Source of the DNA: Kaistella palustris DSM 21579
GTDB lineage: Bacteria; Bacteroidota; Bacteroidia; Flavobacteriales; Weeksellaceae
DNA length: 61,673 nt
Assembly: GCF_000422265.1 (NCBI RefSeq)
Contig: NZ_AULL01000001.1
Coordinates: forward strand, 1 to 61,673
Direction of reading: 5' to 3'
The translations under genes and the position numbers were made by a program. Shown here piece by piece: positions 1 through 61,673 of the stretch. Numbering within the stretch: the stretch's first letter is position 1; each line of letters starts with the position of its first letter. Under the pieces are notes generated by a model. The model had not been told where the DNA came from. It did no database searches and worked only from the letters and a program-made list of their open reading frames with translations.

Positions 1-99
1 TGCTACAATGAAACATTTGTGCAAGGTTCAACAGCAGTAGTTCTATTGAGCTTTTGTACTAATAATCCGCCACTTCGGCAATACCCGAACCGTTAGTTG
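1..99 (+). repeat. Partial attC-like site joined to cassette A
   Basis: Bases 1-95 are identical to 60652-60746, the attC of cassette L without its left core. Downstream of the shared CGTTA core the two copies diverge: here into cassette A (GTTAGTTGC), there into cassette M (GTTATCCG). The switch falls at the expected integron cleavage point. Confidence 0.8.
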
Positions 100-137
100 C
101 AAGCGTTCACAAACGAGACTTTAAAATTCACTATACA

Positions 138-581
138 ATGTCAATTCAAAATATGCAAATCGAAAATGAAAATGTTAAAGAAAAATTTAATATCGAGCTA
201 AAATGGGCAAGTTATTTTTTTATTTATTCACTTTTTTTAGGATTTATTTTTAGCTTTTTTGAAGGACTTATTCCAAATTTATCTCAAGAAATAAATAATG
301 TTTTACTTGTATTCAACATATTTATTCTACTTTACTGCTCTTACAAATGTTTACAGGAAAAAAAGAACATTGGAAATATTTTTGACTTCTCGAACGTAAA
401 TATTATATTTTACATTTTTCTTGTAAGATATATATTTTATTCATTGCTTTTTTATAGCAGTGCTTCACCATTTATAATTCCGAACAGGAAACTTGAAGTT
501 ATAGAAGGTAAAATGGAAATTAATGAAATTAATAGCAATTTATTTTGTGATTTTATTAATTTTATTAAAAATAAATTTTGA
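138..581 (+). CDS. Cassette A: small membrane protein, unknown function
   Basis: This encodes 147 aa. The ATG lies 45 bp inside the cassette, after the GTTAGTTGC core. Hydrophobic segments near residues 25-45, 53-70 and 88-106 suggest three membrane spans, with a polar C-terminal tail of about 35 residues. No family was recognised. It is the only gene of cassette A and reads in the array direction. Its start is repeated at the right end of the window (61626-61673), behind a different attC, showing that this cassette has been seen next to two different neighbours. High AT content, as in the other cassettes. Confidence 0.75.
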   Translation: MSIQNMQIENENVKEKFNIELKWASYFFIYSLFLGFIFSFFEGLIPNLSQEINNVLLVFNIFILLYCSYKCLQEKKNIGNIFDFSNVNIIFYIFLVRYIFYSLLFYSSASPFIIPNRKLEVIEGKMEINEINSNLFCDFINFIKNKF

Positions 582-613
582 AATAATACATACAAAAATT
601 GGCAATTACGCCT

Positions 614-745
614 GCAACTAACAAGGTATTTCTACAAGCGGGTATGAAGTTTTCATCGAAGATTTTCGCGATTAATCAATTTTTTAGCAAGTAGAAAGTT
701 TTCGTATTTTTAGCCCGCCTGCAGAAATACCCAACCGTTGTCAGC
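614..745 (+). repeat. attC-like site of cassette A
   Basis: The left core GCAACTAAC (614-622) pairs with the cassette's own start GTTAGTTGC (92-100). Arms GGTATTTCT...GCGGG and CCCGC...AGAAATACC enclose an AT-rich loop. The right core is GTTGTCAG (737-744). Confidence 0.85.
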
Positions 746-959
746 AACGGCGCGGACGGTGATCTTCCCGACAGCACTTTAATAATTTCAGGTCTACCCT
801 TTCGTTGAGAATATGTTTTGGAGAAATTGCCGCTGCTTACAACACGGTATTTATACAAACGGGGCGGAAGTTTTCATCGAAGATTTTTGCGTAAAATTTA
901 ATTTCCGGCAAGTATAAAATTTTGGTATATTTATCCCCGTTTGCAGAAATACCAAACCG
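738..959. repeat. ORF-less 222-bp cassette B1
   Basis: This is one of three 222-bp units of the same family (with 3258-3479 and 3480-3701). Only about 96 bp lie between the start core and the left core of its own attC. The forward frame beginning NGADGDL is closed by stops in B1 and B3. A minus-strand frame (Y-K-Y-R-V-V-S-S-G...) stays open through all three copies but would need a TTG start inside the attC, so coding is doubtful. The unit could be a non-coding RNA, a promoter cassette or a remnant. Confidence 0.75.
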
Positions 960-966
960 TTAACTG
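834..966 (+). repeat. attC-like site of cassette B1
   Basis: The left core is TGCTTACAAC (834-843) and the right core GTTAACTG (959-966). Arms CGGTATTTATACAAACGGGG and CCCCGTTTG...AAATACC. The loop contains TATATTTAT, close to a flavobacterial -7 element. Confidence 0.85.
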
Positions 967-988
967 CAAACTAACCACTATTTCGTTT

Positions 989-1669
989 ATGAAACTAAGA
1001 TTAATTATTCTGATGTTATTACTTTTTTCTGTTACTAATTGTACGAAAAAGAAACAAAAGGTTAAAGATGAAATGAATCTTTATGACATTGAAATTCTTA
1101 ATAACTTATTTAATACCAATCTTTACAAAAAAGTTTCTATAAAACACATTAACGATTCTATTCAATATGTAATTTACAGAAATAAAAAATATGAATTACA
1201 AGGCAAATTAAGTAGCAAAGACAGCGAGCAATTAGATTGGTGGAAACTTACAGATTTAAATACAAACGAGAAGTTATATGAAATTCAATTTCATTTTAAT
1301 GGAGAAAAAAACTTTAAAAATCAAATTAAATCCTTTCAGGATAATAAACTTGACACGCTTAAAAGTAAGTTTTTCAACAAAAATATAGAAAACAAAAAAA
1401 TCACTTATAATTTTTACACTCCAATTACATTTAATTTCGAAAACAAATTGATAGTGAATTTTATATATGCATTTCAAGATAAAAATTTGAAAATAATTAC
1501 CAAACAAAATATTGAACTAAAACGAAATAACAAAAATTATTACTTTTTTTCGACAGATTTAACCAAGAATATGAAATATTTTACCGCAGTATTTACTGAA
1601 CGTGAAATTTCTAAGAGTTCAAATAAGATTGGAGAGAATTATTTTTTTGTAAAAGATTCTGTAAATTAA
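989..1669 (+). CDS. Cassette C: putative lipoprotein, unknown function
   Basis: I place the start at the ATG at 989 (226 aa), not at an upstream in-frame ATG inside the preceding attC. From here the protein begins with a clean lipoprotein signal: MKLRLI, a hydrophobic stretch, then a lipobox ending V-T-N-C at about residue 18, followed by lysines. The mature part is polar and rich in Asn, Lys and Phe, with no recognised domain. It is the sole gene of cassette C. The predicted location is membrane-anchored, in the periplasm or at the surface. Confidence 0.75.
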   Translation: MKLRLIILMLLLFSVTNCTKKKQKVKDEMNLYDIEILNNLFNTNLYKKVSIKHINDSIQYVIYRNKKYELQGKLSSKDSEQLDWWKLTDLNTNEKLYEIQFHFNGEKNFKNQIKSFQDNKLDTLKSKFFNKNIENKKITYNFYTPITFNFENKLIVNFIYAFQDKNLKIITKQNIELKRNNKNYYFFSTDLTKNMKYFTAVFTEREISKSSNKIGENYFFVKDSVN

Positions 1670-1677
1670 AAAGTCTG

Positions 1678-1811
1678 CAGTTAACACGGTATTTCTATTA
1701 GCGGGGCAGAAGTTCCTATCATGACTATTTTCGCTAATTGTTCAATAAGTTATATTTACAAAGACTTGTTATAAAAAGTCCCCGCCAACAGAAATACCCA
1801 ACCGTTACCAG
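1678..1811 (+). repeat. attC-like site of cassette C
   Basis: The left core CAGTTAAC (1678-1685) pairs with GTTAACTG at 959. Arms GGTATTTCTATTAGCGGGG and CCCCGCCAACAGAAATACC. The right core is GTTACCAG (1804-1811). The loop holds the shared GTTATATTTAC string. Confidence 0.88.
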
Positions 1812-1830
1812 TAATTTTAGAAAGCCGACA

Positions 1831-2475
1831 ATGCAGAAATTTGAGTTGACCATTTTCAGACAATCAAGAGTATTAGTTGGACTCTTTTTATCACCAATTG
1901 CATTAATTGGACTTATTATTTTAGGTGCTGAATTAAACAACATATTTATAGGACTATTGCTTTTCGCTGTTTATCTTTTGACGGTTTATTACTTTGTTGT
2001 TGGACATTTAACGGTATCTATTGACGATGAACAATTAAAATTCAGATGGACAAGAAAACTAATATTTAACTATGACGAAATAGAACCTTTAAACATCATT
2101 GACATTAAAACTATTGTAATTGACAGCGGACAATTATTGAGAAAGATAATAACTGCTGACAGGAGTATAAAAATTAATAATGCAAAAGTTCAAGTAAAAG
2201 ACGCAAACAAATTCATTTATCAACTCAGCATTTTAACGAAAAAAAATGATGTAAGAGAAATTGACAGTTGGGATGAATGGGCTGACAAGGGATACATAAA
2301 AGCAGCATATCGAATTAACACAGTTATACTTGTATTAGCGACAATTCTTGTGACCACTTTTATAATAATGAAAGGTTTTAATTCACGATACTTATTTTTG
2401 TTTTTGTTATTCATGCCACAATTGTATTTATACGGACAACAGATGAAACAAAAAATCAAGAATAATGAGAAATAG
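1831..2475 (+). CDS. Cassette D: membrane protein, unknown function
   Basis: The start at ATG 1831 gives 214 aa; the frame is open further upstream only because it runs through the attC. Two closely spaced hydrophobic segments near residues 12-35 and 38-58 are followed by a soluble middle region (about 60-160) and two more membrane spans near the C-terminus. The layout (TM hairpin, soluble domain with alternating hydrophobic strands, TM hairpin) resembles small bacterial PH-domain membrane proteins, but I cannot confirm a family. Single gene of its cassette. Confidence 0.7.
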   Translation: MQKFELTIFRQSRVLVGLFLSPIALIGLIILGAELNNIFIGLLLFAVYLLTVYYFVVGHLTVSIDDEQLKFRWTRKLIFNYDEIEPLNIIDIKTIVIDSGQLLRKIITADRSIKINNAKVQVKDANKFIYQLSILTKKNDVREIDSWDEWADKGYIKAAYRINTVILVLATILVTTFIIMKGFNSRYLFLFLLFMPQLYLYGQQMKQKIKNNEK

Positions 2476-2483
2476 AAAAACAA

Positions 2484-2617
2484 CTGGTAACAGGCGTTTG
2501 GCAAAAAAGCGGGTTCAGTGCTTACATGAAGCTTTGTGCTTCGTATCAAGTTCGGTACTGGCAGACAGTTTAGTGCTTCGAAATCCGCTTCTTCGCCAAG
2601 CGCCAAAACGTTAGCGG
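2484..2617 (+). repeat. attC-like site of cassette D
   Basis: The left core CTGGTAAC (2484-2491) matches GTTACCAG at 1804 perfectly. Left arm GGCGTTTGGC...AAGCGGG, right arm CGCTTCTTCGCCAAGCGCC. The right core is GTTAGCGG (2610-2617). Loop of the second type, with repeated TTTGTGCTT/TAGTGCTT strings. Confidence 0.87.
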
Positions 2618-2630
2618 TAATTGTAAAAAT

Positions 2631-3137
2631 ATGGTATCAGAATTAAATGTCATCGAATTTAAAAATAAATTAACTGATTTAACTGTCGATGGAAATCCAC
2701 TTCTTAAAGGATCTCCATTAGCACTATTGTCAATTAATTTTTCGAATAAAATTTTTTACGGACGATTAGAAAAACATGAATTCTATATTACAAAAAACGC
2801 AAATCTTCTTCTCACGCCATTTTTAATTAGTGGAGAATTCAAAAAGGAGGGAAAATTCACAGATGTAGAATATGAAATTTCGCCATTAAAATTCGGATAT
2901 TATTGGATGAAAATGTATCCTATTATTACAAATACAATTCTATTAACAATTATTATATTTAATATTTCTGAATTTCCGTTTGAAAAAATGAATTTAAATT
3001 TTGCAATTAAATTTCTATTAATTTTCATAGCATTAGAAGCATTTTTATTTTCTCCTTTACTCTATCTAAAAAAATCTAAAATCGCACTCGAAAGGAAATT
3101 TTTAAAGAACTTTGAGATTAGAAACAACTACCGCTAA
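2631..3137 (+). CDS. Cassette E: membrane protein, unknown function
   Basis: This encodes 168 aa, ATG 20 bp inside the cassette. The N-terminal 90 residues are soluble with a beta-rich look; two membrane spans follow near 103-122 and 126-148, then a basic tail. No family was recognised. The TAA stop lies inside the left core of the cassette's attC (CCGCTAAC, 3131-3138), so gene and recombination site are as tightly packed as they can be. Confidence 0.72.
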   Translation: MVSELNVIEFKNKLTDLTVDGNPLLKGSPLALLSINFSNKIFYGRLEKHEFYITKNANLLLTPFLISGEFKKEGKFTDVEYEISPLKFGYYWMKMYPIITNTILLTIIIFNISEFPFEKMNLNFAIKFLLIFIALEAFLFSPLLYLKKSKIALERKFLKNFEIRNNYR

Positions 3138-3264
3138 CACGGTATTTCTATTAGCGGGTCGGAAGTTCCTATCATCAAGATTTTCGCTAATTGTTCTTTT
3201 TGTTATATTTACCAAGACTTGTTATAAAAAGTCCCCGCCAACAGAAATACCCAACCGTTGTCAG
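3131..3264 (+). repeat. attC-like site of cassette E
   Basis: The left core CCGCTAAC (3131-3138) is the exact complement of GTTAGCGG at 2610. Arms GGTATTTCTATTAGCGGG and CCCGCCAACAGAAATACC. The right core is GTTGTCAG (3257-3264). Confidence 0.88.
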
Positions 3265-3479
3265 CAACGGCGCGGACGGTGATCTTCTCGACAGCACTTT
3301 AAAAATTGCAGATCTCCCCTTTCGTTGGGAATATGTTTTTGAGAAATTGCCGCTGCTTACAACACGGTATTTATACAAACGGGGCGGAAGTTTTCATCGA
3401 AGATTTTTGCGTAAAATTTAATTTCCGGCAAGTATAAAATTTTGCTATATTTATCCCCGTTTGCAGAAATACCAAACCG
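3258..3479. repeat. ORF-less 222-bp cassette B2
   Basis: Same length as B1 and B3, with scattered substitutions in the 96-bp core (for example TTCTCGACAGCACTTTAAAA against TTCCCGACAGCACTTTAATA in B1). In this copy a forward frame is open, but only because it extends through the neighbouring attC sites. It lies directly before B3, a tandem pair of the same cassette family. Confidence 0.75.
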
Positions 3480-3486
3480 TTGTCAG
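3354..3486 (+). repeat. attC-like site of cassette B2
   Basis: Left core TGCTTACAAC (3354-3363), right core GTTGTCAG (3479-3486), same arms as the B1 site, differing at very few positions. Confidence 0.85.
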
Positions 3487-3701
3487 CAACGGCGCGGACG
3501 GTAATCTTCTGGACAGCACTTTAATAATTTCGGGTCTCCCCTGTTGTTGAGAATATGTTTTGGAGAAAATGCCGCTGCTTACAACACGGTATTTATACAA
3601 ACGGGGCGGAAGTTTTCATCGAAGATTTTTACGTAAAATTTAATTTCCGGCAAGTATAAAATTATGGTATATTTATCCCCGTTTGCAGAAATACCCAACC
3701 G
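3480..3701. repeat. ORF-less 222-bp cassette B3
   Basis: Third copy of the B unit. Its 96-bp core differs from B1 at scattered sites (GTAATCTTCTGGAC, CTGTTGTTGAG) with no length change. Keeping 222 bp in three diverged copies suggests constraint or copying by cassette recombination; no protein product is convincing. Confidence 0.75.
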
Positions 3702-3708
3702 TTAGCAG
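3576..3708 (+). repeat. attC-like site of cassette B3
   Basis: Left core TGCTTACAAC (3576-3585), right core GTTAGCAG (3701-3708), arms as in the B1 site. Confidence 0.85.
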
Positions 3709-3777
3709 AAATTTTAAACAACATTTTCATTAAATCGAAACTAGATAAAATTTAACGAAATATCACTAAATAATTTA

Positions 3778-4242
3778 ATGGACAAAATTCAACTTTACGA
3801 AACCTTCTTTCAAAAAAGTAATTCTTATTATCAGGAGCAACTAAAATACTATGAGCAAGGAAAAAAATGGAGATTTAATTATTCCGCTTTAATATTTGGT
3901 GTGTTTTGGTTTCTATATAGAAAAATGTATCTGGAATTTTTTATCATTTTCATTTTTTATTATTTGGAAACAATTTTTGAAAATGTAGTTTTAACAAAAC
4001 TTATTGGAATGGAGCAAACAAAAGTTGTGAATTTTTCTGTTACAATTGTTTTGTTAATAACTTTAGGAATTATTGGAAATAATTTATATATCAAAAAAAC
4101 GAATAGAACACTAAAAAATGCTGAAAAGAAATATTCTGAAATTGAAAAACAGAAAGAATATATCGCTAAAAAAGGAGGAACAAGTTATATTTATATAACA
4201 TTTTTACTATTTCTACTTATTCTTTCAGTATTCTTGAATTAA
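3778..4242 (+). CDS. Cassette F: DUF2628-like membrane protein
   Basis: This encodes 154 aa. A soluble start of about 30 residues is followed by WRFNYSA-L-I-FGVFWFLYRKMY, the pattern of DUF2628-type small membrane proteins (an aromatic-rich first span containing F-W-x-x-Y-R-K). Further spans lie near residues 60-75, 82-98 and 135-153, with a charged coil between 105 and 132. The function of the family is not established. It is the only gene of cassette F. Confidence 0.68.
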   Translation: MDKIQLYETFFQKSNSYYQEQLKYYEQGKKWRFNYSALIFGVFWFLYRKMYLEFFIIFIFYYLETIFENVVLTKLIGMEQTKVVNFSVTIVLLITLGIIGNNLYIKKTNRTLKNAEKKYSEIEKQKEYIAKKGGTSYIYITFLLFLLILSVFLN

Positions 4243-4251
4243 AAAAAACTT

Positions 4252-4385
4252 CTGCTAACAAAGTATTTCTATTAGCGGGTCGGAAGTTCCTATCATCAAG
4301 ATTTTCGCTAATTGTTCAATTTGTTATATTTACAAAAACTAGTTATAAAAAGTCCCCGCCAACAGAAATACCCAAACGTTAGCTG
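4252..4385 (+). repeat. attC-like site of cassette F
   Basis: The left core CTGCTAAC (4252-4259) matches GTTAGCAG at 3701. Arms GTATTTCTATTAGCGGG and CCCGCCAACAGAAATAC. The right core is GTTAGCTG (4378-4385). Confidence 0.88.
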
Positions 4386-4409
4386 TAATTCTCACCAACA
4401 AATTGCTAA

Positions 4410-4904
4410 ATGAAGATTCCAAAGAAACTTTTAATTTTTTTTATTTTAATTTTTGGAATTACTATATTTTATTTCGCAGAAAATATTATTCTAATAAAAT
4501 ATTTTTTTCGCGATGCAAGAAATATTGGCAAAGCAATTCCTGTAAAAATTTATGCGAATGGAAAATTGGATAATGAAATTAAAATATTTGATCAAAAAGA
4601 ATACTGGGATAAAGAAAAATCAAACTGTAAAATCATATATTTTCCAAATGCAAAATCCTATAAGTTTTTGTCAATAAATTATGATAATAATTACGTTGGG
4701 ACCCCAATTTCAACCGGAGAAAAGGCTTTCAAAATTATTAATGGAAATTTATTTCAATCTGAATTAGGTGCTAAATCATCACCAATTGAAAGTGAACTAA
4801 AGAGTTTAGGTTTTAATTCAAAATTTAAATTTACAAAAGAAAAAACTGAGTTTCTCTTACCAAAATCGGAATTTGGAATCGACTCATTAAGAATTGAGTA
4901 TTAA
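4410..4904 (+). CDS. Cassette G: membrane-anchored protein, unknown function
   Basis: This encodes 164 aa. A basic start (MKIPKK) is followed by a hydrophobic segment at about residues 7-33 without a lipobox, so probably an N-terminal anchor with the rest outside the cytoplasm. The soluble part is Asn/Lys/Phe-rich with no recognised motif. The gene is closed by the left core CAGCTAAC (4913-4920), which pairs with its start core GTTAGCTG; the rest of the attC is missing. Confidence 0.68.
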   Translation: MKIPKKLLIFFILIFGITIFYFAENIILIKYFFRDARNIGKAIPVKIYANGKLDNEIKIFDQKEYWDKEKSNCKIIYFPNAKSYKFLSINYDNNYVGTPISTGEKAFKIINGNLFQSELGAKSSPIESELKSLGFNSKFKFTKEKTEFLLPKSEFGIDSLRIEY

Positions 4905-4912
4905 AAGAACTA

Positions 4913-4930
4913 CAGCTAACATATTCTATG
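4913..4930 (+). repeat. Truncated attC at the end of the large array
   Basis: CAGCTAAC is present and pairs with 4378-4385, but it is followed by ATATTCTATG and then unrelated DNA instead of the usual arms and right core. The same ATATTCTATG follows the last left core of the mini-array at 9117-9126. Confidence 0.7.
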
Positions 4931-5230
4931 ACAAAGTCTGGAAAAAAATGTTCTACAGTATTTTGAAAGCAAACTATAGTATTTTTCTACGATTTTGCAT
5001 CTCTGAATTAAACTATAGTATAACCGATTTTAGGATTAATCAGTGATGTAATTTCTGAAATATTTACTGATTTCTTTTGATTATGAATTAGTAAAATGAT
5101 ATCTCAAATTTAATGTTAAAAATAATAGTCGAAAAAAACAATCATAAAGTTTAGATGGAAATCTGCAGGGAATAAATTTTATTCGTTATCTATTGAAATA
5201 ATAGATAAAACTTTGGAATTGAAAAGTTAA
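4931..5230. other. Non-coding spacer after the array
   Basis: No gene seen. The stretch is AT-rich and contains ACTATAGTA twice (about 4973 and 5014), each preceded by an AAA run. No attC right half and no convincing terminator. Confidence 0.5.
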
Positions 5231-5476
5231 TTAAAGAAGTTTTGATTTTAAAGCAGAAGATTTATTGGTATTTTTATGTTCCTCTTCAATAATTCTGTCC
5301 ATAATATCGTTGATATTATAGCCTTTCTTACGCAGAAATAAAAAATACCGGACATGTTTATTTTCGATAGTGTTGCTTTCAATGTAATAGATCCCTTTCG
5401 GATTACAACCAATGTATTTGGTAAACTCCTGTAGATTTTCCTTAATACCGAAAATTTTTCGAATTTTTAAACTCAT
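5231..5476 (-). CDS. Small protein, unknown function
   Basis: This encodes 81 aa, basic, with no signal peptide and predicted helices. No family was recognised. It lies divergent to the lytic transglycosylase gene (starts 164 bp apart) at the boundary between the cassette array and the transfer-linked region, so it may be a small regulator or plasmid accessory protein, but that is a guess. No competing frame of similar quality was seen. Confidence 0.45.
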   Translation of the reverse strand: MSLKIRKIFGIKENLQEFTKYIGCNPKGIYYIESNTIENKHVRYFLFLRKKGYNINDIMDRIIEEEHKNTNKSSALKSKLL

Positions 5477-5639
5477 CTCTGACTGTTCTAATTATGGTGT
5501 AGAAATCACGAAGCCAGATTTGAAAAATTGTTCGTGTGTAGTTTTCCTTTGTTGATTTAAATACTTTCTTCATTTTGCAAATCCGGATTAAAGGTAAAAA
5601 AATATTCAGTAATTTGATTTTCTTATTTAAATTTATGAA

Positions 5640-6572
5640 ATGAAAAACATTTTTCTGGGGTGTTTGGTCATTTTATCGTCTGCAAGCAGCAAATTAAAAT
5701 CACAAAACACTATTCAAACTGAAGAAGGGGAGTACTTTATTAAAATTGATCAGCAGTATTTAGTTCAGTTGTCCTCACTCAGCTCCGGCAGCGAACACTT
5801 TAATTCTAAACTCGATCTTTCTACATACCGGAACCGTTTCGCCTTTCTCAACGCCAATACAGCGCTCAATATCGATTATAATGACATTACCTATACCTAT
5901 GTCAAAAAGTTTTTAAGCTACCGGTGGTATCCCAAGGTAGTGGGGCTTTCCGCTTATTATTTTCCTTTGTTTGAAAGCAAACTGGATCGGTACGGTGTAC
6001 CACGCGAACTGAAATATTTGGCTGTGGTAGAAAGCGCCCTGAATCCCAGGGCAGGCAGCAGGGCGGGAGCCAGCGGCTTGTGGCAGTTTATGCCAGCAAC
6101 CGGCGCGCAGTATGGTCTGAGAAAAACCCCATATATCAATACCTTTTATGATCCTGTAAGCAATGCCGATGCAGGCGCCCGGTACCTGCGGGATCTGTAC
6201 AAAATGTATAAAGACTGGAACCTGGCCATATCAGCATACAATTGCGGACCTGGAAACTTGAATAAAGCTATTCGCCTGGCAGGAACACGAGACTACTGGA
6301 AATTACGGAAATATCTGCCAAAAGAAACGCAGGCGTATGTCCCAAGTTTCGTTGCTGTAAATTATCTTTTCAACTTCTACAAAGAACATCAAATGAAGCC
6401 ACAGTATTTCAGATATAATTTTTTTGATTTAAAGATGATCAGGATAGAAAAGACGACTACTTTCCGCAAGTTGGCTAAAATATTTGATTATTCCCTTTTA
6501 AAGTTTGCGAATCCACAGTTTGTAAGTGAAGTGATTCCAGCCGGGAGTCTTGTGTATGTGAAAGAAATGTAA
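5640..6572 (+). CDS. Lytic transglycosylase (SLT/MltD type), probable conjugation muramidase
   Basis: This encodes 310 aa. An N-terminal hydrophobic signal comes first. The lytic transglycosylase domain, about residues 100-230, carries the catalytic Glu in VVESALNP (about E131), then GASGLWQFMPATG and the ISAYNCGPGN motif. The C-terminal part (F-R-K-L-A-K-I-F-D-Y...) looks like a short LysM-type repeat. The enzyme cleaves peptidoglycan glycan strands; on conjugative plasmids such VirB1-like enzymes open the wall for the transfer apparatus. It stands outside the minus-strand tra operon, separated from it by the mini-array, which may have been inserted between them. Confidence 0.88.
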   Translation: MKNIFLGCLVILSSASSKLKSQNTIQTEEGEYFIKIDQQYLVQLSSLSSGSEHFNSKLDLSTYRNRFAFLNANTALNIDYNDITYTYVKKFLSYRWYPKVVGLSAYYFPLFESKLDRYGVPRELKYLAVVESALNPRAGSRAGASGLWQFMPATGAQYGLRKTPYINTFYDPVSNADAGARYLRDLYKMYKDWNLAISAYNCGPGNLNKAIRLAGTRDYWKLRKYLPKETQAYVPSFVAVNYLFNFYKEHQMKPQYFRYNFFDLKMIRIEKTTTFRKLAKIFDYSLLKFANPQFVSEVIPAGSLVYVKEM

Positions 6573-6752
6573 AACTATTTTAATTTCATTTTGACCACAA
6601 TTGCGCAATTTGAATATTTACTACCATTACTTATCTGTTTATAAACGTTTATAAACGGATATTGATTTGATTATTAAATCACTAAAAAACGATTCTTAAT
6701 GTCAGAAGTTGCATATATTTGAGAGTTATAGGGCATTTTAAAAAACGACACC
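6573..6752. other. Intergenic: secondary insertion or attI-like site of the mini-array
   Basis: No gene. It contains TTATAAACG and TTTATAAACG in tandem, forming the palindrome CGTTTATAAACG, around 6638-6658. The cassette H boundary follows at 6725 (GAGAGTTATAGGGC). The bases just before it (CATATATTTGAGAGTT) faintly resemble those before the mer cassette (CATATAAACGAGTT at 53944-53957). Confidence 0.5.
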
Positions 6753-7427
6753 GTGCAGACAAGAAAACATACAGCTTGGAAAAAAAACCGAAAATTCGGT
6801 GACGTAATGGGTGGACGCAAAAGACCCAAACTGGCGGACAATATTTTTAATAGAAAACACAACTTGACTGCCCCAAACGAAGGACAAGAAACACCAATTT
6901 TCATTTTAGACAATCCTTCACGGGACTTTTATTTCCCTGTGACAGTGAACGAAGTAAAAGAAATGCTTAACCGACTTCCAAAAGACCACACAGACCACTT
7001 AACACACGTTTGGCTTCAAAAAATCAAAAAGGCGGACTATTTGGATGGAAAAACTTTTCAAGGTTCATTTATTTGTGGAAGCGGAGTTTACCTAATTGTT
7101 CTTAATCCATTTCCAAAAGACAACAAAATGAGATTAGGAAAGAACAAACCGTTAAAGAAAGTTCTAAACTATTATAAAGACTTTACGACAGAATTGAAAG
7201 AGGACGAAAATGGTTGGTTTTTAAAGTGGACGGAAGAAAAGATAAAACAGTATTATTTGGAGAGCTTATTAATTCACGAAATCGGACACTCTATCGACAG
7301 TTTTTATAAACGATATTGGAGCAAGGCTACAGAACAAAAAAGAGAAAATTGGGCAGATAATTATGTTGCAGTTTGGGCAGACCAAGTAAGAGAAAAATAC
7401 GAGCCGAATGAGAAAAACGCCCTATAA
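6753..7427 (+). CDS. Cassette H: HExxH metalloprotease-like protein
   Basis: This encodes 224 aa with a GTG start at 6753; an alternative is the in-frame ATG at 6807. Residues LLIHEIGHSID, about 175-185, form a HExxH zinc-protease motif with a downstream acidic stretch (R-E-N-W-A-D-N) that could supply the third ligand. No signal peptide, so probably cytoplasmic. No exact family is named. Its TAA stop lies within the left core of its own attC (GCCCTATAAC). It is the only gene of the cassette. The role could be toxin, regulator-cleaving protease or antirestriction-like; the sequence does not say which. Confidence 0.7.
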   Translation: MQTRKHTAWKKNRKFGDVMGGRKRPKLADNIFNRKHNLTAPNEGQETPIFILDNPSRDFYFPVTVNEVKEMLNRLPKDHTDHLTHVWLQKIKKADYLDGKTFQGSFICGSGVYLIVLNPFPKDNKMRLGKNKPLKKVLNYYKDFTTELKEDENGWFLKWTEEKIKQYYLESLLIHEIGHSIDSFYKRYWSKATEQKRENWADNYVAVWADQVREKYEPNEKNAL

Positions 7428-7554
7428 CACGGGTTTTGCGTCAGGCGGGGTGACGTGCAAACTTGGAGCCTTGTGCTTCTAATAAACTTTAGTAATAAAT
7501 TGAAACTTTGTGCTCCGAAACCCGCCCGAACGCAAAGCCCGAAACCGTTACCAG
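7419..7554 (+). repeat. attC-like site of cassette H
   Basis: The left core GCCCTATAAC (7419-7428) is perfectly complementary to GTTATAGGGC at 6725-6734. Arms CGGGTTTTGCG...GGCGGG and CCCGCC...CGCAAAGCCCG. The right core is GTTACCAG (7547-7554). Loop of the TTGTGCTT type. Confidence 0.87.
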
Positions 7555-7590
7555 CAATGTTGACAAAAAACACGCCTTAACAAGAAGTGA

Positions 7591-8250
7591 ATGCACAAAT
7601 TTTACTTAGAATATGGAAAATCTATAATACATTTTGAAAGTATCAACTTTCAAATGTGTAATATTATCAGAAAAATTTGTACCAACGATTGCATGTTCAA
7701 AATTGAGGATAAACGGATAGACATATTACTTGAAGGTCTAACCGCAAGTCCACTAATTTCAAAATTTAAAAGTATTTTAAAAACAACCAATATTTACGAC
7801 AATCCTGAAGTCTCAAAATTGATAGAGATATTTAGAAAACAATTTATTAAGGCAATTGAAATTAGAAATGAGTTGGCTCATGGAACTTTCTTTGCTGGTG
7901 ATGCATTAGGAAATGTGAACAATTTCGAGTTGAGAAAACCAAAATTAACCAACAATGGTTATACTCAAAATGTGGTTACTTATTCCATTGCTTCACTTCA
8001 AGAACTTAATGACAATATTATGAACTTAGATAAATTTATTGGAAATCTGCAAATTTATTTATCAAAAAATGCTCCAGATGATTTTCGACTGAAAATATTT
8101 GAAGAAATGAGAAAAAATTTTGATAATATTAAAATTGAATTAAAAGAAATTAATAAATCAATCGAAATTTTAATTAAAATACACATTTATGACTGTTCCA
8201 ATTATCATTGTAGTTGCAATTCTGCTTTTTGTAATTATTCTACCATCTAA
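7591..8250 (+). CDS. Cassette I, first gene: HEPN-like protein
   Basis: This encodes 219 aa, all-helical in appearance. The string RNELAHG, about residues 91-97, fits the Rx4H catalytic motif of HEPN ribonucleases. HEPN proteins often act as toxins or as effectors in defence systems. The C-terminal end overlaps the next gene by 62 bp, so the two are presumably translated together. The last 20 residues are Cys- and aromatic-rich and are encoded only in the overlap, so the native end might differ. Confidence 0.65.
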   Translation: MHKFYLEYGKSIIHFESINFQMCNIIRKICTNDCMFKIEDKRIDILLEGLTASPLISKFKSILKTTNIYDNPEVSKLIEIFRKQFIKAIEIRNELAHGTFFAGDALGNVNNFELRKPKLTNNGYTQNVVTYSIASLQELNDNIMNLDKFIGNLQIYLSKNAPDDFRLKIFEEMRKNFDNIKIELKEINKSIEILIKIHIYDCSNYHCSCNSAFCNYSTI

Positions 8251-9082
8251 ATCTTCAAAAGATAAAATTATGGATGATGAATCAAAAATAAATGATTTAA
8301 ACAATCAATACTTTCTAAAACTTATAGAAAGAGAAAGAAATCCACAAGCGAAAGATATTTTGAAAAAAGCAAAACTCCTTTTTGATAATGGCGAAAGTTA
8401 TCATGCATTTGAATTTATGACTCATGTCGGAGTTCCAAAAGAAATTGCATATTCAAAAGACTCCGCAAAAATAAATAATTACCTTGGCTTCACTGATGAA
8501 AAGGCAAGAGATCTGTATACAGCGTATTTTTTGGAAGTTTCGAAAAGAGATTCACTTGCAAATGATAAAATTTGGATTGAAGAAGATGCTTTTGATAAGC
8601 ACAAAATTATTTTAAAAGAAAATGAGGTTTTATTTTCCGATTTCTTTTATAGTATTTATTATCTTGAAGAAAAAACCGTTCGAAGAAACATAAATTATTC
8701 AGGAGTTAGAGTTAACTATGGACCATTAAGAATGGGTAATCTTTCTTATTCTGCAAACGATGTAAAAGATTTAGTACCAATTGGAATCGGACAAGTATAC
8801 ATCACAAATAAGAGATTAATTTTTAAAGATAATCAAAATACTACAAAAGAAATAACTTTGAAATCAATTGTGGATTACTATCTTTATAAAGATGCAGTGT
8901 TGATTTGTAGAAATAACCGAAAAAATGTCCTTTTAAAAAGTTCAGCATTTCAAAATTATTCTCAACCTGAAAATGATTCAGTCGTATTATTAACAGATTT
9001 CCCAATACAATTCATAAACTTAATAAGTAGGATTGCAAATAAAACATACAGTATGAATCTTAATGAGCACAAATTTCAATAA
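8189..9082 (+). CDS. Cassette I, second gene: membrane-anchored PH/GRAM-like protein
   Basis: This encodes 297 aa. It starts with a single membrane span (about residues 3-19), then a helical region, then about residues 195-255 with the GRAM/PH-like pattern G-Q-V-Y-I-T-N-K-R-L-I-F (strand, turn, strand typical of short bacterial PH domains). Probably inner-membrane with a cytoplasmic C-terminal domain. It overlaps the HEPN-like gene by 62 bp. The pair shares one cassette, which suggests a two-component module; an effector-partner role is inference. Confidence 0.6.
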   Translation: MTVPIIIVVAILLFVIILPSKSSKDKIMDDESKINDLNNQYFLKLIERERNPQAKDILKKAKLLFDNGESYHAFEFMTHVGVPKEIAYSKDSAKINNYLGFTDEKARDLYTAYFLEVSKRDSLANDKIWIEEDAFDKHKIILKENEVLFSDFFYSIYYLEEKTVRRNINYSGVRVNYGPLRMGNLSYSANDVKDLVPIGIGQVYITNKRLIFKDNQNTTKEITLKSIVDYYLYKDAVLICRNNRKNVLLKSSAFQNYSQPENDSVVLLTDFPIQFINLISRIANKTYSMNLNEHKFQ

Positions 9083-9107
9083 TATGTAAAGCAATTCAAA
9101 AAACACT

Positions 9108-9126
9108 GCAGGTAACATATTCTATG
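9108..9126 (+). repeat. Truncated attC at the end of the mini-array
   Basis: GCAGGTAAC (9108-9116) is the left core for cassette I (start GTTACCAGC, one mismatch). It is followed by ATATTCTATG and then the terminator of the tra operon; arms and right core are missing. Confidence 0.65.
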
Positions 9127-9144
9127 GCTATACTCCCGGAAAGT

Positions 9145-9168
9145 AAAGTCCCGCTCCAGCGGGACTTT
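9145..9168 (-). terminator. Hairpin terminator of the tra operon
   Basis: AAAGTCCCGC and GCGGGACTTT form a perfect 10-bp stem around a 4-base loop, 4 bp beyond the stop of the last tra gene on the minus strand. Confidence 0.8.
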
Positions 9169-9171
9169 AAG

Positions 9172-10638
9172 CTAATTGATCGTGTATTCCAGCTCCGGGA
9201 CTATCGTTACACTGGCGGTATCACCGGTATTGGCCACGGCCGTAATCTTCATAGTCGGATTAATAACATTTACATTAGCACCGGGCAAGTGAGCTACTAA
9301 ATCTCCCAAGGTTTGCCATACTTCGTGATTTCTCTCAAAAATCTTCGTACCAGGAGCAATATTCTCCATGTAACTTCGTGTGACATGCTGGGCCGAACTT
9401 AGGGTGGTAACATCGTAATTTAATTCGTAAGTTATGGATTTGACCGAAGCAATACCTCCTGTAAGAATTCTAAATTTTCTGCTAAATCCTTGTTGGTAAA
9501 CCTTCCATCCACCAACTGGAGCCGGAATTTTCATTTTTAAAGTACCTTCTTTATTTATACTGTCGTCAAAATATATAGGAGCGGTTACGCTAATTTCAAA
9601 ACTTTTCACCTCGCTTTCATTTCCAAACTCATCTTTAACCTGCATATTATAGGTGTAAATTCCCGCTGCAAGCGCAGATATGTTTAATAACAAAGACCCG
9701 TTTGTTCCTAGCGCATAGGTAACGTACGCATTATTGGTATTTTGGATGCCATTTAGATTAGAGTTGGAAGCAGAAGAAATCCAGGTTTTATATTGAATAG
9801 TTGTATTTGTATTGGATGGAGACTTATTGACAATCCCGGAGATCTGAACTTGGCTGTTTACAGCAATATCTGCCGGACTGTAATTTAAGCTTTCGATGGT
9901 AATAGTACGAGCTTGAACGTTTTGCTGGATCTCATAATCCTTGGTGATCGTGCTGTTACGGATCGAGTAGGTGAGTTTATCCTGACCCGCTTTATGCGTT
10001 GTAAGAGAGGTGGTAAAGCTTTCAATATTATTAAGTGGATACCACTGGTCTAACGAAGCCGAAATGCCATTTAATTTAACTTCACCCGGGTAGGTATTGA
10101 ATTTAATTTGATACCCTGTGGTGGGCTGGCCGGATCCGGGAATGATCTTCATTAGATAGGCTGTCTCTTCACCTTGAAATATCGGTCCCGTGCCACCATT
10201 AAATGTGTGCGTAAATTCCGAAATTGCATACGGCAGCGAGAAAACTTCTTCCCCCGCGGCGCCTTTATCATTTTTTACACTGATTTTTAACTCGTGAACA
10301 CCGCTGATATTACCGGTATACTGAAAGGTATTCTTCTCTGAGGTGAAGCTGTATTCTTGATTTTGCTTTAAAACTTCATCATTGAGCTTTAAAACCCCAT
10401 TTAAATTAGTCGTAAACTTAAAAACGGTCTTCACAGCACCAAAGTCATATTTGGGAATAATATTAAATTTAAGCTGATTTTCTTCCCCAACTGCTTTTTC
10501 TATAAAGTCTTTGTCCCGCTCAATACTAAAGCCAAACTGTCCGCCTTCATTATTACCCCATTCCCCGTCCTCGCGGCAGGAATTCATTACCACCATTAAT
10601 AACAGAGCACTAAATATGATTGCTATAAAATTTCTCAT
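9172..10638 (-). CDS. TraQ-like conjugal transfer lipoprotein
   Basis: This encodes 488 aa. The signal ends in a lipobox, M-N-S-C near residue 20, so the product is a lipoprotein. The N-terminal part repeats a pattern typical of Bacteroidota TraQ/DUF3872 proteins (E-N-Q-L-K-F...Y-S-F-T...), and the rest looks like several beta-sandwich repeats (G-E-E-T-A-Y-L-M-K-I and similar). It is far longer than the short TraQ of CTnDOT. It is the last gene of the tra operon, 10 bp after traO. A structural role on the outer side of the transfer machine is likely. The family call is moderate. Confidence 0.68.
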   Translation of the reverse strand: MRNFIAIIFSALLLMVVMNSCREDGEWGNNEGGQFGFSIERDKDFIEKAVGEENQLKFNIIPKYDFGAVKTVFKFTTNLNGVLKLNDEVLKQNQEYSFTSEKNTFQYTGNISGVHELKISVKNDKGAAGEEVFSLPYAISEFTHTFNGGTGPIFQGEETAYLMKIIPGSGQPTTGYQIKFNTYPGEVKLNGISASLDQWYPLNNIESFTTSLTTHKAGQDKLTYSIRNSTITKDYEIQQNVQARTITIESLNYSPADIAVNSQVQISGIVNKSPSNTNTTIQYKTWISSASNSNLNGIQNTNNAYVTYALGTNGSLLLNISALAAGIYTYNMQVKDEFGNESEVKSFEISVTAPIYFDDSINKEGTLKMKIPAPVGGWKVYQQGFSRKFRILTGGIASVKSITYELNYDVTTLSSAQHVTRSYMENIAPGTKIFERNHEVWQTLGDLVAHLPGANVNVINPTMKITAVANTGDTASVTIVPELEYTIN

Positions 10639-10648
10639 AATTTAAGAT

Positions 10649-11218
10649 TTAATTGATATAAAATTTAACACCGCCAAAAAGGGCAAAATTTGATTTTGAA
10701 AAATCACTCTTTAAATCATAAAACTGGGTATAGTTAGCCAGCAGCGAGAAGCGGCGCGCAAAAGCAAACTCAATTTCAGCACTGCCGGAGAGACCATAGA
10801 CAAAGTTTTCTATCGGTACTGAAAATTCAGCATTATATTTTGGGTCCCTTGTATTTCCGTTATTTATTGTCTCATAGGCGGCATAGCCTCCAAGCCAGCC
10901 GTTCAAATATACTGGTGCCAATCCTTCATAACTGTAGCCTGCATTCACGTTTAATCCATATTTCTGATAGGGTAGGAGCTGATCATCCAGATAGGTGACT
11001 TCATAATCCTGATAAAAAGCTTCGGCTTTCCCAAGTAATCCCTTATCGCCAAAAACTTTACTGTAACCAACTTTAGCCATAAAGCCTCCTTTCTGATCAT
11101 CTTTGTTCAGCATGTATCCATATTCCCCATGGACTGCAGACTGATTTTTTCTTCTGCCCTGTGCCTGTATCATTACACAAAAGCACAGCGCGAACAGTAC
11201 TAAAGCATTTCTCTTCAT
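10649..11218 (-). CDS. traO: Conjugal transfer protein TraO
   Basis: This encodes 189 aa. A signal peptide (ends about M-I-Q-A-Q-G) precedes alternating amphipathic strands ending in F-Y-I-N, which gives it the look of a small outer-membrane beta-barrel. The position after traN and the sequence pattern (H-G-E-Y-G-Y...G-G-F-M-A-K-V-G-Y) fit the TraO family of Bacteroidota conjugation systems. Operon spacing is 18 bp after traN and 10 bp before the next gene. Confidence 0.8.
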   Translation of the reverse strand: MKRNALVLFALCFCVMIQAQGRRKNQSAVHGEYGYMLNKDDQKGGFMAKVGYSKVFGDKGLLGKAEAFYQDYEVTYLDDQLLPYQKYGLNVNAGYSYEGLAPVYLNGWLGGYAAYETINNGNTRDPKYNAEFSVPIENFVYGLSGSAEIEFAFARRFSLLANYTQFYDLKSDFSKSNFALFGGVKFYIN

Positions 11219-11236
11219 TTTTACTCTTTTTATAAT

Positions 11237-11875
11237 CTATTTAACATATTCAGCTCCTACAATGTATTTGGGTTTAATGTCCAGCGAAAGCGTTCGCTCA
11301 CCATCAACTTCTGTCATGATGAACAGGAGATTTTTATTGTCCGCAATGGTAAACTTGTCAAAAACATAAATCAATTTCTGACTGGATTTCTTTGCAATGT
11401 TTTCAGGCTGTATCGAATATACCGGAGTAAATACTTTCTCTTCCGCCTCGATCTGGCGGTTCGTCACCTGGATAGGGCTTGTAATAAAAGACACACTTTC
11501 CACATCGTAGTTAATATTCGTCCTGTTCAATACTTCGATCAAAACGTAAACTTTTCCGCTGCCCACATATACTCCTTTTATATAGCCTTCGATACCACGC
11601 ACTACTGACGAGTTCCGGTTTCGGATCCAACCGGATTTTTTCAAGAGCCGTTGTGCTATAGCTTCATGTTCCGCAGGTGCTTCTGCATATTGCATTTCGG
11701 TCTCTTCGCCCATTTCGGGTTTGGCCTCCACGAATTTCATAGCTTTACCAGAGTTAGAAACAGCAGTTTTATTCAATGTCTTTTTAGCAGGTTTTTTAGC
11801 AACCTTACGCTTACTTTGCTGAGAATAAGCGAGAACGCTTAGGACTGAAAATATGATTATTAGGTGTTTTCTCAT
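11237..11875 (-). CDS. traN: Conjugative transfer protein TraN (VirB9-like), short form
   Basis: This encodes 212 aa. A signal peptide is followed by a Lys/Ala-rich linker and a beta-rich C-terminal domain (G-Y-I-K-G-V-Y-V-G-S-G-K-V-Y-V-L-I-E-V-L-N-R-T-N-I-N-Y) typical of DUF4138/TraN. It is shorter than CTnDOT TraN, with little of the N-terminal domain. TraN is thought to act as the VirB9-like outer-membrane component working with TraM. It starts 1 bp after traM. Confidence 0.78.
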   Translation of the reverse strand: MRKHLIIIFSVLSVLAYSQQSKRKVAKKPAKKTLNKTAVSNSGKAMKFVEAKPEMGEETEMQYAEAPAEHEAIAQRLLKKSGWIRNRNSSVVRGIEGYIKGVYVGSGKVYVLIEVLNRTNINYDVESVSFITSPIQVTNRQIEAEEKVFTPVYSIQPENIAKKSSQKLIYVFDKFTIADNKNLLFIMTEVDGERTLSLDIKPKYIVGAEYVK

Positions 11876-11876
11876 A

Positions 11877-12899
11877 CTAATTATAATTAACGATGATACA
11901 TTCTGTATTTGAAGTAAGTAGAATCCGGTTATCTGGCTGTTTTCCTACGACACCCGAAATATTTCCAACAATTCCACCCACCACCGGTATACGGCTTGAT
12001 TCGCTTAGGATGCGACTCTCTACGTCCATTCCAGTGTCTTGACTTCCACCCGCAATTGGAAGTCCGCTCATGCCGTCGGATCCAAACAGTTTCAGTTTAG
12101 CAGGGATGATTTTGTTTTTAATTTTAATTGTAGAAAAATTGACCGTCAGGCGGTTATTTTGCTCCATTGCCACTCCAGTCACTATTTGTCCTTTTGGCGC
12201 TTTAATGCCGCTTATCTCCGTAGGTTCCAGCAGCACGAAGGATAAGGTGCGTCCCGGTTGAAAATAACCTTTTGAAAGCAACTTGGCACGGATCTGTTTG
12301 CCGTTTGCAATTCCCTGCTCCGCCTTGATGGTGCTCTCGGGAAAAGAGTACACTGGCTCTGCATAATCCATCATCTCTTTTTTATTTCTTAGAGGACTTG
12401 AACTTTTTGTCGGAACATTTCGGATTTCGGTGTAGCCGATAGAATTGTTTTTTGGCTCCTCAGTCTGCCACATGGAGTAGTCACCGTACGTAGAGTGGCT
12501 GTTATAACTATTCTCCGCGCCGTAGCTTGGCGCGCTTCGCGAATAGTTGGGTTCTGTGTAAACCGGCTCTGTATATCCTACAGCATCCGCAGTCACTTGA
12601 TCATCTTCCGTTTTCGAGGTAGGTCCCGAGCTTCCAAAAAGATTATCCAGTGCCGTATTCAGGCCGCTGCTGTCTTTTCTAGCAAGCTGGTTAGCTTCAG
12701 TGCGGCTGTTGTATCTCTGTGCTTCTTTCGCATCAGGATTTGATATTTCATCGACCTGTTGAATACGCTCTCCATTGTTAATAAAATATACGCCACCAAG
12801 TAATAAAACTGCGGTCACACTTGCTATACTGTACACCACAATCTTCCGTCGCTCTTCGCCGCTTTTATAATTCCAAAATTCCCTTAGCTTCTCCATCAT
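11877..12899 (-). CDS. traM: Conjugative transfer protein TraM (VirB10-like)
   Basis: This encodes 340 aa. It has an N-terminal cytoplasmic stretch, one membrane span near residues 20-40, a long low-complexity Ser/Tyr/Glu-rich linker, and a C-terminal beta domain from about 195 (G-K-Q-I-R-A-K-L-L...G-R-T-L-S-F-V-L-L-E-P) that matches TraM/VirB10 proteins. It bridges inner and outer membranes. Its start overlaps the traK end by 4 bp, indicating translational coupling. No TraL gene is found between them. Confidence 0.85.
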   Translation of the reverse strand: MMEKLREFWNYKSGEERRKIVVYSIASVTAVLLLGGVYFINNGERIQQVDEISNPDAKEAQRYNSRTEANQLARKDSSGLNTALDNLFGSSGPTSKTEDDQVTADAVGYTEPVYTEPNYSRSAPSYGAENSYNSHSTYGDYSMWQTEEPKNNSIGYTEIRNVPTKSSSPLRNKKEMMDYAEPVYSFPESTIKAEQGIANGKQIRAKLLSKGYFQPGRTLSFVLLEPTEISGIKAPKGQIVTGVAMEQNNRLTVNFSTIKIKNKIIPAKLKLFGSDGMSGLPIAGGSQDTGMDVESRILSESSRIPVVGGIVGNISGVVGKQPDNRILLTSNTECIIVNYN

Positions 12900-13600
12900 T
12901 TTATTTCAATCGTAGGGTTAATGTTTTCTCTTCTCAAACTGTCTTGTACAATTACTGCTTCGTCCGTCGGTTTATTTACCCGATAAAGATTTTCAGTGAA
13001 ATTCGTGATCAAATAGCCAAAGGGATTATAGGGATAATTAATATTCACCTTGGTCATTCGCAGTTGAACATCTGCCTGGAAGAAATCTTCTGCAGCTCCG
13101 TTGATTCTCTTGACCAACACCGAAAAACTGACGGTCGGATTTCCGTCTACCTCGAGGATTTTCCAACTGTTCGGGACGATCTCCGATTTCTGCACCAGCC
13201 CGTTGATGGAAAGAAAATTGGAATAATATCCTTTGTTATCCTTATCCTTGATCAACTTGGTCGGTTGTTCGCCTATTAGCCACAAAACATTTTCTTTCTT
13301 TTCTTTTATTGAATACTGATCGAGATCGTAAAACTGCTTGGTGAAGTAATCGGCATTGGCCTTTATCACTTTTACTTTGTCGGCCTTTTGCGAAACCAGA
13401 CTGAGCGGAATAAGATCGCCCTGATTATTAATCGTAAAGATCTTACTCGTACTATCAGCGTAAATGACCAAAGCCAAATAGAGAATTGCGACTATGGAAA
13501 TAACGCTGACTGCCACCACGCCCCAAACCACCCGGCTGTTCTTCTTGAGTTCCGAGTAAATATCTTTTCCTACTGTTATTTCTGCTTTTTCTGTTTTCAT
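12896..13600 (-). CDS. traK: Conjugative transfer protein TraK (VirB8-like)
   Basis: This encodes 234 aa. A short cytoplasmic N-terminus and one membrane span (about residues 25-47) precede a periplasmic domain with the TraK pattern (D-L-D-Q-Y-S-I-K-E-K-K...). Such proteins are assembly factors of the transfer channel. It overlaps traM by 4 bp and lies 3 bp from traJ. Confidence 0.87.
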   Translation of the reverse strand: MKTEKAEITVGKDIYSELKKNSRVVWGVVAVSVISIVAILYLALVIYADSTSKIFTINNQGDLIPLSLVSQKADKVKVIKANADYFTKQFYDLDQYSIKEKKENVLWLIGEQPTKLIKDKDNKGYYSNFLSINGLVQKSEIVPNSWKILEVDGNPTVSFSVLVKRINGAAEDFFQADVQLRMTKVNINYPYNPFGYLITNFTENLYRVNKPTDEAVIVQDSLRRENINPTIEIK

Positions 13601-13603
13601 ATC

Positions 13604-14404
13604 TTAGCTAAAATATCCACGGATTTCTTTTGTTACCATCGCAAACAAACCCAGTTTCACTAAAAAGGACAGTAGTAATGCGCCCACCGTATAGGCGAAA
13701 ATGACTCCTAAATGGGTTTCATATCCAATGTCAGACATCTGCAGATTGACTTTGCCTTGCACAAAACTGTAAATGATCTCAGAGAATTTCATAATCCCTG
13801 TATAGCCGATGCCAAGCACAAAAAGTCCTATATAAATCTTCACCCAGCGAGAAAACATATCTTCAAAACCTTTGGTAGTAGACAGGGCAATAGCGAAGGG
13901 AAAAATGACTTTGAAAAGTTGGATCAGAAACACCCTTTGAATCAAATACATTCCAACTACGGCCATGTCCAATACTTCCAGAATTTGCTTTGTGAAAGTC
14001 ATCAGGCCGGTGGTGAGATAAAGCGGGATTAATGACAAATAGAACCCGATATAATCCAAGCCGCTGTATTGATCCGCAATCTTATCCAGTTCCAGTAAAT
14101 ACTTTTTTAAACCGTCATCCTGCAAGGGTTTTTGGGCTGCTACGGATACATCTACGGAAGAAAACATAGTTTCTATAGCGTTTACTACCCAGTCGCTTCC
14201 AATAATTAAAAGCCCATAACCAATGATGCTGATAATACCTCCTATTTTTGGTGCCTCCGAATTTTCACCGGTCTGTAGAAAATTCCCGATTACTTTAAAC
14301 ATCAATAAGACCATTGCCAGCGATTTGGCTCCAATAATGGTAAAGGAAAAAATCCGGTTTTGTGAAATGACTTGATTCAGTTCTGTAAGCCAGGAATAAT
14401 CCAT
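13604..14404 (-). CDS. traJ: Conjugative transfer protein TraJ (VirB6-like)
   Basis: This encodes 266 aa, polytopic, with about six membrane segments (for example near residues 22-42, 52-72, 118-140, 150-175, 185-210, 230-255). Family and order match TraJ, the inner-membrane channel component of Bacteroidota T4SS. Its start and the traI stop share one base. Confidence 0.83.
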   Translation of the reverse strand: MDYSWLTELNQVISQNRIFSFTIIGAKSLAMVLLMFKVIGNFLQTGENSEAPKIGGIISIIGYGLLIIGSDWVVNAIETMFSSVDVSVAAQKPLQDDGLKKYLLELDKIADQYSGLDYIGFYLSLIPLYLTTGLMTFTKQILEVLDMAVVGMYLIQRVFLIQLFKVIFPFAIALSTTKGFEDMFSRWVKIYIGLFVLGIGYTGIMKFSEIIYSFVQGKVNLQMSDIGYETHLGVIFAYTVGALLLSFLVKLGLFAMVTKEIRGYFS

Positions 14405-14886
14405 TAATAAGAAAGTTTTATGAGCTTTACACTGATTTTTGCGTTTGCACTTTTTACTTTATCATATTCATTCTCGAGCAGGGTAATCCGTTCACTGTCA
14501 CTCATATTAAACATTCCGTTATTCAATAAAGCCTGAACGGTTTTGATACTCCCTGAGATCTGGGACAGTTGTGCTTCAATGCTGCTCACATCAAACTTTC
14601 CTTTTCGCGCTTTCTGCAAAATTTTGTTTGAATTGTTAACTGCCTGCTTTTGCAGATTTATAATGTTCAGCAGCTGACCCATCTGCTGTACATAGCCATT
14701 TACCTGACGGTATTTTTCCTGGGCGTCTTTCATCAGTTGATAAGACTTTTCCAGCTGTTTGATCTGCGCGGCTGACTGCGTTATTTGTTTGGCCATTTGA
14801 TGATTCGCGCCAGCATCCACAACCGCCATTTGGGCGAAAGTATAGGATCCTATCATCAGACTTAAGGCAAAAAAAATTTTTTTCAT
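14404..14886 (-). CDS. traI: Conjugative transfer protein TraI (DUF4141, VirB5-like)
   Basis: I set the start at the ATG at 14886 (160 aa), since MKKIFFALSL begins a proper signal peptide there; an upstream in-frame ATG at 14943 would place 19 residues before it and overlap traG. The mature protein is helical and coiled-coil rich (Q-I-K-Q-L-E-K-S-Y-Q-L-M-K-D) as in DUF4141. It is probably a periplasmic pilus-tip or adhesin-type component. It lies between traG and traJ with almost no spacing. Confidence 0.8.
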   Translation of the reverse strand: MKKIFFALSLMIGSYTFAQMAVVDAGANHQMAKQITQSAAQIKQLEKSYQLMKDAQEKYRQVNGYVQQMGQLLNIINLQKQAVNNSNKILQKARKGKFDVSSIEAQLSQISGSIKTVQALLNNGMFNMSDSERITLLENEYDKVKSANAKISVKLIKLSY

Positions 14887-14887
14887 T

Positions 14888-17293
14888 TTAATTGATTTTG
14901 ATGTATTGATTAATTGCTGTTTCCATGTCTCCAACTTCTTCATACAGATTCATCAATTCTTGGTTTTGAGCGCCTTCCGTCTGATAGGCCCAAAAAACTT
15001 TTTCCGGAACTTCCAGGCGATACACCTGATGTTGGTTTCCGCGCATCACAAAAATTTCTGAATATTTATTTTTACCCTCAAAATCCGAGGTAAGCGAACT
15101 CATTTGATGAAAGGCATGATCACTCATTCCAAAGCGCTGCTGCAGGGCAATGTAATCCTTTGCATGCAGAACATATAGGACTTGTGTATTCTCGATGATC
15201 GTTTTTGCGATCTGACCGAATTCACCCGTTTCCGGTAGTTGGCTTACGGCCTGAAGTACAATACCAATGGCACCGTTTTGCTTTCGGACCGCTTGGAAGA
15301 AATATTCAATTTTTTCCAGAACGCCTTTGAATTTAAATTGCTTGGCCACTTCATCAAAGAAAATATACCCACGCGTAGATTTATCTTTCCACACCGTTTC
15401 ATGGATGACAGAGGAAATAAGTTGCAGCATGATGGCCAGCAGGAGTGGATTGTCTTTCACTTCATCAAGTTCAAAAACAATAATCTTTTTATCCTTTAGG
15501 CGGAACAGATTTTCGTTACTTTCATCGGCATAGAGAAAATCATAAATTCCTCCAGGCTCGAATTCACTCATGGCAAAAAGAAACTCTTCGATATTAAAAA
15601 ATTCCTTTCGGATGTTAAGCTCATCCAGAAGCGTTTCTTTGTGCTCGCGCACTGCGCTGATGAATTGCAAAAGGCTTTGTTCTCCTCCTTGTAAATAATA
15701 ACCTTCAATAATTTTTCGCAGGGCAGTCTTTTCGTTTTCAGAGGCTTTAGAATCTCTCTTATAATGGGTTATCAAAAACTCAGTCAGATCTTCGATTTTG
15801 GAAGCGGTGAGCGCATCACCTTGGAGATCGAAAGGATTAAACCCAATGGCGGTGCCTTCCCGATAATGAATGAACGCCGTATCATCTGGGTACAAGGCTG
15901 CCAGTTTACGGTAGGAGCCACCAAGATCTACCAATACCATCCGTGCATTTTCTTCATAATACTGCCGGAACAAGTGGTTGGCAAAAAACGATTTTCCATA
16001 GCCGGTAGGCGCAAAGATCATAAAGTTGCGCGCTCTTACGTAGCGCTTCTCTTCATCCCAGGTATCCACCACCACGGGAATATTTGCAATGCGTGAATTA
16101 AGCAGAACACCCCGCGCGTCATTTTTATAGTTCGTGCAGTTATTGATAAATAAAGTTGCCAGGCTTAAATTTCCATAGAACATTTGTTTATCCGAGAAGT
16201 TTCCGGAAAACAGGTAGAAGGAATTGCAATAGACAGAGTTCAGGAAATTGCCTATCGGCTGCCGGGATTTGATGTCAACTGACTTAAACTTTTCTGTGAT
16301 TTGGTTTCGCCGGCTTTTAATTTCTTCTTCACTGTCGCCGTAGAAAAGAACGTTGATGTGAGTCCGTACAATTCTTTCACTGTCAATATCAGAAGCAATC
16401 TCGTCAATTAAGTTTTCCAGTTTCCCGGCATTCACTTTATTCTGTGGATCAAACGTGGCTGATTTCTTCAGCAGATCATGCCGCCGCCGAAGCTCTGCCA
16501 ACTGCTTCTGATTATCTTCAAAATAAATAATCTGATTGTAGACATGATCAAAAGGAAGTTCAAAACTGAGCAGATCCCCGATATTTTGAAAGAACTTATA
16601 CTTTGCGGTACTGAAGTTTTTATCGGTTTGAAGTTCCGGCAACGTTTCCGGAAGATGCTCTTCATCCCGCGTACAAACCGCTCCCAGCAGCCGGTCTCCA
16701 ATCTGAATATATCCACCCTTTAAAATTCTGTCTGTCACGAACTCACTTTGAAAATTATTAAAGTAGTAGTCGTAATACTCCTTCATTTCCTTTGCCCGCA
16801 GTGCACGAATCTGGAAAGCCTTCCCTGTATTGATCCTTCCTCCCTGCAGAAAGTTGATGGCCTGTTCAACGGTGTTTTTGAAGGAATTTATTCGATCATC
16901 AAAACGCTCAAATTTCTTTTTATTCAAGCGCTTAAAAGGATTGGTTATTTTCGTAGTAAAAGTGTCACCGGCCGGCAGGATTAAAAAAAGAAAACATTTG
17001 TGCGCAAGAAAAGGTCGTCCGTGGAAATACTTCTTGGTTTCGCGCTGTAAATAGTTTTGATCGGGCAGCTGACCGGTTTCAAATTTGGCTTCATGAAAAA
17101 TATCCTGTTTAAGGAAAATGGAACCGGAAGGCATATCTTTTAAAGCACGATTCCACAAATCATTAATGGTTTGATAATCTTCCTGCCCCAAAGAATATTT
17201 CTCAGTGAGCTGCACTTCATAACCCATCGCATAGGCACCATTAGTCCCTACGACCGCATTGTTTTCGATATGTAAAAACAGATTATTCATCAT
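14888..17293 (-). CDS. traG: Conjugation ATPase TraG (VirB4-like)
   Basis: This encodes about 801 aa from the ATG at 17293 (or 17290), overlapping the end of traF by about 11 bp. Walker A APTGYGKSF is near residue 435, Walker B YIFFDEVAKQF near 640. It is the VirB4-type ATPase that powers pilus biogenesis and substrate transfer at the inner membrane. An upstream in-frame ATG (17323) lies within traF and is less likely. Full length for the family. Confidence 0.92.
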   Translation of the reverse strand: MMNNLFLHIENNAVVGTNGAYAMGYEVQLTEKYSLGQEDYQTINDLWNRALKDMPSGSIFLKQDIFHEAKFETGQLPDQNYLQRETKKYFHGRPFLAHKCFLFLILPAGDTFTTKITNPFKRLNKKKFERFDDRINSFKNTVEQAINFLQGGRINTGKAFQIRALRAKEMKEYYDYYFNNFQSEFVTDRILKGGYIQIGDRLLGAVCTRDEEHLPETLPELQTDKNFSTAKYKFFQNIGDLLSFELPFDHVYNQIIYFEDNQKQLAELRRRHDLLKKSATFDPQNKVNAGKLENLIDEIASDIDSERIVRTHINVLFYGDSEEEIKSRRNQITEKFKSVDIKSRQPIGNFLNSVYCNSFYLFSGNFSDKQMFYGNLSLATLFINNCTNYKNDARGVLLNSRIANIPVVVDTWDEEKRYVRARNFMIFAPTGYGKSFFANHLFRQYYEENARMVLVDLGGSYRKLAALYPDDTAFIHYREGTAIGFNPFDLQGDALTASKIEDLTEFLITHYKRDSKASENEKTALRKIIEGYYLQGGEQSLLQFISAVREHKETLLDELNIRKEFFNIEEFLFAMSEFEPGGIYDFLYADESNENLFRLKDKKIIVFELDEVKDNPLLLAIMLQLISSVIHETVWKDKSTRGYIFFDEVAKQFKFKGVLEKIEYFFQAVRKQNGAIGIVLQAVSQLPETGEFGQIAKTIIENTQVLYVLHAKDYIALQQRFGMSDHAFHQMSSLTSDFEGKNKYSEIFVMRGNQHQVYRLEVPEKVFWAYQTEGAQNQELMNLYEEVGDMETAINQYIKIN

Positions 17294-17546
17294 TGGAAAA
17301 CTTTTGGGGCAAATTCTCGTCAAAAAGCCACTCGTTGATGGACTTGTTATTGGCCAGAAGAAGTGACGTAAAATAAGTCACGGCAATAACAGCAGTTACC
17401 AAAACCACTTTCTGCACGGTAATTCCGCCCAGAAAACTGAGCAGTGCCAAAACCGAGATAATCGTAGTAATGATAAAGCCTGTCGTATTAAGTCCGTAAA
17501 TAGTGGGTTTTTGGCGGTAACCTTTTAAATTTTTTACCTTCCGCAT
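17283..17546 (-). CDS. traF: Conjugative transfer protein TraF (DUF4133, VirB3-like)
   Basis: This encodes 87 aa from the ATG at 17546; the longer open frame upstream runs through traE in another frame and is not used. Pattern G-Y-R-Q-K-P-T-I-Y-G-L then two membrane spans (about residues 20-38 and 44-62) as in DUF4133. It is a small inner-membrane partner of TraG and overlaps the traG start. Confidence 0.85.
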   Translation of the reverse strand: MRKVKNLKGYRQKPTIYGLNTTGFIITTIISVLALLSFLGGITVQKVVLVTAVIAVTYFTSLLLANNKSINEWLFDENLPQKFSNDE

Positions 17547-17566
17547 GGTGCCACAATTACTTCTTT

Positions 17567-17857
17567 TTAGACACTGATACTTCCCACGTAATTTACAAGT
17601 CCAACGACTGCGCCTAGTATAGCAGCAAAAATCACAATGTTGGTGACGCCTTTTTTCCAATCACCATTGTCTTTTACAAAGTGACCAAGATTGACGAAAA
17701 TAACTACAATGAAAATGCTGACGGCGACATAGGGGAAAATGCCTTTAATTTCGTTTGCCAACTGTTGGGCAGGTCCTTTCAGGTTAATACTTTGGGCAGA
17801 AGCCAAAGTATAAAATAACGTCAAGAAACCGGAGAGTTTTAATTTCTGATTGTCCAT
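17567..17857 (-). CDS. traE: Conjugative transfer protein TraE (DUF4134, VirB2-like)
   Basis: This encodes 96 aa from the ATG at 17857, giving a good signal peptide ending near A-S-A-Q. Two further hydrophobic segments follow (about 42-60 and 70-92), as in the pilin-like DUF4134 proteins. It is the first gene of the main tra operon. A TATATTTG -7 element lies just upstream on the minus strand (17876-17883). Confidence 0.83.
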   Translation of the reverse strand: MDNQKLKLSGFLTLFYTLASAQSINLKGPAQQLANEIKGIFPYVAVSIFIVVIFVNLGHFVKDNGDWKKGVTNIVIFAAILGAVVGLVNYVGSISV

Positions 17858-17875
17858 AAGCGATATCTTATAGAC

Positions 17876-17883
17876 CAAATATA
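17876..17883 (-). promoter_or_regulatory. Candidate promoter -7 element for traE
   Basis: On the minus strand the sequence reads TATATTTG, a perfect TAnnTTTG, about 19 bp before the traE start. A TTG lies 12 bp further upstream, closer than the usual 17-23 bp, so the -33 element is uncertain. Confidence 0.5.
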
Positions 17884-17933
17884 AAAACTTTTTCCCAATA
17901 TACACTACTTTTTGAAGGGGCAATTATGTTAAG

Positions 17934-19568
17934 CTAGAGCAGAGATCTGGCCTCCACCATTATCTTTTTAAAATGATTATCAAGCATTTTTGTAGTAATT
18001 ACCCGTTGATTTTCAATTTTTCGAGAAATGATTTGTGGGTGGTTGATATTGACGATTTCATTTTTACCATCAGAAAGAAAAGCAAACTGTCCTACCGAAA
18101 GCCGATTGAATTCACTTGCTCGATGTTTATGTACTTCTCGTTCTCCGGTAGTGGTAGAACTTTCGCCCCAGGAAAGTAGATTCCCCTCACTGCCTTTACG
18201 CGATATCGATTTGGTTTTAATATTGACCAACTCAAAATAACTTTCATAAAACTTCGAGGTTTCAGAATCATTGGATTTACCGAAAAACTGTGTGGAAAGG
18301 TTAGCCACAATTTCACGGAAACCGTCACGCCCATATTGCACGACCCCTTGCACAAAATCCTGTGCGCAATAAACTACAGCTACCCCAAAACTTCGCATAG
18401 TTGCCGGAATCTGCGCCATATTTAAGAGTTGCAGGGTTGGAGCTTCATCCAGCATGATAAAGCTTGGCTTGCGGTTTCGGACCATCATTTGTTTGGTAAT
18501 GGAATGAATTATAGCCGCATTTGCGGGACTTAAAAATTCGGCCGATTTAGGCTCATTCAAGACCGAAACTACAGAGTTGATTTCAGCAGCATTTACATTA
18601 AAATCAAGATCATTGCCGCTCAACACATAAAAAGCTTCGGGAAAAGCCATCTTTCGTAAACCGTTAGCTAAGGTAGAAATGACAGAAGCCGTTTGCCTCG
18701 CCGAAGCCAACCCCAGAATAAAAGTGCTGGCTTGAATAGCAACACGTTCGTTTGCATTTAAAAAATGCTTTAGTTTTGCAAATTCCTCCTGAGCATTATT
18801 TTCTAAGTTGCTATCATTTTGCAGACTAAAATCAACGCCTAAGATAAAAGCAGTTACATGCGGAAGTGTACAAATATCACGATGATCAAACCAAAATTTT
18901 AGAATGACGCCCGATAATAAAGACGACGCACTATCTTTGAAAAAGTCGTCGCCTTTTCCTGCTCCGCTTTTAATGAGGTTATCCATCAGTACTTTCACCA
19001 GCTGATTGACATCTTTCTCTCCCGTAATATATTCCGGTGCAATGGGATTTACCCGATAGCTGATGTTTGGATTGTGAATTGCGACCACTTTTAGTCTGTC
19101 TTCAAAAATAGCTGTGGCCAGCTCAGTAAGTTCGCCATCTTTAAAATCATAAATAATTCCAGCGAAGCCGGCTTTGCCAAAATGCTGTAAGATATTATAC
19201 AGCACAGAAATCGTTTTCCCGGATCCTGCGGCACCAAATACTGCAACACCACGCTGTATTCCCCGGATAATCCTTTTGCCCTGGCTGGTCTTAAATTCAA
19301 CATCCCAAACAGGATCTGCAGATTTCTCATAGATCCATAAATAAATTAGGCTACTGCAGATTATGCTGGGTAGGAGCAAATAGAGACCTATAATTTTATA
19401 ATTAAGCATTTGTGCTCCTATCAGGGTCAAAAACCCTATTACGGTGAGAAAAACGAATTTAAGGACTTTGCTTCGGGCCTTAAAGATAATCGTAAGGAGA
19501 AATGTAAGTATTGAAACTGCGGCAAGTAGAATGAACCAATTGCGCAACGTAAGATCTAAAATTTTCAT
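17934..19568 (-). CDS. Type IV coupling protein (VirD4/TraG-family ATPase)
   Basis: This encodes 544 aa. Two or three N-terminal membrane spans (residues 10-70) are followed by an ATPase domain with Walker A GAAGSGKT (about 112-119) and Walker B F-I-M-L-D-E-A-P-T-L. It links the relaxase-DNA complex to the transfer channel. It begins 2 bp after the relaxase stop, so both form one operon with bfmA, separate from the traE operon. Confidence 0.9.
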   Translation of the reverse strand: MKILDLTLRNWFILLAAVSILTFLLTIIFKARSKVLKFVFLTVIGFLTLIGAQMLNYKIIGLYLLLPSIICSSLIYLWIYEKSADPVWDVEFKTSQGKRIIRGIQRGVAVFGAAGSGKTISVLYNILQHFGKAGFAGIIYDFKDGELTELATAIFEDRLKVVAIHNPNISYRVNPIAPEYITGEKDVNQLVKVLMDNLIKSGAGKGDDFFKDSASSLLSGVILKFWFDHRDICTLPHVTAFILGVDFSLQNDSNLENNAQEEFAKLKHFLNANERVAIQASTFILGLASARQTASVISTLANGLRKMAFPEAFYVLSGNDLDFNVNAAEINSVVSVLNEPKSAEFLSPANAAIIHSITKQMMVRNRKPSFIMLDEAPTLQLLNMAQIPATMRSFGVAVVYCAQDFVQGVVQYGRDGFREIVANLSTQFFGKSNDSETSKFYESYFELVNIKTKSISRKGSEGNLLSWGESSTTTGEREVHKHRASEFNRLSVGQFAFLSDGKNEIVNINHPQIISRKIENQRVITTKMLDNHFKKIMVEARSLL

Positions 19569-19570
19569 AG

Positions 19571-20974
19571 CTAATACCCTTTTGAAGTATCATTAATCTT
19601 GGATATAATTGAACGTAATGTTTTGGCCGCAAGTTGTAATGGAGTTTTAGGAACTGTTAGAGGAACACGAAACCCCAGCTCACGACTTACCGTATTTCTT
19701 AAACTTAACTTATGCAGTTCTTCCACTCCACTCTTGCTATAAAGTTCTTTGGTAACAGGTTGGCCCAGGACAGAAAGTGCTTTGCCACTTACTTTGGCTA
19801 TCCTTTCCTTTTTTCCGGTACGCATCTTCTTCTGCTCATTAAATTTCTCATAGCTGTACTGACGATGGTACTGAAATCTTTGATCAAAACTTCGCTCAGC
19901 CTTTTTAAAGAAAGTATCACGGTTAAAACCAACCTGAGCTGTCTTATCCGCCATCTTCGAGTTGCGGTGATGCGCCAAAGGTGAAATTGAACCTTTGTAG
20001 CGCGCATTTGGACAGTTATCATACCGTGAAACAACAACATGGATGTGATATTGCTGACCGCCTTTTTTAAGCCCTTCCCGAACAATTTCACCTGTTGCCC
20101 GATCTTTGTGCAATTCAGATTTTAACTGTTCAATCTTTGAGGCGTCGGGGTGCTGAGCACTTTCAAGTTTTTTAATTTCGCGCTTAATTTTTCTGTTCTC
20201 GATAACCCATTTATCATTGCCTTTATAGGTTCTTTTTTCTTCCACTTTTGCCACCCACACCATATCTTTCGCGGTCATTTTTCGCACGCTAAGATCCCGG
20301 CCCAAGTTAGCAGCGAGTTTCTCACGAGTTTCCCGATATGCTTCCGCATAAACAGGATCTTTTTTATCAATACCGCGTTCGGCAAGCGCTGTCTTCGTTT
20401 CCTTGTTGATATATTGTTCTTCCTTCTGTGTCGGCAAATTTTGTGGACTGTTATAGACATAACGATTAAAGTTTTCTGCATAATCTTTCATTACGTCATT
20501 GGCGTATTCCCGCAGACATTGGTGCATCAGATCATTTCGCATAATCTCCAGTTGCTTTTGCCCCTGATCCGTCTGCTGCAAAAGTTGCGTTTCTTTTTCT
20601 CCTATTCCGGCAGCTTTCAACTCCATTACCACGATACCATTCAGATGTTCCAATTCATCTTTGCTGGGCGAGATATTTAAAATAAAAAATTTGCTCTCCC
20701 TCTCTTTTGCGCGGGAAGATATATTAGCATCAATGAGATCCGTAGCAGAATTCTGATCCAGAAACACTTGTTCACCATCCTTACCCTGACTGAAAAAAAG
20801 ATTCTGCTGTTCCACCTGCTCATCAAAACCGGTGAGTGCCTGATTTTCGAAATCCTCTACAAAAATTTCATATTCCTTCTCACGGGAAGAGTTTTCCTTA
20901 TCCAAATATTCGGTTACTGCTTTACAACTTTGTGAAATATCCGGATCATGTCTTGTAAATGAAATATGCATCAC
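19571..20974 (-). CDS. Relaxase / mobilisation protein B (DUF5712 type)
   Basis: This encodes 467 aa. The start (M-M-H-I-S-F-T-R-H-D) and H-I-H-V-V-V-S-R-Y-D near residue 305 (a His-x-His metal site of the kind used by relaxases) fit the Bacteroidota MobB/BfmB relaxase group (DUF5712). It would nick at oriT and lead the strand into the recipient. It overlaps bfmA by 4 bp. Confidence 0.82.
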   Translation of the reverse strand: MMHISFTRHDPDISQSCKAVTEYLDKENSSREKEYEIFVEDFENQALTGFDEQVEQQNLFFSQGKDGEQVFLDQNSATDLIDANISSRAKERESKFFILNISPSKDELEHLNGIVVMELKAAGIGEKETQLLQQTDQGQKQLEIMRNDLMHQCLREYANDVMKDYAENFNRYVYNSPQNLPTQKEEQYINKETKTALAERGIDKKDPVYAEAYRETREKLAANLGRDLSVRKMTAKDMVWVAKVEEKRTYKGNDKWVIENRKIKREIKKLESAQHPDASKIEQLKSELHKDRATGEIVREGLKKGGQQYHIHVVVSRYDNCPNARYKGSISPLAHHRNSKMADKTAQVGFNRDTFFKKAERSFDQRFQYHRQYSYEKFNEQKKMRTGKKERIAKVSGKALSVLGQPVTKELYSKSGVEELHKLSLRNTVSRELGFRVPLTVPKTPLQLAAKTLRSIISKINDTSKGY

Positions 20975-21531
20975 TTAAAAATTTCTTCATAATCCTGCAC
21001 CGATAAAACGGCTTTATAATTTTTAGAAAAAGCTCCACTTTCGAATTTGAATCTATTTTTAATGTTATTGATTTGTGCATTCAAAGATTCATTAATACGC
21101 TCCATTTCCCGATGACTTTCCCAAACTTCCCCAAGTTCTTTCTCAAGCTTTTTGTGTTCTTCTCCCGAAAATTGCCCGATAACCCCGCCAGCATCTTCAT
21201 GCTCCAGAGTGCTCCTTTCCTTCTTCAAATTAATTGCTAAAAACTCCTTAAGCAGGTTATGCGTATCCAGAATTTTGGTGAAATAGAACTTATCCAAATG
21301 ACCCAATCTTTTGTGGACAGCCTCAGTTCTTTTTTCATTTGAAGCCAAGCCCATTTCCAAAGATTTCTTCAATTCCAATAGAGAATTAACCTCGGAATTC
21401 CCTTTCATATTTACTTCAATAAGGTGTGAAATTACTTCATCATAGCTGGGCAGTTTCAATTCATTTTTCAGGATTTTCATGTTCTCGCTATTCTGCAGCG
21501 AAACACGCATCATTGTATTACGTTTACTCAT
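20971..21531 (-). CDS. Mobilisation accessory protein, BfmA/BtgA family
   Basis: This encodes 186 aa. A basic N-terminus with a ribbon-helix-helix look (R-V-S-L-Q-N-S-E-N-M-K-I-L-K-N-E) precedes a long coiled-coil middle. In this family the protein binds oriT and assists the relaxase, encoded 4 bp overlapping. First gene of the mobilisation operon; oriT is expected just upstream (21532-21900). Confidence 0.8.
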   Translation of the reverse strand: MSKRNTMMRVSLQNSENMKILKNELKLPSYDEVISHLIEVNMKGNSEVNSLLELKKSLEMGLASNEKRTEAVHKRLGHLDKFYFTKILDTHNLLKEFLAINLKKERSTLEHEDAGGVIGQFSGEEHKKLEKELGEVWESHREMERINESLNAQINNIKNRFKFESGAFSKNYKAVLSVQDYEEIFK

Positions 21532-21870
21532 TTATCTAACATTTTTTATCGTTACTTTACTCTATACCAGATATTTAATCTTAACTTTTATACAATTTGG
21601 TATAACAAAAAACAAATAAATAAATAATAATCGTCTGATTATCTGAACGTTGTCTTTAATAGACGCGTTCCCTCTTGCTTTCCTTACCTTACCCAACATT
21701 TTCACGCAAAATTAGCTCACTGCCGCTGCGGCGATAGTCGGAAAAAACATCATTCAAAAAGGACAAATTACAAATTAGCCTGGAGAGTTGCAAATTGATT
21801 CCGTGCTATTAGGAATGGGTATTAGCAAAACCTCACATTGCTATCTTTTTTATTTTTTTGCGGAACGCAA
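21532..21870. other. Intergenic region, probable oriT
   Basis: The gap between bfmA and the ArdC-like gene holds an inverted repeat TATACCA (21563-21569) and TGGTATA (21598-21604), an A-rich stretch with AAATAAATAAATAATAA, and the GC-rich palindrome GCCGCTGCGGC near 21723. The position next to the mobilisation genes makes oriT plausible; no nic site can be named. Confidence 0.4.
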
Positions 21871-21896
21871 AAACCCCTCACGTTGGTAAGGGGTTT
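21871..21896 (-). terminator. Terminator of the ArdC-like gene
   Basis: AAACCCCT and AGGGGTTT form a strong stem; on the minus strand it is followed by TTTTTGCG, directly after the gene stop at 21901. Confidence 0.82.
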
Positions 21897-21900
21897 AGAA

Positions 21901-22869
21901 TTAAAATTGTTCGAGATATTTCTTGGCTCTTTTGGATTGGATGAACGCCGTTTTAATGTTTTCAATCCGGTTTTCTTTATTGACATCGGACCAACCTTTA
22001 AGATAGCGGATCGAGTTTAAAAGTTCATCCGTAATCCCAAATTGTAGCGCTAATAACATTGATCCCATTTCTGCAATTAGTTCCTCAAAGGAATATTTTT
22101 CTTTGTTATTAAAGCCTTCAAATAAATTTCTGTTCAGTCTATTTTCGTGGCCGGTCCAGTGAATTATTTCATGAAACAAAGTGGTATAAAATTTCTCTTC
22201 TGAAATGAAATACTGTTTTAAAGGCATTTTGATTTGGTCTAAAGTTGGCGAATAACTGCCGTGCGCCGTCTTGATGTATTTAATTTTTAAAGATGCTTTT
22301 TCGGTAAGTTGCTGAATAAATTTCTCGCAGTTCTCGCGCTCCACAAAATCAAGTTCTTCCGGTTCATCTATTGCGATACTTAGATTCAATTCCTCCAGAT
22401 TTTCAATTTGATTAGAGTTGAAAACCACATAATTTCTGACAACGGGTATTTTTACCAGGTTTTCAAGATCTGCAGGAACCATTTTTTTTACTTGTTCCAG
22501 TGAATAAATTTTTGAAGTCTCCTGATCCTTGTAAACAAAAGTGAAGAATTCAATCACTACTCCCTTTGAACCTTTTTTAAGTCTACCGCCTGCTTTTGAA
22601 ATTGCGTTGAATGTTGCATATAAACTACTGGTGAAACCATTGGTTAAAGTGTCAATATACAAAGCGAGTAAATTAAAACCTTTGTAGGCGTTTTGGCTGA
22701 AAAGGTTGCGAGGTGCCTGAAACTTATAATTGGTGTAAAGTTCCCAATCCTGGGCCTTTACATTGTCTAAATTCTCAATAATTCTAGAGATAAATTTATC
22801 TTCACCTTTTTTAGAAATCTGATTTTTTTTACTTTTTGAACTTTGGGTTTTTGGGGCTGTTGCATTCAT
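21901..22869 (-). CDS. ArdC-like antirestriction protein (ssDNA-binding plus zincin)
   Basis: This encodes 322 aa. A Lys-rich start is followed by an ArdC N-terminal domain (Q-D-W-E-L-Y-T-N-Y-K...G-F-N-L-L-A-L) and a zincin motif FHEIIHWTGH near residue 235 (HExxH). ArdC proteins on conjugative plasmids protect entering DNA from restriction. It is transcribed from a leader that shares TTTAGTTATTTATTTGGTAA with the gene at 51916-52203. Confidence 0.85.
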   Translation of the reverse strand: MNATAPKTQSSKSKKNQISKKGEDKFISRIIENLDNVKAQDWELYTNYKFQAPRNLFSQNAYKGFNLLALYIDTLTNGFTSSLYATFNAISKAGGRLKKGSKGVVIEFFTFVYKDQETSKIYSLEQVKKMVPADLENLVKIPVVRNYVVFNSNQIENLEELNLSIAIDEPEELDFVERENCEKFIQQLTEKASLKIKYIKTAHGSYSPTLDQIKMPLKQYFISEEKFYTTLFHEIIHWTGHENRLNRNLFEGFNNKEKYSFEELIAEMGSMLLALQFGITDELLNSIRYLKGWSDVNKENRIENIKTAFIQSKRAKKYLEQF

Positions 22870-23460
22870 AATATTTAATTATTTATTTAGTTATAAACTT
22901 GTTTAGTTATTTATTTGGTAATGAGGACTTGTTTTTTTTAAACTGAAAGATTTTATAGCGGACTGGAAAGAGCTATTCTTTATGGGGTTTTAAAGGCTTT
23001 CAAAAATGTCAAAGAACTCACTGCTTTTATCTTTATTCGTATAATTGAGGTGTCTTTTTCTTTGCTAAATGATTTTAAAAAAGGAATGATGGCTAAAACT
23101 GAAGCAACGTGAAAGCTGGAAATGAATTTGCCCGAAGGGTGTAGGTGGGTTCGTCAATATTTAATTAATCGAAGATGAAATATTGATGGATTCCCAAATT
23201 TATTTTTTTAGGAAGACTTCCATTTTTAATTTTGCATACAGAAAAACACCAGAAATGGGATGAAAGAAAAGTAGATGAGTTATACGTTTTGGACTGGTAT
23301 AAAACGCTATCGACAACTTTCCAGTACGTGGAAAATTTTTCAAACAAAAGAGAAATTCAATTTTGGAGCAGTTGAAGAGCTATTAGCTGCTAAAGCTTTC
23401 AAATTACAATAGATGAAATTGTGGAAGAGCTCGGGCAAAGAAGTGGCAAGAAAAATTGCG
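22870..23460. other. Non-coding leader with a repeat shared with 52379-52626
   Basis: No convincing gene. It contains two TTTAGTTAT boxes (22887, 22902) and a stretch (23024-23270) nearly identical to 52379-52626, including the palindrome GGAAGACTTCC. Confidence 0.6.
23024..23270 (-). repeat. Dispersed repeat, copy 1 (about 247 bp)
   Basis: It matches 52379-52626 over almost its whole length, with scattered substitutions and a few single-base indels. Both copies lie upstream of minus-strand genes (ArdC-like here, the 95-aa gene there), at similar distances, so they may be leaders or duplicated control regions. Coding capacity is poor. Confidence 0.7.
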
Positions 23461-23467
23461 ATTTAAT

Positions 23468-23634
23468 TTTTTTCCGAACCTAAATTATTTTTAGTTGAAA
23501 AATAATTGACCGAAAGCAGAGCGACAGGGAAATGGTTTTGAAACGTAAAGAAAATAGTTTAGGGAGTGAAAAATAAAAGCAATAGGTCTAAATAAATGGC
23601 GGGAACCAGAATATTTTAGATCTATTGCTTTTTT
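23468..23634 (+). ncRNA. Structured element, copy 1 of a tandem pair
   Basis: A conserved 5' part (TTTCCGAA...TTGACCGA...AGCGACAGGGAAATG...GAGTGAAAAA) is followed by a hairpin. Stem strands AGCAATAG-G-TCTAAA (about 23578-23592) and TTTAGA-T-CTATTGCT (about 23615-23629) end in a T run, like a terminator. Copy 2 has a different stem sequence but the same pairing. Candidate small RNA or structured DNA element. Confidence 0.5.
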
Positions 23635-23675
23635 AAATCTGCAATTTTTTTGAGCGCGGGCAAAGCCTTGGCACT

Positions 23676-23852
23676 TTTTCCGAAAGTATTTTATTTTTAG
23701 CTGAAAAAGTATTGACCGATAGCAAAGCGGTAGGGAAATGTTTTTGAAGTGTGATGAAAATAGAATAATGAGTGAAAAACAAAATTAAAAGTCTGAATAA
23801 ATGGAATGTTCCCGACAGGGTTCAATGGAATGTTTCAGATTTTTAATTTTTA
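23676..23852 (+). ncRNA. Structured element, copy 2 of a tandem pair
   Basis: The 5' part is clearly homologous to copy 1 (TTTTCCGAA, TATTGACCGATAGCAAAGCGG, GAGTGAAAAAC). The final stem is AATTAAAA-G-TCTGAA (23783-23797) with TTCAGA-T-TTTTAATT (23834-23848). Against copy 1 most outer stem pairs changed on both sides and TCTAAA/TTTAGA became TCTGAA/TTCAGA, while the G-T wobble was kept. Confidence 0.5.
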
Positions 23853-24121
23853 GTGGCCTTCAGATTTGATACTCGCGACAAGGATCTCAGAATTCGCTTC
23901 ATCAAGGTTACCTATAAAATTAGCCCAAGCACTTATGTAGTTCCATGTGCATTTTTTCTAACCCCCTAAATAATAATTTTGGACCCCTGTTTAAAATTTT
24001 TTACAACTTAAATACGATTTACATTCTGCTTTTTGATGAAATGGTCAAGAAATTCCTTTTTTTCAATTATTAAGTTGTTGAAGGATTGCCGATTGTTTAT
24101 TTTTAAGGTCTAAACTAAACT
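23853..24121. other. Intergenic spacer before the restriction island
   Basis: No gene seen. AT-rich, with the presumed promoter of the following type IIG gene (GATTGTTTATTTTTAAGG around 24085-24105). Confidence 0.4.
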
Positions 24122-27100
24122 ATGTTTCAGAAAACGATCATTTCCAAATACCTAAAGACGCAGAACAAAGAAAATCTCATCCAGCAGTGGGATTTGTTTT
24201 GTGCTCATTTTCATAATCCTGAGATACAGGAAAATATTCGGAACTCTAAAGAGGAACAATATCAAGAAGGATTTCTGAGAGATTTATTCGTCAAAATATT
24301 CGGCTACACCTTAAACCCAACCATTGGTTTCAATCTTACAACGGAATACAAAAACATAAAAGATAGTAAAAAGGCGGATGGTGCAATTATCATTGATGAA
24401 AACGTAGTTGGTGTTATAGAACTGAAAGGAACGAATACCACGGATCTTGGAAAGGTCGAAGAACAGGCGTTTAATTACAAAAACAACCAAACAGGATGTA
24501 AGTACGTTATAACATCTAATTTCGAGAAACTGAGATTATATATTGATGACTCGGTAAGGTTCGTAGAATTCAATCTTTTCACCCTTCAACAGGATGACTT
24601 TAATCTCCTCTATCTGCTCCTATCATTCGACAACATTAAAAACGATATCCCCAAGAAATTAAAAGATGAATCTCTTAATCAGGAAGATATTGTTACCAAG
24701 AAACTGTACAAAGATTACTCTGTTTTCAAAAGGGAATTATTTCAAAACTTAACACTGCTTAATCCTGAATATGATCCTTTACTCCTTTTTCAGAAATCAC
24801 AAAAATTATTAGATAGATTTCTGTTCTTATTGTTTGGAGAAGATCGGGGTTTACTCCCACCCAACTCTGTAAGACAGATTTTGGAGCAGTGGGATAAACT
24901 GAAAGATTTAGACGCTTACGACCCCCTTTATAACCGTTATAAAAAATACTTTGGATATCTGAATACAGGTTTCAAAGGAAAGAATCACGATGTCTTTGCT
25001 TACAACGGTGGTTTATTCAAAGAAGATGAGATCTTAGATCAGATTAAGATTGATGACGACCTACTCTACCAACACACTTTCAGATTATCTCAATACGATT
25101 TTGCGAGTGAAGTAGATGTCAATATTCTTGGACATATCTTCGAAAACTCTCTCAATGAAATAGATGAGATTAAGGCTCAGTTGGAAGGAACGGAAATAGA
25201 CAAATCCAAAACCAAAAGAAAGAAGGACGGAGTTTTCTATACTCCAAAATACATCACCAAATACATTGTCGAAAATACGGTTGGTAAACTCTGTGAGGAA
25301 AAGAAAACCGAATTTCAAATTGTAGAAGAAGAATATTTCACTGATAAGAAACGCCAACAGAAAACAAAGGAAAACCTTTTAAGTAAATTAGATCAATACC
25401 GTAATTGGTTACTGCAAATTACCATTGTAGATCCTGCATGTGGTTCGGGTGCATTTCTAAATGAAGCCCTGAATTTTCTGATTGAAGAACACCAATATGT
25501 TGACGAGTTGGAAGCCAAATTACTCAACGTTCCAATTATTTTTAGTTATCATTCTGAGCGTATTTTAGAACACAATCTTTTTGGTGTCGATCTAAACGAA
25601 GAATCAGTTGAGATTGCGAAACTTTCTCTTTGGTTAAGAACCGCAGAACCCAACAGGAAACTCAATAGTTTGAATGATAACATCAAGTGTGGAAACTCAT
25701 TAATTAACGATCCTGAAGTTGCCGGCGACAAAGCATTTAATTGGGAAAAAGAATTCCCCCAGGTTTTTGAGAAAGGTGGTTTTGATGTCGTAATTGGGAA
25801 TCCGCCTTATGTAAGGGTACAAAATTTAGATTATTCCGTGATTGACTGGTTAAAAAGTAACATGAGTTCTGCATTTAAAAGAGTAGATATTTCTATTTTA
25901 TTTATCGAACAATCCTTAAAATTAATAAATGAAAGGGGGGTTATTAGTTTCATTACTTCAAATCAGTTTTTTAAAGCCGAATATGGGAGAAAAATCAGAG
26001 AATTAATTCATGGTAAACTGAAAAGAAATCTTGATCTTTCAAAAGTTACTGTATTCGAAGGATTATCTACTTATGTCTCAATTTTAAACTTTAGTAAATC
26101 GAATTCTTTAATATTTGAATATAAAGAAGTTGAAAATACAGATTCGGTGGTGAATGAAATTAAATGGGATAAGTTTTGTTATTCTGATTATACTGACGAA
26201 CCATGGGAATTTAGTAGAGACAGACCTTTAAAAGATAAGATTTATAAAGACAGCCAACTATTAGAGAATGTCGCTGACTTCACCTATGGAATCATTACAG
26301 GAAATGATAATAGTTTTATTCTTAGTGCTGAAGAAGTAAAAAATCATGAGATTGAAAATGATATAATATTTCCATTCGTCAAGCCTGAAAATTATAAGCG
26401 ATATTGCATTGAAAACATTGATAAGTACATTATATATCCTTACGATTCTGAAAACAACATTTTACTTGAAAATGAAGTAAAGAGTAAATATCCAAATGCT
26501 TATTCCTATTTACATAAAAACAAAGAAATTTTAGAAAATCGTAAAGATAGTCGAACAACAATTAAAGAAAAAGGTATCGAATGGTATTCAATAATGAGAA
26601 GAGTGCCACCAAATGAAATTAGAAAGAAAAAACTAATATTTTTTGATGTTGGTAATCATCCAAATTTTATTTACGATAATCAGTCGTTAAGTTTTGGAGG
26701 TGGAACAAGCCACTCAATATATTTTGAAAATGAGCAAAAAATTAGGTTCATTTTAGGAGTACTTAACTCAAAACTTTTATCATGGATAATTAAGGATGTA
26801 TGCCCAATTAAAATGGGAGATGCAAGAAAATATGGCTTAAGTTACATGCGCAGATTACCAATTAAGTTTTATTCAAAAAACATAGAGGATTTGATTACAC
26901 CACTTGTAGAGAAAATAATTAATTTAAAAGAAGAGCTTAATTCAAAAGAAACTAAATTTCAAAGAAATTTAAAAAGAGAATTTTCATTAGAAATCCTACC
27001 GAAAAAATTACAAAGTTGGTATCATTTATCTTATGATGAATTCCTAAAAGAACTAAAAAAACAAAAGGTAGAACTCTCCCTTTCCCAAAAGGCAGATTGG

Positions 27101-27241
27101 GAACAGTACTTTGACCAAGAGAAAAATAAAGCAATACAAATCCAATCTCAAATCACTTCTACCGATCAGGAAATAGATCGTATGGTTTATGAACTTTACG
27201 GGTTGAGTGAGGAGGAAATTAAAATAGTTGAAAATAGTTGA
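24122..27241 (+). CDS. Type IIG restriction-modification enzyme (Eco57I-like)
   Basis: This encodes 1039 aa. The N-terminal nuclease domain has the PD-(D/E)xK pattern: D-S-K-K-A-D-G-A, then VIELKG near residue 100. The methylase domain has motif I V-D-P-A-C-G-S-G-A-F-L (about 440) and NPPY in VVIGNPPYVRV (about 560), the N6-adenine type. The C-terminal TaqI-like target-recognition region contains Y-G-I-I-T-G-N-D-N-S-F-I-L. One chain would both cut and methylate DNA. It overlaps the DUF2971 gene by 4 bp, so the two are coexpressed. Confidence 0.85.
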   Translation: MFQKTIISKYLKTQNKENLIQQWDLFCAHFHNPEIQENIRNSKEEQYQEGFLRDLFVKIFGYTLNPTIGFNLTTEYKNIKDSKKADGAIIIDENVVGVIELKGTNTTDLGKVEEQAFNYKNNQTGCKYVITSNFEKLRLYIDDSVRFVEFNLFTLQQDDFNLLYLLLSFDNIKNDIPKKLKDESLNQEDIVTKKLYKDYSVFKRELFQNLTLLNPEYDPLLLFQKSQKLLDRFLFLLFGEDRGLLPPNSVRQILEQWDKLKDLDAYDPLYNRYKKYFGYLNTGFKGKNHDVFAYNGGLFKEDEILDQIKIDDDLLYQHTFRLSQYDFASEVDVNILGHIFENSLNEIDEIKAQLEGTEIDKSKTKRKKDGVFYTPKYITKYIVENTVGKLCEEKKTEFQIVEEEYFTDKKRQQKTKENLLSKLDQYRNWLLQITIVDPACGSGAFLNEALNFLIEEHQYVDELEAKLLNVPIIFSYHSERILEHNLFGVDLNEESVEIAKLSLWLRTAEPNRKLNSLNDNIKCGNSLINDPEVAGDKAFNWEKEFPQVFEKGGFDVVIGNPPYVRVQNLDYSVIDWLKSNMSSAFKRVDISILFIEQSLKLINERGVISFITSNQFFKAEYGRKIRELIHGKLKRNLDLSKVTVFEGLSTYVSILNFSKSNSLIFEYKEVENTDSVVNEIKWDKFCYSDYTDEPWEFSRDRPLKDKIYKDSQLLENVADFTYGIITGNDNSFILSAEEVKNHEIENDIIFPFVKPENYKRYCIENIDKYIIYPYDSENNILLENEVKSKYPNAYSYLHKNKEILENRKDSRTTIKEKGIEWYSIMRRVPPNEIRKKKLIFFDVGNHPNFIYDNQSLSFGGGTSHSIYFENEQKIRFILGVLNSKLLSWIIKDVCPIKMGDARKYGLSYMRRLPIKFYSKNIEDLITPLVEKIINLKEELNSKETKFQRNLKREFSLEILPKKLQSWYHLSYDEFLKELKKQKVELSLSQKADWEQYFDQEKNKAIQIQSQITSTDQEIDRMVYELYGLSEEEIKIVENS

Positions 27242-28029
27242 TTATGATAATTACAGAAAAAGATTTAGATAAAAGACAAACCGAAGATTTTAGCCAGGTT
27301 TTAAAAGGGAAAAGACTTTACCATTATTCAAACTGTTGCACAACTGTTGATTATATTCTGATGGAAGGTACTTTAAATTTTACTAATCCAATAAAATTTA
27401 ACGATCCCTTTGATTGTAGCGAAAAGATGTTAAAAGTCATTTATGATGATTGTACTTTAAAACAAACAATTGTTAACCTTAAATTCAATAGAAAAGAAAA
27501 AAGAAAATTTGATATTAATAAACTTCGTCTGCAACAAGATGCAATAATGAGAGAAGAGAGAGACAAGTTTAAAATTTGTTGTTTCTCCGAAAAAAACGAC
27601 AATCTTTTAATGTGGTCTCATTATGCAGATAAACATAGCGGAATGTGTTGTGGGTTTGAGTTTCCAATAGACAATGGTAAGTTTTCTATCCAACCTGTAA
27701 GATATGAAAAAGAAATTCATGAAGTGGAGGGTAAAAGTGAGTCGGGTAAAATAATTAGGCATTGGCTAACAAGCAAATCTGTTGATTGGGAATATGAAAA
27801 AGAATTTAGAGCCATATTAAAATCTGATAAAACATCCATTTTTTATGAATCGATTAAATATGATGCAAGTTTTCTAAAGGAAATGGTTTTCGGTTGTAAT
27901 CTTAAAACTAAAGATATAAATAAGATTCTATCTAAATTACGATTAAATAAAATTCCATTTAAAAACATTGAACTGAAACGCGCTCAATTAAATCCTGAAA
28001 CTTTTAATCTTAAAATTGTTAATTTTTAA
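27238..28029 (+). CDS. DUF2971 protein, restriction-linked
   Basis: This encodes 263 aa. Y-H-Y-S near residue 29, then F-N-D-P-F-D, then F-S-E-K-N-D-N-L-L-M-W-S-H-Y-A-D and G-x-C-x-G-F-E are the recurring blocks of DUF2971. The family has no settled biochemistry; it turns up often beside restriction and defence genes. The 4-bp overlap with the type IIG gene suggests a partner or regulator. Confidence 0.75.
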   Translation: MIMIITEKDLDKRQTEDFSQVLKGKRLYHYSNCCTTVDYILMEGTLNFTNPIKFNDPFDCSEKMLKVIYDDCTLKQTIVNLKFNRKEKRKFDINKLRLQQDAIMREERDKFKICCFSEKNDNLLMWSHYADKHSGMCCGFEFPIDNGKFSIQPVRYEKEIHEVEGKSESGKIIRHWLTSKSVDWEYEKEFRAILKSDKTSIFYESIKYDASFLKEMVFGCNLKTKDINKILSKLRLNKIPFKNIELKRAQLNPETFNLKIVNF

Positions 28030-28156
28030 ATAGTACATACATATTGACACGCTCTTCACTAAATCGAGTCTTTAATAACCTTTGGGAATGAACAGAATCC
28101 TGTAAATAGTTGGAAAACAGAATTGTCCGAGATGGTCAACATGTAATGTAAAATTC

Positions 28157-28164
28157 TATCTTTG
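28157..28164 (+). promoter_or_regulatory. Candidate promoter -7 element of the methylase operon
   Basis: TATCTTTG, a perfect TAnnTTTG, lies 16 bp before the proposed TTG start of the methylase gene. No clear TTG at 17-23 bp upstream. Confidence 0.4.
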
Positions 28165-28180
28165 TAGATAATCTATATTT

Positions 28181-31162
28181 TTGATTTTATCTCAAACTTT
28201 TAAGGACGGACTTGATTCTCTTGGTTTTCATCAAGAGATAAACGAGTGCCTTTTTTTTACGGATAATTATACTGCAATTGAAGATTCGTCAATTAAATTA
28301 CAATTGGAAAAGGCTCATAAATTTGATGCTACAGCAGTTTTTTTTAGAAATGAAGTTAGTAGGCAAAAAGCACAAATATATATCTATGATTGTACTCACG
28401 CAGATTTGAGCGAAAATCATTTGAGCGAAATTCAAAAAAAAGTCTGGAGTAATGGCGCGGTTCCGATAGTTTGTGTATTCCATAAAACAGAGGTTATCAT
28501 TCTGGATTGTACCCAACATACAACGGCAAGAAATAAGCCAGTTTATCTCGCAACCATAAAACTGGCTGTAAAAGCACAACAACTCTATAATAGTAATTTT
28601 GCTGTAAAAATTAAAACTGGAGCATTTTGGGCTGAAAACAGTGTAAAAAATGATTTTAAATTCAATGCTTCTTCTTATGATATTCTTATCCAATGGATAA
28701 GAGAAATTACCCGGCAAATTGCTTTTTCAAATTCTGATGCTGACGAACAGGTTATAAAAAAAATCATTATTCAATCGATAATGATCAAATATTTGGAAGA
28801 AAGAAAAGATCCTGACGGTAATAGTTCTTTTAATCAGAAATATTTTCAAAAGTATGGCAATTGTTCAGAGTTTGTAGATGTTTTATCTAATGGTAATTTT
28901 GTTGCTCTGTTAGAAGATCTTCAACGGGATCTAAATGGAAATCTCTTTGACTGGAATACTGAAGAAAAAAAAATAATTCCTGGTCTAAATTTAAATAGTT
29001 TAGTGGAAGCATTAAAAGCATACAAAAGACCAGAAGAAAGCCATAATCAGGTACTGGAATTGATTCGATTTTACGAATTCAGTTATATTCCAGTGGAACT
29101 GATAAGCCGAATATATGAGGAATTTTTAGCAGGTGGAGATGATGCCTTATTTAATCAGAAAGAAAAAAAGAAGCAAGAAGGAATTTACTATACACCGTCT
29201 CATCTTGCGCAATTACTGGTTGATGAAATAATGCCTTTACACGACTATAATAAGGTAAACATTAAGAAATTTACAGTTTTGGATCCCGCATGCGGTTCTG
29301 GAATATTCTTGGTTTTGGCATTTAAGAGATTAGTACAATGGTGGCGTTTGCAAAACGATCTGAAAAAACCTAAAATAAAAACTCTTAAAAATATACTCAA
29401 CAGTATATACGGTGTTGATAAGGAATACCAAGCCACGAAATTGGCGGCATTCAGCCTTTGTTTAGCCTTATGTGATGAACTCTCGCCGAAACAAATTATT
29501 GATGAATTAAAATTTACAGATCTTACAGAAAATCAAGTTTTACATTGTGATTTTTTTATAGAACACCTTCTTGAAAAAGAAAATTTAACCGAAAGCCTAC
29601 TGCAACAGAAATCTGCCTTTAGTAAAATAAGGAATAAAAAGTTTTCCAGAATTATAGGAAATCCACCATTTGATCGAGGTGCCCTTGATGCTTATAGTAG
29701 AATGTGGGAGAGGGAAAACATAGAAATTCCACAAGGACAAATAGCCTTAAAATTTTTATCAGAAGCATTGGAGTTTTTGGAGGTGGGAGGTTTGCAATGT
29801 TTAATAATTAAATCTTCCAGTCTCTTATACAATAGTAGTTCTATAGAATATAAAGAAAAATTATTTTCAAACTACAATGTTTTACAAATCCTTGATTTCA
29901 CACCACTTGGTAGAAATAATAGTCTTTGGGATGGAGCAGATGTAGCCAGTGCCGCTATTTTTATTCGAAATGAAAAACCGAATTTTAGCAAAAATATTTT
30001 ACATCTTGTATTCAGAAGAACGAAAGCCGTAAAAGAACGCATCGTCTTTGAAGTGGACGATTATGATTTTCATTTTGTAAAGAGAAATGATGCTATTAAT
30101 AATCCCTTTATTTGGAAAAATAATCTTTTAGGAGGTGGAAGAATAATAAGTTTAGTCAGCAAATCAAATGTATTAAATTCTTTTCAGGAATATCTTAAAA
30201 AAAATGATTGTGAATCTGTTGAAGGATATATAAAAGCAAATGAAGGAACAATACAGCCACAATACATGTATTCACTTAAAACGTTACCTACTTCAGGGAT
30301 TACATCGAATGGAATTGATTACGGAGCATTAGATGTAATAGACAGTGATGTTGTGTTTTCAAAAGTTCCTAAAAAATTTTTCTTTGAAATACCTAACTTA
30401 ATTATCTGGGAAAATATTGGTGATGAAAAATTACCAGTTTTTTTGAATACTAAAGAATCCTTCACATTCAAAGATAAATTAATTTCGATAAAAAGTAATA
30501 GTAATAATAAAGATCTATTAAGAAGTATCTATTTGAATTTCCAATCTAATTCAGATTTTTATCGGTTTTTCATATATAGTACAAGTAGTCAGTTATTAAT
30601 AAATTTAAATACTGCGATACTCAAAAAGGATTACATGCAATTACCTTATATTGAAAATAGGGATGAGTTTCTGAATGAAATAGATTTAAATATAATTAAT
30701 GATGTCAATGTATATTACCAAGACTTTCTTCGACATGGCGAACGCTCAAAAATCTTAAATAAAATTGCTGAAAAAGAATTTAAGGATAGTATAGAATTTT
30801 ATAGCGATGCTTACTGCAGATTACTAAATGAAATGCAGCACGACAAGGAAAAAACATTTCAGTTGCATGAAGTTAATGAGTTATATGATAGTTCCTACAT
30901 CTGTGTAGTTTTCAAATTTCAAAAGACGGCCACAAAAAAGAATATCAAATGGAAAAAAGATACTATAGAAAATATTGATGTCATTTCAGAATTTGAAATT
31001 TCGAGCAGATTAAATTCAAAAAGAATTCTACGGTACTACCATTCTGATAATACCATTGTTTTTGTAAAACCAAATCAAAAAAGATACTGGCTTTCTCATA
31101 TTGCTTATAGAGATGCAGACAAGACTTTTGGTGATCTGTTATTAAATCAGGAAGTGCAATGA
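28181..31162 (+). CDS. N6-adenine DNA methylase with long flanking domains
   Basis: This encodes 993 aa with a TTG start at 28181; no nearby ATG fits, so the exact start is uncertain. The middle carries Y-Y-T-P-S-H-L-A, motif I L-D-P-A-C-G-S-G-I-F-L (about 365-375) and NPPF in I-I-G-N-P-P-F-D-R-G (about 495). The N-terminal 250 residues are of unknown role and show no obvious nuclease motif; the C-terminal 450 residues probably hold target recognition. It overlaps by 4 bp a small nuclease-like gene, suggesting modification and cutting are split between two chains. Confidence 0.8.
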   Translation: MILSQTFKDGLDSLGFHQEINECLFFTDNYTAIEDSSIKLQLEKAHKFDATAVFFRNEVSRQKAQIYIYDCTHADLSENHLSEIQKKVWSNGAVPIVCVFHKTEVIILDCTQHTTARNKPVYLATIKLAVKAQQLYNSNFAVKIKTGAFWAENSVKNDFKFNASSYDILIQWIREITRQIAFSNSDADEQVIKKIIIQSIMIKYLEERKDPDGNSSFNQKYFQKYGNCSEFVDVLSNGNFVALLEDLQRDLNGNLFDWNTEEKKIIPGLNLNSLVEALKAYKRPEESHNQVLELIRFYEFSYIPVELISRIYEEFLAGGDDALFNQKEKKKQEGIYYTPSHLAQLLVDEIMPLHDYNKVNIKKFTVLDPACGSGIFLVLAFKRLVQWWRLQNDLKKPKIKTLKNILNSIYGVDKEYQATKLAAFSLCLALCDELSPKQIIDELKFTDLTENQVLHCDFFIEHLLEKENLTESLLQQKSAFSKIRNKKFSRIIGNPPFDRGALDAYSRMWERENIEIPQGQIALKFLSEALEFLEVGGLQCLIIKSSSLLYNSSSIEYKEKLFSNYNVLQILDFTPLGRNNSLWDGADVASAAIFIRNEKPNFSKNILHLVFRRTKAVKERIVFEVDDYDFHFVKRNDAINNPFIWKNNLLGGGRIISLVSKSNVLNSFQEYLKKNDCESVEGYIKANEGTIQPQYMYSLKTLPTSGITSNGIDYGALDVIDSDVVFSKVPKKFFFEIPNLIIWENIGDEKLPVFLNTKESFTFKDKLISIKSNSNNKDLLRSIYLNFQSNSDFYRFFIYSTSSQLLINLNTAILKKDYMQLPYIENRDEFLNEIDLNIINDVNVYYQDFLRHGERSKILNKIAEKEFKDSIEFYSDAYCRLLNEMQHDKEKTFQLHEVNELYDSSYICVVFKFQKTATKKNIKWKKDTIENIDVISEFEISSRLNSKRILRYYHSDNTIVFVKPNQKRYWLSHIAYRDADKTFGDLLLNQEVQ

Positions 31163-31833
31163 TAGTTGATGATTTCCCCCAAGAATTTCCTAGAAATTCT
31201 TTTACTATCAATGTATCTCCGGCAGATCTACATGAGAAGATATTAAAAAGTATTGCTGATACAGCTGAACCATTTACAAATGCGATTAGCAGTCACAACA
31301 AAAAAAAGTGGAATGAAGATAGTTTGACCCAGGTTTTTATTGGACAAAATAATTTTCAACTGCAAAAACTGTTTTTATCTCTAACTGCGGCCGCACAATA
31401 TCGGGATATCCATGACGGTACAAGAGGAATTCCTGATATTTTTTATTCAATAGTAGAAGAAGGAAAAGATCATAGACCGACATTTATAATGGAAGCAAAA
31501 CGTTTACCTACGCCATCCAAAGATCGTGAAAAGGAATACGTAATAGGTAAAACATCTGATGGCAACCCAAATGGAGGAATAGAACGCTTTAAATTAGGAA
31601 AACATGGGGCGGGACACACGCACTGTGGTATGATAGGCTTTATAGAAAAAAATGAGTACCAAGATTGGTTTGAAAAAGTCAATATCTGGATAACAGAACT
31701 TTTTCCGACCTGGGAAAAAAGCGAATTATTAAAATTGGAAGAAATGCATTTGTATCACAATCATTATAAATCCGAAGCGAAAAGAATAGCAGATACTGTT
31801 TATCTTGATCATTTTTGGATAAAAATATTATAA
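31159..31833 (+). CDS. PD-(D/E)xK nuclease-like partner of the methylase
   Basis: This encodes 224 aa. G-I-P-D-I-F-Y near residue 93 and F-I-M-E-A-K-R-L near 110 fit the PD...(D/E)xK catalytic pattern (Asp of P-D-I, Glu and Lys of E-A-K). H-x-H-C-G-M-I-G-F follows. It starts 4 bp inside the methylase gene. Probably the cutting subunit of a two-gene restriction system; not matched to a named type. Confidence 0.65.
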   Translation: MIVDDFPQEFPRNSFTINVSPADLHEKILKSIADTAEPFTNAISSHNKKKWNEDSLTQVFIGQNNFQLQKLFLSLTAAAQYRDIHDGTRGIPDIFYSIVEEGKDHRPTFIMEAKRLPTPSKDREKEYVIGKTSDGNPNGGIERFKLGKHGAGHTHCGMIGFIEKNEYQDWFEKVNIWITELFPTWEKSELLKLEEMHLYHNHYKSEAKRIADTVYLDHFWIKIL

Positions 31834-32017
31834 ATAAAGGTATAATAAATTTAATAATTCAATTACCGAATTTGATAAAGATACATATAACCTATTTATA
31901 CTAATATACTTCTAATATAAAATGAAAATAATATTAAACGGTCTACATTATTTTATTGAAGCACTTTAATCGGAAAAATAAAATACTTTTTGTGGAATTA
32001 ATTATAGTATTAAATTT
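31834..32017. other. Convergent spacer, no gene
   Basis: Very AT-rich gap between the convergent nuclease-like and 268-aa genes. No hairpin strong enough to call. Confidence 0.4.
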
Positions 32018-32824
32018 CTATCTATAAAAATCTTCAGTCACAAATTTTTTCGCTCCCATTTGACCTTCATCAATTAGAAAATAAAAGTCAACAACAGACG
32101 GTCTAATTTTTCGACTTATTGAATATTCCTGAATAAATCGAACGGTTTTCCTGAAATTCTTGTCTCCGGCAACGCTATCAACAATATTCAATTTTTTAGC
32201 AACTTTCATTACCACCAAATCTGGCTTTACACAATCGTAACCAATATCAAGTAAAAGATGAAGCAAGGAAGTTGTAGATTGAAAAAATGGAATTTTATTA
32301 GTTTTAAGGATTTTCAAGAGTTGGTCAAAACCAGTCCAAAATTGTATAATATCGTTTTCGCTATTAATGGTTTTGGGGATTTGGTTATTATTCAAAGTTT
32401 CAGAGAACGAACCAATTTTTTCAATTTTCCGGGCCAAACTAACAATATGAAATAATTTTGCCTGTTGTCTTATTCCCTGTATAGAAGTCCAGTGAATTTC
32501 TGCAATATCACAAGGATTAAGTTTGACAACTTCGTCAATTTTAAAACTTCGAAAGGCCTCGTCGAACTTACCGGTTTTCAAAACTTGCTCTACGAGTTCC
32601 GAATTTGCATTTTGACTGTATGCAATTAAGTATGAAAGCTTCTTTAAAACTTCATCATCATTTAAAAAAGGAGAAAATAATTTATTTTGGCGTTTGTGGA
32701 GTTCTCCCTCAAACAAAGAACTTTTAAACTGATCAATGCTTCTTATAATTTCGTCAATTTCTTGAAATATTTTTTCTTTTTCTATCATGTCATTTACCCC
32801 AACTTTAAATAAATTATAACTCAT
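32018..32824 (-). CDS. Helical protein, possible HhH-GPD DNA glycosylase-like
   Basis: This encodes 268 aa; an alternative start is the ATG at 32788, which removes 12 residues. All helical, no signal peptide. L-L-L-D-I-G-Y-D-C-V-K-P-D-L-V-V-M-K-V near residue 200 recalls the helix-hairpin-helix/Asp region of base-excision glycosylases (Lys and Asp in K-P-D), but the match is weak. It lies between the restriction genes and the YhcG-like nuclease gene, so a DNA-linked defence role is plausible. Confidence 0.5.
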   Translation of the reverse strand: MSYNLFKVGVNDMIEKEKIFQEIDEIIRSIDQFKSSLFEGELHKRQNKLFSPFLNDDEVLKKLSYLIAYSQNANSELVEQVLKTGKFDEAFRSFKIDEVVKLNPCDIAEIHWTSIQGIRQQAKLFHIVSLARKIEKIGSFSETLNNNQIPKTINSENDIIQFWTGFDQLLKILKTNKIPFFQSTTSLLHLLLDIGYDCVKPDLVVMKVAKKLNIVDSVAGDKNFRKTVRFIQEYSISRKIRPSVVDFYFLIDEGQMGAKKFVTEDFYR

Positions 32825-32920
32825 CTAGTATAAAAACGTAACTGACTAAGCTTCTATTTTAGAAATTCACAATCGATCGGGTTTACTTATTTTCAAGTAG
32901 CCATTAATCTTCCCTACTCA

Positions 32921-33922
32921 CTAACTTTCCTTACGATCTAAGATCTGATGGAGCCTTTCCTGCAACATTTTTTTATCAGGTAACTGCAAATGGTATTCTG
33001 CAACCATACTGGGTTTCAAATTTCGAGAGAGTGCATATTCAACGACTTCTTCGTCTTTGTCTCGACACAATAAAATACCAATACTCGGATTTTCATGAGG
33101 TTTTCGTACATCCCGATCCAGCGCTTCTAAATAGAAATTGAGCTGGCCCATATGTTCTGGTTTGAACTTGTCCGTTTTCAGTTCCAATGCTACTAAACAT
33201 TGCAATTCGCGATGATAAAACAACAAATCAATATAAAAGTCACTATTACCCACCTGTAGCTTATATTCCTGGTCGATGAACAGAAAGTCTTTTCCCAACT
33301 CGATAATGAATTTCTTAATTTGCTTTACCAACTCCTTCTGCAAATCATTCTCGGTATGTTCCTCCGGCAGTCCTAAGAATTCCAATACATAGCTGTTTTT
33401 AAAAATGTGTTTTGTACTGGGTTCCAATTCTCTCATCACTGCTGAGAGTTTCTCATCTCCCAATTGTGTTCTTTCATATAGCGAGGCATTAATCTGCCTT
33501 TCTAAATTTCTGGTAGAATAATTTTCACAAATACAACGTTTAATATAAAACATTCTTTCCTCCGCGCTTTTGCAACGGGAAAAAATGATAGTATTGTGTG
33601 TCCAGGGGATTTCTCTCAGCAGCGCTGAGAGTTCCGGGTGATCAACATAGGTTTCGTAAAACTGCTTCATCCTCCAAAGGTTCTTATCACTGAAACCTTT
33701 AATATCCGGAGCATTTGAAGTAATGTATTTAGCGAAATCTGTTACTATACTTTTACCCCACTCATTGTTCTTTACTTTTTTACTTAAGGTTTGCCCAAGA
33801 TCCCAATACAAATCAATAAGGGCAGTATTAACTTTCTGAAATACCTGAAGTTGTTTCTGCTTAATAAACTGCAGCAAATGTTCGAAGTCTTTATCCGTCT
33901 TTGCGGGGGTTCTGTTAACCAT
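32921..33922 (-). CDS. YhcG-like (DUF1016) PD-(D/E)xK nuclease
   Basis: This encodes 333 aa. The N-terminal DUF1016 helical domain contains W-D-L-G, G-x-G-F-S-x-x-N-L-W-R-M-K-Q-F-Y and the W-T-H-N block. The C-terminal nuclease domain contains F-Y-I-D-L-L-F-Y-H and V-A-L-E-L-K, the D...ExK site. Such proteins are common in mobile elements and restriction islands as stand-alone nuclease-like factors. Full length. Confidence 0.88.
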   Translation of the reverse strand: MVNRTPAKTDKDFEHLLQFIKQKQLQVFQKVNTALIDLYWDLGQTLSKKVKNNEWGKSIVTDFAKYITSNAPDIKGFSDKNLWRMKQFYETYVDHPELSALLREIPWTHNTIIFSRCKSAEERMFYIKRCICENYSTRNLERQINASLYERTQLGDEKLSAVMRELEPSTKHIFKNSYVLEFLGLPEEHTENDLQKELVKQIKKFIIELGKDFLFIDQEYKLQVGNSDFYIDLLFYHRELQCLVALELKTDKFKPEHMGQLNFYLEALDRDVRKPHENPSIGILLCRDKDEEVVEYALSRNLKPSMVAEYHLQLPDKKMLQERLHQILDRKES

Positions 33923-33952
33923 AATTTCTGCTAAAAAAATATCTAATAATGA

Positions 33953-33981
33953 TTGAAGATTCCCTGGAGGAGAATCTTCAA
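33953..33981. other. Perfect hairpin upstream of the YhcG-like gene
   Basis: TTGAAGATTC and GAATCTTCAA form a 10-bp stem with a 9-base loop, 31 bp before the gene start on the minus strand. No T run on either side, so it is more likely an operator or leader structure than a terminator. Confidence 0.5.
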
Positions 33982-34169
33982 CAACAATTTAGTAACAATG
34001 ACAATTTAATTTAATCCTTTCAAATGTAAGGATTAAATCTTACAGAAGAGATAAATTGACTTCTAAATATCATCGTTAAACCGCCGAAAAAAACATCATT
34101 TAAAGACATAGAAAAAACCCAACCAGAATTCAAATTGGAATTTTACGAAATTTTTTCAAGTCAAATTAA

Positions 34170-34721
34170 TTATGTTTTCTTCTTAATTAATCTGTAAATG
34201 GTCGCTTGGTGAACATTAAATAATTGTGAAAGTTCTGGAGCTGATTTTCCGGCAGCATGCAACTGAATAATTTCTTGCATTTGGATTGGTTTTAATTTTG
34301 GCCTTCTACCGCCTACTCTACCCTGTTTCCTCGCATATTCCAAACCTCTTTGAGTTCTTTCTTTCAATATATTTCTTTCAAACTCTGCAAATACGCCCAC
34401 CATTTGCATCATCATCTTCCCGGCAGACGTTGTAGTATCAATTGACTCGGTTAAACTTCTGAAACCTGCTTTTTTTCTTTCAATCTGCTCCATAATAAAC
34501 AGAAGATCCTTTAGAGATCGAGATAACCGGTCTAATTTCCAAACGACAATAGTATCTCCTTTTCTTATGTAATTTAGTAACTCCTGTAATTTTGGGCGAT
34601 CCCATCTTCCACCAGAAATAATTTCTTCAAAAATCATTTCGCACCCCATATTTTTTAAAGCTTCTATTTGTATCGTATTATCCTGGATCTGTGTTGAAAC
34701 TCGCGCGTAACCTATCAGCAT
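34170..34721 (-). CDS. Serine recombinase (resolvase/invertase family)
   Basis: This encodes 183 aa. It starts MLIGYARVSTQ with the catalytic Ser (S9), then Y-I-R-K-G-D-T-I-V-V-W-K-L-D-R-L-S-R-S, and a C-terminal helix-turn-helix (S-A-P-E-L-S-Q-L-F-N-V-H-Q-A-T-I-Y-R-L). It could resolve plasmid multimers or belong to a transposon. A possible res site lies just upstream (34771-34810). Confidence 0.92.
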   Translation of the reverse strand: MLIGYARVSTQIQDNTIQIEALKNMGCEMIFEEIISGGRWDRPKLQELLNYIRKGDTIVVWKLDRLSRSLKDLLFIMEQIERKKAGFRSLTESIDTTTSAGKMMMQMVGVFAEFERNILKERTQRGLEYARKQGRVGGRRPKLKPIQMQEIIQLHAAGKSAPELSQLFNVHQATIYRLIKKKT

Positions 34722-34770
34722 ATTTTAAAAAATTTTTAAAAGGCTAATTTATAATTTAAGACTGAAATAA

Positions 34771-34810
34771 TTCGCAAAAATATATCGCAAAACAAAATAA
34801 TTTTGCGATA
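34771..34810 (-). promoter_or_regulatory. Candidate res site / operator of the resolvase
   Basis: TATCGCAAAA (34783-34792) and TTTTGCGATA (34801-34810) form a 10-bp inverted repeat with an 8-bp spacer; an extra TTCGCAAAAA half-site lies at 34771. The repeat is 62-89 bp before the gene start, where resolvases usually bind. Confidence 0.5.
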
Positions 34811-34984
34811 CAATTATGCAACCGCTACAGAGTACTTTCTTTTAAGTCACTAACATCTTGCATAAATGAAGGTTTCTGCGACTGTTTACCCCAAATTATT
34901 TTGGATAAAAATCATTTAAATATATTTCCACACAAAGGTTAAAAATTTGATAATAGTATTACAAAACATTCAAACGAATATTTT

Positions 34985-35434
34985 ATGCCGCAAAACTACA
35001 CCTCCTATCACACAAACATCAAGCTTTGCTTTTCTTTGGGAATAGAGAAACAAATATTTCCGAAAGCATATTTAGAAAAAATTCCTGCAAACACATCAGT
35101 TTACTGGAAAAACAAAAATGTTAATTACTATTCTGGTGCGGAATTTGAGGAAATGGCGCAATGCACTTTGGAAGATTTGAAAATAATTGCCGATCTACGT
35201 TTACAAAAAAGCAGAGAACTATTTGTAGCGTTTTGCAAATTGTATTTAACTATCCTAAATATCTTTGGCGAGAAAAAATTTCAGAAATTCATTAAATCTA
35301 ATTATAATTTTCTGACTCCACTTATTGGAAAATTGATAGAAGTTTATGGAAATAAAAAGTTAGTTTTAAAATTCTTAAAAATATCTTCAAATCAATTTGG
35401 GCAGTGGCAGAAAAATGAAGAAATACGAATGTAA
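34985..35434 (+). CDS. First ORF of a broken transposase (N-terminal part)
   Basis: This encodes 149 aa. Helical, with a C-terminal F-L-K-I-S-S-N-Q-F-G-Q-W helix-turn-helix look. It overlaps by 20 bp the second frame that holds the catalytic domain, as in two-frame insertion sequences. The host element is no longer functional because the second frame is split by another IS. Confidence 0.6.
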   Translation: MPQNYTSYHTNIKLCFSLGIEKQIFPKAYLEKIPANTSVYWKNKNVNYYSGAEFEEMAQCTLEDLKIIADLRLQKSRELFVAFCKLYLTILNIFGEKKFQKFIKSNYNFLTPLIGKLIEVYGNKKLVLKFLKISSNQFGQWQKNEEIRM

Positions 35435-35926
35435 AGAATCTCTCATTTGGCTTTGTTATAAACGAGTAAGCCGACAGATCAGCCAAAAAGAAATTAATGT
35501 TATGAAGTTATTATTGGCAGATAAAAGATACTTGCATTGGAGCAGCGGTTCAGTTTGGGGCAAAGCGGTGAAAGATGGCAAAATTTTTATGTCCAGACAA
35601 AGTTGGTATCATTATGCAAAATTGTTGGGGTTAGGTTTGAAGCGTAAGAAATTCTATAAAAAAAGAAATAGAGTTTCCGTGAGGGCAGCAAAGCCGAATG
35701 AAATTTGGCATATGGATGTTACCAGATACAAAACCACGGACAATAAAATGATGTTCATTTATACGGTAATGGACAATTTTTCAAGAAAGGTTTTGGCTTG
35801 GGATGTTTGTGAACAACTTTCTGGAGCAATAAGATTAGAGAGTTTGAAACGAGCCATTGATGAGCAATATTTACAGAAAGAAGATTTAAAAATTGGTACG
35901 CAAAGTTTGGATCTGATTGTGTCTTA
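35415..35926 (+). pseudogene. Transposase, 5' part of the catalytic ORF (interrupted)
   Basis: The protein from ATG 35415 carries a DDE (rve) domain start: I-W-H-M-D-V-T (first Asp) and the Y-T-V-M-D-N-F-S-R-K-V-L-A-W block. The frame ends after D-L-I-V-S at the point where an IS3-family element begins. The rest, with V-D-G-G-S-E-N (second Asp), continues after that element at about 37217. Confidence 0.72.
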
Positions 35927-35968
35927 AACGCCAAAACCTGGACTATTTTTTCTAAATATTTTTTGTTC

Positions 35969-36862
35969 TTATATTGCTGTTAATGAAGCAAGATCATATC
36001 CTTGTTTCTGCAGGAAACTGGCAGGTGAGCGATATTTGAGGCCACCGTGGATTCTGGTAAAGTTATAAAAATCCCGGAACCGGCTGAGTGTATTAATGAA
36101 ATCCTCTTTATTTTCAAATTCGAACCGCTGACATACAGCACTTTCCATGATGGAGTGATAGCTTTCAATATGTGCATTTTGCTGCGGTGTAGCAGGCTTG
36201 GTGAACTCCTGGATGATGTTTTTCTCTGCAAAATAGGCCTGTACCTCGGCCGCGATGAACTGGCTTCCGTTATCGTTTCTCACAATAAAGCGCCCTGGCA
36301 TGGGATACTGCTGTATGATGCGCTGAAAGAGCGTAATCACATCCTGTTTTCGGATACGGTAGGCAATATACTGTCCCAGATTCCAGCGGCTGAACACATC
36401 CAGCACCGTCAGCACCATGACATTGGTTCTTTTCCCCTGTATATAAACGAACTTGATATCGAACTCCAGAAACTCAAAAGCTTTGCTGACCACTGGCACC
36501 AGCTCTTTTACCCAGTTGCGGTTGACTCTTTTAATCTGATCTCTTTGGAACTTCAGTAAATTGTGCTCTTTCATGATGCGGTAGGTTCTGGAGGAACCGA
36601 TTGCATAGCCCAGCTCCTGCTTTAAGTGAATATAAGTCTTGTAATAGCCATAATCCACGAACTCATGCGAGAGAAGCTCTTTGATGTCGCTCACCAGCTG
36701 CTCTTTGCTTACCGCATCGCCCTGCTTATAAAAATAGTTCACAGGCCGCTTTCCCGCCTTGTTGCCGGTGGGTTTATAATAATACGAACTTTTGGGCAGA
36801 GCTAAAATACGCAGCAGGGGCCTTAAGGGGAACTCCTGCTCAAGAAAATCATCCAGCACCAT
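35969..36862 (-). CDS. IS3-family transposase OrfB
   Basis: This encodes 297 aa. The HTH_21-like N-terminal region (Y-Y-K-P-T-G-N, Y-G-Y-Y-K-T-Y) is followed by the rve domain: E-F-D-I-K-F-V (first Asp), V-R-N-D-N-G-S-Q-F (second Asp) and I-E-S-Y-H-S-I-M-E (Glu). OrfB cuts and joins the element ends. It is preceded by orfA with an A-rich stretch (A9 at about 36881) that would allow the usual -1 frameshift. Confidence 0.88.
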   Translation of the reverse strand: MVLDDFLEQEFPLRPLLRILALPKSSYYYKPTGNKAGKRPVNYFYKQGDAVSKEQLVSDIKELLSHEFVDYGYYKTYIHLKQELGYAIGSSRTYRIMKEHNLLKFQRDQIKRVNRNWVKELVPVVSKAFEFLEFDIKFVYIQGKRTNVMVLTVLDVFSRWNLGQYIAYRIRKQDVITLFQRIIQQYPMPGRFIVRNDNGSQFIAAEVQAYFAEKNIIQEFTKPATPQQNAHIESYHSIMESAVCQRFEFENKEDFINTLSRFRDFYNFTRIHGGLKYRSPASFLQKQGYDLASLTAI

Positions 36863-37175
36863 TATTTTTTCTTCTTTAGAAATGCATTTTTTTTTAAAAG
36901 CGCATCTTTTACGCGGATGGCCAGTTCGCGCTCAGCGACCATTTTTTTAAGCTCGCTGTTTTCTCTTTTAAGTTGCGCCAGTTCTCGCTCCACAGCAGTT
37001 TTGGCCCCTGTTTCCAGACCCGCTGCGTTCAGCTCTCAAACTTTTTCTTCCAGTTATAAATCGCAGCAGTTGAAACATTGAACTCCCGCGAGGCCCGGCT
37101 GATGCCGTGCTGCTGCACAAACAGCAGTATTTCTTCTTTCTCTTTCTGATCCCAATTCTTTCGGTGTAAACTCAT
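36862..37175 (-). pseudogene. IS3-family OrfA, frameshifted
   Basis: ATG at 37175 opens a helix-turn-helix protein (W-D-Q-K-E-K-E-E-I-L...G-I-S-R-A-S-R-E-F-N-V-S-T-A-A-I-Y-N-W-K-K-K-F-E-S) that stops early. The sequence continues in another frame with L-N-A-A-G-L-E-T-G-A-K-T and the leucine-zipper block E-N-S-E-L-K-K-M. A one-base indel near 37032 explains this; it is either a real inactivation or a sequencing error. Confidence 0.65.
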
Positions 37176-37216
37176 GACACAAATTTAATGTTATTACTAT
37201 ATTTTGTGTCCAGGTA

Positions 37217-37608
37217 TTAAGTATGCTATTAGGATTGTAGATGGTGGAAGTGAAAATAATAATTCTACCGTTCAAAATTTTATAAAGAATTGCCAAATTG
37301 ATGTTCACAAAAAAATTGCTTTAAAAGATGTTTTGTTTTCTAACAGCTTGATAGAAGGAAATAATAGGATTTTGAAACAGACCTATTTGAAAAATATAGA
37401 GTTAAGTTCTATTGAATTAGAAGATTACATAAGCCAATCTATTACAGAATATAACAGCGAAAAGCCACATTATTTTCACAAAATTTATACACCCGATGAA
37501 GTGTATGGAAACCCCGAATTAAAAGATACTAAAATCTTCTTTTCAAAATTAAATATAGAAAGAATAGAAGCCAATAAAGCCTTTGTTTGTGGTAAAGTGT
37601 GCCCATAA
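37217..37608 (+). pseudogene. Transposase, 3' part of the catalytic ORF
   Basis: Continuation of the gene broken at 35926: I-V-D-G-G-S-E-N carries the second catalytic Asp, and N-S-L-I-E-G-N-N-R-I-L the Glu, followed by the Y-N-x-x-K-P-H block typical of rve transposases. It ends in C-G-K-V-C-P with a stop at 37608. Confidence 0.7.
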
Positions 37609-38060
37609 ACTAATGAAACGGGCAATTTCACTAATCTTTCATTCAAATGTTTAAGAAGTAACTTTTTCAAAATGGTTTTACAATTTTTAAAAAAAGCCAA
37701 TATTTAAAATGAAAATCTTCATTTTTGTTTAGAAAATTACCAAAAACGAATTTTCGTTTTATCTTTTACAGAATTTACTAGTTTATAAACATCTATTGAT
37801 ACTGCCTTTTTAGAAAATTTAGAAAAATTGATTAAAATTTATTGTTATCAAACGGAGCCCGCAAAAAGATATTACAGAAATTCTGAAAAATGAAAATCTT
37901 TTATAAACAAAGCCAACTCCTAAAAGTTGGCTTTTGCTATTTCGTTTTTCCTTTTAAAGAAATTTCATGTTTACAAACCCTTATTAATACTGCGTTTTAT
38001 AAAATTTAGAAAAAGAAGATTAAAATCACTGCTATCAGACGGAGCCGCCGTTTTCAAAAT
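37609..38060. other. Non-coding region with a direct repeat and terminator
   Basis: No gene. It contains two copies of an 80-bp repeat (37781-37863 and 37969-38049) that both end in ACGGAGCC, and between them a terminator hairpin at 37909-37935. Confidence 0.6.
37909..37935 (+). terminator. Rho-independent terminator
   Basis: AAAGCCAACT and AGTTGGCTTTT form a perfect stem with a short loop and a T run on the plus strand (an A/T-rich tail also exists on the other side). Confidence 0.75.
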
Positions 38061-38297
38061 CTATAACAGTAAATAAAGAACTATTATAATTGAGATTAAA
38101 CCTATTATAATTTGAATAAAATATGATAGGCTTTTTGCAAAGAAAGACATTAAGACTAAGACAATTCCTAATAAGCAGATTAATATAAAATAGTAAGTAG
38201 CCCACGCTTCTTTTAGAAACATATTAATATTTAAAATAATTCCTGCAATAAAAAATAATACTCCTAAAAGTTTTATAATCAGATTCTTTTTTATCAT
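38061..38297 (-). CDS. Small membrane protein, candidate immunity partner of the RHS toxin
   Basis: This encodes 78 aa with three membrane spans (about 8-26, 34-52, 56-77). Its start overlaps the stop of the RHS gene by 4 bp, the usual place of an immunity gene. If so, the toxin probably acts on the inner membrane or periplasm. No known immunity family recognised. Confidence 0.6.
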   Translation of the reverse strand: MIKKNLIIKLLGVLFFIAGIILNINMFLKEAWATYYFILICLLGIVLVLMSFFAKSLSYFIQIIIGLISIIIVLYLLL

Positions 38298-41200
38298 TTT
38301 CCAAATTTCTTTTCGTCAGTAGGTGTCGTATAATTACTATTTCCCGCGTTATCAACCTTTTTTTCCATTGGAGGAAATAATGAAACTGGTGTATCTCCTG
38401 TTTGAGCAGGATTACTGCCGTGTATTAAATAAGAATTATTTGTTTTTTCATCAGTAATAAAAAATTCATAAGCAGGAAAACCATCTGTTTTACCTTCAAT
38501 ATTATAATTGAATGAACCATTATTTTGCTGGGTTAAAGTAACATTTACATCATAGTTTATTGCAGGCGCTCCATCAACTAGTTTATTTGATGCATCTACT
38601 TCCATATGAATAGTTGTTGAACCCTTTTTCATAGTTCCAGGAGTATAAGTTGGTGTTGGTCCCGCTTTGCCAGCTTCAGAATGCTCAACAGTTTTTCCGT
38701 TTTTATCAAATCCTGTAGAGCCACTTGCTTTATTATTTAATAACGTAACCTTATTATTATCAAAATCAACTCTTACTTTCTGCTCTGTTCTATATGAAGT
38801 TGCATTTACGTTATATGAATTTCTGTCATCTCCCGAAAAAGATTTAGTATTCGAAAATGGTTTTGGATTAGGAACTTTTCTATCTGGAATAAATGCACGC
38901 CCTGTAACAATATAGGGCTCAAGTCCTTCCAGCTCTCTCGCATCAATTACTCTGTTTCCGCTAAAAGTGTAGGGTGACCAAGTATTGTATTTCTCTGCCA
39001 CAGGATCAATATTAAAGAATCTTCCCACATCCGGCATATACTGTCGCCACTTAAATGCATAAAACCCAGTCTCTTGAAGTTCTTGTTCCTGAAACTTGTA
39101 ATTATACGGTATCGCCATTGGATCATAATAGGAATTTGAATTATTTTTAATGAAACTCATCCCAAAAGGATAGTAATCATTAGAGTCCATCACCTGAATT
39201 TCGCCTGCGCTGTTTTTCACATAGCTCACCCGCACATTTCCGAGGTGGTCTTTATACTGATAAATATACCTAAAATTTTCATAATCGTAAAATCCTTCTG
39301 CGGTAGGGAAAAAGGATAAGATCATATTTTCCTGCTGCGGATAACCGGGAACTGCAATTGTTCTTTCCTCCAAAGCAGAAAAAGTTTCTTCATTCCCCGC
39401 TCTGGACATACTTACCGTGCTGTCATCCTGTTCCTCCAAAGCCAGTCTTATAGGTTCAACATTCGGCGTGGAATACTGGAAGCCGTCTAAATATTCGGTG
39501 TTGATCAGGTGGGTTCCGCTTTGGTTCACCAACGTGTACGCTTTCTTCAATTTTACACCATCTGCGCGGTAAAGGAAACTGCTGGTGTTGCCTTTTTGTA
39601 CAATCGTTTTAGGCAGGTTTAGGAAATTGTACGCAATATTGGTAATGCCTTTATCCGGCATATTAGTCATATTACCATTTACGTCATATAGGTTAGCGCC
39701 ACCCCCGCCTTCATAACCGATTGTGTTATGGGTAGCGTCTGTGATGCTTTGCAAGCGGTTGCTTTTATTTCCATTTTCGTACTGATATGTTAGATTATCA
39801 ATTTGAATAGGAGTATACCTTTTTCCATGTTTAGCATTTCTGTATAAATAAGTAATATTACCGTTAACATCGTATTCTACACTTTCACTATTTATATACG
39901 TTAGCGGTAAGGCATCGTCCGGATCCTGATAAATACCATCTAAAAGCCGGTTTAACTGATCGTAATTATAACTGTACCTTTTTGCAGTACCATCCTTTTT
40001 AATCCAATCAATTTCCGCTATGTTACCGTTAAATTTCGGCAAGACAGGAGATGATGGCGCGATAAGGTTGTATTTGATTTTATAACTAAAAAGTTTGGTC
40101 GCAATCAGATTTTCATTGGCATCTAAATTAATACCGGTCATCCAACCACGAATATTGTAGGAATAATCTATTTCCTGGATATTGTTGCCTACGTTTTTCT
40201 TTTCCAGTTGCCCGATCTCGTTGTAGGTATTGTGGGTTAACAATTCTTCGGGCGATTTCCCCACCACTTCATGGTAATGATTGATCAACGCATTATTAAA
40301 TTGATTGTACTCAAATCTTTCCCTCACCTGTAGAATGGCATCAGTAGATTTTCTTTGGTGAAAAGTATAGGTTTTTTTAGGAAGGCCGGCAAAATCCAAT
40401 TCGGTTTCTGTTCTGGTAAAACCACCGAGGTGATTGGCGGTGTAACTTCCGATGGGTCTTCCTTTTCGGTCGTAAAAGGAATAGTTTTTTGTCCAGCCAT
40501 CGTTCTCTATATTTTTTACCATGGAAGCAGTGGGCAGGGATTGCGCGGATTGAGTAACTCCGGTAGGAAAAGTATCTTTTAGAATATCAATCCCAAAGAT
40601 TTGACTTCCCGAAGGTAAGGGTGTACCTGCGGGATATTTATCGTAATAATTAACGGAAAGCACCGTAGCAATATTGCTATAATATCCTTTGGTATATTGA
40701 ACTGTAATTCCATTCTGAGTGAATCCACCATTATCATCACGTGATTCCACTATCACTAAATCCTTAATTGCATCCTGATGACTCAATCTTGTTCCCCCCT
40801 CGATCATACCCGTATAGCTAACACGTCCAAACTGATCGTATTTTGTAAACAGCCATTTGCTGTTCGCGCGCAACAATGCATCTTGGGTCAATATCAGTCG
40901 ATCGGCTTTATCATAGACCATATATTCCCAACCTTTGCCGGGAAGTTTTTTCTCAACTAATCTTCCCCGTCCATCGTAGCGGTATTGGTAGCAGAGATCA
41001 TTTAACGTATCCGATAAACTTATAATGCTTATCGCTAACGGTGAAAGCACAAATGCAAGTTGATTATACTCGTTATACACGTAATAAGTATCTACGGGAG
41101 TACCATTAAGCATTTTTCGTACTAATAATGTTTGCCCTTCGCCGTTTTTAAATTCTATGGTTGTGTTACCGTCTTCATCTTGTACCGTGTTTTTGTATAG

Positions 41201-41761
41201 AGTTGCTTCCGCATAAAATCCAGAATTTGTTAAAACCGAGTTGGTTCTATTCTCCACCCAAGTGGTGGCTGTGGTAAATTTGATGACCTCGTTTGTGGCA
41301 TTGGCTTCATAGGAAAAATTGATGGGTTTGTTTGCCCAAGCTGCGCCGGGATTTATTTGCGCGGTAATTCTGTCTAAGGGCGAGTTTTCTAAAACTTTGT
41401 GAGAAAAGGGAGAACTGTCATTCACTAAATTTTGATAGAATGCAGTAGCCGAAGATTCTACGCCATTTTGAATAGTCCCACTTAGGGAACTCATTGGTAC
41501 AGGAAGCCAAGAATCTACTTGTCTGCCAAAACCATCGTAAGTTATTGGCATCACTACATCTTTTCCAGTAGGCGAAGCTTTGATGGCGATGGATTGTTTT
41601 GGTCTTCCCAAACCATCGAAATAGGTGACGGATTCTACCTTTTTAGAACCGTCTGCACGGAGATTTGTTTTGCTGTAAACGTAATTTTCGGTTTGTGATA
41701 ATTGAGCGAAAGACACACTTCCCATCACCAATAAACCAAAAAGGGATAAAATTCTCTGCAT
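38294..41761 (-). CDS. RHS/YD-repeat protein with C-terminal toxin-like tip
   Basis: This encodes 1155 aa. A signal peptide (ends V-S-F-A-Q) is followed by a DUF6443-type N-terminus, YD repeats (G-R-L-V-E-K, Y-D-x-x-D-R-L), and the RHS core end (Y-Q-Y-K-D-H-L-G-N-V-R, Y-Y-P-F-G-M, F-K-W-R-Q-Y-M-P-D-V-G-R-F-F-N-I-D-P). After the core a distinct tip of about 215 residues contains DGFPAYEFFI, resembling DUF3238-like tips. It is followed by a 78-aa putative immunity gene. Likely exported with T9SS help and used in competition. Confidence 0.82.
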   Translation of the reverse strand: MQRILSLFGLLVMGSVSFAQLSQTENYVYSKTNLRADGSKKVESVTYFDGLGRPKQSIAIKASPTGKDVVMPITYDGFGRQVDSWLPVPMSSLSGTIQNGVESSATAFYQNLVNDSSPFSHKVLENSPLDRITAQINPGAAWANKPINFSYEANATNEVIKFTTATTWVENRTNSVLTNSGFYAEATLYKNTVQDEDGNTTIEFKNGEGQTLLVRKMLNGTPVDTYYVYNEYNQLAFVLSPLAISIISLSDTLNDLCYQYRYDGRGRLVEKKLPGKGWEYMVYDKADRLILTQDALLRANSKWLFTKYDQFGRVSYTGMIEGGTRLSHQDAIKDLVIVESRDDNGGFTQNGITVQYTKGYYSNIATVLSVNYYDKYPAGTPLPSGSQIFGIDILKDTFPTGVTQSAQSLPTASMVKNIENDGWTKNYSFYDRKGRPIGSYTANHLGGFTRTETELDFAGLPKKTYTFHQRKSTDAILQVRERFEYNQFNNALINHYHEVVGKSPEELLTHNTYNEIGQLEKKNVGNNIQEIDYSYNIRGWMTGINLDANENLIATKLFSYKIKYNLIAPSSPVLPKFNGNIAEIDWIKKDGTAKRYSYNYDQLNRLLDGIYQDPDDALPLTYINSESVEYDVNGNITYLYRNAKHGKRYTPIQIDNLTYQYENGNKSNRLQSITDATHNTIGYEGGGGANLYDVNGNMTNMPDKGITNIAYNFLNLPKTIVQKGNTSSFLYRADGVKLKKAYTLVNQSGTHLINTEYLDGFQYSTPNVEPIRLALEEQDDSTVSMSRAGNEETFSALEERTIAVPGYPQQENMILSFFPTAEGFYDYENFRYIYQYKDHLGNVRVSYVKNSAGEIQVMDSNDYYPFGMSFIKNNSNSYYDPMAIPYNYKFQEQELQETGFYAFKWRQYMPDVGRFFNIDPVAEKYNTWSPYTFSGNRVIDARELEGLEPYIVTGRAFIPDRKVPNPKPFSNTKSFSGDDRNSYNVNATSYRTEQKVRVDFDNNKVTLLNNKASGSTGFDKNGKTVEHSEAGKAGPTPTYTPGTMKKGSTTIHMEVDASNKLVDGAPAINYDVNVTLTQQNNGSFNYNIEGKTDGFPAYEFFITDEKTNNSYLIHGSNPAQTGDTPVSLFPPMEKKVDNAGNSNYTTPTDEKKFGK

Positions 41762-41765
41762 AATT

Positions 41766-44700
41766 TTATGGTTTGTAATGGTATTGGTATTCTTTCAAAA
41801 TATTGCCGTCCACATCTATTACAGATTGCAATCTGTTGGCGGTGTCATATTTGTAAATTTCACGAATTCCGGAAGGTGGAGTAATACTGGTTACTCCAAT
41901 TAATGGATCATAAGTATAAGTCGTAATTTGATAATCTTTTAATATTTCATTCTTTCTAAAATTATCCAGAGCGATAATAAAGTTACTTTCTTCAGACGGG
42001 TCAGCATCATCTAAATTTGAAGCATTAACAATAGCGTCAATTAAGTATTGCGCAATATCTGTTGTCTTTAATGGAACTTGACCTGGATAAGTTGCCCCTT
42101 CGACTTTTGCAATGGGTTGGGTTTGGTTATAGCCCCAGATAATTACAGTGGAGACTCCTGATTTTGTAGTGTATTGGAGAAGATTGCCGTTGGTGTCATA
42201 GAGGTCGTAAGTGAATTGACTTTCCATCGTTGATGAATTTAAATCTTTACTGAAAACTGCAACAGGTAATATCAAATTATTTGTTTCTGTATTTTTAGCA
42301 AAAATTGTCTTTATTTTAGAAACTACGTTTCCGTTTTTGATTATTTCTTTTTCCAATGGGTCACTGATTATGTTGGCTGAAACCATTTGTGCAACTACCG
42401 TATCTGTAGATGCTAAATCCGAAGGATATTTGAAATTCGATGTTGAAATATCCCCGCTACCTATCACTGTACTTGTTTGACTTTCGGGAAAAGTGTGCCT
42501 GTTTTGTCCTGTGTTTGTTGAATATGCTGTCGTTTGCTCGGTAGAGATAGTTGGTTGATTATTTACGTAATCAGTTGTAGTACTTTTTACATTTTTAATC
42601 CACATATTTCTTATATCAAAATCTCTACGATTAAAATGAATAATTTGTCCACCTAAATAATCAGTATCAATTCGCTTAATTCGTATATCCATTCCTTTAG
42701 CAATCAGTGAATTATATGCTGTAGGATAAGGATTCATTGAAGCAAATTGATTAAAATAAGAGTCGTATTCATATTCATTCTTAACTAGACGAATTGTATC
42801 TTCAACATTATTAAAAAATTTTTCTTCGAGTAGTAGTCCATCATCTAAATTTTTTTGAGGCCAAGAAATATTTACTGGACTAAAAGGCTCATATTGATAT
42901 ATAACAGATGTTTCTGCAATGTTAAATTTAAAACTTTTTTTATAATTTTTTGTAGGATCTAAATATGATTGATAAATTTCTTGTACATATTCGTAACCAA
43001 TTGCTTTACCATTAACTGTATTAATTTGCCACCCTGGATTGTTACTGATAGATAAAACTTTCAAAGTTCTTCCTACACCGTACATCGCTGGTAGGCTTGG
43101 GCCAACATTAACTTCACTGTACGAAACTGAAGCAAATAATTCTTCTCCCCTATTTATACCGCTCGACTGATTTGTTGAAGGATTTACGTAAAAATATTTT
43201 CTAACTATTTTTCCGTTGTCTTCCGATTCACTTTCAATTTGCTTTATTCGTATAGTACCTGTTTTTACAGTCTCAGAATTATTGATCACTTGTTCGGTAA
43301 TCCAATCATATTGAACCTCACATTTTTCTGGCGGTTGTTTAGCACCTGTGTTTACTTGAATTTCTAATTTATAGAAACCAGGCTCGTCAACTCTATCTTC
43401 ATCTGTGAAGTGATTCTGTTCTATGTTAATATATTGTCCATTAATTTTTTTCCATAAATTCCAGCCGCAAGAAGATCGAGTATGAGGTCTAGGGGGAATC
43501 TCATCTTTACCTGGAGAAAAAAGTGTAATTCTTTTATTAAAAGTTGTGTCTGTTGGTATTTCAAACGCCACCGCGCCTTCACCTTCAATTGCTCTAATTG
43601 AGTCTTTTGTATATTTATAAACTGGATCTACGTAAATTTTCTTTATATAATCATCAGCCTCGTAAGTAATCTTAGAAAAGCCTCCCGTAGGATATGTTAT
43701 TTTTTCTAAATTTCCTATTACCCCAAAAGTAATGTCAGGGTTTTTGTCTGCACCTAAAAACACTTTTATTTTATTGCTATGTAAATCATGTGTCTTGATC
43801 GTAGGAAGGGGGCTTTGATTCTCATGTTTTCCATTGTATACTCCCCAATAATCTTGAGCAAAAGACATTCTGTTAGGTAAATTGTCTTCTTCGTAATACT
43901 CTAATGTATATTGAGCTGCATTAAGGTTGTCCTTTACTTCTATAAGCTTTAATCGTTTAAAAATTTCAGGAGAATTAGACAAAATGTTTGCATAAAGTTC
44001 CGGAGCGAAGTCATTTGATGAATCGAAATAAGAATAATTTAAGGTGAAGTCCTTAATAATTTTATTACTTTCACTCATTACTTTTATGCGGGTTAAATAA
44101 ACTTCTCCTATTAAATCTTGTCTTATATTTTCAGTATAACCCTCTGCATCATTATTATAATAAAATAATATTTTGCCACCATCAAAAATAATATCAGAAA
44201 GCACATGCTCTGTAGAAGCAGTTTTATTTATACAACGTTGGGCAGGATAATATTCGGCTGAAAAACCACCAATTGATGATCTATTTGTATCTATAATCTT
44301 ATTTTCAGAAATTGATGTTATATAATTTGTGACTATAGGTTTATTATAATTATAAATAATTTTTCTATTCGAAAGTGTAGTAATGGTGTCGAGCTTCATA
44401 TTTGGTACAGCATCTTCTTCATTAAAAAGATTACAGGTGGATGTATTTCGTAGCGCATTTGTAACAATATCATCTTTAAACTTATAGACTACTCCTTTTT
44501 CGTCAACCATTTTCATCCCATTAATCTTCCCATAGTATAAAAGGGGTGTTATTTTAGTCAAATTGTAAGGCATAGGTATTCCCGCTATACCATTATAGTC
44601 TAATATAAATCGTCCACTACTATCTACTAAATTGTATGAGAAAATATCAGGATTAGAATCTGGGTTTATGGGCTGCAAATATGGATAATAACCTAAAGCG

Positions 44701-45161
44701 CTTAATGCTATCCCACAGGGACTATTAAAAGAATAACTGCCTGTATTGTAATCGTAAGCACACATAAACGGTATTTGATTTATATTTTGGAATACGGGTT
44801 TTTCTGTCGTGTTATCCAAGCTACCAATGACCTGTCGTGTTAAAGATGGACCAGTGCTTAAAGCCCAGCCCAAACCAACTCTACTAGCTATTTCACCAAC
44901 TTTAATACCCGTTGTAGTGTAGAGTAATTCAATAGGAATTTTAACACCGTCAATATTTATCGTATATATCGGAATCGTAAAATTTGCAACACCTGTAAAA
45001 TTGCCCGGAGGAATATCTATATGTTTAGTTAACGCTGCCACATCAGGTGTCTTAGGAAACATATCAATCGTCTTAGTAATAGGGGCAGGTGGAATACCTT
45101 GCGCAAAAAGCTCGCTAGTAGATAAGATTACAAGTAGAAAAGCAGTAATTATTTTTCTCAT
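41766..45161 (-). CDS. Large secreted YD/RHS-associated protein
   Basis: This encodes 1131 aa. A signal peptide (ends L-F-A-Q-G) is followed by the repeated N-terminal layout common in flavobacteria (G-N-F-T-G-V-A-N-F-T-I-P-I-Y, G-L-G-W-A-L-S-T-G-P), then YD-like strands, ending in Y-K-Y-D-T-A-N-R-L-Q-S-V-I-D-V-D-G-N. It lies 4 bp before the RHS gene and overlaps the T9SS protein gene by 4 bp, so all four genes form one operon. Possibly the shell or carrier partner of the toxin. Confidence 0.78.
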   Translation of the reverse strand: MRKIITAFLLVILSTSELFAQGIPPAPITKTIDMFPKTPDVAALTKHIDIPPGNFTGVANFTIPIYTINIDGVKIPIELLYTTTGIKVGEIASRVGLGWALSTGPSLTRQVIGSLDNTTEKPVFQNINQIPFMCAYDYNTGSYSFNSPCGIALSALGYYPYLQPINPDSNPDIFSYNLVDSSGRFILDYNGIAGIPMPYNLTKITPLLYYGKINGMKMVDEKGVVYKFKDDIVTNALRNTSTCNLFNEEDAVPNMKLDTITTLSNRKIIYNYNKPIVTNYITSISENKIIDTNRSSIGGFSAEYYPAQRCINKTASTEHVLSDIIFDGGKILFYYNNDAEGYTENIRQDLIGEVYLTRIKVMSESNKIIKDFTLNYSYFDSSNDFAPELYANILSNSPEIFKRLKLIEVKDNLNAAQYTLEYYEEDNLPNRMSFAQDYWGVYNGKHENQSPLPTIKTHDLHSNKIKVFLGADKNPDITFGVIGNLEKITYPTGGFSKITYEADDYIKKIYVDPVYKYTKDSIRAIEGEGAVAFEIPTDTTFNKRITLFSPGKDEIPPRPHTRSSCGWNLWKKINGQYINIEQNHFTDEDRVDEPGFYKLEIQVNTGAKQPPEKCEVQYDWITEQVINNSETVKTGTIRIKQIESESEDNGKIVRKYFYVNPSTNQSSGINRGEELFASVSYSEVNVGPSLPAMYGVGRTLKVLSISNNPGWQINTVNGKAIGYEYVQEIYQSYLDPTKNYKKSFKFNIAETSVIYQYEPFSPVNISWPQKNLDDGLLLEEKFFNNVEDTIRLVKNEYEYDSYFNQFASMNPYPTAYNSLIAKGMDIRIKRIDTDYLGGQIIHFNRRDFDIRNMWIKNVKSTTTDYVNNQPTISTEQTTAYSTNTGQNRHTFPESQTSTVIGSGDISTSNFKYPSDLASTDTVVAQMVSANIISDPLEKEIIKNGNVVSKIKTIFAKNTETNNLILPVAVFSKDLNSSTMESQFTYDLYDTNGNLLQYTTKSGVSTVIIWGYNQTQPIAKVEGATYPGQVPLKTTDIAQYLIDAIVNASNLDDADPSEESNFIIALDNFRKNEILKDYQITTYTYDPLIGVTSITPPSGIREIYKYDTANRLQSVIDVDGNILKEYQYHYKP

Positions 45162-46828
45162 TTCCTTACAATTTTAGAATTAACAGATTTATTAGGAGTT
45201 TGTGCTTTTAAAATATAAACTCCCTGCGGCAAGACACTAGTATTTATTTTAGTAATTTTATGCATTGTTTTAATTGCTTGAAGTTGTCTGCCACTTATAT
45301 CATACAGCGTAATCTCCGCTTCACCTGTAAATTCAAAACCAATTTCTACATAACAATAATCCTCCACAGGATTCGGGTAAATCCGGACTTCTTGCTTTTC
45401 AGTAAGATTATCCAAATCTTTATCACCCAGTTTTATAATTTTCCAGTTTTCTTGTCCCAATTCTTCCGCACTTGTTCCAGCCAAGAGAAATGTTCCATCC
45501 GTCTGTAATTTCGCTGAGACCAAGCGTTCTTCTTTCTTTTTAGATTTTCCTTCCACATGTTTACGCCATTCTTCTTTTCCGTCTGCATTGATATAAAGCA
45601 TCCAGAACTTCTCATCATCGCTTTCTATTTTTCCTTCCGCTTGGGTGTAACCGCCTAATAAAAATCCTCTGTCTTCGCTAAAGTTGTCTTTGTTTGTTTT
45701 TCTAATGACATTAGCACTCATTAACACATCTCGGTTTCCGAAACTGTATGATTTTTGCCACAACTCATTTCCATTTATATCCAAAGAGATCAACCACAAA
45801 TCTGTGCCTTCTTCTACGTTTTCTCTTTTATTGCCTGAAGAATTACTTCTGCTTTCTCCTCCAATTAAATATCCTTTGTCAGTAAATACTATGGTTTTGG
45901 GATGATCGTCAGCACTCCCACCATAAGTCTTTTGCCATTCAACATTTGCGTTTTTGTCTAATTTTACAATCCAGTAATCTCCCTCGCCAAAATTCTCTTC
46001 TGTTTTACCTATAATAGTTTTGGCTTCTGTTTCTCCTTTTTGAGAAGTCAATAAATCAACTGCTTTATTTTCAGTATTTGGTTCGTCTTTTTCTAAAGTA
46101 TTGAAAATTTTATTTTCTGTTTTCCCCGAGGTGGAATATATCAAAAGGATGCTCCCTCCATCCGGAGTCGCAATCATTTCTTGTACTTCATCTAGAGAAT
46201 TTCCTCCAAGAATAGTGGTATTGATGAGTTTTCCCGTTTTATCTAATTTGGAAATAAAAACATCTTTTGAACCGAACAAATTTTTATTAGAATTTATATT
46301 TCCGGCGACAAAGAAACCATCATCTAAAGATTGTGTCACTGCCGAAGCTTCATCGTTATTTTTTGTTCCTAATGTTATTTGCCACAGTTCTTGTCCTGCT
46401 TCATTCAGCCGAATCAACCAAACATCTGAACCTCCGATATTATTATCTATTTTATCAAGGGATTGGTTGGAATAGGAAGTTCCGGTTAATAAAAACCCAC
46501 CTTCTCTGGTAGTTGTAGTCGAAACTAAATAATCATGTTTTGATCCACCAAAGTGTTTATCCCAAAGAATATTTCCTTCTTGTGAAAGTTTGAGTAAGCG
46601 GTAATCATATCCTGCATTTGTAGCAGTTGCTCCACCAGAGCTAACCCCTGATATTTTTGATTTTTGAATTACACTTCCGGAAAGTACAATTTGCCTGTCC
46701 AAAGTAGTGGACATTGTTGAGAGAAAGTCCTGTGTAGAGGATTGTACATCTTTTTGCCACAGAACATCTTGGGCGGAAATAGTATAGAGAATAAATACAA
46801 GAAATAATGCGGAGTAAAGTTTTTTCAT
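45158..46828 (-). CDS. Secreted beta-propeller-like protein with T9SS sorting tail
   Basis: This encodes 556 aa. The signal peptide ends I-S-A-Q. Repeated blades (D-V-W-L-I-R-L-N, G-F-F-V-A-G, L-W-L-I-S-L-D) suggest a propeller. The C-terminal Por-secretion-type domain has Y-P-N-P-V near residue 480, then L-P-Q-G-V-Y-I-L-K, the type A T9SS tail. First gene of the RHS operon; exported through the type IX system. Confidence 0.82.
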   Translation of the reverse strand: MKKLYSALFLVFILYTISAQDVLWQKDVQSSTQDFLSTMSTTLDRQIVLSGSVIQKSKISGVSSGGATATNAGYDYRLLKLSQEGNILWDKHFGGSKHDYLVSTTTTREGGFLLTGTSYSNQSLDKIDNNIGGSDVWLIRLNEAGQELWQITLGTKNNDEASAVTQSLDDGFFVAGNINSNKNLFGSKDVFISKLDKTGKLINTTILGGNSLDEVQEMIATPDGGSILLIYSTSGKTENKIFNTLEKDEPNTENKAVDLLTSQKGETEAKTIIGKTEENFGEGDYWIVKLDKNANVEWQKTYGGSADDHPKTIVFTDKGYLIGGESRSNSSGNKRENVEEGTDLWLISLDINGNELWQKSYSFGNRDVLMSANVIRKTNKDNFSEDRGFLLGGYTQAEGKIESDDEKFWMLYINADGKEEWRKHVEGKSKKKEERLVSAKLQTDGTFLLAGTSAEELGQENWKIIKLGDKDLDNLTEKQEVRIYPNPVEDYCYVEIGFEFTGEAEITLYDISGRQLQAIKTMHKITKINTSVLPQGVYILKAQTPNKSVNSKIVRK

Positions 46829-47447
46829 ATTCTAATTTATAAAAGTAAAGTTAACAAATCTTATGACATAAACTATATTTATTTAATAAATGTTAAATAA
46901 GTTACTAATTCCTTAAGATTAAATGAACAGTGTGCTGGATAGATAGCATATTAAATCTGGAAATACACATGTGAAAATTCTTTTAGCTGCCTTTTTCTTT
47001 TTTTTAATTTTCAATGAATTGATGTAATTATTAATTCTTCACTTTTAACAAATACTTCTTCTTCCCCAGCAGTGTTTGCCGATAGTATATTATCATCAGT
47101 TTGTTTAAATGCTTGTGCGACAAAATTTATGATAGTAATATATTGAAAACCTTCTAAATATTCTGTGTTAGAAATATGAGCACCGATTGCATTATTGCGA
47201 GGAGGAATTTGGTCATTTTTTCTTTTTTTCGCAACTTTTTCTTTTAAATTTACAAGCGTAATAAATTTTAATGTTTTTTCCGACTATAAAAATAAGTTTA
47301 GATCAAATAAAAATTGGTTAGCCTAGGGCTAACTCCTTATTTTAAATTAATAGATAATAGTATTAAATACATTATAATATTAGTAATCCCACAAAATCAT
47401 TCTAAACGCCTATAAATCCTATATTTCTCAGTTTTAAATAGGAAATA
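46829..47447. other. Intergenic region with RHS remnant
   Basis: No intact gene. It contains the RHS fragment at 47039-47206; the rest is AT-rich spacer leading to the iterons. Confidence 0.5.
47039..47206 (-). pseudogene. Fragment of an RHS protein gene
   Basis: On the minus strand it encodes A-H-I-S-N-T-E-Y-L-E-G-F-Q-Y and, further on, A-N-T-A-G-E-E-E-V-F, matching N-T-E-Y-L-D-G-F-Q-Y and S-R-A-G-N-E-E-T-F of the intact RHS protein at 38294-41761. It has no start or stop of its own. A relic of a second RHS gene, upstream of the operon and in the same orientation. Confidence 0.72.
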
Positions 47448-47624
47448 CGGTGGGGGTAATGGTGATATTGAGTGGGGGTATTAAGGAAGTACAGTGGGGG
47501 TAATAGAACATTGAGTGGGAGTAATAGAACTTTCGGTGGGAGCACTAAAGAAATCTGATGGGGGTAATTATTGTTAAGAACATTCGGTGGGGGTACGATT
47601 GTTAGGAACATTGGATGGGGGTAA
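47448..47624. repeat. Iteron cluster of the replication origin
   Basis: Eight repeats of the type GAGTGGGGGTAAT start at about 47448, 47470, 47492, 47513, 47534, 47556, 47585 and 47612; the first six are 21-22 bp apart, one DNA turn times two, as expected for Rep binding sites. Two further copies (47879, 47956) lie closer to rep, so the origin spans about 47448-47968. Confidence 0.88.
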
Positions 47625-47878
47625 TACTATCATTAACAGGATTTTTCTACTATTATATTTTTTCTTTATTTGGTATATTAATTTTACTTATACGCGTGCA
47701 CGCCGCACTACTATTGAGTTTTAATTAATTATGCGGTTTAATCCAGGCAATTCTACAGTATCAATTTTTGCCATTCATTAATCTTTAAATACGATATTTT
47801 ACTTCTCACGAAATTTAATCAGCTTTATTGTTACAAGTAAACTCAATTCATATGTACTATTTATTCGATCGGGACAGA

Positions 47879-47968
47879 CAGTGGGGGTATTATAAGATAT
47901 TCCCTGTTAATGATGCATTCCGCTTGTTTTGCCTTTTTTAGTGTATTGGAACATTGAGTGGGGGTAAT
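47879..47968. repeat. Two outlying iterons near rep
   Basis: CAGTGGGGGTATT (47879-47891) and GAGTGGGGGTAAT (47956-47968), same core as the main cluster. They sit just beyond the 3' end of rep. Confidence 0.8.
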
Positions 47969-47972
47969 AATG

Positions 47973-49103
47973 TTAAAGCCCCAACTCACTACATTTATCT
48001 ACAAACCACTTTAAATATTCATTACCCACAACACCTTTGTCTAATCGGCTCCTCGTTATTTCACTCATTTTTTCATAACTGTGCTCTTTAAACTTACCTT
48101 CAATATAAACCAGCTGCTTGTCATTTAGCTTTCTCGATTTTTTGATGTATTTTAAAGCATTCTTTGAGCGGTAATCATCTGCAGATGGATATTCGATGAA
48201 GACCGTATTTTTAGTTTCATAAAGAGAAAAGGTTAATGTGTCCTCTGTAATTTTATAACCAAAAGATATGTTCCCGATTTCGTTTAGTTTTTTCTGGATG
48301 CCATTTAAGAAAATGGTCAGCTTGGACTTTTTTAAATAATGATTTGCTAATGACAGGTCTTCTACAAACTTTGAGATTTTTATATTACCCCCATTCATTT
48401 TCCCAAACTTTTTCTTTAGATAAAGGTAAATGTTTAAAGGCATTGTCGATGGAGTTGAAAATAAAATACTCCTATACACTTTAGAATATCCGTCAATATT
48501 ATTAAGCAGCATCCTGGAGGTGGCTTTAGATATGTAGAAGCGTATATAATTTTGTCCTTTGTTAAAAATTGGTGTTTCTATGAAATTAGTTATTAATACC
48601 TCTCCACCGGTATTTGATTTCACCGTGTGATTTCCCAACGTTTTTAAAATTTTTAGCTGTTCATGAAAAACGCTGTTATCTTTTACTTTTATATTTCCGT
48701 TATCATTCAGTGCCTGCGTTGGAATGATCATTTGAAGCATGCTGAAATTATCCGCAAAAAAACTTTCTTCTATTACGGCCAGTTTCTTCCCGGATTCTAA
48801 TATTCTTCTTTTTTCAATTTGATCTGCTTTAATATCTTCCAAAGATGTAATTCTTCCATCCTTATAAACCATATCATTGGAGATGATTTCTTTGGCTTCG
48901 TCGATACTTATTTTGTGGACCTGTGCAGACTTCATCATCTCCATCATTACGAAAATAATACGATGGCCGAAGATGTTAATTTTCTTAAGTGGTTCCACCC
49001 CACCTAAAAAGTCTATTAATTCATTCGGATAGAGCGTTACTAATTGTGCTTCATACGAATCTAAAGTTTTGGTTACGCTTTTATTATTATCTTTCGCTTT
49101 CAT
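47973..49103 (-). CDS. Plasmid replication initiator (Rep_3/RepB-like)
   Basis: This encodes 376 aa. Two winged-helix-type regions (residues about 125-230, with F-Y-I-S-K-A-T-S-R-M-L-L, and 240-350) fit Rep_3 initiators that bind iterons and recruit host replication proteins. The gene points away from partition genes and toward the iterons. It overlaps the small upstream gene by 4 bp. Inside the gene, 48384-48396 reads as an iteron core on the minus strand. Confidence 0.88.
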   Translation of the reverse strand: MKAKDNNKSVTKTLDSYEAQLVTLYPNELIDFLGGVEPLKKINIFGHRIIFVMMEMMKSAQVHKISIDEAKEIISNDMVYKDGRITSLEDIKADQIEKRRILESGKKLAVIEESFFADNFSMLQMIIPTQALNDNGNIKVKDNSVFHEQLKILKTLGNHTVKSNTGGEVLITNFIETPIFNKGQNYIRFYISKATSRMLLNNIDGYSKVYRSILFSTPSTMPLNIYLYLKKKFGKMNGGNIKISKFVEDLSLANHYLKKSKLTIFLNGIQKKLNEIGNISFGYKITEDTLTFSLYETKNTVFIEYPSADDYRSKNALKYIKKSRKLNDKQLVYIEGKFKEHSYEKMSEITRSRLDKGVVGNEYLKWFVDKCSELGL

Positions 49104-49354
49104 GAAGATCTTTTTAAAAATGGTCGGAAGGAAAATTCAGTTACGGGGTTATTTTTATCAAAAATACAGTGATAATCCGTTGTTTTAGTATTCGCATAAT
49201 AGGTACTTTTATCTATAAAAACCTTAATCCATAACCAGTTCTGAAGAGTACTGGCAAGTTTTGATGGGGTATATACCTTATGGTAATAGGCTGTCTTTTT
49301 GGTGTCGGTAAAATATACTACACAGAAAAAGCCTTGACTTTCGCTTGTTTTCAT
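49100..49354 (-). CDS. Small protein coupled to rep, unknown function
   Basis: This encodes 84 aa from the ATG at 49354; the ATG at 49387 is an alternative that adds 11 residues. No family recognised. It overlaps rep by 4 bp, so its translation may control rep translation, a role for which leader peptides are known in other plasmids. The candidate antisense RNA at 49376-49431 lies over its upstream leader. Confidence 0.6.
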   Translation of the reverse strand: MKTSESQGFFCVVYFTDTKKTAYYHKVYTPSKLASTLQNWLWIKVFIDKSTYYANTKTTDYHCIFDKNNPVTEFSFRPFLKRSS

Positions 49355-49371
49355 AAAATTATGTATCTTTG
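49345..49371 (+). promoter_or_regulatory. Promoter of a candidate antisense RNA
   Basis: TTG (49345-49347), 16-bp spacer and TATCTTTG (49364-49371) fit the Bacteroidota promoter consensus on the plus strand. No plus-strand gene follows. Confidence 0.55.
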
Positions 49372-49375
49372 ATTT

Positions 49376-49431
49376 AGGAAAAAACATAGAAATATGTTTA
49401 AGGACGCTTGATTTATCAGGTGTCCTTTTTT
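49376..49431 (+). ncRNA. Candidate antisense copy-control RNA
   Basis: About 55 nt between the promoter above and a terminator. It holds two hairpins: ACATA-GAAA-TATGT, and AAGGACGC...GTGTCCTT followed by TTTTT (49426-49431). It is complementary to the leader of the rep operon between the parA-linked gene and the 84-aa gene, the classical place for an antisense regulator of replication. Confidence 0.5.
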
Positions 49432-49987
49432 ATTCTAATTCTCCGTATTTACTCTTTAATACCTTAATCATATCATTCATAAAAGCTTCTTTGGTGAAGC
49501 TTCCCAAAATGTCACCACTTTTGGTATAAATGTAATCGTAAATGTAATCCACTTCGTCCTTAATTAAGCTAAATGATGTGGTAACTTTATCCTTCAATTC
49601 AGTCCCATTTGACACGCGTCCTCGACGAGTTGGAATCATGCCTTCAGGTCGATTTTTTAATTTCGGACCTTTCTTTCTCAGCAATGCTATTCCTTCCTTT
49701 ACTACATCAGAGGAAGTAAAGTAGGAAAATTCAGAACCTTGTCTTCTTTTCTCGAATTCCAATCTTCGGATATAATTGATGTTTTCGGCTTCGGAGACAA
49801 AAGAAAAATTAAATGATTTCTCTTTTACCTTTGACTTCTTATCAGGCTTCGGAATAACTTCTTCAATTACTTCAATTTGTTTTTCTACAGGTTCTACCTG
49901 CATTTTTTGAAATACATTTTGAAGCTTTAAAGATTGACCACTACTCTCTTTCTTTTTACCAAAATTTGTCAAAACTTTATCTTTCAT
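49430..49987 (-). CDS. Partition-associated protein downstream of ParA
   Basis: This encodes 185 aa. Basic and Lys-rich at the N-terminus, with an S-F-S-L-I-K-D-E-V-D-Y-I-Y-D-Y helical C-terminal block as in ribbon-helix-helix/ParB-like partners. Its start overlaps the parA stop by 4 bp. It probably binds the centromere and stimulates ParA, but no family name is secure. Confidence 0.6.
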   Translation of the reverse strand: MKDKVLTNFGKKKESSGQSLKLQNVFQKMQVEPVEKQIEVIEEVIPKPDKKSKVKEKSFNFSFVSEAENINYIRRLEFEKRRQGSEFSYFTSSDVVKEGIALLRKKGPKLKNRPEGMIPTRRGRVSNGTELKDKVTTSFSLIKDEVDYIYDYIYTKSGDILGSFTKEAFMNDMIKVLKSKYGELE

Positions 49988-50742
49988 ATCATCTTCTTTT
50001 TTAATTCTTTTACCAGGTCTTTAAAATCTTTACTTGCTCTACTTTTGTTATCGATTTGAAATATTGTTTTTCCTTCTTTTATTGCTTTTTTAATATTGAC
50101 ATCTTGCCGAATAAAAGTTTTTAATAAATAATCTCTCGTAAATTCATTGGTTAAAAAGTCATTATAATAAGAACGGAAATCACTAGAGTTAATCAAAACA
50201 GCATTAAAGAAGAATCCTAGATATTCAAAATCCAGATCATGTTTGGCTTTAAGATTTAGCAATGATGGAATTAATGAAGTAATTCCGGCTAAAGAATATT
50301 CATCATCCTTAATTGGACTTAAAACATAATCGGAGGCACAAACAGCTACCTCTCCTAAACTAAGTGCATCATTAAGCGGTTTAGGTGGACAGTCGATCAG
50401 AACATAATCAAAATAATCTTCTAATAGCTTTAGACTTTCCTTTAAAGCATATCGGTCGATTTTATAACTTTCAAGCTTTTCGGAACCTGCCAAAACATAC
50501 ACGTTATTATGTTCACTTTTTTGAGTAAACTCCAAACCTTCCTTTTGTTCCAAAAAATCCACAACCGTGTAGGGAAAATCTTCATCGAGCTTGTAGCCTA
50601 ATGAAAGATTTTTCTGACTGTCAAAATCAATCACCAAAACCTTACTCCCCTTTTTTGCAAAACTGGCTGCTAAGTGTATGGTGGTTGTGGTCTTCCCTAC
50701 TCCACCTTTTTGTGTTAATACGGATATAACTTTTGTTTTCAT
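49984..50742 (-). CDS. parA: ParA-type partition ATPase
   Basis: This encodes 252 aa. Deviant Walker A K-G-G-V-G-K-T-T-T (about 12-20), then F-D-S-Q-K-N-L-S-L-G and V-L-I-D-C-P-P (about 118) are the marks of ParA/Soj ATPases. It moves plasmid copies before division together with the protein encoded downstream. An 11-bp inverted repeat 56-84 bp upstream may be its operator or centromere. Confidence 0.92.
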   Translation of the reverse strand: MKTKVISVLTQKGGVGKTTTTIHLAASFAKKGSKVLVIDFDSQKNLSLGYKLDEDFPYTVVDFLEQKEGLEFTQKSEHNNVYVLAGSEKLESYKIDRYALKESLKLLEDYFDYVLIDCPPKPLNDALSLGEVAVCASDYVLSPIKDDEYSLAGITSLIPSLLNLKAKHDLDFEYLGFFFNAVLINSSDFRSYYNDFLTNEFTRDYLLKTFIRQDVNIKKAIKEGKTIFQIDNKSRASKDFKDLVKELKKKMI

Positions 50743-50797
50743 TTAAGGTATTAATTTTAATGCAATTGGCGACAATTCCCCTTTATCGATAAGGCTT

Positions 50798-50826
50798 TAC
50801 TGAACCAATTATCTTTTGGTTCAGTA
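50798..50826 (-). promoter_or_regulatory. Inverted repeat upstream of parA
   Basis: TACTGAACCAA and TTGGTTCAGTA, a perfect 11-bp repeat with a 7-bp spacer. Position suggests an autoregulatory operator or the centromere of the partition system. Confidence 0.6.
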
Positions 50827-50931
50827 AATATAATAAATTTAGTTAAGTATTCATTACTTTTTTTATTCATTTAGTTATTTATTTATTAAAAAAAATGAAG
50901 ACTATTATATCTTCTTTTTTTTTTAAAAGTT

Positions 50932-51441
50932 CTAATCTTCCAATATTGTAAAATCCTCGACGCTATATTTCTGATCATCCGCAAAATCTTTATTACAGAA
51001 ATTAGTTAGCTGATATTCTAAAGCACTTTTTAAAGCGCTATTATAGACCCATTCGGGCAAAGTAATTTTATACTGCGGTTCCTCTTCAATCTCGGTCATT
51101 TCCTCCATCGAAGAAATCTTACTGTTAGGTAAGAAAAGCCAAACTTCATTTACTTTGTCAAAACTTTTTAATCTCGCCTTAACCGCAACTTTAGTTGATT
51201 TCTCCCCTTTATCATATAATGCCGAAATCATTGTAATCATTTTTTCTGGTGCAGGATTTTTGATGTCATTTAATTTACTGCTCCAAAAATCATCATCGAT
51301 TAATAATTTTTTGTCTTGAATTTCTAACTTAGATAGGGGGACAAAGAAAGTTTCCTCCTTACCTACTTCATCAACAAAAGCTGAAACTAAAATTGCGTTT
51401 TCTGTTCTTTTCTTTTCTGTAAATACTTCAAATGTTTTCAT
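50932..51441 (-). CDS. Conserved plasmid-type protein, unknown function
   Basis: This encodes 169 aa, acidic at the C-terminus, no signal peptide, no recognised domain; alternating helices and strands. It lies in the minus-strand backbone block upstream of parA. An AT-rich leader with TTTAGTTAT-type boxes precedes it. Confidence 0.55.
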   Translation of the reverse strand: MKTFEVFTEKKRTENAILVSAFVDEVGKEETFFVPLSKLEIQDKKLLIDDDFWSSKLNDIKNPAPEKMITMISALYDKGEKSTKVAVKARLKSFDKVNEVWLFLPNSKISSMEEMTEIEEEPQYKITLPEWVYNSALKSALEYQLTNFCNKDFADDQKYSVEDFTILED

Positions 51442-51564
51442 AGTAAATTTAGATCTATAAAAATAACTGATTTTTATATGATTATACTGTATTTGATTAG
51501 TCGTTTAATTATTTAGTTTTACAAATATTTAGTTTTTACTTCAATAACATATTTAGTTATTTCG

Positions 51565-51858
51565 TTAAAATAGGGAGAGCTGTTCACCTTGTACCTTATT
51601 GTAATACTTGATAAAATCTTCAAGTTTAATAGGTGTAAGATCAACTTCGTTTTCCGAATAAATAACATCACATAGATTTTGTTCTTTCCCTTCAATTTGG
51701 AATATTTTGCATCGGTAATCAAACCTTTCTCGAAATCGTCCAATAGAAAAAATAATCATTGGGGTTTTTGTCTTTTTATGATAGCCAAGATAACCACGTT
51801 GTAAAACCACATAATTTTTCAAGTCTTGTTCAAGTGCTTTGTACATTGCAAAGTCCAT
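51565..51858 (-). CDS. Small protein ending in a sliding-clamp-binding motif
   Basis: This encodes 97 aa. No domain recognised, but the last five residues are QLSLF, the consensus pentapeptide by which bacterial proteins bind the beta sliding clamp. A plasmid backbone protein carrying it could recruit or occupy the host clamp. The leader contains TTTAGTTATTTAATT (51870-51884). Confidence 0.6.
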   Translation of the reverse strand: MDFAMYKALEQDLKNYVVLQRGYLGYHKKTKTPMIIFSIGRFRERFDYRCKIFQIEGKEQNLCDVIYSENEVDLTPIKLEDFIKYYNKVQGEQLSLF

Positions 51859-51915
51859 ATTTTTATTTATTTAGTTATTTAATTATTTATTGTTTACGTC
51901 ATTTAATTTATAATA

Positions 51916-52203
51916 TTAACGTTCACTAGGAAAATATAATGTTGAATTCTCAAACCAAACTGTGAGCTCAAAAATTTTAATTGCAGTCGACTGAAAATAA
52001 TGTATAATAATTACATTCAGATTTCCATTTTGGAGTTCCATAGAAAATGTAATTTCATCAATCTTTGTAATTTTCCAAACTTGAAAATCTTCATTGAATA
52101 CTTCTGGATTTTTTTGCAGTTCTATGATTTGGTCAACAATTGCAAAGGCATTTTTTGACTTTAAGTAAAGATCTAGGGTAGTGGTGATAAATAGATTTCT
52201 CAT
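51916..52203 (-). CDS. Small plasmid protein, unknown function
   Basis: This encodes 95 aa, no recognised domain; a beta-rich middle (F-S-M-E-L-Q-N-G-N-L-N-V-I-I-I-H-Y). Its leader shares TTAGTTATTTATTTGGTAAT with that of the ArdC-like gene, and a 247-bp repeat lies further upstream. Confidence 0.55.
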   Translation of the reverse strand: MRNLFITTTLDLYLKSKNAFAIVDQIIELQKNPEVFNEDFQVWKITKIDEITFSMELQNGNLNVIIIHYFQSTAIKIFELTVWFENSTLYFPSER

Positions 52204-52809
52204 AATCGATATTTTTTAAGTTAATTATTTATTTAGTTATTAATGTGTTTAATTGATTAGTTATTTATTTGGTAATGAGGATACTTTCTTTTACATTATT
52301 TTTTTTATAATGCTCTTAAATTAACCTTTAGATGGAAAAATTTGAGGCTTTTAAAAATATAAATGAACGCTGCGCTATTATCTTTATTCGTATAATTGAG
52401 GTGTCTTTTTCTTTGCTAAATGATTTTAAAAAAGGAATGATTTCTAAAACTGAAACATCGTGAAAGCCAGAAATAAATTTGCCAGTAGGGGAGGTGGGTT
52501 CGTCAATATTTAAATTAATCGAAGATTAGATATTGATGGATTCCCAAATTCATTTTTTTAGGAAGACTTCCATTTTTAATTTTGCATACAGAAAAACGCC
52601 AGAAATAGGAGGGAAGAAAAGCCGATTCGTTCTCCTATATTTTAAACCTAATGTCAGCTAAAAATTTACCTTCGGTTTTACCTAAGATGAACATGAATTT
52701 TGCGAAACGTTGTATACTATTTATCTGAAAAAAAATCAAAATAGAAAACCATATAAAAATATTTGTTATTGTAAATTTGATTATCTTTATTTCTCAAAAT
52801 CAGAGCATT
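52204..52809. other. Leader region and repeat copy 2, promoter of the integrase
   Basis: No gene. It holds TTTAGTTATT boxes (52233, 52256), the dispersed repeat 52379-52626, and TAAATTTG (52772-52779), a TAnnTTTG element 30 bp before the integrase ATG. Confidence 0.55.
52379..52626 (-). repeat. Dispersed repeat, copy 2
   Basis: Counterpart of 23024-23270: the same TTATCTTTATTCGTATAATT start, GGTGGGTTCGTCAATATTTA middle and GGAAGACTTCC palindrome. See copy 1. Confidence 0.7.
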
Positions 52810-53850
52810 ATGAATTGGTCTGCAAAATTAATTAACCATAGAGATGAAGAACGAATTGCGGTAGAATTCGAGAAGGACAAAGAATTGATCCAGCGGATAA
52901 AACTTATTCATGGTGCAAGATGGAGTCAACAAAAAAAGCTTTGGCACGTCCCGGATACAAAAGAAAACAGAGAACGTTTCCACATCATTCAGAAAGACAC
53001 CAAGATTTCACAAGAGGGGCAAGAACATCTGAAACAGTTCATTCGTTGGCTCTCATCGAAAAGATATAGTCCAAATACAATCAAAACGTACTCTGACGCA
53101 TTAAGATCCTTTTTGGTTTATAACCAGGCGAAAAATATTTGTGAAATTACTAATGCAGATGTACTTGATTATAATAATGATTACATTTTGAAAAATAAAT
53201 TATCTGCATCTTACCAGAACCAAGTGATTAGTGCTATAAAGTTATACTTTAGAACAGTACGTAAAACCAAAATAGAAGTAGATAAAATAGACCGTCCAAA
53301 AAAGCCTAAAACATTACCAAATGTTTTGAGTAAAGAAGAAGTAAAGAATATTTTGGATGCACATGCCAATATAAAGCACAAAATGATGCTTTCCTTGATA
53401 TACAGTTGTGGTCTGCGATGCAGCGAATTACTCCAATTAAGACCACTTGACATCGATTCTAAAAGGAATATTGTTCTGATCAAGCAAGCAAAAGGAAAAA
53501 AAGACAGAATTACACCATTATCTCCAAAAATTTTAGAATTATTGAGGACATATTATCAGCTTTACAAACCAAAAACCTATTTATTTGAAGGTCAAGAACC
53601 CGGTACTATTTATTCTCCCAAAAGCCTTCAAAGTGTATTAAAACAAGCATTGCAAAAAGCCAACATCAAAAAGCCCGTGACCTTACATTGGCTTCGCCAT
53701 AGTTACGCTACTCATCTATTAGAAGGTGGAACTGATTTACGCTACATTCAAGAACTACTTGGACATAACAGCAGCAGAACAACTGAAATTTACACCCACG
53801 TAAGCACAAAAAGCTTACAACAGATAAAAAGTCCGTTTGACGATTTATAA
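52810..53850 (+). CDS. Tyrosine recombinase, presumed integrase of the cassette array
   Basis: I use the ATG at 52810 (346 aa), which gives the typical MNWSAKL start; an in-frame ATG lies 33 bp upstream. A SAM-like N-terminal domain spans about 75-165. Catalytic residues: R203 in C-G-L-R-C, a Lys in the K-G-K-K-D-R turn, H293 and R296 in H-W-L-R-H, H319 in L-L-G-H, and Y328 in I-Y-T-H-V. It ends K-S-P-F-D-D-L, very like the R-S-P-L-D-A-L end of class 1 IntI. The additional IntI-specific segment between motif K and H-x-x-R is absent, so it looks Xer-like. It reads in the same direction as the cassettes. Confidence 0.88.
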   Translation: MNWSAKLINHRDEERIAVEFEKDKELIQRIKLIHGARWSQQKKLWHVPDTKENRERFHIIQKDTKISQEGQEHLKQFIRWLSSKRYSPNTIKTYSDALRSFLVYNQAKNICEITNADVLDYNNDYILKNKLSASYQNQVISAIKLYFRTVRKTKIEVDKIDRPKKPKTLPNVLSKEEVKNILDAHANIKHKMMLSLIYSCGLRCSELLQLRPLDIDSKRNIVLIKQAKGKKDRITPLSPKILELLRTYYQLYKPKTYLFEGQEPGTIYSPKSLQSVLKQALQKANIKKPVTLHWLRHSYATHLLEGGTDLRYIQELLGHNSSRTTEIYTHVSTKSLQQIKSPFDDL

Positions 53851-53883
53851 CGAAAAAATAGATATCTTAGTGACTAGAAATAA

Positions 53884-53961
53884 GTCTTACCATAATCAGA
53901 CAAATCCCTACCAAAAAGGTTGTATTTGTCTGACGAAGTAAGACATATAAACGAGTTGTGC
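53884..53961 (+). promoter_or_regulatory. Candidate attI with nested inverted repeat
   Basis: GTCTTAC (53884-53890) and GTAAGAC (53938-53944) enclose CAGACAAAT (53897-53905) and ATTTGTCTG (53924-53932). Eleven bases later comes GTTGTGCG (53955-53962), whose reverse complement CGCACAAC ends the mer cassette. Its place between recombinase and first cassette fits an attI. Confidence 0.65.
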
Positions 53962-53984
53962 GTCACCCTAAAAACCCACCGCAC

Positions 53985-54046
53985 ATTTAGCACATTTGGT
54001 TTTTCCGACACTCAAAGCCAACGCTAAAAAACCAAAAGAGCTAAAT
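53985..54046. repeat. Hairpin inside the mer cassette leader
   Basis: ATTTAGC...TTTGGTTTTT and AAAAACCAAA...GCTAAAT form a long imperfect stem, flanked on both sides by CCCACCGC. It is not an attC (no core pair) and lies before the mer promoter. Confidence 0.55.
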
Positions 54047-54092
54047 CACCCACCGCTGACAAAGAAGAATTGTTAAAAACTATAATTAAGTA

Positions 54093-54125
54093 TTTGCTTA
54101 AATAAGAAAACTATTTGTATTTTTG
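54093..54125 (+). promoter_or_regulatory. Promoter and operator of the mer operon
   Basis: TTTG (54093-54096), 21-bp spacer and TATTTTTG (54118-54125) fit the Bacteroidota consensus. The dyad TTAAG...CTTAA overlaps the -33 region and is a likely site for the ArsR-type repressor encoded next. Confidence 0.7.
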
Positions 54126-54155
54126 CTGCGTTATTAAATCCTAAACAAGGAAATT

Positions 54156-54533
54156 ATGGAAAACAATCAATCGTGTATCCGTGTGTTTGCCGACAAGGTT
54201 CAAATAGACAATTGTAGAGAAATACTTCAAACCAACGACAAGGCATTCAGTCAACTGAGTGGACTTTTAGCATTGGCAGGAAACGAAGTAAGGTTAAAAA
54301 TCTTATTTCTCTTAGAAGAAGAAAACGAACTTTGTCCTTGCGACCTTTCAGACATTCTCGGAATGAGCATCCCTGCCGTTTCGCAACACCTCAGAAAACT
54401 AAAAGACGGAAACGTCATTGAAGGTAGAAGAGAAGGACAAACCATTTTCTACTCTTTGAAACAGGAGCAACTTACTTTACTTCGTCCATTTTTTAAACAC
54501 ATCATAAACAATTCAAAAAAGGAAACAGTATGA
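54156..54533 (+). CDS. ArsR/SmtB-family metal-sensing repressor of the mer operon
   Basis: This encodes 125 aa. The winged helix-turn-helix carries M-S-I-P-A-V-S-Q-H-L-R-K-L-K-D as recognition helix. Metal-binding Cys are likely in E-L-C-P-C-D-L (about residues 65-71) and near the N-terminus. It should release DNA when mercury binds. It replaces the MerR-type activator of proteobacterial mer operons. It overlaps the next gene by 4 bp. Confidence 0.87.
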   Translation: MENNQSCIRVFADKVQIDNCREILQTNDKAFSQLSGLLALAGNEVRLKILFLLEEENELCPCDLSDILGMSIPAVSQHLRKLKDGNVIEGRREGQTIFYSLKQEQLTLLRPFFKHIINNSKKETV

Positions 54534-55135
54534 ACAAGAAAAACAACAGACTTGTCGGAGCGGGTGTGCTTTCGGCAGTAGCAGCATCACTTTGCTGCAT
54601 TACACCTGTATTGGCTCTTATTTCAGGAGCTTCAGGAGTGGCATCTACCTTTTCATGGATGGAACCAGCAAGACCTTATCTAATCGGTATCACCGTTTTG
54701 GTATTGGGCTTTGCTTGGTATCAGAAACTCAAACCACGAACAGCCGAAGAAATCCAATGTGATTGCGAAGAAGACGAAAAAAAACCCTTTATGCAGACCA
54801 AAACATTCTTGGGAATTGTAACCGTGTTTGCAGCCTTGATGCTCGCTTTTCCAAACTATGCACACATTTTCTATCCTTCAAACGACAACAAGGAAGTTGT
54901 AATCGTCAATGCTTCTGACATCCAAACGGTAACTTTTGATGTAAAAGGAATGACTTGCAATGGTTGTGCTTCACACGTAGAAAATGATGTGAACAAATTG
55001 CCAGGCATTGTTAAGGTAGATGCGATTTATGAAGAAGCGATTGCCAAAGTAGAATTTGACCAAACCAAAGTGAGTATCGCTCAAATTGAAGAAGCCATCA
55101 ACGGTACAGGTTACAAAGTGGTTGGCAAGAAATAG
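54530..55135 (+). CDS. MerT-like mercury transporter fused to a MerP-like domain
   Basis: This encodes 201 aa. Membrane spans near residues 8-35 (containing S-L-C-C-I-T-P, the Cys pair that takes Hg2+), 45-62 and 95-112. A heavy-metal-associated domain with G-M-T-C-N-G-C follows at about 137-200. It brings Hg2+ into the cell. The fusion replaces separate MerT and MerP in one chain. Confidence 0.87.
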   Translation: MNKKNNRLVGAGVLSAVAASLCCITPVLALISGASGVASTFSWMEPARPYLIGITVLVLGFAWYQKLKPRTAEEIQCDCEEDEKKPFMQTKTFLGIVTVFAALMLAFPNYAHIFYPSNDNKEVVIVNASDIQTVTFDVKGMTCNGCASHVENDVNKLPGIVKVDAIYEEAIAKVEFDQTKVSIAQIEEAINGTGYKVVGKK

Positions 55136-55182
55136 TATTTTTTTGCCTTTTGTATTTAAGAACTTAATTAAATAATTACACA

Positions 55183-55542
55183 ATGAAAAAGAATTTAATT
55201 CTATTGAGTGCTTTGTTCCTAATTGGAATTGCTCAGCTCAATGCACAATGTTGCAAACCGACTGACAATAAAGCACAAACAGCAAATACAACACAGCAAG
55301 AAGGTAAGACCCTGCAACTGAAAATCACGGGAATGACTTGTGCAGGTTGTTCCAACCATATTTCAAATGCCCTCAAAGAAGTGGACGGCATTATTGAACA
55401 CAAAGTGGAATATCCGGGCGATTTGGCAACCATCCAATACGACCCAAAGAAAACAAATCCTGACGCTATCATCAAGGTTATTGAGCAGACAGGCTATAAA
55501 GCCGAAATCATTAAGGAAAATCAAAAAGAGAAATCATTATGA
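55183..55542 (+). CDS. Periplasmic heavy-metal-binding protein (MerP-like)
   Basis: This encodes 119 aa. A signal peptide (ends L-N-A-Q) is followed by a Cys pair (Q-C-C-K) and an HMA domain with G-M-T-C-A-G-C near residue 49. It would capture Hg2+ outside the membrane and hand it to the transporter. It overlaps merA by 4 bp. Confidence 0.85.
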   Translation: MKKNLILLSALFLIGIAQLNAQCCKPTDNKAQTANTTQQEGKTLQLKITGMTCAGCSNHISNALKEVDGIIEHKVEYPGDLATIQYDPKKTNPDAIIKVIEQTGYKAEIIKENQKEKSL

Positions 55543-57191
55543 ACAAAGAAATAATAAAACTTGACATCATAGGAATGACCTGCGACCATTGTGCAACAGG
55601 CATTGAAAAATTACTTTCCAAAAATGAAGGTGTAAAAGAAGCTAATGTGAGCTATCCAAAAGCTACTTGCGAATGTTCTTTTGACCCTACCAAAACCAGC
55701 AAAGAAGAAATCATTAATACCATCAACGGCACAAAAAACTATCGTGTAAAAAGTGAAATCCCTGATAATGGAAACAGCGGAATTAATCAATTTGATTTAA
55801 TCATTATCGGTGGCGGTTCGGCTGCATTTTCGGCAGCAATCAAAGCCGAAAGTTTAGGATTATCGACCTTAATGGTAAACGGTGGTTTGGACTTTGGCGG
55901 TACTTGTGTCAACGTGGGTTGTGTGCCTTCTAAAAATCTTATTCGTGCAGGCGAGTCGGCTTATCACGCTACACATTCCAACTTTGAAGGCATCAAGCCA
56001 AAAGGAGTTGATATTGATTTCGCTCAAATCATCAAAGACAAGAAAAAATTAGTAGCCACACTTCAAGAGAAAAAATATATGGATGTGGTAAGCGATTTTG
56101 AAAACCTGACTATGCTAAAAGGTTGGGCAAAATTCAAAGACAACAAAACCATTTTGGTTGATGGCAAGGAATACAAAGCCTTCAAATTTTTAATTGCTGC
56201 GGGAGCTACGACCAACATTCCGACTATTGAAGGATTGGACAAAATTGACTACTTGACCAACGTTTCCCTTTTCGACTTGGAAGAAAAACCCGAAAGCTTG
56301 ACCATTATGGGAGCAGGTTACATAGGTTTGGAAATTGCAATGGCGTACAATCGTTTAGGCGTTAAAGTCCGAATCATTGAATTTACCGACCGTGTTCTAC
56401 GGACACAAACCCCAGACATCAGTGAAGCATTGGAAACCCAAATGCGAAAAGAAGGCATTGAAATCTTACCTAATTTCAGAGCCGTGAAATTCGAGAAACA
56501 AGCGAATGAAACCATCATTCACTGTAAATGTCCTGACGGTTCATTTACGCAAATTATAGAAAAAGGTAAGGTAGTAATTGCCACAGGCACAAAAGCCAAT
56601 ACAAGCCAATTAGGGTTAGATAACATTGGTTTGGAACTCACCAAAAGCGGACATATCGCTGTGAATGAAAAAATGGAAACCAATCTACCTAACATTTACG
56701 CAGCAGGTGACGTAACCAACACCCCTGCATTTGTTTATACAGCCGCTTTTGAAGGTAAAATTGCCGTTGAAAATGCGTTCTCAGGAACAGATAATAAAGC
56801 CGATTATTCTTCTTTACCTTGGGTGGTGTTTACTGACCCACAAATTGCAGGGGCAGGTTTAGATGAAGCACAGGCAGAATCAAAAGGCATTCCGTTTGAA
56901 GTGTCAAAATTGGAATTGAAAGACGTACCGAGAGCCATAGCAGCCAACGACACAAGGGGTTTCATCAAACTCATTCGTAACTCGGAAACTGACAAACTTA
57001 TAGGTGCAAGAGTAGTCGCACCCGAAGGTGGAGAACTCATACAACAATTAAGTATGGCAATCAAATACGGAATAATGGTGAAAGACTTAGCAGACAGTTT
57101 CTACCCTTATTTGACTTTGGGAGAAGGTATAAAATTAGCAGCAATAACTTTCGGAAAAGACGTATCAAAATTAAGTTGCTGTGCCAGTTAA
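55539..57191 (+). CDS. merA: Mercuric reductase MerA
   Basis: This encodes 550 aa. An N-terminal HMA domain (G-M-T-C-D-H-C) precedes the flavin-disulfide reductase fold: FAD-binding I-I-G-G-G-S-A-A, redox pair C123/C128 in G-T-C-V-N-V-G-C, NAD(P)H-binding G-A-G-Y-I-G-L, and the C-terminal L-S-C-C-A-S pair. It reduces Hg2+ to volatile Hg0 in the cytoplasm. Last gene of the four-gene cassette. Confidence 0.95.
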   Translation: MNKEIIKLDIIGMTCDHCATGIEKLLSKNEGVKEANVSYPKATCECSFDPTKTSKEEIINTINGTKNYRVKSEIPDNGNSGINQFDLIIIGGGSAAFSAAIKAESLGLSTLMVNGGLDFGGTCVNVGCVPSKNLIRAGESAYHATHSNFEGIKPKGVDIDFAQIIKDKKKLVATLQEKKYMDVVSDFENLTMLKGWAKFKDNKTILVDGKEYKAFKFLIAAGATTNIPTIEGLDKIDYLTNVSLFDLEEKPESLTIMGAGYIGLEIAMAYNRLGVKVRIIEFTDRVLRTQTPDISEALETQMRKEGIEILPNFRAVKFEKQANETIIHCKCPDGSFTQIIEKGKVVIATGTKANTSQLGLDNIGLELTKSGHIAVNEKMETNLPNIYAAGDVTNTPAFVYTAAFEGKIAVENAFSGTDNKADYSSLPWVVFTDPQIAGAGLDEAQAESKGIPFEVSKLELKDVPRAIAANDTRGFIKLIRNSETDKLIGARVVAPEGGELIQQLSMAIKYGIMVKDLADSFYPYLTLGEGIKLAAITFGKDVSKLSCCAS

Positions 57192-57195
57192 TCCG

Positions 57196-57265
57196 CCCCA
57201 AAGGCACACACTCTTGCAAGTCGCACCAGCCAACGCTTGACCAAAACTTGCAAGAGAGAGTGCCT
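57196..57265 (+). terminator. Large hairpin after merA
   Basis: AAGGCAC..CTCTTGCAAG and CTTGCAAGAG..GTGCCTT form a long imperfect stem just after merA. No T run, so it may be a terminator or a processing signal. It is separate from the attC that follows. Confidence 0.55.
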
Positions 57266-57327
57266 TCCCTACCCCAAAAAATCCTACCTTTGAAAATTGA
57301 CTAAACCGACTGAAAATAAAGGGCGAA

Positions 57328-57460
57328 CGCACAACATTGTGTATAAGCAATAGCGGGTGAAGTGGTAAAATCAAGGTCTGTGCTTTTAATAAGCTTTGTG
57401 CTAAACTGAAAGGTTTGTACTTTCAAATCCGCTACTGCTCATACACGAAACCGTTACCTG
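57328..57460 (+). repeat. attC-like site of the mer cassette
   Basis: The left core CGCACAAC (57328-57335) pairs with GTTGTGCG at 53955. Arms GTGTATAAGCAATAGCGG and CCGCTACTGCTCATACAC pair with two G-U wobbles. The right core is GTTACCTG (57453-57460). Loop with repeated TTTGTGCT strings. Confidence 0.87.
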
Positions 57461-57487
57461 CTATCTCACAAAAAACAATCGTCTACA

Positions 57488-58024
57488 ATGAAGATAATTT
57501 TAACAATTTTGGCTCTATTTATCATTGGTTGTAAAAAGAAAGAAAAATATACTGAAGTAAGAAAAACTTTGGAAAAAGTTTTAATTGAAGACCAGAAATT
57601 TAGAAATCCATATATTCCTGAGAAACAAAATGCAATTGACAGAAATAATACTAAAATTGTTACAAAAATCATTGACAGTCTGGGTTGGCTTGGAAAAGAC
57701 GATATAGGTTACGACGCAAATCTTGCGCTATTTATGGTGATTCAACACACTAACAAACTTTCAACAATGGAAAAATATCTTACCATAATGAAAGAAGAAA
57801 AAAATAGCAATAAAGTGGATAAAAGACAGATTGCATATTTAACGGATAGAGTTGAATTACTTAATGATAGAAAGCAAATTTATGGCACTCAGTATTCTAT
57901 TGACAAAAATGGCATTAAGTTTATTGACAATCTTATAAATCCAGAAAAAGTTAACGAAAGGAGAAAATCAATGGGTATGGAACCTGTTGAAGAATATTTA
58001 ATGGTTTTAAATGAGAATGATTAA
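57488..58024 (+). CDS. Cassette J: lipoprotein with DUF6624-like domain
   Basis: This encodes 178 aa. The lipobox ends I-I-G-C near residue 15. The pattern M-V-I-Q-H-T..., Y-L-T-D-R-V-E, Q-I-Y-G-T-Q and the final E-K-V-N-E-R-R-K-S-M-G-M-E-P-V-E-E-Y-L fits DUF6624, a family of unknown function. It is the sole gene of cassette J. Confidence 0.72.
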   Translation: MKIILTILALFIIGCKKKEKYTEVRKTLEKVLIEDQKFRNPYIPEKQNAIDRNNTKIVTKIIDSLGWLGKDDIGYDANLALFMVIQHTNKLSTMEKYLTIMKEEKNSNKVDKRQIAYLTDRVELLNDRKQIYGTQYSIDKNGIKFIDNLINPEKVNERRKSMGMEPVEEYLMVLNEND

Positions 58025-58031
58025 AGAGACA

Positions 58032-58165
58032 GCAGGTAACAAGCTATTTCTATTAGCGGGGTTGAAGTTTACATCATGAAGATTTTTGCTAATTGTTCAT
58101 TTTGTTATATTTACAAATATCAGTTATAATAAGCCCCGCCAACAGAAATACCCAACCGTTATACG
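58032..58165 (+). repeat. attC-like site of cassette J
   Basis: The left core GCAGGTAAC (58032-58040) is perfectly complementary to GTTACCTGC at 57453. Arms of the TATTAGCGGGG/CCCCGCCAACAGAAATA type. The right core is GTTATACG (58158-58165). Confidence 0.88.
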
Positions 58166-58172
58166 ACATTTT

Positions 58173-59036
58173 ATGAAAATAGCGATGAAATCAAGAGTTT
58201 TTATTATTTTATTATTTATTTCGAATTTTGTTTTTGGACAATCTTCTCAAGAAATTATGAAAAGTGAGTTGGAAAAAATGAAATTTTTATTCTTAAATAA
58301 AAGTTACAAAGGATTTTCAACATTTGTATATCCAAAAGTTATTCAAATGTACGGAAACGAAGAAAAGATGATTGAGAAAACTAAATCAAGTATTCTAGAA
58401 ATGGAAAATGATGGATTTAAATTTGTTAACATTTATTTTAAAAATTTCAACGATGCCATTACAAAAAATAACGAGCTCCAATCTACATTTACACAAGTGA
58501 TTTTAATGAATACTCCAAAAGGAAAAATAATCGGAGAATATACAATGATTGGAATTTCAAGCGACAATGGGAAATCTTGGAAATTTATTGATACTTCTGG
58601 ATATGATGAAAAAATAATTCAAAACAATTTTCCTAATTTGGATGAAACAATAATCATAAAACCCCAGGTAAAAATGTTTCTTGACGAAAATAACTTGAGA
58701 AAGAAATGTTCAGAATTTAAAAATATTGAATTACAATCAATTTCGCCGTTTAGTTTCAAAAAAGCTTCTGTCGTTATTTTTGACAACAAAACAAAAGAAA
58801 CTGCAGAAGACGGAAGCTATATTGCTTCGAAAGTTGTGAGAAATATTGAAAATCCATGCAAAATGGATTTCATAATTGAAGAAATTCAAAACAAGGCAAA
58901 GAATATGTATAAAATTGGCGATATTATGCATATGGAATTGACAGGATTTGAAAATGAGGTATATTATTTCATAGCAACATTGAATAATAATGACTTAATT
59001 ACTTCTGACAAATTTAAAGTTGTTAAAACCTTATAA
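58173..59036 (+). CDS. Cassette K: secreted protein, unknown function
   Basis: This encodes 287 aa from the ATG at 58173 (or 58185); the frame upstream lies in the attC. A signal peptide ends near F-V-F-G-Q-S. The mature part has helices first and beta strands later, with no recognised family. Sole gene of cassette K. Confidence 0.72.
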   Translation: MKIAMKSRVFIILLFISNFVFGQSSQEIMKSELEKMKFLFLNKSYKGFSTFVYPKVIQMYGNEEKMIEKTKSSILEMENDGFKFVNIYFKNFNDAITKNNELQSTFTQVILMNTPKGKIIGEYTMIGISSDNGKSWKFIDTSGYDEKIIQNNFPNLDETIIIKPQVKMFLDENNLRKKCSEFKNIELQSISPFSFKKASVVIFDNKTKETAEDGSYIASKVVRNIENPCKMDFIIEEIQNKAKNMYKIGDIMHMELTGFENEVYYFIATLNNNDLITSDKFKVVKTL

Positions 59037-59042
59037 GAAAAA

Positions 59043-59178
59043 CGTCGTATAACAAGCTATTTCTATTAGCGGGGTTGAAGTTTACATCATGAAAATTTTC
59101 GGTAATTGTTTATTGTGTTATATTTACAAAAACCAGTTATAATAATCCCCGCCAACAGAAATACCCAACCGTTACCAG
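59043..59178 (+). repeat. attC-like site of cassette K
   Basis: The left core CGTCGTATAAC (59043-59053) matches GTTATACGACA at 58158 with one mismatch. Arms of the TATTAGCGGGG/CCCCGCCAACAGAAATA type. The right core is GTTACCAG (59171-59178). Confidence 0.88.
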
Positions 59179-59200
59179 CCATATTAGAACGACACCGAGA

Positions 59201-60598
59201 ATGAAACGAACATTGACAATATTTTTACTTCTACTTAACTGTTTTGCTTTTGGACAATCCAGAAACGAACTTGCGAACTCTAAACTTTATTTCAGAGCAA
59301 CTTACTTTGACAAGAAAAACGAATTTATCGGACTACAAACAAGAACTAACTTAACCGACACGATTATTGACAACGTAAAATATCACAAATTCCAAACAGC
59401 AGACTTTACAGACTATTCGGACAAACAAGACAAAAAAACTTTCTACGAAACTTTTACAAACGGCATTTATTGTTTGCTTGACAATAGCAAAAAAATCGTT
59501 CACAAAATCAACTACCAAACTAACAACGAACAGACAGGAACAATCTTCGGCAGACAAACACAAATTTTGCTTGAATTTATTGACACACGAAGTAGTTATC
59601 CAAGAGACAGTTTAGTTCCGACAGAAAAAACACCAAAAAAATATTATCCGACAGACAATTCAGAAATTTATCTTGTAATTATTCCCGACTTACAATCGCT
59701 TGTCGTTTCAAGCAACGGACAGTTTTATACCAAACAGTTAATGGGCGACAATTACAACGACATAACCAAAGGTTTACAAAACAATTTTACCGCTTCAACA
59801 AAATTTGACATTCAAAAGGGCGATGAAGTTCAACTGTTTTACCGAAGAAAATGGTATGACGACACGACTAATCTTGCCGAATACGAAGACAAACAATTCA
59901 AGAACTTCAAGTATGTAGGCGACACAGTAGCAAACAATACAAAAGCGTTGAAGTTTGAAGTTGAAAGCTACAATTATTTAAGCGGCAATTACGACAGTCA
60001 CGAAGAACTTTTAATAGCTGTTACAGACAGCGGATATTATGTCGGTTATCAATTTGTGCCTTTTCAAGACTACAAAACCGAATTGAAAATAATTGAAACA
60101 GAAAACGGGAAAGACTTGTTTTTACAAGGCGTTACGTTTGACACAATAAACGGAAACACTTATCAAAAAATCGTTCAAGCAAAAAGCGACCCATACAGAT
60201 ATTATATTTTGCCATTCTTTCCAATGCCGTTTGTTGAATTTGGTAATGTGCAAGGAATAATTACTTATACCAAAATCAAAGGAATTGAAAAAGGCAAAAA
60301 ACGAGAACGGACTTACATAACGAACGAAAATAATATCAGAGATATAATCAGCAAGACAAAGAACGAAGTAGAAGTAATTATTTACTTTGTTGACAAAGCA
60401 GAAGTTGAAATAGAAATTCAAGACTACGACACAGAAAAAACTATTGGAACGACAAAAGCAAAAGCGAAAAAAGGATTAAATTCGTTCGTTGTTCGTTCTG
60501 ACAATTTTGAAAAGGACAAACAATACAGAGTGCAAATAAGCTATAAAGGGAAAAACAATTCGGGTAGTTTTTCAAATAGCGTAACGACAAAGTATTGA
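59201..60598 (+). CDS. Cassette L: secreted protein, unknown function
   Basis: This encodes 465 aa. The signal peptide ends C-F-A-F-G-Q-S. Rich in Asn, Asp, Lys and Thr; the last part (about 375-460) looks like a beta sandwich (E-V-E-I-Q-D-Y-D...Y-R-V-Q-I-S-Y-K-G). No family recognised. The longest single-gene cassette here. Probably exported, periplasmic or surface. Confidence 0.7.
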   Translation: MKRTLTIFLLLLNCFAFGQSRNELANSKLYFRATYFDKKNEFIGLQTRTNLTDTIIDNVKYHKFQTADFTDYSDKQDKKTFYETFTNGIYCLLDNSKKIVHKINYQTNNEQTGTIFGRQTQILLEFIDTRSSYPRDSLVPTEKTPKKYYPTDNSEIYLVIIPDLQSLVVSSNGQFYTKQLMGDNYNDITKGLQNNFTASTKFDIQKGDEVQLFYRRKWYDDTTNLAEYEDKQFKNFKYVGDTVANNTKALKFEVESYNYLSGNYDSHEELLIAVTDSGYYVGYQFVPFQDYKTELKIIETENGKDLFLQGVTFDTINGNTYQKIVQAKSDPYRYYILPFFPMPFVEFGNVQGIITYTKIKGIEKGKKRERTYITNENNIRDIISKTKNEVEVIIYFVDKAEVEIEIQDYDTEKTIGTTKAKAKKGLNSFVVRSDNFEKDKQYRVQISYKGKNNSGSFSNSVTTKY

Positions 60599-60614
60599 CA
60601 ACAGAAAGAAATAC

Positions 60615-60750
60615 GGCTGGTAACAGGGTATTGCCAAAATGGCGGGTGAAGTGCTACAATGAAACATTTGTGCAAGGTTCAACAGCAGTAGTTCTATTGA
60701 GCTTTTGTACTAATAATCCGCCACTTCGGCAATACCCGAACCGTTATCCG
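60615..60750 (+). repeat. attC-like site of cassette L
   Basis: The left core GGCTGGTAAC (60615-60624) is perfectly complementary to GTTACCAGCC. Arms GGGTATTGCC...GGCGG and CCGCC...GGCAATACCC. The right core is GTTATCCG (60743-60750). Its sequence from 60652 on is repeated at window position 1. Confidence 0.87.
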
Positions 60751-60784
60751 ACATTTTATACAACCGTATTTAAAAATAAATATT

Positions 60785-61384
60785 TTGAAAATTGGGCGAA
60801 TTTTACAAATTGTTTTTTTGATATTTTTTATGTCAATAACTTCATGCAATGAAAAGTATCCCGAAGATAAGTCTGTCGATTTCGAGCAAAAAGTGTTTGA
60901 CGAAATATTTTTAGAAGCAGTTGATTCTACTTTGATTGATATGCGAACTTATACAGGATTCCAATATACGGATAAGCAAAGAGATTCAATTAAAAAAGAT
61001 ACTTTAAATAGAGTCGTTGCTTTCAGTATCGTAAACAATAAAGTCCCAATAGATATTTTAACAAAAATTCCCAAAAAGTACAACACTATCAACGATTCGA
61101 TATGGAATTTTAATCTCGAAAAATATAGATCTCCAAAATATATTTTCAAAAATGCTTCTGAATTAACACTGGACAGAGAATTAATCGAATGGCAAAAAAA
61201 ATACACTAAATTTTCTGGTGCATTAAGTTTCTCAAAAATTTATTTTGATAAGCAAAGACAGAATGGAATTTTTGAAGCAGGTTATTATTGTGGTTCAAAA
61301 TGTGGAGTTGGTTTTGTGGTTTATATTAAGAAAATTAAAAGTAACTGGAAAGTTATAAAAATAGAGAGAAGCTGGATTTCGTAG
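60785..61384 (+). CDS. Cassette M: putative lipoprotein, unknown function
   Basis: This encodes 199 aa with a TTG start at 60785; no in-frame ATG gives a better N-terminus. Signal of the type M-K-I-G-R-I-L-Q-I-V-F ending in a lipobox S-I-T-S-C near residue 20. No family recognised. It is the only gene of the cassette that is missing from the junction seen at the window start. Confidence 0.65.
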   Translation: MKIGRILQIVFLIFFMSITSCNEKYPEDKSVDFEQKVFDEIFLEAVDSTLIDMRTYTGFQYTDKQRDSIKKDTLNRVVAFSIVNNKVPIDILTKIPKKYNTINDSIWNFNLEKYRSPKYIFKNASELTLDRELIEWQKKYTKFSGALSFSKIYFDKQRQNGIFEAGYYCGSKCGVGFVVYIKKIKSNWKVIKIERSWIS

Positions 61385-61390
61385 AAAAAC

Positions 61391-61587
61391 GCCGCATAAC
61401 AGTGTATTTGCAAAAAACGGGGTTAAATTTTTCCTTTGAGAATTTATTTCTAATATTCGCAAAATGCTTTTTATCTTTCTTTTTTTCTTAATTTAGAAAT
61501 CTGAAAAAGCATTTTGCTCCAGGCGGTTTTCCTTACCACTTTTGGTTTGCAGCAGCCCGTTCTTCGCAAATACTTTTTCGTTAGTTG
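61391..61587 (+). repeat. attC-like site of cassette M (long form)
   Basis: The left core GCCGCATAAC (61391-61400) matches GTTATCCGAC at 60743 in 8 of 10 positions. Arms TGTATTTGC...CGGGG and CCCG...TCGCAAATA. At about 190 bp it is longer than the others because of a T-rich loop. The right core is GTTAGTTG (61580-61587). Confidence 0.75.
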
Positions 61588-61625
61588 CAAGCGTTCACAA
61601 ACGAGACTTTAAAATTCACTATACA

Positions 61626-61673
61626 ATGTCAATTCAAAATATGCAAATCGAAAATGAAAATGTTAAAGAAAAA
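61626..61673 (+). CDS. Start of cassette A gene (second copy, cut by window end)
   Basis: The first 16 codons are identical to those of the gene at 138-581. If the plasmid is circular this is the same gene seen from the other side; it is preceded by the attC of cassette M rather than that of cassette L. Confidence 0.6.
   Translation, partial: MSIQNMQIENENVKEK

What the first reader, a model, noticed from the sequence alone, without database searches (positions are those of the whole stretch)
53955..61673. Integron-like cassette array in a flavobacterial plasmid
About 16 units (14 here and across the window junction, two at 6725-9126) each start with bases that are the reverse complement of the left core at their own end, with 7-10 bp matches that differ from cassette to cassette. 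Fourteen complete attC-like palindromes are present. Matching private cores cannot arise by simple repeat duplication; they are the product of attC-type recombination at G/TT. Integrons are best known from Proteobacteria; an array with long (130-190 bp) sites on a Bacteroidota plasmid is unusual. I do not know whether it has been described.
Basis: partly seen in the sequence, partly recalled or inferred. Interest (0 to 1): 0.95.

Follow-up and report, generated by a model that had tools for sequence, protein, structure and literature searches.

The report
Widespread overlooked integron system in Bacteroidota
This stretch is a string of gene cassettes, each ending in its own hairpin-forming DNA site, beside a recombinase gene that likely moves them, and matching sites occur in 178 of 395 sampled Bacteroidota genomes, although a published survey of that phylum names only one complete integron.

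Summary
The window holds 16 cassettes and 14 complete attC-like sites. Each cassette starts with G/TT plus 12 bases that pair with its own end; pairing stops at 15 bp and fails at position 11 (A/G), so the bottom strand pairs better. The first array starts at a tyrosine recombinase (52777-53850) followed by a conserved attI ending at G/TT (53955). The recombinase resembles XerA and lacks the domain that defines integron integrases (IntI). Relatives head arrays in many Bacteroidota, in two layouts. In 296 family genomes, 77 of 78 with a full-length integrase have attC sites, against 117 of 218 others. Near-identical cassettes sit in different neighbourhoods with homology ending at G/TT. A published Riemerella experiment (PMC13148043) integrated a segment of exactly the length our rule predicts (956 bp). 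tet(X) and blaVEB cassettes carry cores of this type. It works like an integron but fails the IntI membership test, so I file it as a new variant: integrons with an I2-less integrase. Catalysis was not tested. attC-like folding in Riemerella was already in print; ten literature searches found no account of the whole system.

The parts
52777..53850 (+). Tyrosine recombinase (integrase, type A, 357 aa) at the head of the first array, co-oriented with it
   Evidence: NF040815 XerA 228.2 bits over its cut-off 220; TIGR02249 214.7 under its cut-off 265, broken in two stretches; no I2 insertion; 84-88% relatives L006, L007, L038
53864..53957 (+). attI: inverted repeat plus ..CATATAAACGA then G/TT (G at 53955)
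   Evidence: Conserved in four type A loci and diverging right after G/TT; motif in 66 of 74 loci; hairpin z-score -5.6 and -6.6
53955..57452 (+). Cassette 1: ArsR-type regulator, MerT/HMA protein, an unscanned 119-aa ORF and a mercuric-reductase-like gene, with its attC 57333-57455
57453..58157 (+). Cassette 2: DUF6624 protein, attC 58038-58160
58158..59170 (+). Cassette 3: no Pfam family at E <= 0.01, attC 59051-59173
59171..60742 (+). Cassette A: 465-aa ORF, attC 60622-60745; identical copy (1576 bp) on contig C17
60743..61579 (+). Cassette B: 199-aa ORF, long attC 61398-61582
92..736 (+). Cassette C: 147-aa ORF, attC 620-739; also reached from 61580 across the window junction
737..958 (+). 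222-bp cassette without ORF, attC 841-961 (further copies at 3257 and 3479)
959..1803 (+). Cassette, attC 1683-1806
1804..2609 (+). Cassette, attC 2489-2612
2610..3256 (+). Cassette, attC 3136-3259
3257..3478 (+). 222-bp cassette without ORF, attC 3361-3481
3479..3700 (+). 222-bp cassette without ORF, attC 3583-3703
3701..4377 (+). Cassette, attC 4257-4380
4378..4920 (+). Last cassette of this run: own end core present, right half of attC not seen
   Evidence: direct reading
6710..6727 (+). Orphan type-B-like attI (TGCATATATTTGAGA then G/TT) with no integrase next to it
   Evidence: ATATTTGAGA then G/TT also precedes the first cassette of three of four loci headed by a type B integrase
6725..7546 (+). 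Cassette, attC 7426-7549
7547..9116 (+). Cassette with two ORFs; own end core present, right half of attC not seen

Best explanation
The array is an integron-type gene-capture system in which an XerA-like recombinase lacking the IntI-specific domain likely cuts folded attC sites between G and TT, so that each gene with its own site is predicted to leave as a circle and re-enter at the attI beside the integrase or at another attC. Shown by sequence: cassettes bounded at G/TT, attC palindromes, attI, integrase at array heads, co-occurrence, and cassettes shared between different neighbourhoods. Inferred: bottom-strand recombination. The bottom strand pairs through G-T where the top strand has A-C mismatches, and the 15-bp outer stem is complete only when the cassette's own start is joined to its own end, that is, in the circle. 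Selection on the circular form would keep each private core matched. Inferred: the integrase next to the array is the enzyme.
For: Core rule: over 187 unique core pairs from 18 sequences, positions 4-10 and 12-15 pair in 143-179 of 187 (1-3 by construction), position 16 drops to 26, and position 11 is never Watson-Crick paired (start A in 186, bottom-strand G-T in 170); own match 9.49 of 11 against 4.92 for other cassettes and 5.14 for the site as it stands in the array. Bottom strand more stable in 278 of 286 circle-form and 259 of 286 array-form sites. attI: conserved up to G/TT and divergent after it; motif in 66 of 74 named loci against 2.8% of random stretches; the first cassette finds its own complement in 35 of 42 loci against 16 of 781 and 17 of 840 controls. 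Architecture: of 80 named type A/B loci, 32 have R1 sites, and all 83 matches lie on the integrase's strand. Type B integrases lie divergent at the head of four of four loci, type C at 10 of 10, chosen from genomes having both parts. Co-occurrence: family, 77 of 78 with full-length integrase against 117 of 218, p = 5e-16; phylum, 75 of 84 against 103 of 311, p = 2e-21. Movement: 83 homologous whole-cassette pairs, 32 with both homology ends within 15 bp of G/TT; 23 of the 32 are copies of one 222-bp cassette of this genome and nine are others, e.g. 1327 bp at 99.9% between two genera, and cassette A identical over 1576 bp in two places of this genome with 2 shared bases before GTT. Experiment in print: R. 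anatipestifer integrated 27 bp + aph(3')-IVb + 140 bp without homology (PMC13148043, section 11 read); the same gene on pRCAD0416RA-1 lies in a cassette of exactly 956 bp = 27 + 789 + 140.
Against: No recombination was tested here. Of 178 attC-positive phylum genomes 103 have no integrase hit at E <= 1e-90, and 9 of 84 integrase genomes have no attC hit, so another enzyme may serve some arrays. In G052, the genome carrying the Riemerella relE-hthR cassette, the integrase has no R1 site in the 20 kb fetched around it. Of 83 cassette pairs, 51 do not end at both boundaries, as expected for shared runs of cassettes or similar neighbouring attC, but not proof of block movement. 48 of 80 named loci show no R1 site at E <= 1e-3, in part because 34 contigs end within 1 kb of the integrase. 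The IntI-specific domain is described as necessary for integron recombination (PMC9668308, passages), and it is absent here. The attI pattern was chosen after seeing the sequences, and 8 of 74 loci lack it.
Confidence: 0.86

Rival explanations
1. Cassettes are shuffled by homologous recombination between similar attC repeats, and the recombinase next door is an unrelated plasmid-resolution enzyme.
For: attC sites within a genome are similar enough for recombination; tandem 222-bp units look like repeat amplification; Xer-type enzymes are common on plasmids.
Against: Exchange inside attC repeats would not put junctions at G/TT nor keep each cassette's start paired with its own end. Integrase and arrays co-occur and share a conserved attI. 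The published transformation occurred without flanking homology.
Confidence: 0.07
2. It is a canonical IntI integron or an orphan attC cluster, served by an ordinary IntI encoded elsewhere in the genome.
For: The attC folding, layout and cassette content are integron-like; a blaVEB-1 cassette with this core type sits beside intI1 in a class 1 integron, so IntI1 seems able to use such sites.
Against: No IntI over the TIGR02249 cut-off in this draft genome; its best matches are the type A and type B recombinases. The nine array-head integrases printed in the alignment lack I2.
Confidence: 0.04
3. Cassettes are moved by the host's chromosomal XerC/XerD acting on attC-like folded sites; the adjacent gene is a decayed or accessory recombinase.
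For: Many attC-positive genomes lack a detected integrase of this family; two further Xer-like proteins are encoded in this genome.
Against: Does not explain the attI beside the integrase, the association of the two, or the divergent layout at 10 of 10 chosen type C loci.
Confidence: 0.03

Closest known systems
Class 1 integron (IntI1, attI1, attC)
   Same: attI beside an integrase, same-orientation cassettes of mostly one ORF, foldable attC, cut between the first and second base of GTT (PMC8876359, passages); one cassette (blaVEB) is shared, with homology ending 0-1 bp before GTT
   Different: Integrase is 28.8% identical to IntI1 and lacks the roughly 43-aa I2 insertion; core is GTTRNNNGNNA in 209 of 243 starts and GTTRRRY in 8; 15-bp R stem with a fixed unpaired position 11
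Chromosomal superintegrons (e.g. Vibrio; recalled) and the complete integron of Salinibacter ruber (PMC9024848, passages)
   Same: Long chromosomal arrays of dozens of cassettes beside a divergent integrase
   Different: Those have IntI with I2 (recalled); the survey's passages name integrase-only (In0) elements in Bacteroidetes in the earlier version and one complete integron, in Salinibacter, in the second; I did not see its CALIN counts for the phylum
XerA-type recombinases (PDB 5hxy, 4a8e; NF040815)
   Different: Extra N-terminal region of about 75 aa in types A and B, and association with cassette arrays
attC-like 3' region of aph(3')-IVb in Riemerella anatipestifer (PMC13148043)
   Same: Same cassette, and an experiment that integrated it precisely
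   Different: The section and passages read name no integrase, attI, core rule or array family and call the mechanism not yet fully elucidated
tpnF-tet(X3) unit of Acinetobacter plasmids (PMC7722449, passages)
   Same: On L212 a recombinase 48.3% identical to the window's over residues 91-357 is followed about 190 bp later by tet(X3), whose upstream core GTTATGTGCCATTTT equals that of the Riemerella tet(X) cassettes and matches its own end at 8 of 11 positions with A/G at 11
   Different: attC is cut short after tet(X3), and an ISVsa3 (IS91-like) transposase gene lies beyond it

Membership tests
Canonical integron (IntI-based) | Integrase with the IntI-specific additional domain around patch III | tested here: not met
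   No insertion in W, L030, L033, L025, L051, L167, L168, L069, L104 (nor in the Xer-like comparison rows) against 43 aa in IntI1; IntI4 2a3v aligned with a jump from residue 185 to 246 where the query has 18 aa
Canonical integron (IntI-based) | TIGR02249 integron integrase over its cut-off | tested here: not met
   214.7 bits against 265; 206.6, 196.0, 176.7 and 168.9 for four other array-head integrases; none over cut-off in the genome
Canonical integron (IntI-based) | attC: imperfect palindromes between AAC and GTT that fold as single strand, bottom strand favoured | tested here: met
   bottom strand more stable in 278 of 286
Canonical integron (IntI-based) | Core site GTTRRRY | tested here: not met
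   8 of 243 distinct cassette starts; GTTR in 243 of 243
Canonical integron (IntI-based) | attI next to the integrase at the head of the array | tested here: met
Canonical integron (IntI-based) | Same-orientation cassettes | tested here: met
   Longest ORF sense in 278, antisense in 4, none of 40 aa in 18, of 300 cassettes
Canonical integron (IntI-based) | Cassettes exchange as blocks at G/TT | tested here: met
   32 of 83 homologous pairs end within 15 bp at both boundaries, 9 of them not the 222-bp unit; 1576-bp identical copy
Canonical integron (IntI-based) | Integrase catalyses attI x attC and attC x attC recombination | not testable with these tools
   needs a recombination assay
XerA family (NF040815) | NF040815 over its cut-off of 220 bits | tested here: inconclusive
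   Met by W (228.2) and L038 (222.4), not by types B (208.3, 195.5, 193.2); types C were not scanned
XerA family (NF040815) | Acts at a single chromosomal dif site | not tested
   -
CALIN (attC cluster lacking an integrase) | No integrase next to the cluster | tested here: not met
   Integrase about 105 bp upstream of the first array; no integrase was seen beside the small 6725-9114 array

The most novel reading that the evidence does not exclude
Bacteroidota own a second integron system, built on XerA-like integrases without the domain thought essential for attC recombination, with a 15-bp wobble-marked R stem and hairpin attI sites; it is present in nearly half of the phylum's sampled species, and it is the source platform from which tet(X), aph(3')-IVb, blaVEB and other resistance cassettes reached Proteobacteria and class 1 integrons.
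Probability: 0.6. Interest if true: 0.95.

Novelty: new variant of a known kind. Interest (0 to 1): 0.88.

Why it matters
Integron surveys recognise an integrase by the IntI-specific domain and sites by attC covariance models (PMC9668308, PMC9024848, passages read), so array-head integrases of this kind would not be counted. If right, nearly half of the sampled species of a major phylum have a gene-capture platform not yet catalogued, the requirement for the I2 domain in attC recombination falls, and the strand choice of attC can rest on G-T wobbles at fixed places. It also gives a mechanism for the homology-free uptake of resistance genes reported in Riemerella and a possible place of origin for cassettes such as tet(X3) and blaVEB. 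All of this is directly testable with standard integron assays in laboratory strains.

Tried and rejected
Rejected: chance (0 of 20,000 permutations); a hidden canonical IntI in this genome (draft assembly); simple tandem duplication (private cores).

Led nowhere or stayed open: the shared AACATATTCTATG at the two array ends (4918, 9114) has no explanation. The N-terminal 75 aa of types A and B were barely covered by the structure comparison (model residues 78-357 spanned), and only a sub-threshold DUF5710 hit was found. A first rule-based site scan in Python gave similar counts on both strands and was dropped for the covariance model. The R1 model is calibrated only roughly, is tuned to one family, and the genome search scored at most 12 (family) or 9 (phylum) candidates per genome, so site counts are lower bounds; no R1 search of an unrelated phylum was made as a negative control. 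Energies may rest on RNA rather than DNA parameters (the DNA set was loaded only if the module offered it); one search used DNA parameters.

Choices made by hand: 'full-length' means a match starting at or before model position 67 with over 430 bits or, for a few, over 415 bits; G018 and G057 (start 54-57, 305-310 bits) were counted as short. With any integrase hit at E <= 1e-70, 114 of 116 genomes have sites. Rows dropped: partial site at window 1-94; cassettes over 4,500 bp (4,000) or under 60 bp; sites whose ends were not AAC/GTT within 3 bases; attC bodies over 220 bp. A missed site merges two cassettes into one. Three sites missed by the R1 cut-off (window 61398, L011 3491 and 6245) were added by hand. 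The control of classical cassettes is five genes, of which ant(2'') pairs over 12 bp without the position-11 mismatch, arr-2 and dfrA14 over 8, aac(6')-Ib over 6; qnrVC4 was not resolved.

Literature: ten searches found no description of the system; only open-licence PMC texts are held.
Full report
What is there. The window is contig C10 of an 18-contig genome. Its genus handle is shared with G143, whose five best site scores on one contig equal those of named locus L092, Kaistella gelatinilytica, so the window is inferred to be Kaistella. On the + strand 16 cassettes lie at 53955-61580, 92-4918 and 6725-9114, with 14 complete attC-like sites. A second contig, C17, carries ten more sites. C17 ends in a copy of cassette A identical over 1576 bp, with only two identical bases before its GTT. 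The 95-bp overlaps between contig ends are taken as assembly overlaps; they join cassettes only at G/TT.

The core rule. Each cassette begins G/TT and ends AAC, and its first 15 bases pair with its own last 15. In 187 unique core pairs from 18 sequences, positions 1-3 match by construction; positions 4-10 and 12-15 pair in 143 to 179 of 187, and position 16 in 26. Position 11 is A at the start in 186 of 187 and is never a Watson-Crick pair; 170 of 187 would form G-T on the bottom strand. Own match is 9.49 of 11 scored positions, against 4.92 for other cassettes and 5.14 for the site as it stands in the array. The full outer stem therefore exists only when start and end of one cassette are joined, as in an excised circle. 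In a later set of 243 distinct starts, 243 are GTTR, 209 GTTRNNNGNNA, 8 GTTRRRY, and 241 have A at position 11.

Strand asymmetry. Inside the sites too, A-C mismatches of the top strand become G-T pairs of the bottom strand: two sites fold at -17.5 and -23.1 kcal/mol on the bottom strand against -11.7 and -20.8 on top. Over 286 circle-form sites the bottom strand is more stable in 278, with one tie; in array form in 259. That the enzyme uses the bottom strand is an inference from this and from class 1 integrons.

attI. In four type A loci the roughly 100 bp after the integrase stop are conserved up to G/TT and diverge right after it. In 80 named loci kept from one genome scan (the best 80 of 292) the motif TATA..AGTT[AG] lies within 230 bp of the stop in 66 of the 74 that have at least 112 bp left, against 2.8% of random stretches; the pattern was chosen after looking. 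From that GTT, the first cassette's own complement is found at 9 or more of 11 positions in 35 of 42 loci with over 900 bp left, against 16 of 781 random GTT starts and 17 of 840 shuffled cores. Three of four type B loci share ATATTTGAGA before G/TT; an orphan copy lies in the window at 6710.

Spread. Model R1, built from 14 sites, matches 194 of 296 genomes of the family and 178 of 395 of the phylum, in 97 of 170 genera, at E <= 1e-3, own genome included. Chromosomal arrays with dozens of sites exist, for example in G114, G176 and G110. Array-head integrases come in three types: A co-oriented (W, L006, L038; in the named loci all 83 R1 matches, in 32 of 80 loci, lie on the integrase's strand), B divergent in four of four loci (L030, L033, L025, L051), C divergent in 10 of 10 loci that I chose because their genomes have both parts. 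Co-occurrence is strong: 77 of 78 genomes with a full-length integrase have sites against 117 of 218 others, and 75 of 84 against 103 of 311 in the phylum. The 103 are either arrays that have lost the integrase or arrays served by an enzyme below my threshold.

Movement. Among 300 cassettes from 43 arrays, 83 pairs are homologous over at least 85% of their length at 75% identity or more; 32 pairs end within 15 bp of G/TT at both sides. Of the 32, 23 are copies of a 222-bp unit within this genome. The nine others include a 1327-bp cassette at 99.9% between two genera (L172, L175), also on Riemerella plasmid L008 at about 92%, and an 869-bp one at 99.8% between two genomes. The remaining 51 pairs do not end at both boundaries; I read them as shared runs or similar neighbouring sites without checking each.

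Independent experiment. A 2026 paper (PMC13148043; section 11 read whole) reports that R. anatipestifer took up aph(3')-IVb by natural transformation and integrated exactly 27 bp before and 140 bp after the gene, without homology, that the 3' part folds like attC, and that the mechanism is not fully elucidated. It also states that RCAD0416 carries the gene on a plasmid. On that plasmid (L008) the gene lies between GTT 16529 and GTT 17485, a unit of 956 bp, equal to 27 + 789 + 140; the split differs by one base (28 + 139) because the G at either cut can be counted at either end. The G/TT rule and the R1 sites on L008 came before this paper was opened.

Relation to known systems. It works like an integron. 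It is not a member of the IntI-defined family: the defining domain was tested and is not there, the TIGR02249 cut-off is not reached, and the core differs. Reviews list Bacteroidota among phyla with integrons (PMC8618304, passages), but the passages of the IntegronFinder 2.0 survey name only integrase-only elements and one complete integron, in Salinibacter, for Bacteroidetes (PMC9024848), and the eleven taxa of the attC-source models include no Bacteroidota (PMC8352920, passages). Because surveys require the IntI-specific profile (PMC9668308, passages), array-head integrases of this kind would not be counted. The ten literature searches found no account of the whole system; the attC-like fold in Riemerella is already in print.

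Reach into resistance. The core of tet(X3) in Acinetobacter behind a related recombinase equals that of the Riemerella tet(X) cassettes, and blaVEB appears both behind a related recombinase and, with the boundary exactly at G/TT, in arrays with intI1 or another annotated integrase, with the position-11 mismatch in its core. That this system is the source of these cassettes is an inference; direction of transfer was not tested.

Limits. No catalysis was shown, R1 has no negative control in another phylum, the genus is inferred, and circularity of the plasmid rests on an assembly overlap.

Noticed in passing
L212:4001-6310 and L213 (Acinetobacter tet(X3) plasmids): A relative of the window integrase is followed about 190 bp later by tet(X3), whose upstream core GTTATGTGCCATTTT is the one of the Riemerella tet(X) cassettes; the attC after the gene is truncated.
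   Followed up: partly
L214:4154-5775, L215, L216, L217: blaVEB-3 sits 110 bp behind a relative of the integrase with an attI-like stretch and core GTTAGCGG; the same cassette (VEB-1) lies in two integron arrays, one beside intI1, where homology ends 0-1 bp before GTT and its 125-bp attC matches model R1 at E 2.5e-5.
   Followed up: partly
L209 (G052:C1:1-14000): In a 2,164,087-bp single-contig genome (a size I recall for R. anatipestifer ATCC 11845) the CDF transporter gene is a cassette between attC 2875-2999 and 3872-3995, and relE-hthR ends in attC 6049-6172 of the same array; genes of these types flank the published insertion.
   Followed up: partly
L209 and L210: The first and last roughly 10 kb of contig G052:C1 carry the same attC and ORF series at a fixed offset, which looks like an untrimmed circular overlap, so its second relE copy is probably not real.
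   Followed up: no
window 737-958, 3257-3700; L011; L052: A 222-bp cassette without an ORF of 40 aa recurs on three contigs of this genome, copies 92-97% alike where aligned.
   Followed up: no
window 4916-4931 and 9112-9127: Both array ends carry the last cassette's end core followed by AACATATTCTATG and no visible right attC half; cause unknown.
   Followed up: no
window 53955-57452: The first cassette behind attI is a multi-gene mercury-type cluster of 3.5 kb, large beside the median of 834 bp.
   Followed up: no
L053-L132: 27 of 80 contigs end within 400 bp after the integrase gene, as if assemblies break at the repeated attC sites, which would hide these arrays in draft genomes.
   Followed up: no
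window 52777-53020: Types A and B integrases share an N-terminal region of about 75 aa, with a sub-threshold DUF5710 hit in the window's protein; type C lacks it.
   Followed up: partly
window 24122-31162 and 14891-19568: Two proteins with Eco57I-type restriction-modification methylase domains, and TraG-type and coupling-protein conjugation genes.
   Followed up: no
110 cassette proteins of L024-L034, L011 and the window: Pfam matches are scattered (71 families at E <= 1e-4, none in more than 3 of 110 proteins); a few single proteins match anti-phage defence models such as PD-Lambda-1 and AriA.
   Followed up: no
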